Assembly (NCBI GenBank): GCA_964036295.1
Contig: OZ038467.1
Span: forward strand, 20,529,670-20,593,669
DNA length: 64,000 nt
Origin: Plumapathes pennacea
Lineage: Eukaryota > Cnidaria > Anthozoa > Antipatharia > Myriopathidae
Direction of reading: 5' to 3'
The translations under genes were made by a program, and so were the position numbers. Below the pieces are notes generated by a model, which was not told where the DNA came from, made no database searches, and saw nothing but the letters and a program-made list of their open reading frames with translations. This document shows, one piece after another, positions 1-64,000 of the stretch (position 1 is its first letter; each line of letters starts with the position of its first letter).

Positions 1-338
1 CGGTTTCCAGGTTTCCGGTTTCCAGGTTTCCAGTTCCCAGGTTCCCGGTTCCCAGGTTCCCGGTTCCCAGGTTCCCGGTTCCCAAGTTCCCGATTCCCAA
101 GTTCCCGATTCCCAGGTTCCCGGTTCCCAGGTTCCGGTTCCCGGTTTCCGGTTTCCGGTTCCCGGTTCCCGGTTCCCGGTTCCCGGTTCCCAGTTCCTGG
201 TTTTCAGGTTCCGGTTCCCCGTTCCCGGTTCTCAGTATCCCGGTTCTCAGTATCCCGGTTCTCAGTATCCCGGTTCTCAGTATCCCGGTTCCCTGTTCTC
301 GGTTCCCGGGTTCCCGCTGCCATGTTTTAAACATAGCC
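1..338. mobile_element. Right end of Mutator-like element with 15-bp minisatellite
   Basis: This is a tandem array of a roughly 15-bp unit (GGTTCCCGGTTCCCA with variants), followed by the terminal sequence ATGTTTTAAACATAGCC. The same terminus closes the complete element at 30383-32441. The flank CCGACATGT (339-347) matches the 9-bp target duplication seen there, and copy B at about 4852 shows the same flank without an insertion. The left end lies outside the window. No coding capacity is visible; long ORFs through such arrays are translations of the repeat. Confidence 0.75.
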
Positions 339-380
339 CCGACATGTGAAGAAGGAAGTAAAGGTTTAGCGGAAGTGTAA

Positions 381-871
381 AGCCCCATGCACACGAGCAA
401 GTTTTCTATGACAAGTTTTCTGCGACAAGTTTTTTTTGCTCGTGTACATGAGAAAATTTGGGCAAATTTTCTGTAACAAATGCATTTGCTGAAAAGCTAG
501 CGTGCTAGCTTTTTTATGACAAGGGAAACTTGTCACATGTGAAATTTGCTCGTGTACACGAAAACTTGTCAAAGTTTTTCGGAAAACCTTAGTTCCCATG
601 TCTTCATTTTGCGAGCGTGTTCGCACGGTCAAGATGGTGGCATCCACAACATTGACAACACAGTCTTTGAATTAGCAATATAATGCAATTAGTCTCTTAC
701 TGGAAGATTTGAGATCACGCGAAAAGTTTATGGAACTCCAAGTCAGAAGGAAAAGAAACAACGAAAGTTTGTTAAAAAACTTGTTAAAAGAAAATTGCTC
801 GACCGTATACACGAGCAAATCATTTGTCACAGAAAACTTGTCATAGAAAACTTGCTCGTGTGCATAGGGCT
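381..871. mobile_element. Harbinger-type MITE, TAA target duplication
   Basis: The terminal inverted repeats are about 43 bp and differ at one position: AGCCCCATGCACACGAGC at the left against the complement of GCTCGTGTGCATAGGGCT at the right. TAA flanks both sides (378-380 and 872-874). Copies B and C read straight through the empty site. A 3-bp TAA/TTA duplication fits PIF/Harbinger elements. Internal sequence repeats parts of the terminal repeat and encodes no transposase, so the element is non-autonomous. It inserted after copies A and C separated, because C lacks it. Confidence 0.85.
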
Positions 872-1764
872 TAACTGCACAGTTTGCGCTACAGAAGCTT
901 TTAACATAGAATTAATTCTAGATTCTCTCCATCTAATGTCTTGTGTACTTTTTGTTGCATGTAATAGGGAAACGAGCTCTTGATTTGAGTTTCTTACGAC
1001 TAGTTTACATCAGGCAGTGTCGACCTGAAATTTTCCAGTCGAACAGAGCACCGGATATTCGGCTATAGCGAGCAAACAAATAAGTAACCTTCTCTTCTGA
1101 TAAATCAAATACCGCTCTAATAATTCCATATCAATTCTGTCGACCCTTGAGCACCAAAATTAAGCAGTAGAAACAAGACAAATGGAACGCATTAGATGTT
1201 CTGAAGTGCCAGCCTAGCATGTAAACAAATCTGTTTCTGTGAGTATTAAAATTGATTTGAGAGAAATCATAACTGATTTGCGAACTCGGTATCCTGTGTT
1301 ATAACAGAAGCCATGTACTGAATATGTGAAGAATTTTGTTTTTATTTCTTAAACTCACGAGCTGCTGAGCAACGATAGCGTTTCGCAAACAGAGTTTTCT
1401 TGAACATTCAAGAGTTGACTATAGCGAGAGTCATTGTTTACAAACTTTTATTTTGTCATTCATAATTTTGCCAACCGTGAAACAAAGGAACTCTTTAATA
1501 TTGTCAGCGTGATCATCACTATAAAAAGCCACAACCGGAAATTCTTGAGATCACGCGACTGATCGCGCACTCTTTGTTATGAATTTGTGAGGATTGATTT
1601 CCCTGGTGAGCTGTTTCTTTACTGGTTTCTTCACTGAAATTCAAGGTTAAAACGGTGTGTTTGGAGTTGTGGTGCAAAACACAGGACAGAGAGTCGAGCT
1701 TTCTGTCAAGACTGCTCAAGCGTTTATAATTCCATTGTCTGCTGTTTTACCAAACTAGATTCTG

Positions 1765-1887
1765 ATTGGTTCAAGTTGACAGTTGAGCGGGCCGGGGAGT
1801 CCCCAGAGACTGCTACTTCGTTGCAAGTACGCCATCTTGTCTGGTGACTTGACTGTGACTTTCTTGTGGAGTTTCTCTACAGCAGAG
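1765..1887 (+). promoter_or_regulatory. Promoter-like block of copy A: CCAAT box, kB-like palindrome, donor
   Basis: An inverted CCAAT box (ATTGG, 1765-1769) is followed by GGGGAGTCCCC (1794-1804), which fits the NF-kB consensus GGGRNNYYCC. A donor-like CAGAG/GTTAGT lies at 1887/1888. The order is conserved in copies B and C. Copy D, in front of the receptor gene, keeps the CCAAT box and donor. Activity is inferred only from similarity to that position. Confidence 0.45.
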
Positions 1888-4085
1888 GTTAGTGAATCTT
1901 TATACTGTTAGAACAGTGGTTAAGGGATACAATAAGACACCTCGGTTGCTCGTCGATCGGCGCTTTCCTTGGTGAAATGTGCGCGTTTGAGTTCAGTGAT
2001 TCATCGGGTGTTGTGTGGTCTGAATTCTGTCGTTGAATATTAATATTTACTGATTTTCAGGTTTTAACAATCTATTAGAAGTTTGTTTGGGGATGTGTTG
2101 AAACGTAACTTTACTTCAATTTGCACACTAATCAAAAGATCGCTCTCTGGAAACGCTTGCGAATGGGCCAGACGGTTTTGACTTCTGAATCAGCGATACG
2201 CTGGAAAAGCATGCGACATAAAAAGCGGGCAATTCGCTCGAAAGCAACAGAATTTTCGCTTGAAAGAGAGTGTTTTCCAGTCAGTTTGAGGGCTGGTATT
2301 CTTGGGTCGATGTATGATAAATCATATTGTGACATAGATCTATATAAACACGATTCTGTAGCTTTGTGGAACCACGCGAAATACACAGTGTAGAAGAAAA
2401 ACGCCTCAAAGCAAATAATTAAGGTTCTTGGCTTATCAGTCTGATAGTACAAAGAGAGTGATAACTGAATAGTGAAACTGAAAGAATTCTGTAATGAAAA
2501 AAGCAAAACAGGAGGAACATTTTTGTCATTCTAACCAGCTTGGTTATAATTGTCAAAATAGTGGTCAAAAAATACTCATGACTTCAATAATTTACAACAG
2601 GCGAATTGACAACAAGCCTCTATAACTTGATGAATGCTGGCAAAGAGAGAATATTCAGTTCAGTTCAATTTAATGTGTTTCCCTGTTGATGTATAGCATA
2701 TTACGTGCAATAATTATTGTAGAATTAGACTTTAAAAAAGTACATTCAATGATTTAGGTGTAAGATCCGTACCCTCAATCAAATGACCAACAATTTCTGA
2801 ATAGGAGAAGGCCAGCATTTTTGTAAACACATGGTCTATCAAGCTACAGCATCTAATGAACATCAAAAGATAATTTGTAGCTTCAGAAATATGACAGCTT
2901 TGATTTCTCAAGCACAGTGAACATGTAGGTGGCAATAAACAACATGGAATTCACTCAACAGAAAAGAGAGAGGAAACAATTTTACATTTAGCAGCAGTAT
3001 TGTCCCTGGCTGCATGCTTTAATCTTGTAACATGGAGACTGTCTCTTAACCTAGGTTTCTGAACCAAACATTTGCAATCCAAATCAACTGATTGCTGGCC
3101 GAAAATGCCTCAGGAACCAGACAGTTTTTGACTTCACACAGGAAGCATAAAAAACGAGTAATTCACTCAAGAGCTGAAAAAGGAGAGAGGAAAAATTATT
3201 TCACATTTAAAACCATATAGCTCAGTCAGCCTGATGGAATCTGGAGATACATGACATGCACATACTGTACAAGACCATTAGATTCCCTGGTTTTTTGAAT
3301 CGCATGAAAAATCACACTTTGTACAGACAGAAAGATGCTTCAAGAAAATAAGGTTCTTTATTGATTAGTCTTAGAAAATGCATATGGATTTCTATAAAAG
3401 AACTGAAACTAAACAAACAGGAAGCACATTCTTTGCATCGATCTTATCAGCACAATGGGGCAGCCTTGCTTGGCTATTTAGAACCAGAAAGTCAATAAAT
3501 GGATCATGTTCCTGACTTCAAGAACTTGTGACAAGCTTTGATAAATTGATGAAGCAGTTAAAATGTTAAAGTAATTATTGATTCACCTGTGAGGTGTTAC
3601 CATCAGTCAGTGTCCCCATGACTCATTACACTCTTTGTGATAGAATTTGCTGAGTTTCACCAGTGAAATGCTGTCTTTATCTGTGCCAAGTGTGTCGTCA
3701 TATTTCCCCATATTTCATGTTTGCAAGTCACAAGCAGTAGCAACTTATGGCAATTTTCTGTAGATTGTTTGATAATTTAGATCATGCAGTCTTTGTTGTG
3801 TAAATTTTAATCCAATTGTTTTTCTGGTGTGTACAAAAGAGCAGAGCTAAAGTATGTAGAAATCTGAAGGGCTATATTTGTAGCATTCTCAGTTTACACC
3901 TACCTCGATGCAGCGATACCAATTTACACCATCAACACTTTTTAAACTAGTATATACAGTACTACTTTTTAAAAGCAAATGTTCAAATTGTCAACATGGA
4001 AAGTTTGGATTTTCTAACATTAATATAAAAGATATTCACTGTAGCCAAGATATGACAGAACAGAGCACACAAGAATTATTTACAC

Positions 4086-4850
4086 TGTGACTCAAAAGTT
4101 TAGTTGAACCGAGTTTATAGGCTTCATTTGGTTCTTAGTCAGGTACATTTTATAGGCGCTGCCAGGAGAAACATCCTGACCTTAATGTCTAAACCGACAA
4201 ACATATTATGCAGATTCTGTAATCAGTGTCCGCACCTAACTTCAGACCCTTTGTTGGCTGTACAATTTGTATAAGAATAATGATGTTATTGTTTCACTCC
4301 AATGAAGAGTGAACAACTTCACTTTTTTTCGCTTGCAATTTCCCTTGCAACCATAACTATATTTACAGTAAAGATCGAGAACTTGTTTTTTTCATGACAA
4401 CTGATTAAACTGTCGATTCTCACTACAGTACTCATAAATTCCTTCTGAAGTCACTGGGAGATTTTGTATTTTGAGCTTGGAAGTGAAAGTGTTTAAAAAT
4501 TCGGAGTTCTCCCAATCTCTAATTCGTCTCCTGCTAAAAATGATGTCGTCTTCAGTTTCTTGTTATAAATAATATAACACAGCATGGTTAGCCCGCTGTT
4601 TTAAACATTTGGCCACCCAGCCGTTTTAGCAAAACTCATTCTTGTCTCTAATGCGTAAATCTTCGACCCTTGTTGACCTCGCTTACTGCCCAGACAGAAG
4701 TGTCCGTTGACCGACATTTTTATACACAAATTTTATTATTACGCACGTTTATTCGGAAAGCTGAGTGTCCCATCTGTGTGTCAGATCTATGGTAGTGTTA
4801 GAGCGCCGGTGGTGGTTTTAGCGTGGTTTACACGCATAACTACAGCTTGC
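4086..4850 (+). repeat. Partial array-type unit linking copies A and B
   Basis: The block contains the array anchor TATAGGCGCTGCCAGGAG (4151), the piggyBac-type MITE and the GTTGACCTCGCTTACTGCCC block (about 4673). It is collinear with the array end at about 29800-30373, including GAGCGCCGGT and the final CCGACATGTG junction. It runs directly into copy B. No gene is seen. Confidence 0.75.
4290..4494. mobile_element. piggyBac-type MITE, degenerate copy
   Basis: The ends resemble the family termini (TTTCACTCCAATGAAG at left; GCTTGGAAGTGAAAG at right). Better copies at 6890 and 53551 show CCCTTTCACTCCC ends flanked by TTAA. It is about 200 bp and non-coding. Confidence 0.6.
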
Positions 4851-6470
4851 CGACATGTGAAGAATTTTGATGACCAGCGGAAATAAATGCTTAGCGGAAG
4901 TGTAACTGCACAGTTTGCGCTGCAGAAGCTTTGAACACAGAATTCTAGATTCTCCCCATCTAATGTCTCGTGTACTTTTTGTTGCATGTAATAGGGAAAC
5001 GAGCTCTTGATCTGAGTTCTTACGACTAGTTTACATCAGGCAGTGAGGAGAAGATATTTCTGATCAGCTTTTAGTCGACCTGAAATTTTCCAGTCGAACA
5101 GAGCACCCGATATTCGGCTATATCGAGTAAACAAATAAGTAGCCTTCTCTTCTGATATATCAAATACCACTCTAATAAGCCCATATCAATTCTGTCGACC
5201 CTTGAGCACCAAAATTAAGCAATAGAAACAAGATAAACAGCACGCACTAGATGTTTTGCGGTGCCAGCCTAGCATGTAAACAAGTCCGTTGCTGTGAGTA
5301 TTAAAATGATTTGAGAGAAATCATAACTGATTTGCGAAATCGGTATTCTGTGTTATAAACAGAAGCCATGTACTGAATATGTGAAGAATTTTGTTTTTAT
5401 TTCTTAAACTCACGAGCTGCTGAGCAACGATAGCGGTTCGCAAACAGAGTTTTCTCGAACATTTAAGAGTTGACTATAGCGAGAATCATTGTTTACAAAC
5501 TTTTATTTTGTCATTCATAATTTTGCCAACCGTGAAACAAATTGTCAGCGTGATCATCGCTATAAACAGCGACAGCCGGAAATTCTTGAGGTCACGCGAT
5601 TGATCTTGAGGTCACGCGATCGCACTCTTTGTTATGAATTTGAGAGGATTGAATTCCCTGGTGAGCTGTTTCTTTACTGGTTTCTTCACTGAAATTCGAG
5701 GTTAAAACGGTGTGTTTGGAGTTGTGGCGCAAAACACAGGACAAAGAGAGTTGAGCTTTCTGTCAAGACTGCTCAAGCGTTGACATTTCCATTGTCTGCT
5801 GTTTTACCAAACTAGATTCTGATTGGTTCAAGTTGACAGTTGAGCGGGCCGGGGAGTCCCCAGGGATTGTTCCTTCGTTGCAAGTGCGCCATCTTGTCTG
5901 GTGACTTGAGTGTGAATTTTTTGTGGAGTTTCTTTTCAGCAGAGGTTAGTGAATCTTTATGCTGTTAGAACAGTGGTTAACGGATACAATAGGACACTTC
6001 ATTTGTTCGAAGATCGGCGCTTTCCTTGGTGAAATCTCCGCGTTTGAGTTCAGTGATTCATCGGGTGTTGTTGGTCTGAATTCTGTCGTTGAATATTAAT
6101 ATTTACTGATTTTCAGGTTTTAACAATCTATTAGAAGTTTGTTTGGGGATGTGTTGAAACGTAACTTTACTTCAATTTGCACACTAATCAAAAGATCGCT
6201 CTCTGGAAACGCCTTGCGAATGGGCCAGACGGTTTTGATTTCTGAATCAGCGATACGCTGGAAAAGCATGCGACATAAAAAGCGGGCAATTCACTCGAAA
6301 GCAACAGAATTTTCGCTTGAAAGAGAGTGTTTTCCAGTCAGTTTGAGGGCTGGTATTCTTGGGTCGATGTATGATAAATCATATTGTGACATAGATCTAC
6401 ATACATGTATATAAACACGATTCTGTAGCTTTGTGGAACCACGCGAAATACACGTGAATGAACAAATGAA
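4851..6470 (+). repeat. Segmental duplication copy B (promoter/5'-exon-like segment)
   Basis: Copy B begins with CCGACATGTGAAG and GCGGAAGTGTAACTGCAC without the Mutator-like element found at this site in A and C. It is then collinear with A and C through the CCAAT/kB block and to about 6450. A small local duplication of TTGAGGTCACGCGAT lies at about 5583-5615. No protein gene is supported. Confidence 0.85.
5822..5944 (+). promoter_or_regulatory. Promoter-like block of copy B
   Basis: It has ATTGG at 5822-5826, GGGGAGTCCCC at 5851-5861 and donor-like CAGAG/GTTAGT at 5944/5945, in the same order and spacing as copy A. The copy B tail is followed by a duplicate of receptor-gene intron 1 sequence, so the local arrangement mimics the real gene's 5' end. 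Activity is inferred. Confidence 0.45.
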
Positions 6471-6985
6471 CTTCATCCACAATTAAACTGAATGGGTTCT
6501 TTCATTGAACAAACAGGATTTTCATTCCTTGCATTCTTACTTGTCTGGTGATTATACATGAACTGTAGTTTTAAAGTCATTGCAAAAGAATCAGACAGTA
6601 AATGTGATGATGAAGGAAGTAATCTAATGCATATCCTGACATGATAAGTGCAGACAAAGAGATGATATTTGTTGAACTTGAAAGTTGGGAGTAACCCCCA
6701 AGTTCAAAATGCAGATTCTCCCAACCTTTTAAGAGGAAATTATGAGTGGTGTAGTGAGAATTGATAGTTTAACCAGCTATCATCTGAGCAAGGCATCAAA
6801 AGCCAGGTCCTCCTTAATACTCTATGATATATTTGTGGTGCTGAAACTGAAGGAGAAAATTGAACTTGATCACTCTTGGGAGTGAAAGGGTTAATATAGG
6901 AGTTATACAGATTTCATACACCCAGGAAAATTGATTTGGTTCACCATGATGTGCAGATCGCATCAGCTGCCAGTGTAAGGGCACA
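6471..6985 (+). repeat. Duplicate of receptor-gene intron 1 segment
   Basis: The sequence from AATTAAACTGAATGGG to the CAGCTGCCAGTGTAAGGG region is nearly identical to 37165-37675 in intron 1 of the NOD-like receptor gene. It includes a piggyBac-type MITE copy. This shows that the upstream duplications were copied from, or with, the receptor locus. No coding content. Confidence 0.85.
6692..6890. mobile_element. piggyBac-type MITE with TTAA at right end
   Basis: The right terminus CTTGGGAGTGAAAGGG is followed by TTAA (6891-6894). The left terminus is damaged by a small deletion. The same copy is present at 37383-37582, so it predates this duplication. Confidence 0.7.
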
Positions 6986-8508
6986 TGCTTATAGGTAAAA
7001 AGACAATGTTGAAAACAATGTTACCCAAATGATTTTAAAAATGAAGCTAATACTTTACCATCAGTGTCAGAGGGAATGCTCTGTCAGCGCTACTCAATAT
7101 GTTGCCCTTTTGAATTCAGCACATAAGTGTACTGTTACTAACGCCAGTACGATTCAAAATGTACTTGAAAACCTTAAATTATACACTTTCAGTTGGCAAA
7201 GTTCAATATTCTTCAAAACGTTCTTTAATTAGCGGCAATTAAGTCATTGTGCCTTTCAGCGAAAAAACGTGTTGCAGGAAACCCTAATTCATCAAAACGT
7301 TGGGAAACCACTCGGCGGCAGAACTGCAGGATCGATAAATTTCGCGCGGAAACGACGCCGGCACGATAAAACAAAAGCAATGCTACATTGAAAAAAGAAA
7401 AAACAAACAAACAAACAAAAAAGACAAAACAAAAAACGTTATCTAAATAATTCTTTGGGGGATACCACAGTTTGCCAAATGTTAACGTTTATTTATAGCC
7501 CATTTTGAACTTATCTTTATTTAAAAACTCCCTCAGTAACGTACAAATAACCCCACAGCAACGCACAAAATATACAGCCATTGAACGTTGCTAAGGAAAA
7601 ACCTGTTTTCTTGATTCGTTGCCGTTTTGTTCGCTTTTCGTATAAAAGTCACCCCTGTTCACAGCTGGTATATATACATCACTTCCAGAGATTATTAAGA
7701 AAAGAAAGAAGCATAGAATTTAAACTGACCTGGCTTACTTTCCGATATGCAAAAATCGAGCACGGAGGACCTGATTTTAAATACAACTATAAATGGCACA
7801 TGATCACATGTGTACAGCATTCAAAAAAATTGCCCTAAAATTTCATGCGATTCCAATGATTGGCCGGAGACGAGACATCGATTATAGTAAGAGGTTTTAA
7901 GTTTTGGTCGAAAATCGGCCCGTTTTGAGCAAATACTCAAATTATTCTAAACTTTTAGGCAAGGTTATTGGCACTATAACGAGACTTCAGGCGGTTGAAT
8001 TTGCTTATTTGTGCTCATTCTTGACGAGATATAGCTTTAAAAGTACGCAATTAGTTGTCTGTAATTTTGACCGGAAATGGCGCTTTGATCTTCGAAGTTT
8101 GGACACTTTTTACTCCCGGATTGTTTGAAATACAATCATAAATGGCACATGAAAAGCATTCAGAAACATTGCCTGAAAATGTCATGTTATTGCAATGATT
8201 GGTCGAGACGGGTCATCGATTTTAGTAAGAGGCAAAAAATGGCCGATTTTGGACCAAATGTTAAGGTGTTAGGCTTACGTTTTGATCAAAAACCGGCTCG
8301 TTTTGACCAAATATTGAAATCATTCTAAACTTTTAGAAAAGCTTACTGGCACTATAACGAGACTTCTGTCGGATTCGTGTTGGGTTGAATCTAAAGCAGT
8401 TTTAGAAGCTGAAGGAGGTTTAGCGTGGTTTTCAGCGGGGATTGATCGATGCATCAGTTCAGAGCCGAGTTCATGGACTTCATTTGGTTTGGGGTTGCAG
8501 GTTCAATT
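6986..8508. repeat. Unassigned AT-rich stretch with ~353-bp tandem duplication
   Basis: No gene is seen at 6986-7770. From about 7775 to 8400 a segment occurs twice in direct order, about 353 bp apart. Compare AAATGGCACATGA at about 7791 and 8142, CCAATGATTGGCC with GCAATGATTGGTC, and GGCACTATAACGAGACTTC at both ends. An (AAAC)n run lies near 7395-7435. The short ORFs here have no family features. Confidence 0.6.
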
Positions 8509-11170
8509 TATAGGCGCTACCAGGAGAAACATCCTGACTTTGATGTGTAAACCGACAGACGTATAAGGCAAATTCTGTAGTTAATGTCCGTACTTCTATG
8601 TCGGCGGTAAGTACTATAAAGAACCCTTTCACTCCCAATAGTGATCAACTTCATTTTCTTCTCAGTCCTTCAATTTCCCATGCAACTATCAATATACGGG
8701 AACTTAGTTATGATGACAACTGATTAGAATTGTGAATTCTCACTACATTGCTCATATATTTCTTCTTAAGAGACTGGGAGAATTTGTATTTTGAGCGTAG
8801 GAGTGAAAGGGTTTAAGTTTTTGTAATAGTGTCCTGCTAAAAAAACCTCGTCTTCAGTTTCTAGTTGTAGATATTACCACAGAATGGGACAACTCTCTGT
8901 TTTAAACATTTGCCGTTCAACCGTTTTAACAAAAACTCATTATTGTCTTTAATGCGGAAATCTTCGACCCTTGTTGACCTCGCTTATTGCCCAACAGCAG
9001 TGTCCGCAAGTAGTTATGGCTGAGTCTGTTATTTGTATACATGCCAACTCTCCCGCTTGTGCGATGTTCATGAAAAAATAATTCATTTCATTAAAGATAC
9101 AGAGGCACGAATTATAAAAGTAAAGAACTGAATACAGACACGCCGAAACGCATCATGCCCAAAATAGCGCCCGCTGGTTGACACATTCCTACTAATAAAG
9201 CTATCCAGATTGACAAGTTGTTCCTGTTTACAGATTCCTGCACGAACGCAAGTACGGTGAAAACTGACACTGCCCAGCTAGCACCTAGTGTTTACAGAAT
9301 CAAGTACAGTCTGTGTTTCTCTGTAGATGGTACGGAGCAGTTCCAAGATTAAAGGTAAGAGGAGCTCTTGAAATCCTGGGGGAGGCCGCAGAAGTTCGGA
9401 TTCCAAAGTACAGTATTTTTATTAGGCCTTGACAGAGTGGCAGGAGTGAAAAGTTCTGGCTTTGTTGTTGGGACACAAGTATATGCACATTCTGCAGTGT
9501 CTACACCCAACTTCTGGCCTTTCTTAGTCGCCGTAGTTTGGATAATAACTTTATTTTGTAAACCGTTTTGCCCAACAATTCTGAGATCAATTTTGTGTGA
9601 ACTGGCTGTACCTCCAGAAGATACTTATTCTGAAACTCTGTACTAGCGGAGTGAAAATAAATTCTTCATTTGCTTCTCAACTTAAATAATGAATCCTGCT
9701 CAGTGAATATCTACTCTTGTCATGCAAACTGCCGTGCTACGAGATTTAATTTTATCAAGTCCACATGCACGGTCCGTAAATTATAAATTGACAACAAATT
9801 ACAGCGGAACCCCAATATAACGAATCTTTATTTAGCGACGTTTTCCATACAACGAACGATGTATACTATCCGGCCAAAGTTACTGTAAAGATGTATAGAA
9901 CAGAACAGAATCTTTGGGAATAACACAATCAAGAAGCCCAAACTTAAAGTCTACCCCGATATAACGAATAGATTTTATCACGCGACTGAAGATGGCAAAT
10001 TGCATTATGCAAGACAGATCAACAGAGACTGAAAATCCATTCTTTTACTTTTTTATGAGAAAGGCCTAAGAAAGATTGTTGCACGCACACACACACACAC
10101 GGATGTATAGCGTATTATTATGTAGAAATAGAATCCAACTGGATCTTCATTTTAGATAAATTACGGATTCCTTCGTGATGCAGTGAAGACTTCAAAAAAT
10201 AGTCTACTTCTGCAGCGCATCAGTTCAACCCGTCTTCCTTTTGGCCCGCGCTCCCGACGTTTTGCAGCCACACAAATATTTCTGCAAACCGAAAGTTCTC
10301 CATAGCAGAAAAATACGAATGACAGATCTTGAAATCAAAGCTGTAAAACAACATGAGAGGAAGCGACCAACGCGGAGTGAACTTTTCGCAGCTTAGTCCG
10401 CCGGAAAGATAAACACTAGCCGGGCGGTATTCAGCAGATCAAAGTCGAGCTTGCTCCGTTTTATGCTAAGTGAAACTGTAAAACAGCTTGTGAATTATTA
10501 GAGGTTTTTAAAAATGCGTAATAGTGCACCGTACTGTCTTCAATTTCCTGTCGTGAATAATGTCATAGATTTGTACAGCCCTTTGTTTTAAACGTTTCCT
10601 ACCCAACTGTTTTGAGAAGAACGTATTCTATTATGAGGCTCTTTTAGTTCTGGTCCTTTTGATAATTCAGTGTAAATCCTCCAAACATTTTGGCCTCGGT
10701 TTGCATCCAGACAGCAGTGTCAGTACGTAATTTATCTTGTAGCAGCTTGGCCCCAGAAGTTTTATTTTGTGGACTCTGGTGTAGTGAAAACTGGCTGCGA
10801 CTAAAGAGTAAATTTACAGACACGCCGAAACGCATCAAATTAGCGCCAGTTGACAGAATTGACGTTGTTCCTGTTTACAGACAGTTTGCACTGTAGGTAA
10901 ACTCACAATTCCAGATTTCCCGATCTTGTCTCGTGCACTTTTTGCTGCATCCAATGGGAGAAACGAGCTTCTGATCTGAGTTTCTCACAATTAGTGCCTT
11001 CCAATTTTTTTTTGTCTTAGGCAGAGAGGAGAAGATATTTCTGATCGGTTTTGAGTCGAAATGAAACTTTTCAATCGAACAGAGCACACAAGATATTTAC
11101 TTAGCGATTCGAGTTTAGTTCAACCGAGCTCATGGGCTTCATTTGGCCGTTCTTTCTCACAGGTACAATT
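8509..11170. repeat. Array unit 1 (left edge)
   Basis: This is a 2662-bp unit. Its first ~900 bp resemble unit 8 more than interior units (for example the shared GATGTGTAAACCGACAG and ACAGAATGGGACAA). It holds a MITE copy at 8624-8811 with CCCTTTCACTCCC and GGAGTGAAAGGG ends. From about 10026 it is nearly identical to the following unit, offset 2471 bp, which suggests recent exchange. Confidence 0.8.
10086..10110. repeat. (CA)n tract of the array, first instance
   Basis: A short GCACGCACACACACAC tract recurs at the same place in every array unit (also about 12556, 15380, 17850, 20608, 23320, 26590 and 28565), with different lengths and occasional GACA interruptions. Confidence 0.8.
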
Positions 11171-13640
11171 TATAGGCGCTGCCAGGAGAAACATCTGACT
11201 TTAATGTCCAAACCGACAAACATAATGTACGCACCTAACTTCGTGCTTTTTGTAAGCGGTACGATTTGTTTGTATAAGAATGATGTTACTAGCTATTAAC
11301 CCTTTTACTCCCATGAAGAGTGAACAACTCCAATTTTTTTCGTCTGCAATTTCCCATGCAACCATAAATATATTTATAGTAAAGAGAATTAATTTTTTAT
11401 GACAACTGATTAAAACAAGTTCTCAATACATTACTCATACATTTCTTCTGAAGTCGCTGGGAGAATTTGTATTTTGAGCTTAGGAGTGAAAGTGTTTAAA
11501 AAATCGCACCCCTCCAAATCGCTAACTTGTCTCCTGTTTAAAATACCTGCTATTTACGCTATTATTTAGCAGAGTCAACACGAATTATAAAATTAAGGGT
11601 TACTGACTACAGAGACGCCGAAACACGTCATACCCAAAATAGCGCCAGCGCCAACTGGTTTACACATTGTCCTGCTATTCAAGCTATGACAAGTTGTTCC
11701 TGTTTACAGATTCCTGCACGAACGCAAGTACTGTGAAAACTGACACTCCCCAGCTAGCATGATTGACTTGTTATTCCTGTTTACAGATTCCAGTGCTTTA
11801 AAATCAAGTACAGTCCGGCTGTGTTTCTCTGTAGATGGTACGGTGCAGTTCCAAGAGTTAAAGGTAAGATGAACTCTTGAAATCTCTGGGCGGGGAGGCC
11901 GCTGAAGTTCGGTTTACCAGGTGTACAGCTTTTTTTTAATTAGGCCTTGGTAGCGTGGCAGGAGAGAAACGTTCTGACTTTGATGTTAGGACAGAAGTAT
12001 ATGCACCTTCTGTGGTGTCCACACCCAACGTCCGGCCTTTCTCAGCCGCCGTAATTTGGACAATAATTTTTATTATGCTAGCCGTTTTGCCTAACAACTC
12101 TGAGATCGATTTTGTGTCTAACTAGCTGTACTTCAAAAGATACGTATTCAAAAACACTGTAATAGCGGAGTTAAAAGAAACTCTTGATATGCTTCTCAAC
12201 TTTAAATCCTGAATCTCGCTCAGAATGTCCACTCTGTCGTGCGAACTACCGAGCTACGAGATCAAATTTTAACAAGTACAGTTAAGGTCCGTAAATTATA
12301 AATTGACAATTTCAGATTACAGCGGAAGCTCGATATAACGAACAATATATAATCTCGAACCAAAATTAAAATAAGGTGTGAGGAACAAAACCCTCGGGTA
12401 TAACACAGTCCAAAAGCCCGAACTTGAAATCTACCCCGATATAACGAATACATTTGATCGCGCAAATGAAGATGGCAAAGCCAGACAGATCAATAAACAC
12501 TGAAAATCCCTTTTTGTACCTTTTTATAAGAAAGGCCTAAGAAAGATTGTTGCACGCACACACACACACACGGATGTATAGCGTATTATTATGTAGAAAT
12601 AGAATCCAACTGGATCTTCATTTTAGATAAATTACGGATTCCTTCGTGATGCAGTGAAGACTTCAAAAAATAGTCTACTTCTGCAGCGCATCAGTTCAAC
12701 CCGTCTTCCTTTTGGCCCGCGCTCCCAACGTTTTGCAGCCACACAAATATTTCTGCAAACCGAAAGTTCTCCATAGCAGAAAAATACGAATGACAGATCT
12801 TGAAATCAAAGCTGTAAAACAACATGCGAGGAAGCGACCAACGCGGAGTGAACTTTTCGCAGCTTAGTCCGCCGGAAAGATAAACACTAGCCGGGCGGTA
12901 TTCAGCAGATCAAAGTCGAGCTTGCTCCGTTTTATGCCAAGTGAAACTGTAAAACAGCTTGTGAATTATTAGAGGTTTTTACAAATGCGTAATAGTGCAC
13001 CGTACTGTCTTCAATTTCCTGTCGTGAATAATGTCATAGATTTGTACAGCCCTTTGTTTTAAACGTTTCCTACCCAACTGTTTTGAGAAGAACGTATTCT
13101 ATTATGAGGCTCTTTTAGTTCTGGTCCTTTTGATAATTCAGTGTAAATCCTCCAAACATTTTGACCTCGGTTTGCATCCAGACAGCAGTGTCAGTACGTA
13201 ATTTATCTTGTAGCAGCTTGGCCCCAGAAGTTTTATTTTGTGGACTCTGGTGTAGTGAAAACTGGCTGCGACTAAAGAGTAAATTTACAGACACGCCGAA
13301 ACGCATCAAATTAGCGCCAGTTGACAGAATTGACGTTGTTCCTGTTTACAGACAGTTTGCACTGTAGGTAAACTCACAATTCCAGATTTCCCGATCTTGT
13401 CTCGTGCACTTTTTGCTGCATCCAATGGGAGAAACGAGCTTCTGATCTGAGTTTCTCACAATTAGTGCCTTCCAATTTTTTTTGTCTTAGGCAGAGAGGA
13501 GAAGATATTTCTGATCGGTTTTGAGTCGAAATGAAACTTTTCAATCGAACAGAGCACACAAGATATTTACTTAGCGATTCGAGTTTAGTTCAACCGAGCT
13601 CATGGGCTTCATTTGGCCGTTCTTACTCACAGGTACAGTT
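11171..13640. repeat. Array unit 2 (short type)
   Basis: This 2470-bp unit lacks about 350 bp present in unit 3. The junction is CTCCTG/TTTAAAATACC near 11533, and CTG occurs at both breakpoints in the long type. MITE copy at about 11300-11495, preceded by TTAA. Confidence 0.8.
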
Positions 13641-16465
13641 TATAGGCGCTGCCAGGAGAAACATCTGACTTTAATGTCCAAACCGACAAACATAATGTAC
13701 GCACCTAACTTCGTGCTCTTTGTAAGCGGTACGATTTGTTTGTATAAGAATGATGTTACTAGATATTAACCCTTTTACTCCCATGAAGAGTGAACAACTC
13801 CAATTTTTTTCGTCTGCAATTTCCCATGCAACCATAAATATATTTATAGTAAAGAGAATTAATTTTTTATGACAACTGATTAAAACAAGTTCTCAATACA
13901 TTACTCATACATTTCTTCTGAAGTCGCTGGGAGAATTTGTATTTTGAGCTTGGGAGTGAAAGTGTTTAAAAAATCGCACCCCTCCAAATCACTAATTTGT
14001 CTCCTGCTAAAAAAAAGACGTCGTCTTGAGTTTCTTATTGTAAATAATATCACTCAATGGGTCAACCTCTGCTTTAATAATTTGTCACCCGACCGTTTTA
14101 ACAAAAACTCATTATTGTCTCTATTGCGTAAATCTTCGCCCTTGTTCACCTCGCGTACTGCCCAGACAGCAGTGTCCGCACGAAGTTATGGTTGAGTCTC
14201 AGTCTTATTTGTATACATGCCAACTCTCCCGCTTGTGTGATGTTCATGAAAAAATAATCCATTTCATAAATGCTATAGCTGCCTGGCCCCAGAAGTTTTC
14301 TAGTGTTATGTTGTGAATAATCGGCAGGCCTAGTAAACCTGCCTGCTTATCCTAGGAAACTGTTTAAAATACCTGCTATTTACGCTATTATTTAGCAGAG
14401 TCAACACGAATTATAATATTAAGGGTTACTGACTACAGACACGCCGAAACACGTCTTTCCTAAAATAGCGTCAGCGCCAGCTGGTTTACACATTGTTCTG
14501 TTATTCAAGCTGTGACAAGTTGTTCCTGTTTACAGATTCCTGCACGAACGCAAGTACTGTGAAAACTGACACTCCCCAGCAAGCATGATTGACTTGTTAT
14601 TCCTGTTTACAGATTCCAGTGCATTAAAATCAAGTACAGTCCGGCTGTGTTTCTTTGTAGCTGGTACGGTGGAGTTGCAAGAGTTAAAGGTAAGATGAAC
14701 TCTTGAAATCTCTGGGCGGGGAGGCCGCTGAAGTTCGGATTACCGGGTACAGTTTTTTTATTAGGCCTTGGTAGCGTGGCAGGAGTGAAAAGTTTTGACT
14801 TTGATGTTGGGACAGAAGTATATGCACCTTCTGTAGTGTCTACACCTAACTTCTGGCCTTTCTCAGCCGCCGTAGTTTGGATAATAACTTAAGTTCCTTA
14901 GCCGTTTTGCCTAACAACTCTGAGATCGATTTTGTGTCTAACTGGCTGTACTCCAGAAGATACGTATTCGAAAGGAATGTAATAGCGAGTGAAAAGAAAC
15001 TCTTCATTTGCTTCTCAACTTTAAATCATGAATTCTGCTCAGTGAATGTCCACTCTGTCGTGCGAACTACCGAGCTACGAGATCTAATTTTATCAAGTCC
15101 ACATGTAAGGTCCGTAAATTATATATAAATTGACAATTTCAGATTACAGCGGAACCCCGATATAACGAACAATATATACTCTCGAACCAAAGTTACAGTA
15201 AGATGTATGGAACAGAAGCCCAGGTATAACACAGTCCAAAAGCCCAAACTTGAAATCTACCCCGATATAACGAATAAATTTGATCGAGCAAAATGAAGAT
15301 GGCAAAGCCAGACAGATCAATAAAGACCTGAACTTTGATACTGACCTTTTTATGAGAAAGGCCTAAGAAAAATTGTTGCACGCACACACAGACACACGGA
15401 TGTATAGCGTATTATTATGTAGAAATAGAATCCAACTGGATCTTCATTTTAAATAAATTACGGATTCCTTCGTGATACAGTGAAGACTTCAAAAAATAGT
15501 CTACTTCTGCAGCGCATCAGTTCAACCCGTCTTCCTTTTGGCCCGCGCTCCGACGTGTTGCAGCCACACAAATTTCTGCAAACCGAAAGTTCTCCATAGC
15601 AGAAAAATACGAATGACAGATCTTGAAATCAAAACTGTAAAACAACATGAGAGGAAGCGACCAACGTGGCGTGAACTTTTCGCAGCCCCGCCGGAAAGAT
15701 AAACACTAGCCGGGCGGTATTCAGCAGATCAAAGTCGAGCTTGCTCCGTTTTATGCAAAGTGAAACTGTTAAATACAACTTGTGAATTAATAGAGGTTTT
15801 AAAAAATGCGTAAAAGTGCACCGTACTGTCTTCGATTTCCAGTCGTGAATAATGTCATAGATTTGTACAGCCCTTTGATTTAAACATTTCCCACCCAACT
15901 GTTTTGACAAAAACGTGTTCTTTTCACATATGAAGCCCCTTTAGTTCTGGTCCTTTTGATAATTTGTAAATCCTCGAAACATTTTGACCTCGGTTTGCAT
16001 CCAGACAGCAGTGTCAGCACGCAATTTATCTTGTAGCAGCTTGGCCCCAGAAGTTTTATTTTGTGAACTCTGGTGTAGTGAAAACTGCCTGCGACTAAAG
16101 AGTAAATTTACAGACACGCCGAAACGTATCAAATTAGCGCCAGTTGGCAGGATTGACGTTGTTCCCGTTTACAGACAGTTTGCACTGTAGATAAACTCAC
16201 AATTCCAGATTTCATCGATCTTGTTTCGTGCACTTTTTTTGCTGCATCCAATGGAAGAAACGAACTTCTGATCTGAGTTTCTCACAATTAGTTCCTTCCA
16301 ATTTTTTTGTCTTAGGCAGAGAGGAGAAGATATTTCTGATCGGTTTTGAGTCAGCATGAAACTTTTCAATCGAACAGAGCACACAAGATATTTACTTAGC
16401 GATTCGTTTTTAGTTCAACCGAGCTCATGGGCTTCATTTGGCCGTTCTTTCTCACAGGTACAATT
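13641..16465. repeat. Array unit 3 (long type)
   Basis: This 2825-bp unit is the most complete form, including the segment from about 13998 to 14348 that is missing in units 2 and 4. MITE copy at about 13770-13966. Confidence 0.8.
14613..14689 (+). other. Exon-like cassette in array unit 3 (repeated in other units)
   Basis: CCTGTTTACAG precedes a 77-bp segment that ends GAGTTAAAG before GTAAGATGAAC. This gives strong acceptor and donor matches. The same cassette is present in other units (for example 11787-11863 in unit 2). It has stops in the obvious frames and no long ORF, so if transcribed it would be non-coding. Confidence 0.35.
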
Positions 16466-18942
16466 TATAGGCGCTGCCAGGAGAAACATCCTGACTTTAA
16501 TGTCCAAACCGACAAACATAATGTACGCACCTAACTTCGTGCTCTTTGTAAGCGGTACGATTTGTTTGTATAAGAATGATGTTACTAGCTATTAATCCTT
16601 TTACTCCCATGAAGAGTGAACAACTCCAATTTTTTTCGTCTGCAATTTCCCATGCAACCATAAATATATTTATAGTAAAGAGAATTAATTTTTTATGACA
16701 ACTGATTAAAACAAGTTCTCACTACAGTACTCATACATTTCTTCTGAAGTCGCTGGGAGAATTTGTATTTTGAGCTTGGGAGTGAAAGTGTTTAAAAAAT
16801 CGCACCCCTCCAAATCGCTAATTTGTCTCCTGTTTAAAATACCTGCTATTTACGCTATTATTTAGCAGAGTCAACACGAATTATAAAATTAAGGGTTACT
16901 GACTACAGACACGCCGAAACACGTCATGCCCAAAATAGCGCCAGCGCCAACTGGTTTACACATTGTCCTGCTATTCAAGCTATGACAAGTTGTTCCTGTT
17001 TACAGATTCCTGCACGAACGCAAGTACTGTGAAAACTGACACTCCCCAGCTAGCATGATTGACTTGTTATTCCTGTTTACAGATTCCAGTGCTTTAAAAT
17101 CAAGTACAGTCCGGCTGTGTTTCTCTGTAGATGGTACGGTGCAGTTCCAAGAGTTAAAGGTAAGATGAACTCTTGAAATCTCTGGGCGGGGAGGCCGCTG
17201 AAGTTCGGTTTACCAGGTGTACAGCTTTTTTTTTATTAGGCCTTGGTAGCGTGGCAGGAGGGAAACGTTCTGACTTTGATGTTAGGACAGAAGTATATGC
17301 ACCTTCTGTGGTGTCCACACCCAACTTCTGGCCTTTCTCAGCCGCCGTAGTTTGGACAATAATTTTTATTATGCTAGCCGTTTTGCCTAACAACTCTGAG
17401 ATCGATTTTGTGTCTAACTAGCTGTACTTCAAAAGATACGTATTCAAAAACACTGTAATAGCGGAGTTAAAAGAAACTCTTGATATGCTTCTCAACTTTA
17501 AATCCTGAATCTCGCTCAGAATGTCCACTCTGTCGTGCGAACTACCGAGCTACGAGATCAAATTTTAACAAGTACAGTTAAGGTCCGTAAATTATAAATT
17601 GACAATTTCAGATTACAGCGGAAGCCCGATATAACGAACAATATATAATCTCGAACCAAAATTAAAATAAGGTGTGAGGAACAAAACCCTCGGGTATAAC
17701 ACAGTCCAAAAGCCCGAACTTGAAATCTACCCCGATATAACGAATACATTTGATCGCGCAAATGAAGATGGCAAAGCCAGACAAATCAATAAACACTGAA
17801 AATCCTTTTTTGTACCTTTTTATGAGAAAGGCCTAAGAAAGATTGTTGCACGCACACACAGACACACGGATGTATAGCGTATTATTATGTAGAAATAGAA
17901 TCCAACTGGATCTTCATTTTAAATAAATTACGGATTCCTTCGTGATGCAGTGAAGACTTCAAAAAATAGTCTACTTCTGCAGCGCATAAGTTCAACCCGT
18001 CTTCCTTTTGGCCCGCGCTCCCAACGTTTTGCAGCCACACAAATATTTCTGCAAACCGAAAGTTCTCCATAGCAGAAAAATACGAATGACAGATCTTGAA
18101 ATCAAAGCTGTAAAACAACATGAGAGGAAGCGACCAACGCGGAGTGAACTTTTCGCAGCTTAGTCCGCCGGAAAGATAAACACTAGCCGGGCGGTATTCA
18201 GCAGAACAAAGTCGAGCTTGCTCCGTTTTATGCTAAGTGAAACTGTAAAACAGCTTGTGAATTATTAAAGGTTTTTTAAAGTGCATGAAAGTGCACCGTA
18301 CTGTCTTCAATTTCCTGTCGTGAATAATGTCATAGATTTGTACAGCTCTTTGTTTTAAACATTTGCCACCCAACTATTTTGACAAAAACGTGTTCTATTC
18401 ATATAATTATGAAACCCTTTCAGTTCTGGTCCTTTTGCTAATTTCTAAATCCTCGAAACATTTTGACCTCGGTTTGCATCCAGACAGCAGTGTCAGTACG
18501 TAATTTATCTTGTAGCAGCTTGGCCCCAGAAGTTTTATTTTGTGGACTCTGGTGTAGTGAAAACTGCCTGCGACTAAAGAGTAAATTTACAGACACGCCG
18601 AAACGCATCAAATTAGCGCCAGTTGACAGAATTGACGTTGTTCCTGTTTACAGACAGTTTGCACTGTAGGTGAACTCACAATCCCAGATTTCCCGATCTT
18701 GTCTCGTGCACTTTTTGCTGCATCCAATGGGAGAAACGAGCTTCTGATCTGAGTTTCTCACAATTAGTGCCTTCCAATTTTTTTTGTCTTAGGCAGAGAG
18801 GAGAAGATATTTCTGATCGGTTTTGAGTCGAAATGAAACTTTTCAATCGAACAGAGCACACAAGATATTTACTTAGCGATTCGAGTTTAGTTCAACCGAG
18901 CTCATGGGCTTCATTTGGCCGTTCTTTCTCACAGGTACAATT
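16466..18942. repeat. Array unit 4 (short type)
   Basis: This 2477-bp unit carries the same internal deletion as unit 2. Part of it (16830-17830) is nearly identical to 11534-12534, offset 5296 bp, which is the length of one short plus one long unit. MITE copy at about 16597-16793. Confidence 0.8.
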
Positions 18943-21708
18943 TATAGGCGCTGCCAGGAGAAACATCTGACTTTAATGTCCAAACCGACAAACATAATGT
19001 GTACGCACCTAACTTCTTCCTCTTTGTAAGCGGTACGATTTGTTTGTATAAGAATGTTACTAGCTATTAACCCTTTTACTCCCATGAAGAGTGAACAACT
19101 CCAATTTTTTTCGTCTGCAATTTCCCATGCAACCATAAATATATTTATAGTAAAGAGAATTAATTTTTTATGACAACTGATTAAAACTGTCAGTTCTCAA
19201 TACATTACTCATACATTTCTTCTGAAGTCGCTGGGAGAATTTGTATTTTGAGCTTGGGAGTGAAAGTGTTTAAAAAATCGCACCCCTCCAAATCACTAAT
19301 TTGTCTCCTGCTAAAAAAAAGACGTCGTCTTGAGTTTCTTATTGTAAATAATATCACTCAATGGGTCAACCTCTGCTTTAAACATTTGTCACCCGACCGT
19401 TTTAACAAAAACTCATTCTTGTCTCTAATGCGTAAATCTTCGCCCTTGTTGACCTCGCGTACTGCCCAGACAGCAGTTTCCGCACGTAGTTATGGTTGAG
19501 TCTCGGTCTTATTTGTATACATGCCAACTCTCCCGCTTGTGCGATGTTCATGAAAAAATAATCCATTTTATAAATGCTATAGCTGCCTGGCCCCAGAAGT
19601 TTTCTAGTGTTATGTTGTGAATAATCGGCAGGCCTAGTAACTGACTACAGGCACGCCGGTTACTGACTACAGACACGCCGAAACACGTCTTTCCTAAAAT
19701 AGCGCCAGCGCCAGCTGGTTTACACATTGTCCAGTTATTCAAGCTATGACAAGTTGTTCCTGTTTACAGATTCCTGCACGAACGCAAGTACTGTGAAAAC
19801 TGACACTCCCCAGCTAGCATGATTGACTTGTTATTCCTGTTTACAGATTCCAGTGCTTTAAAATCAAGTACAGTCCGGCTGTGTTTCTTTGTAGCTGGTA
19901 CGGAGCAGTTCCAAGAGTTAAAGGTAAGATGAACTCTTGAAATCTCTGGGCGGGGAGGCCGCAGAAGTTCGGATTACCAGGTACAGTTTTTTTATTAGGC
20001 CTTGACAGAGTGGCAGGAGTGATAAGTTCTGACTTTGATGTTGGGACACAAGTATATGCACCTTCTGTAGTGTCTACACCCAACTTCTGGCCTTTCTCAG
20101 CCGTCGTAGTTTGGATAATAACTTTATTATGTTAGCCGTTTTGCCTAACAACTCTGAGATCGATTTTGTGTCCAACTAGCTGTACTTCAAAAGATACGTA
20201 TTCAAAAACATTGAAATAGCGGAGTGAAAAGAAACTCTTCACGTGCTTCTCAACTTTAAATCATGAATCCTGCTCAGTGAATGTCCACTCTGTCGTGCGA
20301 ACTACCGAGCTACGAGATCTAATTTTATCAAGTCCACATGTAAGGTCCGTAAAATATATGTTGACAATTTCAGATTACAGCGGAACCCCGATATAACGAA
20401 CAATATATATACTCGAACCAAAGTTACAGTAACGTGAGGAACAGAACCCCCGGGTATAACACAGTCCAAAAACCCGAACTTGAAATCTACCCCGATATAG
20501 GGAATAAGTTTGATCGCGCAAATGAAGATGGCAAAGCCAGACAGATCAAGGCTGAAAATCCATTTTTTTTTTACCTTTTTATGAGAAAGGCCTGAGAAAG
20601 ATTGTCGCACGCACACACAGACACACGGATGTATAGCGTATTATTATGTAGAAATAGAATCCAACTGGATCTTCATTTTAGATAAATTACGGATTCCTTT
20701 GTGATGCAGTGAAAAAATAGTCTACTTCTGCAGCGCATAAGTTCAACCCGTCTTCCTTTTGGCCCGCGCTCTCGACGTTTTGCAGCCACACAAATATTTC
20801 TGAAAACAGAAAACTTTCGGGCCGAAAGTTCTCCATAGCAGAAAAATACGAATGACAGATCTTGAAATCAAAACTGTAAAACAACATGCGAGGAAGCGAC
20901 CAACGCGGAGTAAACTTTTCGCAGCTTAGTCCGCCGGAAAGATAAACACTAGCCGGGCGGTATTCAGCAGATCAAAGTCGAGCTTGCTCCGTTTTATGCC
21001 AAGTGAAACTGTAAAACAGCTTGTGAATTATTAAAGGTTTTTAAAAGTGCGTAAAAGTGCACCGTACTGTCTTCAATTTCCTGTCGTGAATAATGTCATA
21101 GATTTGTACAGCTCTTTGTTTTAAACATTTGCCACGCAACTGTTTTGACAAAAACGTGTTCTTTTCATATAATTATGAAGCCCTTTCAGTTCTGGTCCTT
21201 TTGCTAATTTCTAAATCCTCGAAACATTTGACCTCGGTTTGCATCCAGACAGCAGTGTCAGCCCGCAATTTATCTTGTAGCAGCTTGGCCCCAGAAGTTT
21301 TATTTTGTGGACTCTGGTGTAGTGAAAACTGCCTGCGACTAAAGAGTAAATTTACAGACACGCCGAAACGCATCAATTTAGCGCCAGCTGGCATGACTGA
21401 CGTTGTTCCTTTTTATAGACAGTTTGCACTGTAGGTAAACACACATTTCCAGATTCCCTCGATCTTGTCTCGTGAACTTTTTGCTGCATCCAATGGGAGG
21501 AACGAGCTTCTGATCTGAGTTTCTCACGACTAGTGCTTTCCAATTTTTTTTTTGTCTTAGGCAGAGAGGAGAAAATACTTCTGATCGGTTTTGAGTCGAC
21601 CTGAAACTTTTCAATCGAACAGAGCACACAAGATATTTACTTAGCAATTCGTTTAGTTCAACCGAGCTCATGGGCTTCATTTGGCCGTTCTTACTCACAG
21701 GTACAATT
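18943..21708. repeat. Array unit 5 (long type)
   Basis: This 2766-bp unit retains the segment deleted in short units. It has a local duplication of TACTGACTACAG near 19640-19680. MITE copy at about 19070-19265. Confidence 0.8.
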
Positions 21709-24389
21709 TATAGGCGCTGCCAGGAGGAACATCCTGACTTTAATGTCCAAACTGACAAACATAATGTACGCACCTAACTTCTTCCTCTTTGTCGGCGGTA
21801 CAATCTGTTTGTATAAGAATGATGTTACTAGTTAATAACCGTTTTACTCCCATGAAGAGTGAACAACTCCAATTTTTTTCGCCTGCAATTTCCCATGCAA
21901 CCATAAATATATTTATAGTAAAGAGATCTTGTTTTTTATGACAACTGATTAAAACTGTCGATTCTTACTACATTACTCATAAATTCAGTTTCTTGTTGTA
22001 AATAATCACAGAATGGGTCAACCTCTGCTTTAAACATTTGCCACCCGACCGTTTTAACAAAAACTCATTCTTGTCTCTAATGCGTAAATCTTCGACCCTC
22101 GTTGACCTCGCTTATTGCCCAGACAGCAGTGTCCACACGTAGTTATGGCCGAGTCTGTTATTTGCATACATGCCAACTCTCCCGCTTGTGCGATGTTCAT
22201 GAAAAAAGAATCCATTTCAAATGTTATACTGTAGCTGCCTGGCCCCAGAAGTTTTCTAGTGTTGTGTTGTGAATAATGGGTAGGCCTAGTAAAATCTGCC
22301 TGCTTATACTAGGAAACTGTTTAAAATACCTGCTATTTACGCTGTTATTTAGCAGAGTAAACACGAATTATAAAAGTAAGGGTTACTGACTACAGACACG
22401 CCGAAACACATCACGCCCAAAATAGCGTCAGCGTCAGCTGGTTTACACATTGTCCTGCTATTCAAGTTATGACAAGTTGTTCCTGTTTACAGATTCCTGC
22501 ACGAACGCAAGTACTGTGAAAACTGACACTCCCCAGCTAGCATGATTGACTTGTTATTCCTGTTCACAGATTCCAGTGCATTAAAATCAAGTACAGTGCG
22601 GCTGTGTTTCTTTGTAGCTGGTACGGTGCAGTTGCAAGAGTTAAAGGTAAGATGAACTCTTGAAATCTCTGGGCGGGGAGGCCGCAGAAGTTCGGATTAC
22701 CAGGTACAGTTTTTTATTAGGCCTTGGCGGCGTGGAAGGAGTGAAAAGTTCTGACTTTGATGTTGGGACACAAGTATATGCACCTTCTGTAGTGTCCACA
22801 CCCAACTTATGGCCTCTCTCAGCCGTCGTAGTTTGGACAATAACTTTATTATGCTAGCCGTTTTGCCTAACAACTCTGAGATTGATTTTTTTGTCTAACT
22901 AGCTGTACTTCGAAAGATACGTATTCAAAAACACTGTAATAGCGGAGTTAAAAGAAACTCTTCATTTGCTTCTCAACTTTAAATCATGAATCCTGCTCAG
23001 TGAATGTCCACTCTGTCGTGCGAACTACCGAGCTACGAGATCTAATTTTATCAAGTCCACATGCAAGGTCCGTAAAATATATGTTGACAATTTCAGATTA
23101 CAGCGGAACCCCGATATAACGAACAATATATACTCTCGAACCAAAGTTACAGTAACGTGTGAGGAACAGGACAAAAGCCCGAACTTGAAATCTTCCCCGA
23201 TATAACGAATAAATTTGATCGCGCAAATGAAGATGGCAAAGCCAGACAGATCAATAAAGACTGAAAATCCTTTTTTTTTTACCTTTTTATGGGAAAGGCC
23301 TAAGAAAGATTGTTGCACGTACAGACACACGGATGTATAGCGTGGTATTACTGTATGTAGAAATAGAATCCAACTGGATTTTCTTTAGATAAATTACGGA
23401 TTTCTTCGTGATGCAGTGAAGACGTAAAAATAGTCTACTTATGCAGCGCATCAGTTCAACCCGTCTTCCTTTTGGCCCGCGCTCCCGACGTTTTGCAGCC
23501 ACACAACTTTCTGAAAACCGAAAGTTCTCAATGGCAGAAAAATACGAATGACAGATCTTGAAATTAAAACTGTAAAACAACATGCGAGAAAGCGACCAAC
23601 GCGGAGTAAACTTTTCGCACCTTACACTAGCCGGGCGGTATTGAGCAGTTCAAAGTCGAGCTTGCTCCGTTTTATGCCAAGTGAAACTGTAAAACAGCTT
23701 GTGAATTATTAGAGGTTTTTAAAAGTGCGTAAAAGTGCACCGTACTGTCTTCAATTTCCTGTTGTGAATAATGTCATAGATTTGTACAGCTCTTTGTTTT
23801 AAACATTTGCCACCCAACTGTTTTGACAAAAACGTGTTCTATTCATATAATTATGAAGCCCTTTCAGTTCTGGTTCTTTTGATAATATTTCTAAATCCTC
23901 AAAACATTTTGACTTCGGTTTGCATCCAGACAGCAGTGTCAGCCCTCAATTTATCTTGTAGCAGCTTGGCCCCAGAAGTTTTATTTTGTGGACTCTGGTG
24001 TAGTGAAAACTGCCTGCGACTAAAGAGTAAATTTACAGACACGCCGAAACGCATCAATTTAGCGCCAGCTGGCATGACTGACGTTGTTCCTTTTTATAGA
24101 CAGTTTGCACTGTAGGTAAACACACATTTCCAGATTCCCTCGATCTTGTCTCGTGAACTTTTTGCTGCATCCAATGGGAGGAACGAGCTTCTGATCTGAG
24201 TTTCTCACGACTAGTGCTTTCCAATTTTTTTTTTGTCTTAGGCAGAGAGGAGAAAATACTTCTGATCGGTTTTGAGTCGACCTGAAACTTTTCAATCGAA
24301 CAGAGCACACAAGATATTTACTTAGCAATTCGTTTAGTTCAACCGAGCTCATGGGCTTCATTTGGCCGTTCTTACTCACAGCTACAATT
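21709..24389. repeat. Array unit 6
   Basis: This 2681-bp unit is long-type, but its MITE is cut short: sequence jumps from CTCATAAATTCAG to the TTTCTTGTTGTAAATAAT block near 21985. The last ~600 bp before the next unit are nearly identical to the corresponding part of unit 5. Confidence 0.8.
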
Positions 24390-27012
24390 TATAGGCGCTG
24401 CCAGGAGAAATATCCTGACTTTAATGTCCAAACCGACAAACATAATGTACGCACCTAACTTCTTCCTCTTTGTCGGCGGTACAATCTGTTTGTATAAGAA
24501 TGATGTTACTAGCTATTAATCCTTTCATTCCCATGACGAGTGAACAACTTTAATTTTTTTCGCCTTTAATTTCCCATGCAACCATAAATATATTTATAGT
24601 AAAGAGATCTTGTTTTTTTATGACAACTGATTAAAACTGTCGATTCTCACTACATTACTCATAAATTTCTTCTGAAGTCGCTGGGAGAATTTGTATTTTG
24701 AGCTTGGGAGTGAAAGTGTTTAAATATTCGCAGTCCTCCAAATCGCTAATTTGTCTCCTGCTAAAAAAAAGACGTCGTCTTGAGTTTCTTATTGTAAATA
24801 ATATCACTCAATGGGTCAACCTCTGCTTTAAACATTTGCCACCCGACCGTTTTAACAAAAACTCATTCTTGTCTCTAATGCGTAAATCTTCGACCCTTGT
24901 TGACCTCGCTTATTGCCCAGAGAGGAGTGTCCGCACGTAGTTATGGTTGAGTCTCTTATTTGTATTCATGCCAACTCTCCCACTTGTGCGATGTTCATGA
25001 AAAAATAATCCATTTCAAATGTTATACTGTAGCTGTCTGGCCCCAAAAATTTTCTAGTGTTGTGTTGTGAATAATCGGCAGGCCTAGTAAAATCTGCCTG
25101 CTTATACTAGGAAACTGTTTAAAATACCTGCTATTTACGCTGTTATTTAGCAGAGTCAACACGAATTATAAAAGTAAGGGTTACTGAGTACAGACACGCC
25201 GAAACACATCACGCCCAAAATAGCGTCAGCGCCAGCTGGTTTACACATTGTCCTGCTATTCAAGCTGTGACAAGTTGTTCCTGTTTACAGATTCCTGCAC
25301 GAACGCAAGTACTGTGAAAACTGACACTCCCCAGCTAGCATGATTGACTTGTTATTCCTGTTTACAGATTCCAGTGCATTAAAATCAAGTACAGTGCGGC
25401 TGTGTTTCTTTGTAGCTGGTACGGTGCAGTTGCAAGAGTTAAAGGTAAGATGAACTCTTGAAATCTCTGGGCGGGGAGGCCGCAGAAGTTCGGATTACCA
25501 GGTACAGTTTTTTTATTAGGTTTTGACAGAGTGGCAGGAGTGAAAAATTCTGACTTTGATGTTGGGATAGAAGTATATGCACCTTCTGTAGTGTCCACAC
25601 CCAACTTCTGGCCTTTCTCAGCCGCCGTAGTTTGGACAATAACTTTATTATGCCCAGCCGTTTTGCCTAACAACTCTGAGATCGATTTTGTGTCTAACTA
25701 GCTGTACTTCAAAAGATACGTATTCAAAAACATTGTCAATAGCGGAGTTAAAAGAAACTCTTCATTTGCTTCTCAACTTTAAATCATGAATGATCCTGCT
25801 CAGTGAACAGTGTTCACTCTGTCATACGAACTGCCGAGCTACGAGATCTAATTTTAACAAGTCCACATTTAAGGTCTGTAAATTATAATTGACAATTTCA
25901 GACTACAGCGGAACGATATTAAGGCCCTGTTACACCGTGCAATTTTCTCAGCAACTTGTCTCGCAACGCCGTTGCGAGACAAGTTGCTGAAGAATTGCAC
26001 AGTGTAACAGGATTTGTGTTGCAATTTTTTTGTTGCGCGCAACGTTGCACGAAGTAGAACCGAGTTCTACTTTTCGCAACGCGTTGCAGCAACTTGCAAC
26101 GCCATTACACAGTGTAACACCCCTCCAGCAACTTGTCTCGCAATTTTTGCCTTGGCGCGATCAAGAGGGCGTGTGCGCCTTCTTTATAATTATTCAAATT
26201 CCACCGTGTTGACGTCTGGAATTTGCAGCGCGCCAATCACAATTTTTTCCAAACTTTCCTCAACATCAAACGTTGCAAGTTGCTGAGATCGCGTTGCACA
26301 GTGTAACACCCTACCTCCGCAACTGCAACGATAATTTTTCAACCGTTGCGAAACGAGTTGCTGAAAAAATTGCACAGTGTAACAGCGCCTTTACTCTGCA
26401 GCCAAAGTAAGATGTATAGAACAGAACCCTCGGGTATAACACAATCCAGAAGCCCAAACTTGAAATCTACCCCGAAATAACGAATAAATCTGATCACGCG
26501 ACTAAAGATGGCAATACCAGGCAGATCAACAGAGACTGAAAATTCATTTTTTTAACCTTTGTATGACAAAGGCCTAAAAAAGATTGTTACGCACACACAC
26601 ACACACAGATACACGGATGTATAGCGTATTATTATGTAGAAATAGAATCCAACTGGATCTTCATTTTAGATAAATTACGGATTTCTTCGTGATACAGTGA
26701 AGACGTAAAAAATTGTCTACTTTTTCAGCGCATCAGTTCAACCCGTCTTCCTTTTTGGACCGCGCTCTCGACGTTTTGCAGCCACACAAATCTCTGGAAA
26801 CCGAAAGTTCTCCATGGCAGAAAAATACGAATGACAGGTCTTGAAATTAAAACTATAACAACATGCGAGGAAGCGACCAACCGGAGTGAACGTTTCGCAG
26901 CTTAGTCGGCCGGAAAGATAAATATTAGCTGGGCGGTATTCAGCAAATGAAAGTCGAGTTTGCTCCGTTTTATGCCAAGTGAAATTGTAAAACAGCTTGT
27001 AAATTATTAACA
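24390..27012. repeat. Array unit 7, interrupted and truncated
   Basis: The unit is interrupted by a Harbinger-type MITE at 25922-26390. It lacks roughly 670 bp at its right end: GTAAATTATTAACAAATAGGCGC joins sequence that in other units is separated by the block with the conserved short ORF. Confidence 0.75.
25922..26390. mobile_element. Harbinger-type MITE, TTA target duplication
   Basis: The inverted ends AGGCCCTGTTACACCGTGCA and TGCACAGTGTAACAGCGCCT extend imperfectly for about 45 bp and are flanked by TTA at 25919-25921 and 26391-26393. Internal sequence repeats GTTGCAAC/CAACTTG motifs. It splits the array segment CCGATATAACGAAC...AAAGTTACAG that is intact in unit 3. The ORFs at 26014-26375 are shadows of the internal repeats. 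No transposase. Confidence 0.85.
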
Positions 27013-29578
27013 AATAGGCGCTGCCAGGAGAAACATCCTGACTTTGATGTGTAAACCGACAGGCGTGTAAGGCAAATTCTGTAATTAGTGTCCGTACTTT
27101 CTGACCCTATGTCAGCGGTAAATACTATTAACCCTTTCACTCCCAATAGTGATCAACTTCATTTTTTTCTCAGTCCTTCAATTTCCCATGTAACTATCAA
27201 TATACGAGAACTTAGTTATTGATGACAACTGATTAGAATTGTAAATTCTCACTACATTGCTCATATATTTCTTCTTAAGAGACTGGGAGAAATTGTATTT
27301 TGAGCGTAGGAGTGAAAGGGTTTAAGTTTTTGTAATAGTGTCCTACTAGAAAAACGTCGTCTTCAGTTTTTAATTGGAGATATTACCACAGAATGGGACA
27401 AATCTCTGTTTTAAACATTTGCCGTTCAACCGTTTTAACAAAAACTCATTCTCGTTTCTAATGCGTAAATCTTCGACCCTTGTTGACCTCGCTTACTGCC
27501 CAGACAGCAGTGTTTGCACATAGTTATGGTTGAGTCTGTTATTTGTATACATGGCAACTCTCCCGCTTGTGCGATGTTCATGAAAAAAGAATTCATTTCA
27601 TTAAAGTTACAGAGGCACGAATTATAAAAGTAAAGAACTGAATACAGACACACCGAAACACATCATGCCCAAAATAGCGCCAGCGCCAGCTGGTTGACAC
27701 ATTCCTACTAATAAAGCTATCAAGATTGACAAGTTGTTCCTGTTTACAGATTCCTGCACGAACACAAGTGCTGTGAAAACTGACACTGCTCAGCTAGCAC
27801 CTAGTGTTTACAGATTCCAGTGCATAAAATCAAGTACAGTCTGTGTTTCTCTGTGGATGGTACGGAGCAGTTACAAGATTAAAGGTAAGAGGAACTCTTG
27901 AAATCTCTGGGTGGGGAGGCCGCAGAAGTCAGTCGGATTCCAAGGTACAGTTTTTTATTAGGCCTTGACAGAGTGGCAGGAGTGATAAGTTCTGACTTTG
28001 ATGTTAGGATAGAAGTATATGCACCTTCTGCAGTGTCTACACCTAATTTCTGGCCTTTCTCAGTCGCCGTAGTCTGGATAATAACTTTATTTCGTAAACC
28101 GTTTTGCCCAGCAATTCTGAGATCAATTTTGTGTGAACCGGCTGTACCTCCAGAAGATACTTATTCTGAAACTCTGTACTAGCGGAGTGAAAATAAACTC
28201 TTCATTTGCTTCTCAACTTAAATAATGAATCCTGCTCAGTGAATATCCAGTCCACATGCACGGTCCGTAAATCATAAATTGACAACAAATTACAGCGGAA
28301 CCCCAATATAACGAATCTTTATTTAGAGAATTTCTCCATACAACGAACGATATATACTCTCGGCCAAAGTTACTGTAAAGATGTATAGAACAGAACAAAC
28401 TATTTGGGTATAACACAATCAAGAAGCCCAAACTTAAAGTCTACCCCGATATAACGAATAGATTTTATCACGCGACTGAAGATGGCAATGCCAGACAGAT
28501 CAACAGAGACTGAAAATCCAATATTTTACTTTTTTATAAGAAAGGCCTAAGAAAGATTGTTACGCACACACACACACACACACACAGACACATGGATGTA
28601 TAGCGTATTATTATATAGAAATAGAATCCAACTGGATCTTCATTTTCGATAAATTACGGTTTCCTTCGTGATACAGTGAAGACGTAAAAAATAGTCTACT
28701 TTTGCAGCGCATCAGCTCAACCCGTCTTCCTTTTGGCCCGCGTTCCCGACGTTTTGCAGCCACACAAATTTCTGGAAACCGAAAGTTCTCCATAGCAGAA
28801 AAATACGAATGACATCTAGAAATTAAAACTGTAAAACAACATGCGAGAAAGCGACCAACGCGGAGTGAACTTTTTGCATCTTACTCCGCCGGAAAGATAA
28901 ACACTAGCCGGGCGGTATTTAGCAGATCAAAGTCGAGCTTGCTCCGTTTTATGCCCAGTGAAACTGTAAAACAGCTTGTGAATTATTGGAAGTTTCTAAA
29001 AATGCGTAACAATACTTTATGTCTTTAGTTTCCTGTCGTGAATAATGTCATAGACTTGTACAGCCCTTTGTTTTAAACATTTGGCACCCAACTGTTTTTC
29101 ACAGGAACGTGCTCTATTCATACATAAAGCCTTTTTAGTTCTGGGCCTTTTCATAATTTGTAAATCTTCGAATCTTTTTGACTTCGCTTTCCACCCAGAC
29201 AGCAGGTTTAGCACGCAACTTAAAGTATGGTATTTGATTCTGTCAATGTACGATGTTCATAAAGAAAAACATTTCATGGATCTTGTAGCAGCTTGGCACC
29301 AGAAGTTTTCTTCCGTAGACTCTGGTGTTGTAAAAGCTGCCTGCGATTAAGAGTAAATTACAGAGACGCCGAAACACATCAAACAAGTGCCGGCTGGCAT
29401 GGTTGACGTTGTTTCTGTTTACAGATCCCTGCTTGTTCTTGTTACAGATTGCAGCGCATGAAAACAAGTACTGTTCTTCTTTGTAGCTGGTGCACTGCAG
29501 TTCCAAGATTTAGAGGTAAGATGGGAACTCTTGTCAAAGTCTCTGGGTGGGGAGAAGTTCGCAGTCGAAGGTATAATT
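27013..29578. repeat. Array unit 8 (right edge)
   Basis: This is the most diverged unit. It has a longer (CA)n tract at about 28563-28590 and MITE copy at about 27130-27317 flanked on the left by TTAA. Its second half is poorly conserved, and the 68-residue ORF of interior units is broken. Confidence 0.7.
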
Positions 29579-30373
29579 TATAGGCCTTGCCATAGTTGAC
29601 TGTAAAGTCCTGACTTTGATCAGTGTTGGGTCAGAAAATAAGATCGGCAGTTTCTATAGTGTCGGCTACACCTACTTCTGACCCTCTGTTAGCTGTTGTT
29701 TGGGGGAACTCTCCGGGAGTGATGTTGTGTCTTATTAAACTGCCTGTGCTCCGCAAGATACTATTTGGGAACGCTATATTAACGGAGCAAATTTCCCATG
29801 CAACCATAAATATATTTATAGTAAAGAGAACTTGTTTTTACTGAACTGATTAAAACTGTCAGTTCTCACTACATTACTCATACATTTCTTTTGAAGTCTC
29901 TGGGAGAATTTGTATTTTGAGCTTGGGAGTGAAAGTGTTTAAAACTTCGCAGTCCTCCAAATCGCTAATTCGTCTCCTGCTAAAAGAGACGTCGTCATCA
30001 GTTTCTTGTTTCAAATAATATCACAAAATAGTTAGCCCTCTGTTTTAAACATTTGCCACCCGACCGATTTAACAAAAACTCATTATTGTCTCTGTTGCGT
30101 AAATCTTCGACCCTTGTTGACCTCGCTTACTGCACAGACAGCAGTGTCCACAAGTAGTTCTGGTTAAGTCTGTTATCTGTATACAGTTGCAATCAGCTTC
30201 ACACGTGGTTTTCATTCAGCCAAGCGGTTAACTGACCGACATTTTTATACAAAAATTTTAATTTTAAGCACGTTTATTTGGCAAGCCGAGTGTCCCATTT
30301 GTGTGTCGGATCTATGGCAGAGTTAGAGCGCCGGTAGTAGTTTTGGCGTGGTTTATAATATAACTACAGCTGG
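29579..30373. repeat. Array end, collinear with 4290-4850
   Basis: It contains a partial MITE (about 29790-29940), the GTTGACCTCGCTTACTGC block and the GAGCGCCGGTAGTAG/TGGCGTGG block. It ends at the target site of the Mutator-like element. Nothing else is recognised. Confidence 0.7.
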
Positions 30374-30382
30374 CCGACTTGT

Positions 30383-32441
30383 GGCTATGTTTTAAACCAG
30401 GAACCGGGAACCCGGGAACGGGGAACCGGGAACGGGGAACCGACTCTGGAAAGGGGAACGCAAAAATTGGGAATTTAATCAGAACAAAACCAAATTACTG
30501 GATTTTTGAAGATTTTTTCTCGGTTTTCGCCTGATAAAGATAATTTGTCTTATTTATCCACTAGTTACAGTTGTTAATGGGTAAAATGGTTTACAAACCC
30601 GCCACCACACGAAAAGAGAATATCTAGTGGCCACCGTCATTGTTGCCAGCTGGCCAATCAGGTTAGACTTTCTATTTTCTAATAGTCAACTACCGCGTTC
30701 ATGATCAAACAAACTACTGGTGTCGGATTTGTAAGCGGGCTTCCGAAATCTAAAATAAATATGTTGACAACAGAGATGTGTAATTACATCCAGCTGGGAC
30801 TCTTTAGTGTTACCACCCAAATACATTTTTGCAGTAAAGTCTCTAATCAGATGAAGAATACACTCTTTTGGATAGTAATATGCAAAAGAATGTTACATAT
30901 AACTTGATACTGTAATGCGCGAGCATTAGGTGCTAGCAAGTATTGAGTTGAGTTCGTTAATCGAATGTAATGCGCGAGCGTTAGGCGTTCACGTGTGTAA
31001 GTTTAGTCCGTTTGTTATCCGTTAAGTGTTAGCATATGTAGTAAAGTCCGTTAAAGTGGCGACTGATAGCGAATCGGTTAGCGTGTGTCTAGTATAAAAG
31101 GGATCACAAGCCGTTGTGGTACGAGTTTGTACGGGAGTTTTTACGAGAATTCCGTATGAGTCATTTTGTATGAGTCGACGTACTGTTGAGAGGTTAATAC
31201 AGTTGGACGTTGTTGAAGCTCTGTTTCCTGTGTTTGTGGACCCTGGGTACGTTACAATACAAAGTCTATCATAATTTAAAATATCACAATTTAAAATATA
31301 TTTTTCGTCATACAATTGACAAAATCGCTCGTTTGATTTGTCTAATTCGATGAGTTTGTTTGCTAAACAATGGCAGCTTATTATCTGGACTGCAAATTTG
31401 ATAAATTTGGGAATGCGGACATTTCTAAAATGCGAATATGAACAATTTTGGCAGAGTGTACCTGTCAACACGTTTGATAATCGGTACATGTTAGTATAAA
31501 CAGCTAATTAAATCAATCTGTTTCCTGTTTTCACTGATAGCTGCGACTCAGAGTTTTGCTTCATTTCAATTCTCTTCTTTTGTCGGGAAAAAAAATGAAA
31601 GGATCTCTTTTCAACCCTCGACATGTTACCCTCGACTTTCGACATAGACCCTCGTACACGCTAAATGGTTTGTTGATAAGATCTCGAGTTAAAAGCTTTG
31701 ACTGTCAAGATGATCAGTTATTTTTTAATGAGTTATACCACTGATGTATATTGCTTTAAAGGTCAATTGTAATCAGCAAGTTTACATAATCTCTCGTTCA
31801 ATAACAAACCGGAACTTTAGTGAATAAATCTATAAACCAAATCAATTAACTAAATCAATAGCATATGCGCAAAATAGTTTCTCGTATTTTGGCCAAACCG
31901 TGCTTTCATTAAAATTGGGCATTAACATTACATTTGGAGGAGGGGTGGGGCACAGTTTTGGTTGGGGCTCAACTTCAAAATGTATACTGTTTCTTTATTG
32001 GGGGGGAGATGGGGGGGGGGGGGGTGTTAACAAAAAGATTCATGGTTACAGATTCCTGGTTCCTGGTTTCCCGTTCCCAGATGCCCGGTTCCGGGTTCTT
32101 AGATTCCCGGTTCCCAGGTTCCCGGTTCCGGGTTCTCAGGTTCCCGGTTCCCAGGTTCCCGGTTCCCCGGTTCCCGGGTTCCGGGTTCTCGGGTTCCCGG
32201 TTCCGGGTTCTCACATTCCCGGTTCCCAGGTTCCCGGTTCCCAGGTTCCCGGTTCTCAGGTTCCCGGTTCCCAGGTTCCCGGTTCCCAGGTTCCCGGTTC
32301 CCAGGTTCCCGGTTCCCAGGTTCCCGGTTCCCAGGTTCCCGGTTCCCGGTTCCCCATTCCCGGTTCCTGGCTTTCAGGTTCCGGTTCCCCGTTCCCGGTT
32401 CTCGGTTCCCGGGTTCCCGCTGCCATGTTTTAAACATAGCC
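30383..32441. mobile_element. Mutator-like element with subterminal minisatellites, 9-bp target duplication
   Basis: The ends are inverted: GGCTATGTTTTAAAC with a short GGAACCGGGAAC array at left; a long GGTTCCCGGTTCCCA array (about 32050-32420) and GTTTTAAACATAGCC at right. Flanks are CCGACTTGT (30374-30382) and CCGACATGT (32442-32450), a 9-bp duplication with one change; copy B carries the uninterrupted site. A 9-bp duplication is typical of Mutator-like elements; hAT or P would give 8 bp. The interior has a poly-G tract near 32010 and no transposase. ORFs with Pro-Gly-Ser-Gln-Val repeats are readings of the minisatellite. Confidence 0.75.
30911..31256 (+). mobile_element. Solo LTR nested in the Mutator-like element
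   Basis: The segment starts TGTAATGCGCGAGC and ends GGGTACGTTACA, giving the TG...CA and inverted TGTAA/TTACA ends of an LTR. It is flanked by ATAC on both sides (30907-30910 and 31257-31260), a 4-bp duplication. A TATA-like TATAAAAGG lies near 31094. A motif TGTAATGCGCGAGC recurs at about 30966. No internal retrotransposon region is present, so it is a solo LTR. The 155-residue minus-strand ORF over it is not considered real. Confidence 0.7.
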
Positions 32442-32450
32442 CCGACATGT

Positions 32451-35415
32451 GAAGAAGGAAGTAAAGGTTTAGCGGAAGTGTAACTGCACAGTTTGCGCTA
32501 CAGAAGCTTTTAACATAGAATTAATTCTAGGTTCTCTCCATCTAATGTCTTGTGTACTTTTTGTTGCATGTAATAGGGAAACGAGCTCTTGATTTGAGTT
32601 TCTACGACTAGTTTACATCAGGCAGTGAGGAGAAGATATTTCTGATCAGCTTTTTAATAGTCGACCTGAAACTTTCCAGTCGAACACAGCACAAGATATT
32701 CGGCTACAGCGAGCAAACAAATAAGTAGCCTTCCCTTCTGATATATCATATACCGCTCTAATAATCCCATATCAATTCTGTCGACCCTTGAGCACCAAAA
32801 TTAAGCAATAGAAACAAGATAAACGGCACGCACTAGATGTTTTGCGGTGCCAGCCTAGCATGTAAACAAATCCGTTGCTGTGAGTATTAAAATTGATTTG
32901 AGAGAAATCATAACTGATTTGCGAAATCGGTATTCTGTGTTATAAACAGAAGCCATGTACTGAATATGTGAAGAATTTTGTTTTTATTTCTTAAAGCCAC
33001 GAACTGCTGAGCAACGATAGCGGTTCGCAAACAGAGTTTTCTCGAACATTTAAGAGTTGACTATAGCGAGAATCATTGTTTACAAACTTTTATTTTGTCA
33101 TTCATAATTTTGCCAACCGTGAAACAAATTGTCAGCGTGATCATCGCTATAAACAGCGACAGCCGGAAATTCTTGAGGTCACGCGATTGATCACGCACTC
33201 TTTGTTATGAATTTGTGAGGATTGAATTCCCTGGTGAGCTGTTTCTTTACTGGTTTCTTCACTGAAATTCGAGGTTAAAACGGTGTGTTTGGAGTTGTGG
33301 CGCAAAACAGAAGGACAGAAGGGAGCTTTCTGTCAAGACTGCTCAAGCGTTTATAATTCCATTGTCTGCTGTTTTACCAAACTAGATTCTGATTGGTTCA
33401 AGGTGACAGTTGAGCGGGCCGGGGAGTCCCCAGGGATTGTTCCTTCGTTGCAAGTACGCCATCTTGTCTGGTGACTTGAGTTGTGGAGTTTCTTGTGGAG
33501 TTTCTCTTCAGCAGAGGTTAGTGAATCTTTATGCTGTTAGAACAGTGGTTAACGGATACAATAGGACACTTCATTTGTTCGAAGATCGGCGCTTTCCTTG
33601 GTGAAATGTGCGCGTTTGAGTTCAGTGATTCATCGGGTGTTGTGTGGTCTGAATTCTGTCTTTGAATATTTGTATTTACTGATTTTAGGTTGTAACACTC
33701 TATTTGAAAGTTTATTTGGGATGTGTTTAAACGTAACTTCACTTCAATTTGCACTCTGATCAAAAGATCGCTCGCTGGAAACGCCTTGCGAACCGGCAGA
33801 CGGTTTCGATTTCTGAATCAAACTGGAAAAGCATGCGACATAAAAAGCGGGCAATTCACTCAAAAGTGACAGAAGAGAGAAAATGTTCGACTTAAAGACA
33901 GCATTGTCCAGTCAGTTTGAGGGCTGGTGTTCTTGGGCCGCTGTATGAAAAATCATATTGTGACATAGATCTATATAAACACGATTCTGTAGCTTTGTGG
34001 AATTACGTGAAAAACACTGTGTAGATGAAAAACGCTTCGAAGCAAATAATTAAAGTTCTTAGCTGCTCAGTCTGAGAGTACAGAGAGAGCGGTAACTGAA
34101 TAGTGAAACTAAAAGAATTCTGTACAAACAAACAAACAAACAAACAAACAAAACAGAAAGAACGTTCTTTAATGCATTAATTCTACCAGCACAATGGGGT
34201 CTTGTTTGGTTATAATATAAAAATAGTAGTCAATAAATACTACTCATGACTTCAATATTTTGCAACAGGCAAATTGACAACAAGCCTCTATGATTTGATA
34301 AATGCAGGCAAAGGGAGAATATTAAGTATTCACTTCAGTTCAATTCAATGTGTTTCCCTGTTGATGTACATCATATAACGTACAATGAATAGCGTAGAAT
34401 TAGATTTTTAAAAAAGTACATTCAATGATTTAGGTGTAAGATCCGTACCCTCAATCAAATGATCAACAATTTCTGGATAGGAGAAGGCCAGCATTTTTGT
34501 CAACACATGGTCTATCTAGCTACAGCATTTAATGAACATCAAAAGATAATTTATAGCTTCACAAATATGACAGCTTTGATTTCTCAAGCACAGTGAACAT
34601 GTATAGAGGTGGCAATAAACATCATGGAATACACTCAACAACAAAGAGATAGGAAACAATATATTTTACATTAACAGCAGTTATTGTCCCCAGCTACATG
34701 CTTTAATCTTGTAACATGGAGACTGTCTTATAGCACAGGTTTCCAAACCGAAACATTTACAATAATCAAATCAAAAGAATGCTTGCCACAAATGCCTCAG
34801 AAACTTCACACAGGAAGCATAAAATAAAATCTTGCTCATGAGCTGCAGAAGAGAGAGAGGAAAATATTTTACATTTAAAACCATATTGCCCAGTCAGCAA
34901 GAGGGATTCTGGAGATATATGACATGCACAAAATAGGCTATTTTATAGATTCCATGGCTTTGTGAATCATGTGAAAAATCACCCTTTGTATAACAGACGA
35001 AAAGGTGCTTTGAGAAAATATGGATTTTTAGTGATCAGTTTCCAAAACAAAATTAAAACTGCACAAACAGGAAGAACATTCTTTGCATTCTTGTCAGCAC
35101 AATAGGGTTTTGTTTGGCTATTTAAAACCACAAAGTCAATAAATGGATCATGTTTATGCCTTTAAGAATTTGTGACAGCCTTGATAAATTGATTTACACC
35201 TACCTCGACACAGCGACACCAATTTACACCATCAACACTCTTTAAACTAGTATATACAGTACTGCTTTTTAGTGATGAATGTTTGAATTGTCAACATGGA
35301 AAGTTTGGATTTTCAAACATTAATATATAAAAGATATTCACTTATAGACAAGATACGGAACAGAGCACACATGAAATTCACTGTAGACAAGATACGGAAC
35401 AGAGCACACAAGTTA
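32451..35415 (+). repeat. Segmental duplication copy C (promoter/5'-exon-like segment)
   Basis: It is collinear with copy A from GAAGAAGGAAGTAAAGG to the CACCATCAACAC tail, and both copies carry the Mutator-like element at the same site. It lacks the 381-871 MITE of copy A. It has an (ACAA)n tract at about 34126-34150 and a doubled GATACGGAACAGAGCACACA motif near 35353-35410. No protein gene is supported. Confidence 0.85.
33392..33516 (+). promoter_or_regulatory. Promoter-like block of copy C
   Basis: It has ATTGG at 33392-33396, GGGGAGTCCCC at 33421-33431 and donor-like CAGAG/GTTAGT at 33516/33517. Spacing is as in copies A and B. It is the kB-bearing copy closest to the receptor gene, about 5.2 kb from its start codon. 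Activity is inferred. Confidence 0.45.
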
Positions 35416-35869
35416 TTCACTGAGACAAGATATCGGGGAGGTATTTGGGATCATGGTAGGTTAACCAGCCCAGCGTCAACTGTACTTGTTCACGTTTAGA
35501 AAATGTACCGATCAAGTTCATGAAATGCACCGTGTCCTTTCAGGTTCAGAACATACACCGGCGTTAGTTCCGCACTTGAAACACGTTGGAACAAGCAACG
35601 GTGCCGAAAGTAAATGTGATGTTTTAGCTAATTAAACGAGTTCAGAAGAGACAACAGACAACTTTAGAACGGGTGCCGCTTTATGTGTGGTTTTGGTGTA
35701 TAGTTCAGCATGTGTGTACATTTAACGAGATTTTATTGAAACGTTTTCAGCGTTTAGTCTGAAATAGGGTATCGATCTTGGACCTTTGGGCTGGAATAGG
35801 GTAGGAGGTTTTGATATTTGGTCTTAAAATAGGATCGAAAACTGCACATTTTGGTCTGAAATACTGTAG
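35416..35869. other. Unassigned spacer with degenerate AATAGGGT repeats
   Basis: From about 35755 to 35870 a loose ~35-bp motif recurs (CTGAAATAGGGTAT, CTGGAATAGGGTAGG, TTAAAATAGGATCG, CTGAAATACTGTAGG). Nothing else is recognised. Confidence 0.4.
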
Positions 35870-36535
35870 GAACAAGATACAGAATAGAGCGCACGAGATA
35901 TTTACTCTAGCGAGCAAACAAGTACAACCTTCACTTCTGATACTGAATATTAGCGAGCTGACAGTTCGTGTGCCGCCTGTTGACATAAAACAATAGTTCT
36001 GTAGTGCTAGCCTGTGAAAAAATCTGCAACTGTAATCCTTGTTTTGAAATATTTGTGAGTTGAAAATCAAAACTCATTTACAAACTTTGTATTCTGCGTG
36101 ACAACAGAAGCCGTGTAACGAATGTGTGAAGAATTTTGTCTTAGATACATCCCAAGCTGTGTAACGATGGCGATTTGTATAAAAACAGAGTTGGCTAAAA
36201 GCCACAACCGGAAGTTGTTCAAATCACGCGATTTTTATGAGGGTTGAATTTCCTGTGAGCTGTTTTTTTCACTGGTACAAATTCAAGAGAATGTTTTGAG
36301 TTTTGTCGCAAAACACAGGACAGAGAAAAGCTAAGGTTTCTGTTAAGAATTTTCAGCGACAAAAGTGCCGACACAAGTCCATCAATCTTCGAGTTTGTCG
36401 CCCCATTTTAAACTCGACCCTGATTGGTTAGTTTTAAAAGGCGCAGCTCGAACTCACCTGCACGACCATTTTGTGTGGTGGCTTTAGACTGATCGGATGT
36501 GACTTTCTTGTGGACTTGTTGCTTTGCCAGCAGAG
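35870..36535 (+). promoter_or_regulatory. Putative promoter and 5'UTR exon of the receptor gene (copy D)
   Basis: This is the most diverged copy of the A/B/C segment (for example GTGTGAAGAATTTTGTC at about 36124 and TTCACTGGTACAAATTCAAG), placed directly upstream of the receptor gene. It keeps the inverted CCAAT box (36423-36427) and the donor-like CAGCAGAG/GTTAG (36535/36536) but lacks the GGGGAGTCCCC palindrome. The first coding exon is preceded by an acceptor at 38636 with 12 bases of leader, so a non-coding upstream exon is required, and 36535 is the natural candidate donor. Transcription start is not determined. Confidence 0.5.
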
Positions 36536-37382
36536 GTTAGTAAAATCTTTACAGTGTAAGAAACAAATGTTCATTGAAACAACAGGACACCTTACTAGAC
36601 TCGGTTCGAAAGATCGGCGCTTTAATAAGTTAATGAAATCTGCACGTGCGTTTTAGTTCAGTCGTCGGGTGTTTCGTTTATTCTGTTTCTATTTACTGAT
36701 AAACTAAAGTTTACTTTAGTACGAGACTGGCAAACTGTGTTTCAGATGGTCGTCGTGTCTCTGAGCGCGCCCTGAATAAGTTATCGTAAGATAATGTCCG
36801 CTGAAATGCGTCATTCTTGACCGTACTACAGGGTGCATACGGAAGAGAAATATTGTGTTGAATTGATAACACTCTGGATCGAGTTAGCGAGAGAATTGAA
36901 AGGGCAAAGACTTCAGTTACACTTACTAATGTAGTGCAGCCCAGTTGGATTGAGTGCAGGAGTCCTTGAGATCCTTCATTTCTAAACGATTGATCGCAGG
37001 CATCTGAAACCGAAGATATGAAAGCTGATTGTGCAATCACACGAAAATTCGGCCTTGTACATATGAACAGATCGATGCTTTTCTGTGTGTGAATTAATTG
37101 TATGGTCCTTATTTGATCATTCCGAGGGAGCAAAGAGGTGTGGCAGTAGAGTAATAATTATAAATTAACTTCCACAATTAAACTGAATGGGTTCTTTCAT
37201 TGAACAAACAGGATTTTCATTCCTTGCATTCTTACTTGTCTGGTGATTACACATGAACTGTAGTTTAAAGTCATTGCAAAAGAATCAGCCAGTAAATGTG
37301 ATGATGAAGGAAGTAATCTAATGCATATCCTGGCATGATAAGTGCAGACAAAGAGATAATATTTGTTGAACTTGAAAGTTGG

Positions 37383-37582
37383 GATTGAACCATTAAGTTC
37401 AAAATGCAGATTCTCCCAACCTTTTAAGAGGAAATTATGAGTGGTGTAGTGAGAATTGATAGTTTAACCAGCTATCATCTGAGCAAGGCATCAAAAGCCA
37501 GGTCCTCCTTACTCTATGATATATTTGTGGTGCTGAAACTGAAGGAGAAAATTGAACTTGATCACTCTTGGGAGTGAAAGGG
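37383..37582. mobile_element. piggyBac-type MITE in receptor intron 1
   Basis: The right end CTTGGGAGTGAAAGGG is followed by TTAA (37583-37586). It lies in the 37165-37675 block that is duplicated at 6471-6985. The minus-strand ORFs at 36711-37865 are not supported. Confidence 0.7.
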
Positions 37583-38648
37583 TTAATATACAAGTTATAC
37601 AGATTTCATACACCCAGGAAAATTGATTTGGTTCACCATGATGTGCAGATGGCATCAGCTGCCAGTGTAAGGGCCTCTTGTAAACAACGTTTTCACCAGA
37701 ATATTTGCTAGAGACTTCATTCATTGAGTTTTGCAGGTCTGAGCGCTGTTTTTTGTTTAGCCGAGGTACCAGTGATTCATAAACAGCACTAGTAAACAAA
37801 TTATTAAAACCGGCTGATGTAGTACTTTGTTTATTGTCAAAGCATTTGCATATGTTAGGTCGCAAGTGACTGCTGAACTAAATTTGATTGGTTCTGGGTG
37901 CATCCTTTCCTCTCAAATGATTTGACATAGATTAGTAAGGGCCCCTCTAGATACCAGCCGTCGAGCTGAATGGGCTACCCTGCTAAAATAAAGTTGTTCA
38001 TTCATTTGGCAAGGTGCCTCTCCAATGCTCAACATCGAATAATACAAATGACACGTAACATTAGCAGTAATAATATATTATTGAATAACCAACAATATCA
38101 GATGACAGTTGAACAACATATAGTATTGTAGATAAGACTTATCTAGTGTTGAGCCCAGGGAGGGGAGGGGGGATGAACAGTTGACCTCTGATGATGTTTG
38201 GATGATTGATCCGCAGACGTAATGAATGCATAAGGGATTAAATACAGATAGAGCGGTTTGGATGACAATGGAAAGTAAATTGTGCAATTGCTTTGGTTTT
38301 GCATTGCTATGTTTTTGTCCAAATAAGTTTGTCAGCATTCTCGGCTGATCAGAAACAAAAACAAAATTTGATTGTGATGTAGTATGGGAAAAACTACTCC
38401 ACATGACTGGTGTTCTAGAATATTAAATATAGTGGTAGCATTTTTTTGATCAAAATGTCTTCCAAGTTTTGTGTAACTGAAAATGTCTGTAAAAGATCAA
38501 GACATAAATTTGATCGAATCCTTTGAAAGGTTTTCAGTAGCTGAGAAGGGGTGGCAAAAATTAATCATGTTTTTTCCAGTTGTTGTGGTTTCACTAAAAA
38601 CCTTGAATTAATGATTCTTCATTTTTATGTTTTCAGGTCTAAACAAGA

Positions 38649-41600
38649 ATGGCAGAGGGTGGTCAGCCAAAGCACCGACACCTAAAAGATGAATGTGCAG
38701 ATGGAGATGAAACAAGTAAGTATATGTTGTATTTTTCTTCACTAACTCACACAGAAGAGATGACAAGAATAGATGGTTTGCCACATTCAGTGTGCAGTTT
38801 GTATTCAATGCTGTTATTGACCAAGAGGAAATAGGAATTATTGAATATCCTGCACCCCCAGCGCTGATACTGTATACAAGATTGTGATGTAACCTTTAAT
38901 TTATTAACCACACTCTTTTGATTGAGAGACATCTAGATGACTTATTGTCCAGCATACATTTTGTTCCCAAATAATAAAAATCACATGCCTTCTTTGGGAA
39001 AGAAACAAAAAAAAAAAAAAAGCTGACTGGCTTACATTGAGTAGCACTCAAAAAAGACATCCTTTTTACTGTAGGCTTTTTGTTCAGTAAATCACTACAT
39101 TGCTGCCATCTTTAAATTAAAAGCTGTGAACTTATAGATCCAAATTTCTAGGCTTCGATTTGCCAAGACAGTGTTTGACCACACCATCACGAAATAATTA
39201 ATTACACCTCATTATGGTTGACGTGATTTAAAACTTCCTTTGATTAGCTAGTTTTTGTAATGACTTGGTTGGCTATTGAAAAAGTCTATGTTGCGCATGC
39301 CAGCAAAAGGTTTAAAACACTGGGGAGCGAGTACCCACAGGGGAGGGGCGGGGGAAAGTTCTCCCTCTGTTAGGAGGTTCTACCCAAAAGGGGTGAGCAA
39401 ATATTCCACAGGAACATCAATTTTTAATATTAGTGCGGTCACCTGTTTGTTTGGTACTGTTTTACACTACAGTAATCAAGTCTAAGTAATGAAACTCATC
39501 AAATTTAAAATGCTGTCAAAAGTGGATAACAGAAAAAATTCAGTTTTACACTAACAGCAAAAACTAATTGATTTGGAAATGTATGCCTGCAAACATTAGC
39601 AGCCCATGGCAAATCTGTACCTGAATCATTTGGTTATCAAGTTTCCAACCAATAAAAAATGGTGATGATTGACATAAATCTGTTTTAGGGGTAGGGACTA
39701 ACATCTGATGCTCTGTGTGAACAAAGCTGAGAAAATTAAGCTTCTTAATTTAGGAGTTGTAGCCAAATAAAATGCATCATACTCAAAGCTTTGTTTTTAC
39801 AGGTGCACCATCCAACAACGAACTTTTGGATCTGTCACTTGAACTTGTTCACAGCTGGAAGCGTGTTGGGATGCGACTTGGCTTGAACAAAAACGTCCTG
39901 GAGGACATCGATGCCAATAATGTTCAATATCCAAGTCCCATTAAGAAGGCTCTCACGATGCTAATGGAGTGGCACAATAGAATGCCAGATTCCTTCTCTT
40001 ACATGGCTCTCTCGAAAGCTTTGATACGAGAAGGACTATTTGAGCTGGAACGTAAATACTGTGGCTGTCAAGAGGTAAAAGTACTGGATCTTATTAGATA
40101 TTTCTATTAATTTACACAGGGTAGATTTAGTCATGAAAGATCTTTTTCTAATTGATGATGTGGTCATGTGGTCAAGCTTTTTGTTACTTGAAGTTGCAAA
40201 GCTTCAATTCTTCCACTGACTGATCAATTAATCATTTGCTATTTATGAGCAGCCCTTTACAGCACATGGCCAAAACCTCCTTGAGGGAAGAACTCTCTTA
40301 CATGTATAAGTGACTTGACCTGACCAAAGTACCAAAAAAGTATTTCTTCTGTTACTGTCAATAAAGCATTTCAAGTGGCCAGAAACACCTTTGAGCCTTA
40401 CCATTTGAGTTTTTTACCTGATGGAAAGCAACCATACCACACCCGCTTCTTTGCAGAAACACTGAATGGACAAAAAATGTGCTAATCGACATCGTAATTG
40501 TGAAAAAGAAGACAGGTTGCTTGTTTTCCAAGAACTGAAAGTAATAAAGTTTACTTGATAATTGTTTAGTCAAGAAAACTGTAGTATTTGAAATTGGTTG
40601 TGGCTCAGAACTGGACCCCATAGATTTTATTTTTATATTACCCATATAGTGACACATTTCATAAAGCAACCATCTAAGCCTGAACTGTTCAAGGGGCATT
40701 TATGGCTTACCTGATAGTACAGTGTTTATATTTGTATAATAGAAATACCAATATTCTCAGAGTCAGATTACAGTGCCTTCGGTTACATACATTTCAGCCT
40801 TGCTTCACTTGTTTGCTTTCTGGTGAAACGTTCTGTATCATATCCAGGGTTTGAAATTAATGGTAGTTAACACTGTCCTGGAAAACCAAAAGCATTGGTG
40901 GCACAACCAAATACATGTAGTGTACTGTACAATGGTTGCAGTGTCTTGGGCAGGCAATGGCTTTGAGAAAACTGATGCAATTTTGTGTTGCCATGATGCT
41001 AATTTTTAATGCAATGATGTGTAGGAACTAAATTAAGGAGTCAGATTGGATGGGAGCAAGTGAACACAAAAGCTAAATTCAAACCCTGTGTATATATCAA
41101 TCTATCAAATAAATAATCAACAGTTTATTAAGACATCATGTAACTGTGTCTTCTTTTAGAGTGCTGCTGGGTATCATGGTAGACAGGAAAAGGATTATGG
41201 TATGGTAAATTACTGACTGGTTTCTTAAACACTCCTTTCTTTCCCCTTCTTTCATCTCATTGCTATACCCAACTTTTATCTCTTCTCTAAACATCATATC
41301 TAAAATTGTGTGATGATAGTATGCAGTAGAATATTTTATTATATTTTTGGACTGTAGTGAACATTATCTTTGTTCTGAGTCTCAGCTAACTCAAACACAC
41401 ATGCAAGTCAAAGCTCCCTGGCCTTCATCTGCATATAAGGAAGGGTGGGGTGTACATGGAGATGGAAGCCCTCTTTTGGTTTCTGTGTATGATGGTGTCC
41501 AAAATAGCGACATCATGATATTAATTGCCACCTTGAAAAACATCTTGAAATTTTGTGTATCATGCAAGAACATCAAAAAATGATAAGTAAAATTAACATA

Positions 41601-44600
41601 ATAGTTCTTTTGTGTTTTTGCATTTCTAGTGACTTGCATTATTGTTGTTTATGTTTATGTTTATTGTTGTTTATTTTGATGTCCCCGGCTACCTGTGGAT
41701 ATTCTTGAATATCTTCTGTTTTATTGCAACCAGCTGTACAATGCAAAGTAAAAATTAGTTTCACTGGTGTTGAATTGTCATATCTTATTAAATGTTGCTA
41801 TTTTTTTATATATTAAGCTCCTGCTGCTAGCCAGGGGAAATCACAGGCACGTGTAGGCAGGACGACACATCAGAATTTATCAGGTACACATAAAATGCTT
41901 GAATTTTAATTGTTTCACAGTGTTTAATCCTTGGTGGGCTGCATACAGTAGGTAATAATGTTTGCCTGTGTTATATTGAGTTGAGGGCAGAGGAGACGAC
42001 TGACATTTCAGGCTAGGTGCAACCAATCCCCAACCAAATTTCTGGGTATAGTACCAACCCTGGACCAACAGCATGTTTGTATATGTAACAGCACTACATG
42101 CTGACCAATATTAGAAAATATTTAGATGAGAATAATGCAGAGGACTGTCACTCGGAATTGTTCTCATCCAATTACTTCCAAATTGGACAGCATGTAGTCC
42201 TATTATGTGTTGATTATATTGTATAGACATTTAACATATTTTTCAAACTTTCCAATTAACCCCAATTGGGCAGTTTAAAAAATTAAGACATAATTCCGTA
42301 GTTAAGCAGACACAAAGCATGACCTAATATTATTAACCACACTGTGTACACGGAGCCCAAACAAAACAAGAGATAAAGAGAAACTATAAACATGTCCACT
42401 CAAGTGTAAGACCACATTGACTCTCTCAGCCTATAGTTATAATTATATCTTATATACTGCTTGACCATACACATGTGAACATGCACTATTTCCCACCTCA
42501 CATGTTTGCAATAACCATGCACTCTTTCACATTAATTCCATACTTTCACTTGGGAATTTGAGAAGGTCTAATATTGTCTTTTTTGTTATGCTTCGCTGCA
42601 CTTAACCAAAGATGAATAAGGCATTTTTCGTGTTGTTCCAGTTAACTTTTTTGTGTGAAATGTCAGCAGAGCCAGGGTTTTCACTGCATTGTTCTTGTTA
42701 TACAGGTCCCTCTGCCAATTTTTTGGGGCCATCACAGCTGATTGAAGGTTCATCCGAAAGTGGTGCATGCAATTATGGTTATGTACCAACTCATCTATCT
42801 GGTAATTATTGAAAATTTGGTTTGTAATAAGTCTAACTGCATACAGTGTAAAACATACTTAGTTACATGTTACATATTAAATGGATTATTTTAATATCTT
42901 CAGCTGGAAGCAGCAAGATGCACCATAATTGAGAAGTGCTATCTTGAATTTCCAAGTGAAAGGATGAACATGAAAGAGTGCATGGTTATTGTAAACGAGT
43001 AACATACATGAGAAAATGTGCAAGTGTAGTGACAGACATGTATACATTAAGATGTAAATAAGACTAAGAGGGCTGTTGTAAATCTCATAAAAACTTCTAC
43101 AGACATGGTTATTTTTTTGTCTTTTGTTTTGTTTGACTTCAGTGTGCAAGAGGGTCTGGTTAGAAATATGGTAAACTTTGTGTCCACAACACAATCTTGG
43201 TCAATCTTGTGTGTTAGTTTTTTGCTTTTGAGAAGTACTATTGACGGTATATACCCCCTCTCTCGCCCTGGTGCTACTGTTTTATACTTCCCTCTGGCCC
43301 AGGGGCTGTTGTGGGGCTACATTAAAGTCAGGTCTTTATTTACATTGTTTTTTGTTACACACAGGTCCCCCTTTCAATTTGCCAGCAACGTCACAGTTAC
43401 ATGAAGGTTTTCCCTATGCTCAGCCATATGACCATGGGCGAAGCCATTTATCAGGTAAATGAATAAAAACATTTTTACTATCTGCGAGCAATCAATTGTT
43501 ATGCTTTGTCCTTAAGTGGATGAGGAAATTACCACTAAATTTGATTGGACCAATCCTAAAGCACAGCAAACAAAACCAAGAAAGTATTTTTTACAGTCAC
43601 CTAAAAACAGCTCTCAATAGAACAATAATATTATTTTAACTATTTTCTGAAGTACTCTTGCATTTGATTGCATTTTAATTCCATTCCAATGTTACACAGG
43701 TTTAGCAACATCACAGTTTTATGAGAGATTTTCCCACCCTGGCCAATATAATTATCAAGGACCAACTCATTTGTTTGGTAAGTAATTGAAAATTTTAAGT
43801 TTGTGATTTGAAATGCATGTGGTGCGCACCCTCAATAAAAGTTTGAGCTCAGGAGTGAAAGGGTTATATAGCAATGCTACAATATTATACTTTTTTCCAC
43901 AATTATACTTTTTTTTTCAAGAAGCCGTGACTCTTTATTCAGACCCTAGTATTGTGTATATTTGCTTAATAATAATGTAAATGATCTTTATTTCATCAGG
44001 GTTAAACTCCATCAGTTACAAACTGTTCTCCAAGCAAGGCCCTGCCCTTGCTTGGTACTAAAGTATGATTAGCACGTTTATGCATAAACAAAACAATTAC
44101 CTAGTATGTATCTATGTATCAGGTCATTCTTGCTTACATCAAATAAGAATATCTTCTTTTTACACAGGTACTGCTCACAATTTGCAACAGCAGTGGCATG
44201 GAGGTTTGTCTTATACTAGAGAACACCACAGTAAAATGCCATATGGTTTGACAGGTAAATAATTTGAAGATAATATTGCTGTTTTTGTACATGTAGATGT
44301 TCATGCAAAATAATAGAGTACATTTTGTCATTACAAGACACGTTTTGCTTTTTAATTAAAGCACTTTATACATATCATCGGGTATATTAATGAAGATTTT
44401 GTTATTTGATAAACAATGGAGTACCGTTATTTCGGCCACTACTGGGACATAAAAATCTGGCTGTATTAACAGGGTTTTCATGATAAGAAAATGACTGGCC
44501 ATTTGTTTCGCAGGACAGAAAAGTGGCCGTAATAGCAGGGTGGCTGTAATAAGGGGTGGCCGAAATGCAGGGATCCACTGTATTGTTTCTATGCCAGGAA

Positions 44601-47600
44601 ATATTGTTGATCACTTCTTTTTTTTTTTCTTTTTCTTTTTCTTTTTTTTTTAATATTGTTTCATTGCAGGATTGTCCCAAAGTTCATTGACAACACCACT
44701 TTCGAAGGACTTTCCATGTATCTACTCTACTTCACAGCCAGTATTTTCAGGTAGGGGTGTTCTCATTTAATTTTAAACTACAAAGTATGTAACCATGACA
44801 ACAAAGTATTGGATTCAAAGTTCCTTTCCAGAATAGATTTTATCATTGATTTCCATTTCATGCACAGAGCCCAATCTGGCCACCTCAGTAACACTACCTT
44901 CAGAACAGGTTACTTTCCCTGCTGCTGCACAGTCAGCAAGATTGTCAGGTAAAGAAATCTCACAAAGTGTTCTTGGATTTTGGTGGGAGTCTTTGAAGTA
45001 ATTAACTCTGGTTTTTTTGTTGTTTTTCTCTCTTGTTTTCCTGTGCAATGCTCAATGCAGCCACTTCAATGACTGCACCACTTTCAGGCCAGTATTTTAA
45101 TTCTTTTGAACAGCAATCTGAAGTTTTAGGTATGATATAAAACAGCAACAGCAGGGCGAGAGAGGGGGCATATACCGTCAATAGTACTTCTCAAAAGCCA
45201 AAAACTAACACACAAGATTGACCAAGATTGTGTTGTGGACATAACGTTTACCATATTTCTAACCAGACCCTCTTGTACACTGAAGTAAAAAAAAAAAAAA
45301 AAAAACAAGAGACAAAAAAATGACCATGTCTGTACAAGTGTTTATGAGATTTATGACAGCCTTATTAGTCTTACTCACATCCTAATGTATACATGTCTGT
45401 CACTATACTTGCACATTTCTCATGTATGTTACTGTGTAGGGGAGGGGCTTTGGTGGTTGGAAAGGGTTGGGGGGGGGGGGGGGAGGTAGAGAATTTCAGT
45501 AGGGTACAGCATACAGATTATTGATGTTGCCATCAAACGAAACCATGTTTTCAATCGGGAAGCAGTGGAAATGATCTTTCACCAGATGCACTGGTTCCAA
45601 CAAGTCCAAAATGCTTGTATATTGATTTGAACTGATAAGACATTGCTGAAACATCTAAACCCACCTTCCTTCATTATACAAACATCAGCCTTGTCTGAAG
45701 TTGTGAAAATTTATTTTCCTTCTTTGGGACCAAAGAAAAAATGCTATTTCGTTTGGATTCATTGGCAGTAATTTCAAGCAAATTAATGTAACCAAGTCGA
45801 GATGACTTAGAAACAGAGGAATGGTAAACAATGAACTACACCAACTCAAAGCCAGACTCAAAATCGTTTAATCACTAAAAACGCACCACTATCACAGAGT
45901 GATTCAAGACCAAAACAAACGATAACTTATATGTGACTTGACCTGGTCACATTAAAATATCTGTAGGAGTCCCGAACAGTGATCATCTTCTACTTTCAAC
46001 ACATGGTCAGCTGTACATAGTTTGGTGGGGAGGAAATGGTAGTTGATCTCTTGCTTAGATTCAAGCTGGCAGACCAACAATTCTTCTAACACTGCATGCT
46101 CATCCATTTTTTTTTTCAGTGTAGTTTGGGAGAATTGGATTATTGATATTGGGGCTTAAGATAAATAAGGACATTTCATATAAGCTGTGCAGTCTTGATT
46201 AAGCTTTTACTTATTTTTAGATCTGCTGTTTTTACAGGTCACCAGGATGCCTCCACAAGCCAGCCAACCACATCTCCAGTGGACCCACTTGTGAAGAAGG
46301 CTGCAGGTAAGTGAATACTGTGTTGTGCCTTCCTTGTGGACAATTATCTGAGGTATGCCTCCTAAAATAAGGACTGGCCATAATTTAGTATTATTTTATC
46401 TGTCCTGAGAACAGAATCTCCTCTAAAGTTCCCTACTGGAAACATATGAACTTGCCTTACTCCGATAAGCATGTGAGAGCCCAAAATATGTAACCAAAGC
46501 TGTGAAAGCCTTGTTTCAAAGAACACCATGGGCACAAAATCAGTCTGCAGTTTACCAAACTGCACATGCAGAACAGTCCAGACCCGTTTGACTCATCAAA
46601 GTGTTGGGAAGAGTGGCTCGTGCATGCTCAACAAAGAAAGATTAGTTGATTGGCAAGCGCTCTGACGTTTACTCTTATCAGAGGTTCTGCTAGCAGGGTA
46701 TAATTTATTGGGGGAGACAGAAAATTAAGTATTGAATTACTGTAATGTCCAAAACAAGGCAGGATTAGATTGATGTCATGATCGAAATGAAGGGAGAATG
46801 ACTATAATGTTGGACACACAGGATCTCAGTATCACCCTCCTTCCACAAACTTAAAGATAACCTGCATCATAAAGTTGCAGTTTGTCTTCGTGTTATATTT
46901 TAAACTTGAACTTTTTCACTCCCAGCATTGATCAACTTCAATTTCCTAATACCATTCAGTTTTGAGAACTTGGCTTTTCAAAGCTGATTGAGCTACAAAT
47001 TCTCACTATATCATTCAAACTTTTTTTCTGTAATGCTTAGGAGAATTAGTAATTGTGATCTGGGGTGTGAAAGTATAAGGTTCCACTTGTATATTACATC
47101 CCTGGGGGGAGGGATTTTTGTAGATACCCTTTTTAGGTGGGTAATTTTTTTAGCGTCTGGAAGATCTAGAGGGTAAAATTGAAGACTATGTACTTGGATT
47201 ATCAGTAAAGGTCAAAAGCAATCGATATTAAGTATGGGCTTCAGAAGACTAGCGTCTTCGGCGCTCGAAAAATCTTACACCTCGCATACCAAGAATTTGG
47301 CTTAAAGGGGAAAAAAAGGCTGGCTAGCTACACCCCTGGTAGCAAAAGAAAGGCAGTCAAATGAGTTGCTTTGAAGAATTTGAGATTTTGTTGGTAAAAT
47401 TACCGGCTTTTATGAAGTTTACAGTATTTGGATCAAACATTGCATCAGTTATGTATTCCGTTTGTGTTTCCCGCTAAAGGCAAAATTTAATATCCCGTAC
47501 GAGTCAAACGTCACAATTTTTACCGAATTTTTTGGACCTCCCCCCCCCCCCCCCAGGGATATAATAAACGGTCCCTAAACAGCAGAAGAGTGTGTTAGTT

Positions 47601-49432
47601 ATACGGTTTCATTCTGTGACGCAGTTTTTTTTATACGTATAGATGTCCTAAAGAAGAGATATAAAAAACGAGAAGCATCTATTAATCCACTCCCATGGTA
47701 CGAAGACTGGCAGTTGTCTCTGGACAAAATCTACACCAAACTACAGATGGTCAGCAAAGAGACCGAGCGAGAGTGCAAACAAACCGAAGATTACTTCGAC
47801 ATGCATGAAATATTTAAAACGCACACAGAAGAAAGCAATATAAAACCAAGAGTTGTTCTTGTTGAGGGAAAACCTGGAATTGGCAAGACGACGTTTTCCC
47901 AGAAATTGACCTACGACTGGTCCAGGGACAAGATCAAGATCAGCGAGTCATTCCCAGAGTTTAAAATCTTCTTGAAGCTAAAGTGCAGGGACTTATCACG
48001 TGAAGCGCGTTCCACAGCTGTTGACGACATCTTGAAGAAAGCCATCGCTGATTTGCTTCCAATTGACCAGCCAGAGCTTAGAGGTGCTCTGATCAGATAC
48101 ATTAAAGACGAAAATTGCAAAGTCTTGATGCTCCTTGACGGCTTGGATGAACTGCCTCAAGACATCGATCTGTATCCACTGATCAAAGGAGACATTTTCT
48201 CTAATCTTCATCTTCTGCTTACAAGTCGGGACACCCCCGAGCTACGGAAACACTGCGACAGTCTTTTCCAGATCATTGGATTCACTTTAGAAGACGCGAA
48301 GTCCTACATTCGTCAGTTCTTTGTAAAGAACCCAGAAAATGGCCAAGTTCTCCTGGAGCGGATTGAAGCAGAAAGCCAAGATGGCGTACTACTTCGAGAA
48401 CTGACACGCATCCCGCTGAACACGACTCTTCTCTGCGCTGTTTGGAAGGAAACAAATGGCCGACTGCCTTCGCACACAACTCAACTGTACCAAAAGATTA
48501 TTTGGTGTATTCTGAAAATCTACTACAAGAAGAAAGCCCAAGATCCCCCCGTTGACATACTGGCGAAACATGAAGAAGACCTTGCCGCTCTCGGTCGTTT
48601 GGCTCTGCAAGGGCTTCAAAATGACCAACTTCACTTCAGTGAAGACGACCTTCACGCCGAAGACCGCGCGACGACAATTCTGGATTCTGGATTCCTCTCG
48701 AAAGCAACAAGTGATTCAATTTTAAATCCTCGCTCAACGTATCAATTCCTTCATAAGACATTGCAGGAATTCTTTGCTGCGTTAAATTTGCAGAAGCAGT
48801 CTTTGTCAGGTAACGAAGCTTATCTAGAATATTTTAGTGAGGCTACAGGTTATGGGTTTTATCGTGTTTTTAAGTTCAAACAGGTAGCGATATTCCTTGC
48901 TGGTCTGATGAGTCAAAACTCCGAGGCGGGAGAAATTTGTGTTCGTCTAGTTCGCTCTCTCACACAGAACATTTCAAATACTGATGATCGTTCTAGTTTT
49001 CTTTACATATGCGATGTAATCCGTGAAAACGTCAGCGTCGACTTAGAAGAAGATTTACATTCAGCTGTCGTCAGCAGTTTCACTTGGGAGAGACTGGTAC
49101 TGAACCACGAGCGGCTTGATGAGAATTCAGTTGAATATCGACTTGTGTGTCAAGTATTGGAGAGAAACAGACCACTGGAAAGGTTACATTTGGGCTACAA
49201 CGAGATAAAAGATATAAGTAAGCTAAGTAAATGTATTGTGAGAAATTCAACACTGAAGTCATTATATTTGCATCATAACCCGCTCCTTCATACAGGTGTT
49301 CCTGCACTCGCTAAAAATCTCCAACACAACAAAACCCTAGAACTGTTAGTGTTGGACAAGAAATGGAGCAAGGAACCAGCTATGCTGGAGTTAAAACGAC
49401 ACAACACACACCTGGATATTGACTATTTTTAA
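38649..49432 (+). CDS. NOD-like receptor: Death - linker - NACHT - LRR
   Basis: This is an intracellular sensor of the NLR family. The NACHT ATPase drives oligomerisation, the Death domain recruits adaptors, and the LRR tail senses or autoinhibits. My model has 13 coding exons: 38649-38715, 39803-40074, 41160-41199, 41818-41883, 42706-42801, 43365-43454, 43700-43777, 44168-44254, 44670-44750, 44868-44948, 45061-45129, 46238-46306 and 47643-49432. All have GT/AG borders and consistent phases, giving an open frame of 961 residues. Death domain is at about 24-108. NACHT: Walker A GKPGIGKTT at 441-449, Walker B LDGLDEL around 530-536, sensor TSRD near 559-562, FLHKTLQEFFAAL near 734-746, then 2-3 LRRs at about 877-940. 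The start is the first ATG after the 38636 acceptor. Similar architectures are abundant in corals. Linker exon boundaries need transcript support. Confidence 0.85.
39803..40074 (+). other. Exon 2: Death domain
   Basis: The exon (phase 1 in, phase 0 out) encodes a Death-fold domain of about 85 residues. It shows LVHSWKRVGMRLGL (helix 2 with the conserved Trp), the LEDID turn, KALTMLMEWHNRM (helix 5 with the conserved Trp) and LSKALIREGLFELERKYC (helix 6). In the receptor this is the likely signalling module. A CARD or DED is less likely, given the W...LGL and MLMEW pattern. Confidence 0.85.
43000..43286 (+). repeat. Left arm of ~295-bp intronic inverted repeat
   Basis: This lies in intron 5 of the receptor gene. 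It is highly similar to the reverse complement of 45135-45432, sharing GTGACAGACATGTATACATTA, GAGGGTCTGGTTAGAAATAT, and CTCTCTCGCCCTG in matching order. The ORFs over both arms are readings of this repeat. Confidence 0.85.
44414..44580. mobile_element. pogo/Tigger-type MITE in receptor intron 8
   Basis: It is about 167 bp with imperfect inverted ends: CAATGGAGTACCGTTATTTC at left and the complement of GAAATGCAGGGATCCACTG at right. Internal repeats of GTGGCCGTAATAGC/GTGGCTGTAATAAG are present. The CAGTGGATCC end followed by TA on the right is typical of pogo/Tigger elements; the left TA is degenerate. Confidence 0.6.
45135..45432 (-). repeat. Right arm of ~295-bp intronic inverted repeat
   Basis: This lies in intron 11, beginning five bases after the exon 11 donor. 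It is the inverted partner of 43000-43286, differing mainly by a poly-A expansion near 45288-45304. Together the arms enclose exons 6-11. Confidence 0.85.
46916..47075. mobile_element. piggyBac-type MITE, degenerate, receptor intron 12
   Basis: The left part TTTTTCACTCCCAGCATTGATC and the right part GGGGTGTGAAAG match the family ends loosely. Internal motifs such as GATCAACTTCAATTTCC and AATTCTCACTA match other copies. Confidence 0.5.
47078..47575. mobile_element. Possible short transposon with G/C-run inverted ends
   Basis: The sequence TACATCCCTGGGGGGAGGGA (about 47092) is inverted at about 47538-47563 (CTCC, a long C run, then AGGGATATAATAAA). The pair encloses ~480 bp of non-coding sequence in intron 12. 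Target duplications are not clear, so the class is unassigned. Confidence 0.35.
47643..49432 (+). other. Exon 13: NACHT, helical domains and LRR tail
   Basis: This single 1790-bp exon encodes residues 366-961. After the YEDWQLSLDKIYTKL lead-in come the P-loop, a Walker B with paired acidic residues (D531, D534, E535), sensor-1 TSRD, the conserved Pro of RIPLNTTLLC near residue 623, and the QEFFAAL segment of the helical domain. The LRR region is very short (LERLHLGYNEI, LKSLYLHHNPL, LELLVLDKKW). Keeping the ATPase in one intronless exon is common among cnidarian NLRs. Confidence 0.85.
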
Positions 49433-51100
49433 CTATAAAAATGTTCTGAGACAACAGACAAGCGTTTGTTTACATTTCACGGCTCACAAAACAATTTTCT
49501 CTTTGAATCAATTATGTTTCTCTTCAAAACTGAAACTTGTTTGACCAGAAATTTGTCAAAAAACCAACAACACAAGTTTATTTCTGTCGGGAAAAATATC
49601 CACACTGCTCAGCATTGTTTAGGGGAATTTTTTGAGGTGAAACAGTGGCATTTTCATTCATAAAACGATTTGACAACAAGAAAATTCGACAAGAAAGCAG
49701 AAACACTCGCCGCGTTTGTGTCATGTTGTGAACAGAAATTCAAACATAGAGGCATTTGACTGAGAAAATACGGATTTATTGATCAGAAAAAAATCACAGT
49801 AACATCGGATCATTGATAAGCAACAGGGAATAACATTTGAGCAGAAAACAATCAAAGAGAACAAGTTATTTGAAATTTCTTACCGTAAACTTGTGAAATA
49901 TGTATTTCGCCGCGCGGGAACGGAAAACACTCCAAGTCACATCGCTTTCTTGACACAAAAAAAGTCTTCAGCAGCTTCTACAGAATTTCCCTGACCGTCA
50001 GATTGAAGAACAACTCGTATTTATCAGCATAAAGCGGTGTAATGAAACCAGTAAATATCCAAAACTGATTTCCAAAACAAAGTGTGTGTACAACTGTTCT
50101 TCTCTCGGTCTATGTACGGTGGTCCACAATTCAAAATAATGAACATAAAATCCATTAGAACGTATTCACAGTCAGAAAAGAGTTCCGGTATATCCTCCAG
50201 AATTGTTTGAAGCCTTCAAAGATCTCGTCAGTTCATCTTGGGCAGTTGTATAATTTTGCGTTGAATAAAGCCATCCGTAATTCAAAATTCTTCTCGGCAG
50301 TCCAAGTAGCGTTAAGAAATCGAAGCGTAGTTTCCACAGAAGCAAGTACAGTGCGTTTTCCGTGCCGTTTTCTTTACACAGTTATTGCATCACCCACCTT
50401 TGCAGAGTTTCTTTCTCGTTCAAATTTTTTTTTTCAAATGATCAAGCGAAAACTTTCAACCAATCAGCTGCTTGCGATTTTACAAAAGGATCGAAATACA
50501 CCAATGAAAAAATTCTTCTATTTCCTCAGAGGTACGGTTCGCATATTCTCTCTGCTGCAAATAGTATGTTCACTGGTTAACTCGTTTTACGGTTACTTTG
50601 TAAAATTTAGTCCGCGATCCTTCAAACTTTTTTAAAAAAACTGCAGATTATTTCTGGCAAGAAAGATTTTAGAGATGAAGTGTTTTGCCGCGTGAAAAAG
50701 AAAACTTACGCTTGCCTGTTGCCACGTGATACAGACGTGGGGAGAGGTCATGTAATGTGTATTGTCTTTAGGAAATTTGATGATTACTTCTAAACTGTGC
50801 CACGCTTTCCGTAAAGTATTGCATTAAATGAACATTAGATTTGTACTGCATAGAAATAGTGTGTGTAGTGCAAGACTTAGACTCGTGAATTATACTTATT
50901 TTAATAAAGTCCAAACGAGGAGCTCAAACAATACGGTGAACTGCGACACTAAAATACCGTGATTGCGTTTAGCACACTTTCCCCTCAGCTCGCTAACTGC
51001 CCCAAAAGAGAAATAAAAAGACAAAACGCAATTGAAAAACCATCTTTTAAATCACTGGCCGTCGAAGTCACGCGATGGAGCGTCACCAATACATTGTTTA
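49433..51100. other. 3' flank of the receptor gene, no gene seen
   Basis: It probably includes the receptor 3'UTR. AATAAA hexamers lie at 50264-50269 and 50903-50908. The ORF at 50207-50635 has no family features and is not supported. Confidence 0.4.
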
Positions 51101-51106
51101 TGCGTC

Positions 51107-51138
51107 TGCGCACGCGCAGTAATATGACAAAATGGCGA
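51107..51138. promoter_or_regulatory. Promoter-like NRF-1 and YY1 motifs
   Basis: TGCGCACGCGCA (51107-51118) fits the NRF-1 palindrome and AAAATGGCGA (51129-51138) fits a YY1 site. This pair is typical of TATA-less promoters of broadly expressed animal genes. It could drive a transcript toward the exon-like segments at 52660 and 55500, or one on the minus strand. Confidence 0.4.
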
Positions 51139-52659
51139 CGGGATGGCTTGGCAAGTTCTAGCTCGTGTTATACCTTTTGCCTTTATGTAAACTGCACCAA
51201 ACGCTTCGTCTGGTCCGTACAGAAACGTACGCTGCGCAGGAAACCACAAATTGCGTTCAAAGTCACGTCACAAGGTACGGGCGATCATTGTATCATGCTT
51301 GGAACGAATCCCGATTTTTTTATAACGAACACACTTTCCCAATCCGTTGGCAGCTCGTTGTGTCGGGATTCCACTAAATAAAACCACCCGCTATCCTGAA
51401 CTCAAGTCTAAACTCGAGTGTTTTGCAAGCAAATTATGTATTAATGTTACGGTCATTCATGAACACGTGTTTGACAACAATGAAATGACTTGCAGTTCAT
51501 AAGCACATGGGACATTTTAATTTTATTCATCGAGTTTATCAGTGCCCATGATACCACCAGGAAGAGAGTTTCTTTATTCATTTGTTTCAGAATATAAACT
51601 TGTGTCAATTCAATAAACATTTACACGTGTATTTTACAAGCTGGACCATTATTCAAACACCACTGAACGGACTCCAACCGGACAAAAGTTTGCAAAACAT
51701 CACAGATAGAGGTCTCAACTGTATAACTTGAACTGACTTGGTCATGGTATTCGATTAAAGTGTGTTTTAACATCTTGGGAATCTGGCACAACTTGTAAAA
51801 TACATTTGTAAATGTTTTAATGAATTGACCCCAGTGCATATAATTTGTCGTATCAATGTTTGGAGGTGCAAATATCACTAGGAATCTGGGTATGGGGCTG
51901 CGACGTGTTACAATATTATTTGCAGTTTTTGGCCAACAGGTTTTGCTCATTCTCACATATTTACTGAAATTCATAACTTTTCATTGTGATCGAGTGTCAA
52001 ATACTGAAAGTTCGATTACAAATAACATTGTCTAATAAATTATAGCAATTGCTAAATAATTGTTTGTTGATACAACTGTGTCAATCAGTGGAATGCACAT
52101 CTATTGTCATATTAATCTAGCATATATTAACTTCAATCGATGACTTCGGCAACACAGGGCCATTGTTCAAAGCATGACTACAGGTGGTTATGGATTAAGG
52201 TCAAAATTTTGTTGCCATTTTAAAGCCTGGAAATGGGAAGCTTTCACTTACAAAATGACTTCCTTGATATGATGTTATGAGCTGGAACAATCTTTTACCT
52301 GGGTCTTTGATAAAAATACTTGTGCAGTGTCTAATTGGCAGAAAATGGATTTTTTTTACTGTACTGGCCGGCTAGCTTGATCAGGCTTTGAACATCTGAA
52401 ACCAGAGGTGTACTGTACATGTCCCATGGGCTCAGCTGCCCTGGCTTTTGTAAGCAATTTTAACATGCCAAACAAAACTGAACCAACTGATTATAATTGA
52501 TCGAGCTGCTACAACTACATGGCTACAGCATTCTCTTAGCAAAACTGCACAAATTGCTTTTGGTGATACATGCGGCAATAACTGTGAAATTTGCTCATCT
52601 TTACAAGTCTGTGAGTCAAATTTATTGAATAACTTCAACGATTTTCACTTGCAACACAG

Positions 52660-52707
52660 AGATCACCATGACAGATGCCTACAAACTGCGTGGAGTGACT
52701 GTTGCAG
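52660..52707 (+). CDS. Candidate first coding exon, gene unassigned
   Basis: The acceptor CAACACAG precedes 52660 and the donor GCAG/GTACGTGAG follows 52707. The ATG at 52668 opens 13 codons (MTDAYKLRGVTVA) and leaves phase 1. It lies about 1.5 kb after the NRF-1/YY1 motifs. I do not recognise the peptide. Its phase fits the candidate exon at 55500-55659. It could belong to the patatin-like gene downstream or to an unrelated short gene. Confidence 0.35.
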
Positions 52708-53550
52708 GTACGTGAGTCCTAGTTCTTGTGGGACACCTTCCATTTCTTTCTTGGTGAAACCCGCAAGGTTAATGCCACATTTGGGATTTGGAGCTTGTAC
52801 ACCCTGCTCTCGCTGTGGTATGTGATGTCTATGGGCAAAATAAGGCTGTTCACTGATTCCACCTATTAACTGTCAGTGGGTGAACATTTGTTATTCTTGA
52901 ATCTAGTTGGGGGAGGGACTCTGGTAGATTTAAAGCTGATAAGCTTTCCTTGAGGTTTTGCTGATTATGCATTTACTTATCCTTGCTTTTTTGCGTAGTG
53001 TGGTGAAATTTGATAACCCAAAGAATTGAGTTCAGATTTGCATAAATATGTTTTGTGCATATGGCGGACGTCATTAAAATACTTTTAGAAGAAAACCTCC
53101 TCAAAGAGAACAAAATGTGGCAGGAACATAAAAATGTCCTATCGGCTTGTTACTTGTTTGGTACAAAAATAAGCAATGTGAATAATGATGCGCCACGAAT
53201 ATTAATATTAAAAATGAATATTAATTAGTTGGACCCCACAAAATCCTATTTGGACCCCTAAATTTTGGAAGAGGGAGTCCGAAGGACCCCCAGTTTTGAA
53301 ATCCTGGATACAACACTGCTTTAATGATCCCTGTCTATGTGGGAAGAAAGTAGAGACCAGAAGCTGCACCCTTGTATGGCCCACATTCTTAAATATTATT
53401 CACTCAAACATTTAAGCATAACATTTTCTTTGTTCTTATGTTTTGTTAGTTATAGTCTTGATGAGTAGGGATGTCAACTCTATATGCATGTCAACTCCAC
53501 ACAGTGATGTTCAGGTTAAAACAATGAATGTTTGTTCTGGATACAGTTAA

Positions 53551-53749
53551 CCCTTTCACTCCCAAGCTCAAGATTCAGATTCTCCTAACCTTTTAAGAAG
53601 AAACTGTATGAGCGATGTAGTGAGAATTCATAGTTTAATTAGTTTTTGTCTGAACAAGGTATTAAAAGCCAAGTTATCCTTTCTGTATATATTTCTGGTG
53701 AGAAATGGAAGGAGATAATTGAAGTTGGTCACTCTTAGAAGTGAAAGGC
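53551..53749. mobile_element. piggyBac-type MITE, best-preserved copy
   Basis: TTAA (53547-53550) precedes CCCTTTCACTCCCAAGCTC, and the right end GAAGTGAAAGGC is followed by TTAA (53750-53753). The 199-bp length and TTAA duplication define the family found throughout the window. No coding content. Confidence 0.8.
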
Positions 53750-53753
53750 TTAA

Positions 53754-55226
53754 TAGGTGGCCTGTTCAGTTTCAACTCATATATCTTGGGTAATTTTCTA
53801 TTCTTTTTCCCATTAAATCATTCAGTATCTTCCAAGCTGCTCTTTGGTTATCAGAATTCTCTTTGATTAGTTTTTCACAATAGTTCTTTTAAGCTCATTT
53901 ACTTCTTTGTCAATAAATGGTTTCTCATCTTTATAGGCCTTCCAATCAGCTGGCTGACAGTGTTTATAGCCTTTTTCTTCAGCCAGTCTCATTTGTTTTA
54001 ATTCATTATAACCACAGAGAAGGATGGTTTGTTTTCACACTTGCAACTGTAGTTCGGCATTGTGCATGTTTGTCATATACATTTAAAATGCATTTCCTAT
54101 GCATTTCAGATATTACTCATGTGTTCATTTTTGTGTATGGCCACAGGGCATTTTTCAGTTCTGTTACAAATTGTTTCTTATCAAAGTTTTTAAACTTCCT
54201 TGATTCAATAAACCTGGGTTGTCTTCTGGTTATACTGAATTTCCTTCCTTGTAAATTATATTGTAATCATTGATCAAAAGCGGGAATACTGTAGAGCGAA
54301 TTTATGCTGTCTGTCTCGTTTGTGATAAATACATTTATTAGCGTAATGCTGGTATGTGGGTCTTTTTATTGTCTGGGACAATTTTATTTTTGTTGATAAT
54401 TAATTATTGTGTCTAACAGATGTTGAATATTAGACTCTAAAGGATTAAAGAATGTTGCAGCTCAAACCTGCCAGAATATAAACTTCTGTGTATTTAATGT
54501 AGTATCCATTTTTTTTCAAAAACATATCAATTTTTTTAGTTTTCTACAGGTGTGTTTAATGGCCTATACCAGCTTTTAACCAGAAATAGTCATGGATTTA
54601 GCTTCAGTATTTCAAGAGCAATTACCTTCAAGGTCACATTGTCTCGACTATGAGATTTTATTGTGCAAATATATACAAACTTCACCTCCATGTTGTTTCT
54701 ATCTCTATGGATGATATGATAGCCCCTCAAGTTGACCAGCTGATCTCAATAATTGTGATTTCATTTTTCCGGTTTCAATTCATTTATAGCTAAATATCTA
54801 GAGGCTCATTCATCATAAGAATATTTCTAACTTGATCAAAATCTTAATTGCTAAAAAAAGGTTATTACATATTTAGTAGGCACATTTGAAAACCTCTGGC
54901 CTCGGACATCACTTTGCCAAAAGGCCTGGGTTTGGAAGCAATTTCATCAAGTCAACTGCTACCTCTACCAGCAAAACCTCATTATTTTATCTCTAATATA
55001 CGCTCTAAGATTCAAAGGAAGGTTATATGCACCCCTTCAATGTAGGTGCAACCCACTGTTATTCAGTGAGTTGTCTTGAATGATATCATTAATGATATTC
55101 TGCCTAAAAAGTTATGAGGATGCCATGAGTAATTTTTTGTGCTAGTAATGCTTGCCTAGTAATGCAGTGTAGCACTGTAACACAGCACGGCGCCGATCAC
55201 ACACACCGTCACATCACCACGTGAGT
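53754..55226. other. AT-rich stretch, no gene seen
   Basis: The ORF at 53917-54273 is hydrophobic by base composition only and shows no motif. No exon with convincing borders was found. Confidence 0.4.
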
Positions 55227-55395
55227 AGAAACAAATTCTCCCAACCGCTCGTAGAGAATATGTATGAGTGATGTAGTGAGAATTAACAGTTTGATCAACT
55301 CACACCACCCATGAGTAAAAACAACACAAAACCAAATTCTCCCCACTGTCCACAGAGAGAATGCATGAGTGATGTAGGGAGATTTGACAGTTTGA
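55227..55395. repeat. Two tandem partial piggyBac-type MITE copies
   Basis: Two segments of about 85-95 bp share ACAAATTCTCCCAACCG/CCAAATTCTCCCCACTG, ATGAGTGATGTAG and ACAGTTTGATC. They correspond to the inner left part of the MITE and lack its ends. Confidence 0.55.
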
Positions 55396-55499
55396 TCCGC
55401 CATTGTCGTGTTTGGCTAGCTGTACTGTGATTTTTGTACATGGGAGACATTCATAAAGAAATAACTCTCTTTGATAGACTTGCTTGTTTTGCACCACAG

Positions 55500-55659
55500 C
55501 CTGTTGGTCGCCCTATCAAATGTTTGACGCACTTGATGAGATACAGGCTGTGACGAGAGCCGTGTCCGATAGCCAGGGCTACAAAAGTTTCCCCGAATTC
55601 TTCTCTAGTGTGCTATGGCAACTTAGCTCAGTGTCAAATTTGTTTTCACCTTGCCCTGG
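55500..55659 (+). CDS. Candidate internal exon, unassigned
   Basis: The acceptor TTTGCACCACAG precedes 55500 and a moderate donor CCCTGG/GTACGAG follows 55659. Entered in phase 1, it is open and encodes a non-repetitive peptide (CWSPYQMFDALDEIQAV and onward). It leaves phase 2, which is the entry phase of the patatin exon at 56075. I do not recognise the peptide. Chance agreement of phases is possible. Confidence 0.3.
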
Positions 55660-56150
55660 GTACGAGTTGTTTGTTTGTTGTTGTTGTTGTTGCTGTGGTT
55701 ATTATTGTTGTTTTTGTCACCTTGTTGTTATGTGATGCGATAATACTATTGAAGGTTTGTGAAACGAACACATTTATGATCCGTAGGCTCAATGTTCCAA
55801 GAAGATCTTCAGTTGGTGACTTTTGGCCGAAAAGGTTTGTGAGTTCTGTTTGTTTCGCGGAATTGCTGCACGTTTTGGCTCCTGACAAAGTTATATATTT
55901 CTCTTTTTTTTTCTCGTCTTTCAGATCGCACAATAGATTACTACCCCCTCCCCCCAAGTTGATTATCCTGACTTGACTTTCCTGACTTATCCAGACTTTA
56001 ATAGTTCTTAATGTGGCTTGCATAGTTTTGAATAGTGTTTACTCAATGCTTCCATACTTTTTTTCTTTACTCAGGAATTCAGATTTTTCTTGCTTGGCTC
56101 GGCGTTTGACAAGAACCTCCATAGGACTGGTTGGGAGGCGGAGGACCGAG

Positions 56151-59100
56151 GTGAGGTTTACAGAAAAAGAAGAAATATCTGCTAATCAACAACAAAAAGG
56201 CTGCTATCAGAATGTACTCATTTAGAGCTTTCGTTTTAGTGGTCACACTTGATAGTGGAGCGGATATGTGCATGGATTGTTCACTTTCGGTTAAAAGCAT
56301 CAAGTTTGGCAGAAAGACAGGTTTTAGTGTGCCTATCAATTATGGATATAACGGATTCGACTATACAAGAGACAAGGTAGTTCTCAGGCTGAAAATGCGT
56401 CGAAGTAAATCATCTTAACGTAGTACATTTCTGTTGCCGCACTCATCAGTGCAGGTCCACGGAGCAGTCAGTGTAAGTGAGCCTTCACGTAGGAACAGCT
56501 TGCTCGACATCCTTTCTTACAGCCGCATCAAATGATTTTGCGGAGTTTTGCATCACTGGCACGCGGCTCTTTTATATACAAAACGAGTTCCGCAAGCACA
56601 TTACCCTCAGAACGTTGAATTTTCTCATCCTCGTCTATGACTGTCCTTGTCTTCTTTTACAACAAGGCTAGACAAGTGGCGCGGTATCCTCCGCTAATGA
56701 GCTGATCAATTCGAAACTCCAACAATGTTACGGTCAAATTCCTTATTATCGGGTTAAAAGGAATTGTTTCGGAACGATCGATTTTAGCCATGTTTATGAG
56801 CTTTCAGTAACATTTGCTTTTTACCCCGTTTGATTTTTACATTGTCCTTTCTGGTTGTGAAAATCCATTACATCCGCACAGAGTTTACAGTGTTTTACAC
56901 GGACTTGCCGTTTTGGAGCGATCGTTGGACTAATTTCGCCATTTACGAGCGAATTGCCGAAGTCACGTTTTCAGTCACGCTTCTTGTTTGATTCTACCAC
57001 TGCCCACCGCGCGGGCTCGGATATGACGTGTGTTCACGCGAAGTTGACGTGTGTGTTTTTTACTTGTAGAGTTGAATTGCTGATTGTTATGTTGTAAAGT
57101 TTACACTTTGTTTCACCTCGGAAATACATCTTGTAAATCCTCAAACTGTGTTATTACGACCGTTCCATCGTTTGGGAACAGGAATACTAAAATGCCCGTC
57201 TTCAAGGCTGAATTCAATGGTCAAATGCCCCACCCCCGGGGCAAAACATCGCGGAGAAAGGGATAATAAAATAGCCTGAAACTTTGACTTTTGAGTCAAC
57301 TAAATTTTGTGAAACGAGCGTACGAGATATTGTTTCTTTGAGCTAGTTATCCGATGGTTTGAAATATTCCTTTGAAGTATTAAATACGAGTGATTTGCGA
57401 AGATCTATAAACTATAAACGTACTGGGCAAAGAGAAATAAACTCTCGACAAGGGGATATTTTCTTATCGATTCATCACGGTATGTCGGTAATAAACGTCG
57501 GAGTTAAAGTCGCCAGGGCAATGTGTATTTGTTTATTTATCCAGTTATAAAACCAGTACCTTGATCGAGGCAACGATTCAAAATCTTTACGCACCCAAAA
57601 TCTTTTCTGTTTTTATCGAACGGTGCAACACCTGGAGATCGATCTTCCACGTACAGTTGCAACGAATAAACTTGTGCTTGCAGGTTTCTTTCAACACACA
57701 TGTCAAGGGACAATTCGAAACAATTTGGAAGTTTATTATAAAGAATAATATTTCGGCTATCCTGGAGCGAACTTGTATTTGCAAACGGAAGGACTCACAT
57801 TTGACCTTCGGACTTAGGTTTGCAGTAGCCTTTAGGAGCATAGTTCATAAATGAGGTCAGCGAAGCATTTGCGTGTGCAGCACAAACCGCAGGAAAGCCA
57901 TGGCGCCAGGTTCACTACGAATGTGCCTGTCGGTAAGCTTTACCTGCACGATTTGCGCTAAGCTGCCAAGTGGTTGCTCGGCATCGTGATGCACAGACAC
58001 CTTAGGAGTCTTTGTAGTCGCCTATGCCGTGGAACTTCCGTCCATTCCTTTCCGGTCTAATCTCATTGTGGATTTGCTATCCAATTTAGTTGTCTACCCA
58101 AACGGAAGTTTGGTATCGCTGTACGTGCTCCCTGAGCATACTTAAACCGGTAGTTTGTGGAGTTGAGTTGAGCTGAGTGGAGTTGAGTTGAGTTGAGCTG
58201 GAGTTGTGACTTGGAGCCCGAGCTCTCCGTTAGTCTCGAGGCTCTAGAGCTCAGCAGTTTCACGAATAAAGAAGTCATCGAGTACAGAAGCGAGTCCCCT
58301 AAAATCTGCTCCGTAACACACACACCAAGCGCACAGCTAACTGGTTTTGCGTAAAGTGGAGTGAAATTAAGGGAACCAGTCTAGACCCGCCACTGAATTC
58401 AAAATTCCCACTCTCTGTCGAAGAGGTGAAATCGTCTTCACCCCATGGACAGAGCGGTCTGTCAAAGTCCCGTCTCCCAGACAAACGAGAGCGTCAAATC
58501 CCCCTTTCGAAGTGTCGAATTGACCAACGCAAAAGCTTAGCTAAAAACCTATCATCCTGTAATGCAAATACGCCGTATATTTTGGGTACAAAATTAATCA
58601 CATACAAAGCATGCAGCGGCACTTTCTGCGGATGCGGTAGAATTCGATCGCATGTTGTACTTGTCTTCGACTACCTGCTCGGGTTCCAGTGCACTGCGTC
58701 TTTTTTGCTTCTATGCCAGCTAGATTTGCACCGTGAAAAATGTATCTTCTCTCTCACCACTTTGCCCGTTCTTGAAAGACTTTGTCTCTTTTGGCATGCA
58801 AATGAAAAGAGCATTGAACTTTACTATATTCCCAGCCAAGGTTTTGTGGCCTGCTCCTATATCCGACTGGTGCTCAGATTTAGCGGAGCACTGTGCAACA
58901 CATTTAGACCACTCAGAAAGCTTTAAGATTCTATTTTCGGCTCCGCAGACTAAGGACTTCTGGGTACTAACAACTTTTATATTCTGCGTATTTCCTTTAC
59001 TTTTCGACAAAATAAAAAAAATCATTTTCCAAATGTCAGGAATTTTATACATTTAAAGCAAACTTTAAAAATAGTTGAATAGGAGACATGATTTCAAACT

Positions 59101-59455
59101 CTTTACCGTATTTCCGACTAAAGTAACATTCACTTCCGGTTTAATGTAGATGACACAAAACCAACCAAAATATGCATTGTCTTGGGCTATCCGACATATC
59201 TTTTTTAACTTTCAGGCTCATTATATAATAAGAAATAAGCCTGAACATGTAAATTACATTTAAAGTCTAAATTCCATCAATGTCGAATTCGACTTCCGGT
59301 CAAGATGGCGGCCATTTTGGAAAGCTACTTAACTGGATTTAACAGAAAGTTTCGCGATGGCACTATATCAGATATTTATTAGCATGACAAAATGTATATT
59401 TCCTGCAAGTTTGGTGCTTTTAACCGAAGGTGAACAATTCGGCCCAAATTCTGCA
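56151..59455. other. Long intron of the patatin-like pseudogene, mostly featureless
   Basis: It contains a degenerate (GTTGA)n tract at about 58155-58207 and YY1-like CAAGATGGCGGCCATTTT at about 59300. One relative of the 90-bp repeat lies near 56208-56260 (AGAATGTACTCATTTAGAGC). The ORF at 58426-58926 is not supported by any family feature. Confidence 0.4.
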
Positions 59456-59458
59456 CAT

Positions 59459-59955
59459 ATCCGCTCCACTATGACAGCTTAGGAGTTGAAAGTGAACACA
59501 CTGTTATTAGAATATACTTATTCAACTGAAGTTGAAAGTGAACACTGCTCTTAGAACTGTGTGCTCATTGAGAGCTTTTATTTCAGTAGTTACACTTTAA
59601 ATTTCATTTGACAGTTAAGACGTTGAAAGTGAATACTACTACTAGAATGTACTCATTGAGAGCTTTCATTTGAATGGTCACACCTTTAGGTTTCATTTGA
59701 CAGTGAAGGCGTTGAAAGTGAACACTGCTATTAGAATGTACTCATTGAGAGCTTTCATTTGAGTGGTAACACCTTTAGGTTTCATTCGACAGTTCAGGAG
59801 TTGGAAGTGAACACTGCTATTAGAATGTACTCATTGAGAACTTTCATTTGAATGGTCACACCTTTAGGTTTCATTCGACAGTCCAGGAGTTGGAATTGAA
59901 CACTGCTATTAGAATGTACTTCTTGGGAGCTTTCCTTTCGAGTGGTTAGTCACAC
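59459..59955. repeat. ~90-bp tandem repeat before a splice acceptor
   Basis: Five to six copies of a unit built on GTTGAAAGTGAACACTGC, TAGAATGTACTCATTGAGAG and CACCTTTAGGTTTCATT occur here. The last copy ends about 20 bp before the acceptor of the 59976 exon. Unit length varies in the first copies. Confidence 0.75.
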
Positions 59956-61479
59956 GTTGTCGTCGTTATACGCAGGGGTCTCTCCCATGTCGGGATAATC
60001 AAAGCTCTTGAGGAAGGAGGTAAGTTTGGTTCTGCAGTAATGTGCTATAAGAAAACTTAAACGTACACGAGGCACCGGTAATGATAAAGATTTGAAATTC
60101 AACATATAGGCCATTTTCCTTGTGGGTATAATCAAAAGCGATTCACAGTTAGCATGTGAGACTGAACCACCGATAATATTGATGTGTAAGTAATCATGTT
60201 GGTGATTATAATGAAGTCGAACTTTATGGGCCCCATGTTACCATCACTCGTTTGATTGCAGACCAACTCAGACTCCACACAAGTCTTATACCATTCTTCA
60301 GATGGTTTTGTTTTAGCAAACATCGAGTTTTCACCTTGCGGGACCTTGCCGAAAGCAATAGATTATTCATCCGTGGTGGAAAGATGAGTCATTGATAAAC
60401 GTAAAAAACTCGTTAGCGTCTTGTACGACATTTTAAAACCAGCTTATCGGTCTTCTGCCTTTATTGATCCGGCGCTTGCCATCATGCGTTGCAGGCATTC
60501 CTATCGACATGGTGGGTGGGACCAGCATGGGCTTCTTCATTGGAGCAGCGTTGGCCGTAACTGGTGACGTCACGAGGACGTGCGAGATAGTGCGCGATTG
60601 GTCCTGGGTAAGCAAGCTAGTCACAATAAAGTGACTTTAAAAACCTTCCGCTGTCAGTGCTCCAAAGTTGTCTGTTAGAACTGACTGTACTGGGACGTAT
60701 AAAGACGTAAAGACTGTCACTGTCACTTTGATTGCCCCTGCATTTGTAGAACTTGTGTGAACAGTTCTCAGCACTGAACAGCAGTCCTCGTTTTGATGTT
60801 CTCCAAAGCTCAAGCACTCAGGAGTGCGGTCTCTTTGTCCACAGGATATGACGTCAATACTCAAGGTCGACCTGACTAACCCCTTTACTTCCATTTTTTC
60901 TGTTGAGACTCGGTTCTCGAAGCTGTTACGCAGTTTCGTGTTTTTTTCTTTTCTGACCAAGTGTCAACTTGTTCCCGTGCAGGAAGTGGCTTCAAGGGAA
61001 GCATTCGGAGCTCTTTCGGAGAAAGACAGATTGAGGTATTCTCGTTTTCTGCCTAAATTTGTGTGCAGTCATCAGACATGGGGGACGGTTAAGCCAAGAG
61101 ACAATGTCGTAAAAGACTGTGTTGGCCAATACACTTATCCCTGTCTCGTCTGTCCAATCCATTCAAACCACTTGTCCACCCGCTCATACACTACCCCCAC
61201 CCTCCCCTCCCCCCCATCCCACCCGCCCAACACAACTGCAACTGCAACTTTCAATCTGTCTCACAGGACTTACTTCTGCCTTACATCTTTATCCACTACG
61301 GACATCGCATCTTCCAGAATGAGAATTCACATGGACGGTAAGCGGAGAGGAAAAGTGTGACTTATAGGTGGTCAAATAATAGAAAGTTTGTTTTTGACGC
61401 TCCAGCGGTTTTTACATTAGCTTGTTTGTTTTATGTCCATGAGTGTTCGGTGTGGTAACATCTAAGACCAGACTTGAGT

Positions 61480-61810
61480 TTCTGGTGTTGTTTTTTGTGT
61501 TCTCAGCTTTCTTGTTAAATTTCTGTTGTTGTTTTATGTTTCCTCGGATTCTTGTTGAGTTTCCGTCGTTGTTTTGTGTTCTCAGCTTTCCTGTTGAGTT
61601 TCTATTGTTGCATTCTGTCCTCAGTTTCCCTGTTAAGTTTTTATTGTTTCATTCTGTTCCCATTTACCCATTTTCTCACCAGGCGGTTAGGTCAATAATC
61701 CGCCTGGTGAGTTGCGGCACGACTTTTGTGCGTCTGTTATGCTTCCCTATTTGTTGTTTATTTGTTTGTTTGTTTGTTTTGTTTGTTTGTTTATTTATTT
61801 GTTATTTTGT
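61480..61810. repeat. Pyrimidine-rich minisatellite and (TTTG)n where the Asp exon is expected
   Basis: Copies of a roughly 45-bp unit (TTGTTGAGTTTC, TTGTTTTGTGTTCTCAG) run to about 61660, followed by a (TTTG)n tract at about 61750-61800. In family members an exon with the catalytic Asp-Gly-Gly motif belongs here. Confidence 0.6.
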
Positions 61811-62408
61811 CCTCAGCTGATGTTATAAAGAACATGGGAGCGAAGACGATAATCGCAGTCGACGTGGGGTCAGAGAATTCCGGGAAAATGACAAACTACT
61901 GCGAGACTTTTCGGGATAGTGGCTGCTCTGGAACAAGTGGAATCCTTTTGCAGAGACAGTCAGGGTAAGATGTGGGCTCCCTCAGGTGCAGTGCTGGAAT
62001 CAGGCCACCTGCCTTGCGTGCAGAAGTATGTTTTACTAGCAATTAAACATATTAGAGCAAAAAACTTAAAGGTGACAGCCCATATACTCTTGCGGATCTC
62101 ATTAACCTTAAGTTGGCACAGGTTTTGTATTTACTGAGTGTGATTTGTTTAGGTTCCGGGCTTGGTTGAGTTTCCGTCTCGCGTGGCCTACGTGTCTTGC
62201 GTTCAGCGTTGGAGGAAGTGAGAGAATGTAGTTATTGCGAATACGTACGACCGCCAATCGAAAGGTGAGCTAACGTCTGTACAGTTCAGTCTCACACATG
62301 GATCTCTTTTGCTGCTATTGAAAAATTCAGTCCAGTTACAGGTGTTGTTGTTGTTGTTGTTAGTGTTGTAGTTAGTATCATTATTATTATACTATTGGAA
62401 ATTATTTA

Positions 62409-63053
62409 AGGCCGATTTTCACTAGTGAAGTAAGCGGAGACGGAGACGTAAGACACTTGCGCGCGTGTGAAAATTAGCGAACGGAGACGGAAGCGGAGAA
62501 GGAAGGAGATGCTATTTTTGGCGTACGTTCGCGCGGTCAGTGGGCTGGGGACGTGTTTTTATTGGCCTCAACATCTTTGTAAACATGGAGGACGACTATG
62601 ATAAACTACTCCTGTTTCTTTTCCTGTTCTTCAAGCGGCGGAGGAGACGAGAACTGGCTTGTCAGAGACAACCAAAGAGATTTTGGGTCAGGGAGATGTT
62701 TCTGAAGAGGAAAACCCATGGGCAGTTTGAAAACCTGATAAAAGAAATCAGTTTAAATGACATATTTATTTTTGTTTGGTGGCAAGACGCGTTGGGCATG
62801 GGAACTAGTAGTATTTTAGCCTGGAGAGATGCCTTCTGATTGGTTGATTGGTTCCGTCTCCGCTTCCGTTCAATCGATTTTCACAGGAACGTAACCGAAG
62901 TAAGCGGAGACGGAGACGCAAGAAAAAGAAAACCTTCCGTTCTGCTTCCTTCTCCGCTTCCGTCTCCGTTCGCTAATTTTCACACGCGCGCAAGTGTCTT
63001 ACGTCTCCGTCTCCTTCTCCGTCTCCGCTTACTTCACTAGTGAAAATCGGCCT
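62409..63053. mobile_element. Harbinger-derived element, TTA target duplication
   Basis: The inverted ends AGGCCGATTTTCACTAGTGA and TCACTAGTGAAAATCGGCCT continue as imperfect inverted repeats of GCGGAGACGGAGACG motifs for about 100 bp. TTA flanks both sides (62406-62408 and 63054-63056). Part of the terminal repeat is repeated near 62850-62935. The element lies between two patatin exons and retains a transposase fragment, linking it to PIF/Harbinger. Confidence 0.85.
62585..62839 (+). pseudogene. Harbinger transposase N-terminal remnant
   Basis: The ATG at 62585 opens 84 codons with a basic stretch (KRRRRRELACQ) followed by RFWVREMFLKRKTHGQFENL and EISLND. This matches the pattern of animal Harbinger transposase N-termini, where W-V-R, an Arg-rich step, G-x-F-x-x-L and E-x-x-x-x-D precede the DDE domain. 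The DDE nuclease domain is absent, so the product cannot transpose. Confidence 0.6.
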
Positions 63054-63277
63054 TTAATGAGCTGTCATCGTCCGGGTGAGAGAAGACTGTTGTTGGTGAC
63101 TGATCTTTTGTTGTTGTTGTGGTTGACTGTTTGTTTCATTTTTCAGGATTCAAGACGCTAGACTTTGGGAAGTTCGAAGAAATAATGGTAAGTGGTTCAA
63201 AGAAATACCTGTATCAACCCTTTCACTAAGTGGCAACGCAAATAATTTCCAAGTCGAATTGAACCTTAAGGTGTGGC

Positions 63278-63747
63278 TGCTCAAATGAATGTTCTATTGG
63301 AGTACATTGTAATAACAGTGTTCATGCTCAAATGAATGTTCTATACGAGTACATTGTAATAACAGTGTTCATGCTCAAATGAATGTTCTATACGAGTACA
63401 TTGTAATAACAGTGTTCATGCTCAAATGAATGTTCTATACGAGTACATTGTAATAACAGTGTTCATGCTCAAATGAATGTTCTATACGAGTACATTGTAA
63501 TAACAGTGTTCATGCTCAAATGAATGTTCTATTGGAGTACATTGCAATAACAGTGTTCATGCTCGAATGAATGTTCTATACGAGTACATTGTAATAACAG
63601 TGTTCATGCTCAAATGAATGTTCTATACGAGTACATTGTAATAACAGTGTTCATGCTCAAATGAATGTTCTATTGGAGTACATTGTAATAACAGTGTTCA
63701 TGCTCAAATGAATGTTCTATTGGAGTACATTGTAATAACAGTGTTCA
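63278..63747. repeat. 47-bp tandem repeat, 10 copies
   Basis: The unit begins TGCTCAAATGAATGTTCTAT and is exactly 47 bp; ten copies span 470 bp with almost no change except a variable site reading TTGGAG or TACGAG. It lies in the intron before the last visible patatin exon. Confidence 0.95.
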
Positions 63748-64000
63748 TGCTCGTGATCAGTTTATTCTGTGCATCTTTTACTCGTTACTTTAGGTACAGC
63801 CAGTCTTTTCAGTGAAAGGATTTTAATAAAGCTTCCTGATTTTTGAACAGTTTTCTCTTCATTAACTAAGCGTTTTCGCTTTAAGATGTCGGCCATCACC
63901 ACGCAAAGATCGTGTTCAAGAGTTGGACCCAGGGCGACCAACCTCCAGAGGTTTAAAAGACAGCATCAGCCGTAAGGTGCGAGAAATGTCCCTTGCTACT

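Follow-up and report, generated by a model that had tools for sequence, protein, structure and literature searches.

Gene organization and domain content

On the + strand of the 64,000-nucleotide stretch of the Plumapathes pennacea genome analyzed here (the window), a gene was modeled in 13 exons (E1–E13) that reads through to a stop codon and would yield a product of 961 amino acids. The product has the domains of an NLR (NACHT-domain receptor) with a Death domain at its N-terminus. It carries an N-terminal death-fold domain, E2 matching the Pfam Death family PF00531 with 26.3 bits, above the cut-off of 22.6; among PDB sequences this exon has a single, weak match (E 0.014). The last exon, E13, encodes a NACHT ATPase domain (PF05729; 75.4 bits, cut-off 26.7) and, 3' of it, a NOD2-type winged helix (PF17779; 25.6 bits, cut-off 23.1), followed by a short C-terminal tail in which the matches to LRR_4 and LRR_8 fall below the Pfam cut-off. 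The features of the gene are listed below, where labels beginning with C denote related genes in the same genome and the scan is the exon scan of the next section.

38649..38715, + strand: E1, first coding exon (ATG), ending in phase 1; gene model; recognizable in C6a, C6b, C6d, C6e and C6f
39803..40074, + strand: E2, Death domain exon; Pfam PF00531
41160..41199, + strand: E3, 40-nt adaptor exon, phase 0 to phase 1; gene model; identical in C6f at 40/40 bases
41818..41883, + strand: E4, phase 1-1 cassette with weak splice sites; gene model; also in C6a, C6e and C6f
42706..42801, + strand: E5, type I cassette, C-terminal end THLSG; model, scan and DNA homology; donor GT is AT in C6f
42998..43286, + strand: inverted-repeat arm 1, in intron 5; repeat search and predicted fold
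43365..43454, + strand: E6, type I cassette, C-terminal end SHLSG; model, scan and DNA homology; identical in C6f
43700..43777, + strand: E7, type I cassette, C-terminal end THLFG; model, scan and DNA homology
44168..44254, + strand: E8, divergent type I cassette, C-terminal end YGLTG; model and scan; z 9.0 to E6 by DNA, z 2.3 by peptide
44670..44750, + strand: E9, type II cassette; model, scan and DNA homology
44868..44948, + strand: E10, type II cassette; model, scan and DNA homology
45061..45129, + strand: E11, type II cassette with a weak acceptor; model and DNA homology; second genomic copy not found
45136..45433, - strand: inverted-repeat arm 2, in intron 11, 6 nt from E11; repeat search
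46238..46306, + strand: E12, type III cassette; also upstream of other NACHT exons, in more than one copy in C6f and C6g
47643..49432, + strand: E13, NACHT domain, NOD2-type winged helix, short LRR-like tail and stop; Pfam

The initial annotation had placed an array of symmetric exons at 41160..46306. Its end point stands and its start does not, position 41160 being the first base of the 40-nt exon 3; the symmetric array extends from 41818 to 46306.

Nine predicted phase-1 cassettes

The nine exons were recovered where they had been noted, with lengths of 66, 96, 90, 78, 87, 81, 81, 69 and 69 nt for E4 to E12, respectively. All nine are consecutive, enter and leave in phase 1, have a length divisible by three, are bordered by AG and GT, and are open throughout. 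The endings THLSG, SHLSG, THLFG and YGLTG that had been read from the translations belong to E5, E6, E7 and E8, respectively.

An unbiased scan of the 7.6 kb between the Death and NACHT exons looked for open phase-1 exons whose splice sites were fair and, with generic splice matrices, returned nine candidates. Its output was dominated by seven of the nine cassettes, E5–E10 and E12, the remaining two candidates being nested in E6 and E10. On the + strand the same stretch gave two candidates in phase 0 and six in phase 2, and on the minus strand 0, 2 and 1 in the three phases. The rest of the window contained 18 phase-1 candidates on the + strand in 52.5 kb (at this rate, 2.6 expected in a stretch of 7.6 kb), while the whole minus strand of the window contained two. 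Both splice sites score at least 3.1 in six cassettes (E6–E10 and E12); the weak sites are those of E4 and E11, which surfaced only at relaxed thresholds, and the E5 donor. The frame used stays open for approximately 240 codons, against 9 and 11 stops in the two others, and the chance of such an open frame at intron composition is about 8e-7.

It is highly improbable that the segments are not exons or that the gene is dead. The weak splice sites of E4 and E11 would agree with that reading, but the open frame, the splice sites, the conservation and the homology across splice sites described below, and the intact NACHT exon all speak against it. The analysis confirms E4–E12 as predicted exons of this gene, beyond what chance would provide.

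Duplicate origin of the cassettes

At the peptide level, E5, E6 and E7 resemble one another with z scores of 4.2–5.7, and E9–E11 were matched as a group by only 3 of 1000 shuffles, the relation of E4 and E8 being weaker. At the DNA level the similarity continues across the splice junctions, with z scores of 8.7–12.4 for the pairs E5-E6, E5-E7, E6-E7 and E6-E8, and of 6.4, 6.0 and 3.4 for E9-E10, E9-E11 and E10-E11, respectively. These comparisons show the predicted exons E5–E8 to be duplicates and E9–E11 to be a second duplicate group. Seven of the nine exons accordingly have the character of tandem duplicates, E4 and E12 being the other two within this gene. Neither peptide nor DNA tests related E12 to the other cassettes; it represents a third type, which related genes also contain. 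The exon duplication that had been proposed for the array is thus borne out both by DNA homology across splice sites and by the extra E12-type copies in paralogs.

A candidate exon of 48 nt present in C6a and C6e was considered as a relative of E5–E11 and rejected, as its similarity to them was no higher than z 1.7. Its z score of 5.3 to E12 may merely reflect common splice signals.

Composition of the linker

Together, E4–E12 encode a linker of 239 codons, 22–32 per cassette, which makes up 25% of the coding sequence. It is rich in S, T, Q, P, G, H and Y, has few charges and almost no net charge, and gave no Pfam match up to an E value of 1. The charge-hydropathy plot puts it just within the folded region (mean hydropathy 0.437, with the boundary at 0.418), and its TOP-IDP mean is 0.155 versus 0.076 for both the Death and the NACHT domain. 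Disorder is no more than suggested, and the chain is probably flexible.

Variation among paralogs

The number of predicted cassettes was determined for related genes across the same genome (290 Mb), counting phase-1 cassettes that resemble a known one or recur between paralogs and leaving isolated candidates out. The gene in the window has nine; C6f has eight along with an E5 whose donor is dead; C6a, C6e, C6c and C6g have three each; C1a, C1b, C1c and C1e have two each; and C6b and C6d have none. The Death-to-NACHT coding sequence ranges from 34 nt to 757 nt among related genes, so that variation of the linker between genes is demonstrated for these predicted exons at the DNA level. The large array is no general feature of the NLR family in this genome, E5–E10 being found at two loci (the window and C6f) and E11 at one.

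C6f is a copy that is approximately 3% diverged, lies 150 kb away, lacks E11, and reads AT for GT at the E5 donor. Its identity to the window is 98% from E2 to E3 and 73.7% in the NACHT exon; this unequal divergence, together with the places where the homologies end, indicates that C6f is a mosaic. In C6b and C6d the initial 10 nt of E3 run in frame into the terminal 24 nt of E12, and the NACHT exon is open. Because the two genes are identical at the junction, the fusion was probably a single event. An origin by recombination at E3/E12 was rejected, the flanks on both sides being C6a-like: intron 2 of C6b, over its final 0.8 kb, is 92% identical to C6a versus 84% to the window, and the intron after E12 is 95% identical to C6a versus 56% to the window. 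What fits C6b and C6d is a single deletion that kept the frame, in a gene of the C6a type. A conflict between Death-side and NACHT-side trees was likewise sought, and no conflict of topology was found. Both trees split the window and C6f from C6a, C6b, C6d and C6e, with support of 100/100 in one and 93/96 in the other. Three clade tests were needed, and no clade was rejected by any of them (p-AU 0.22–0.32).

The initial annotation had stated that any subset of the cassettes could be skipped in frame. Arithmetically this holds, and it has genomic parallels in the E3/E12 fusion of C6b and C6d and in the dead E5 donor and missing E11 of C6f. That one gene actually omits any subset of its nine cassettes, and so makes many linkers, as the initial annotation proposed, is a good deal more doubtful and in our view quite unlikely. 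The 1-1 phase of all nine, the weakness of the E4 and E11 sites and of the donor of E5, and the loss of this donor in C6f, where E5 could be skipped with the frame preserved, would be compatible with it, but six of the cassettes have good scores at both splice sites and the differences so far lie between genes, none within one.

Probable constraint on the linker

Comparison of the window with C6f revealed 26 indel events across 5342 bases of intron and none across 958 bases of exon (P 0.009); for E4–E10 alone, the absence of indels has P 0.06. Over E4–E10, dN is 0.020 and dS 0.065 (Fisher p 0.02). Divergence is 2.7% in E5–E10 versus 5.2% in introns 5–9 (p 0.016), and over all exons E1–E10 it is 3.5%, not lower than the 2.8% of all introns. 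In this one gene pair, purifying selection on the linker is supported, but modestly.

These values bear on the view that symmetric exons simply pile up unremoved, in a linker whose length has no role. Such neutral accumulation would account for close paralogs having from zero to nine predicted cassettes while all nine NACHT exons read (window, C6a–C6g and C1a) are open, and for linkers at both extremes of length coexisting. It is opposed by the excess of dS over dN in E4–E10, by exons without indels, and by array exons that have diverged less than the intervening introns, each seen in the same gene pair; we regard it as rather unlikely.

An inverted repeat bracketing E6–E11

Introns 5 and 11 each contain one arm of an inverted repeat. 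The arms, about 290 nt long and approximately 89% complementary, bracket exactly E6–E11. In an ungapped search this was the sole inverted repeat of at least 80 nt within 6 kb in the window. In the fold predicted from the E5 donor to the E12 acceptor, 269 of the 289 bases of arm 1 pair with arm 2, and the duplex of the arms has a predicted energy of -438 kcal/mol, whereas 30 partners drawn at random from the window averaged -95 and reached -115 at best. On its own, arm 1 folds poorly compared with its shuffled versions, 195 of 200 folding at least as well, which indicates that the pairing is between the arms. A DNA search, which may skip very common words, and a 38-base pattern allowing up to three mismatches located the repeat sequence at only three genomic places. 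An ordinary mobile element was therefore rejected as its source, and the repeat is probably no common mobile element. An Rfam search of the window gave no match. C6f retains arm 1, and arm 2 was not found there, so that the single relative available for comparison does not share the arrangement.

The block E6–E11 comprises 486 nt and its removal preserves the frame; the repeat suggests, short of proof, that these exons may be spliced out together. Long complementary sequences in flanking introns are also what typifies loci of intron-pairing circular RNAs. Intron pairing is known to favor circularization, skipping being one route to circles (PMC8391333). The hairpin might accordingly act as a two-state switch that loops out E6–E11, giving either an E5-E12 join with 77 instead of 239 codons or a circle of 486 nt in which E11 is back-spliced to E6, at a ratio that helicases or editing enzymes acting on the stem would set. 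The exact bracketing, the strong predicted duplex, the rarity of the repeat, the preserved frame and the effect of intron pairing on circles all agree with such a switch. Against it, the repeat could be no more than a neutral duplication in inverted orientation, and only its first arm was found in C6f. Splicing, moreover, often outpaces long-range pairing. On balance we consider the switch unlikely. Still less likely, and only a speculation, is its fullest form, in which a locus-specific repeat would drop E6–E11 as a block, the six phase-1 exons of the 486-nt circle would make up an endless open frame, and RNA would choose between two assembly geometries of one immune receptor. If true, that choice would respond to the binding of double-stranded RNA and to helicase or editing activity.

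Comparison with known exon arrays

Clusters of the Dscam type also consist of tandemly duplicated exons, but exactly one exon is used per cluster. The nine cassettes here can all be joined in frame, which fits additive use.

A counterpart in position is human NLRP3, where the linker between the death fold and NACHT likewise has its own exon and relatives occur with and without it. That exon is single, has 40 residues and a polybasic motif, in contrast to nine exons with 239 codons and almost no net charge (PMC13226650). Deletion of this PYD-NACHT linker leaves mainly monomers and dimers in place of decamers, and the linker decides between the cage and small species (PMC13226650). In THP-1 cells, however, IL-1beta release showed no significant change when exon 3 was skipped, and the Nlrp3 proteins of chicken and zebrafish function without exon 3; for human cells, the authors report that it is not skipped naturally (PMC13226650). 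Based on the THP-1, chicken and zebrafish results, a linker may matter for assembly yet be dispensable for output.

Titin PEVK shares the many short, tandemly duplicated exons, and its flexible segment varies by duplication and splicing, but titin has 113 annotated human exons and a PEVK-rich mechanical spring (PMC6469411). The PEVKA ratio of the cassettes is 0.14–0.45 per exon, and none of the nine reaches the 0.54 cut-off of that study (PMC6469411). The array may work like that of titin; it is no PEVK array. Brown-algal ROCO genes are candidate immune receptors with tandem exons of equal phase that undergo duplication and alternative splicing, but theirs are of 72 bp and phase 2, with one LRR of the sensing part per exon, unlike phase-1 exons of varied length in a linker (PMC11378527). 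Schistosome micro-exon genes have runs of short symmetric exons, through which alternative splicing can vary the proteins; those exons are 6–36 bp, occupy about 80% of the coding region, and belong almost always to secreted or exposed proteins (PMC5825161). The present cassettes, at 66–96 bp and a quarter of the coding sequence of an intracellular-type receptor, fall outside that class.

No description of this exon array was found in the open-access literature that was covered. The words "exon" and "linker" do not occur in the main text of a cnidarian receptor survey (PMC8260672), "exon" does not occur in PMC12314368, and the available passages of PMC10236652 do not describe the array. Symmetric-exon arrays are of a known kind; what the present analysis adds is the inverted repeat bracketing E6–E11.

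Proposed role of the array

We consider it probable that the array is a genomic expansion joint, in which the number of cassettes sets the tether between Death and NACHT. Symmetric phase-1 exons in the interval from Death to NACHT would be duplicated, copied and deleted, and since the frame is kept at every junction, gain or loss of a cassette would cost little. The number of cassettes would then determine the length and content of the tether from the signaling domain to the ATPase, which, by analogy with the exon 3 linker of human NLRP3, might tune the packing or presentation of the Death domains upon NACHT oligomerization. We infer both that the chain is flexible and functions as a tether and that most variation lies between genes rather than between transcripts. 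Automatic gene models would be prone to overlook or garble this portion of such receptors.

Within one genome, related receptors have linkers from 34 nt to 757 nt, built of countable, frame-safe units. They offer a natural length series for studying the role of the linker in NLR assembly, and show how a receptor family can alter the spacing of its domains without risk to the reading frame.

Gene model and exon array

The genome that holds the window (C6:20529670-20593669) comprises 290 Mb in 24 contigs. On the + strand of the window, a 13-exon gene model translates to 961 amino acids with no internal stop:

Predicted exons of the Death-NACHT receptor gene (+ strand)
E1: start exon
E2 (39803-40074): Death domain
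E3: 40 nt, converts phase 0 to phase 1
E4-E12: nine linker exons ("cassettes"), all phase 1-1
E13 (47643-49432): long last exon with NACHT, NOD2-type winged helix and short LRR-like tail

This open model bears out the nine short exons of the initial annotation, with the sizes and phases claimed, although the range assigned to the array (41160-46306) also takes in E3.

A scan with only two requirements, an open phase-1 exon and fair splice sites, scored with generic metazoan matrices not trained on this organism, returned nine candidates in the stretch that separates the Death exon from the NACHT exon, namely E5-E10, E12 and two nested versions, compared with two in phase 0 and six in phase 2 for the identical stretch. 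The expectation for this length was 2.6 from the rest of the window (+ strand) and 0.2 from the minus strand. E4 and E11 were detected at relaxed thresholds only. When joined, E4-E12 remain open for approximately 240 codons (chance ~8e-7 at intron composition), while the other two frames contain 9 and 11 stops. The GC content is 46% in cassettes and 36% in introns.

The window also contains two minisatellite arrays with similar 15-nt units (1-316 and 32049-32418), the second of which underlies several long open frames that are repeat artefacts, as well as tandem repeats at 59530-59946 (89 nt, 4.7 copies) and 63278-63752 (47 nt, 10.1 copies, 97% matches).

Origin of the cassettes

Judged from their DNA, E5, E6, E7 and E8 (type I) are duplicates, because the alignments extend past the splice sites into the introns. 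The z scores were 12.4 (E5-E7), 12.2 (E5-E6), 9.0 (E6-E8) and 8.7 (E6-E7); for E5-E8 and E7-E8 they were only 3.6-3.8, about what shared splice signals alone can give. A second group (type II) consists of E9, E10 and E11 (z 6.4 for E9-E10, 6.0 for E9-E11, 3.4 for E10-E11). The exon duplication originally proposed is thus supported by DNA homology in both groups, running across splice sites for E5-E8. E4 appears at best weakly related to other cassettes, and E12 is a type of its own (type III). E12-type exons were found at 14 places (23-residue query, E value up to 10), a lower bound since some copies detected in paralogs are absent from that list, and all were on C6 or C1, the contigs with the nearest NACHT relatives.

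Inverted repeat around E6-E11

Arms of the inverted repeat
Arm 1: 42998-43286, intron 5, 78 nt upstream of E6
Arm 2: 45136-45433, intron 11, 6 nt from E11

The arms are ~89% complementary. An ungapped search of the 64-kb window, for repeats of 80 nt or longer no more than 6 kb apart, found no other inverted repeat. Their sequence was located at three genome sites: arm 1, arm 2, and arm 1 of C6f, the one other locus found with E5-E10, ~3% diverged and 150 kb away. When the 3.4 kb that stretch from the E5 donor to the acceptor of E12 are folded to minimum energy, arm 1 is predicted to pair with arm 2 at 269 of 289 bases. The arms bracket six cassettes out of nine, a block of 486 nt that keeps the frame; skipping the block would shorten the array to 231 nt (77 codons). 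According to a review (PMC8391333), intron pairing can promote back-splicing, and circles also arise via exon skipping.

Cassette number among paralogs

The NACHT-exon query matched 75 places in the genome. The nearest relatives are eight full-length matches on C6 including that of the window (the other seven share 60-85% of its amino acids), together with seven C1 loci (~50%) and a single C2 locus (51-52%). NACHT places number at least 100 genome-wide (100 of 100 scored matched), and exons of other subfamilies are densely clustered at C3 4.49-4.97 Mb and C11 11.43-11.73 Mb. Upstream DNA was read for 14 paralogs, over 20 kb for seven C6 loci and three C1 loci, and over 10 kb for C1d, C1e, C2 and C12. 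A cassette was counted if it resembled a known one or recurred between paralogs, and all counts are predictions.

Predicted cassettes in NACHT paralogs (named by contig)
C6f: eight (E4, E6-E10, two E12), plus E5 with donor AT, not GT
C6a, C6e: three (E4, 48-nt candidate, E12)
C6g: three, all E12-type
C6c: three (one E12, two 48-nt exons)
C1a, C1b, C1c, C1e: two (72-111-nt exon, E12)
C6b, C6d: none

The 48-nt exons of C6c were called E12-like by eye, and from the piece of post-E12 intron behind each. Isolated candidates were not counted, as the thresholds also admit chance (C6c 14096-14173, 16210-16254; C6f 17235-17279; C6g 9658-9747; C1b 15199-15273; C1c 16689-16778; C1e 1536-1592, 5285-5356, 9399-9491), and those in C1d, C2 and C12 were left out. 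No Death exon was seen in the 10 kb upstream of C1d, C2 and C12, nor, for C6c and C6g, in the 20 kb covered.

Comparison of copy number with other NLR genes, as initially suggested, was carried out within this genome: cassette number does differ, from nine to zero predicted, but the full array was found nowhere else. Searched with the entire linker, the genome yielded E5-E10 only at the window and C6f, and E11 only at the window. By these searches, the family at large does not share the nine-exon array. In C6b and C6d, the linker exon joins the initial 10 nt of E3 to the final 24 nt of E12 and stays in frame with E13. The two are identical across the stretch compared, and the fusion was therefore probably a single event.

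The E12-type exon is present in two or three copies in C6c (L013), C6g (L021) and C6f (L019), and C6c also repeats part of the intron downstream of E12. The 48-nt phase-1 candidate, with strong splice sites, is conserved in C6a (L009 7672-7719) and C6e (L017 7592-7639), and was not found in the window's block.

The C6f copy

C6f matches the window at 93-98% identity from its upstream flank as far as intron 10, in stretches with gaps between. The NACHT exon of C6f has 74% identity to that of the window and 85% to that of C6g. Since homology with the window ends in intron 10 and the long homology with C6g starts past the first E12 of C6f, the joint between the front, shared recently, and the older NACHT part falls within the cassette zone, all of whose introns are phase 1. 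Within the window, arm 1 and arm 2 differ by 11%, compared with 5% between arm 1 of the window and arm 1 of C6f; arm 2 therefore probably predates the copying, and we infer a direction from a window-like gene to C6f. In C6f (L020/L019, C6:20706685-20726684) E5 has naturally lost its donor GT, which is expected to inactivate the exon; skipping E5 would leave the frame unharmed.

Window 27945-41169 (upstream flank and Death module) has ~92-98% identity with C6b and C6d, with pieces also in C6f and C6a. This large, recently copied segment bears the 5' half of the receptors concerned. Across the final 0.8 kb of intron 2, similarity to C6b drops to 84%.

Selection

Between the window and C6f, 34 of 958 exon bases (3.5%) and 147 of 5273 aligned intron bases (2.8%) differ; exons overall are therefore no more conserved than introns. 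Introns 1-4 are unusually alike (0.5-3.2%). Within the array, differences affect 14 of 513 bases in E5-E10 versus 87 of 1664 in introns 5-9 (p 0.016). E4-E10 carry nine synonymous and nine non-synonymous changes (dS 0.065, dN 0.020, p 0.02). Introns contain 26 indels and exons none (P 0.009 with the ten exons taken together, 0.06 with E4-E10 alone). This one gene pair gives modest support for a coding function of the linker.

Unlike in the linker, the non-synonymous rate in E1-E3 (window 38649-41199) nearly equals the synonymous rate (dS 0.051, dN 0.040, p 0.75); with so few changes (12 non-synonymous, 4 synonymous), change of a relaxed or diversifying kind is no more than possible.

Proposed linker function and known counterparts

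The linker has no Pfam match; 10% of its residues are charged and 62% are Q/N/S/T/G/P/H/Y. It is probably a flexible tether, although a charge-hydropathy test alone gives no support for disorder. Of its counterparts, exon 3 of NLRP3 has been studied most. As reported in PMC13226650, NLRP3 without this exon no longer forms decamers but mostly monomers and dimers, several functional NLRs have no exon-3 counterpart, and skipping in THP-1 cells did not significantly alter IL-1beta release. Symmetric-exon arrays are already known in titin PEVK (PMC6469411), schistosome micro-exon genes (PMC5825161) and brown-algal ROCO LRR exons (PMC11378527). In the open-access literature searched, we did not encounter an NLR in which an expandable array links the signalling domain to NACHT, with nine to zero predicted cassettes among paralogs and one block bracketed by an inverted repeat. 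By analogy with NLRP3 exon 3, cassette number would tune the geometry of Death-domain assembly or the choice of partner.
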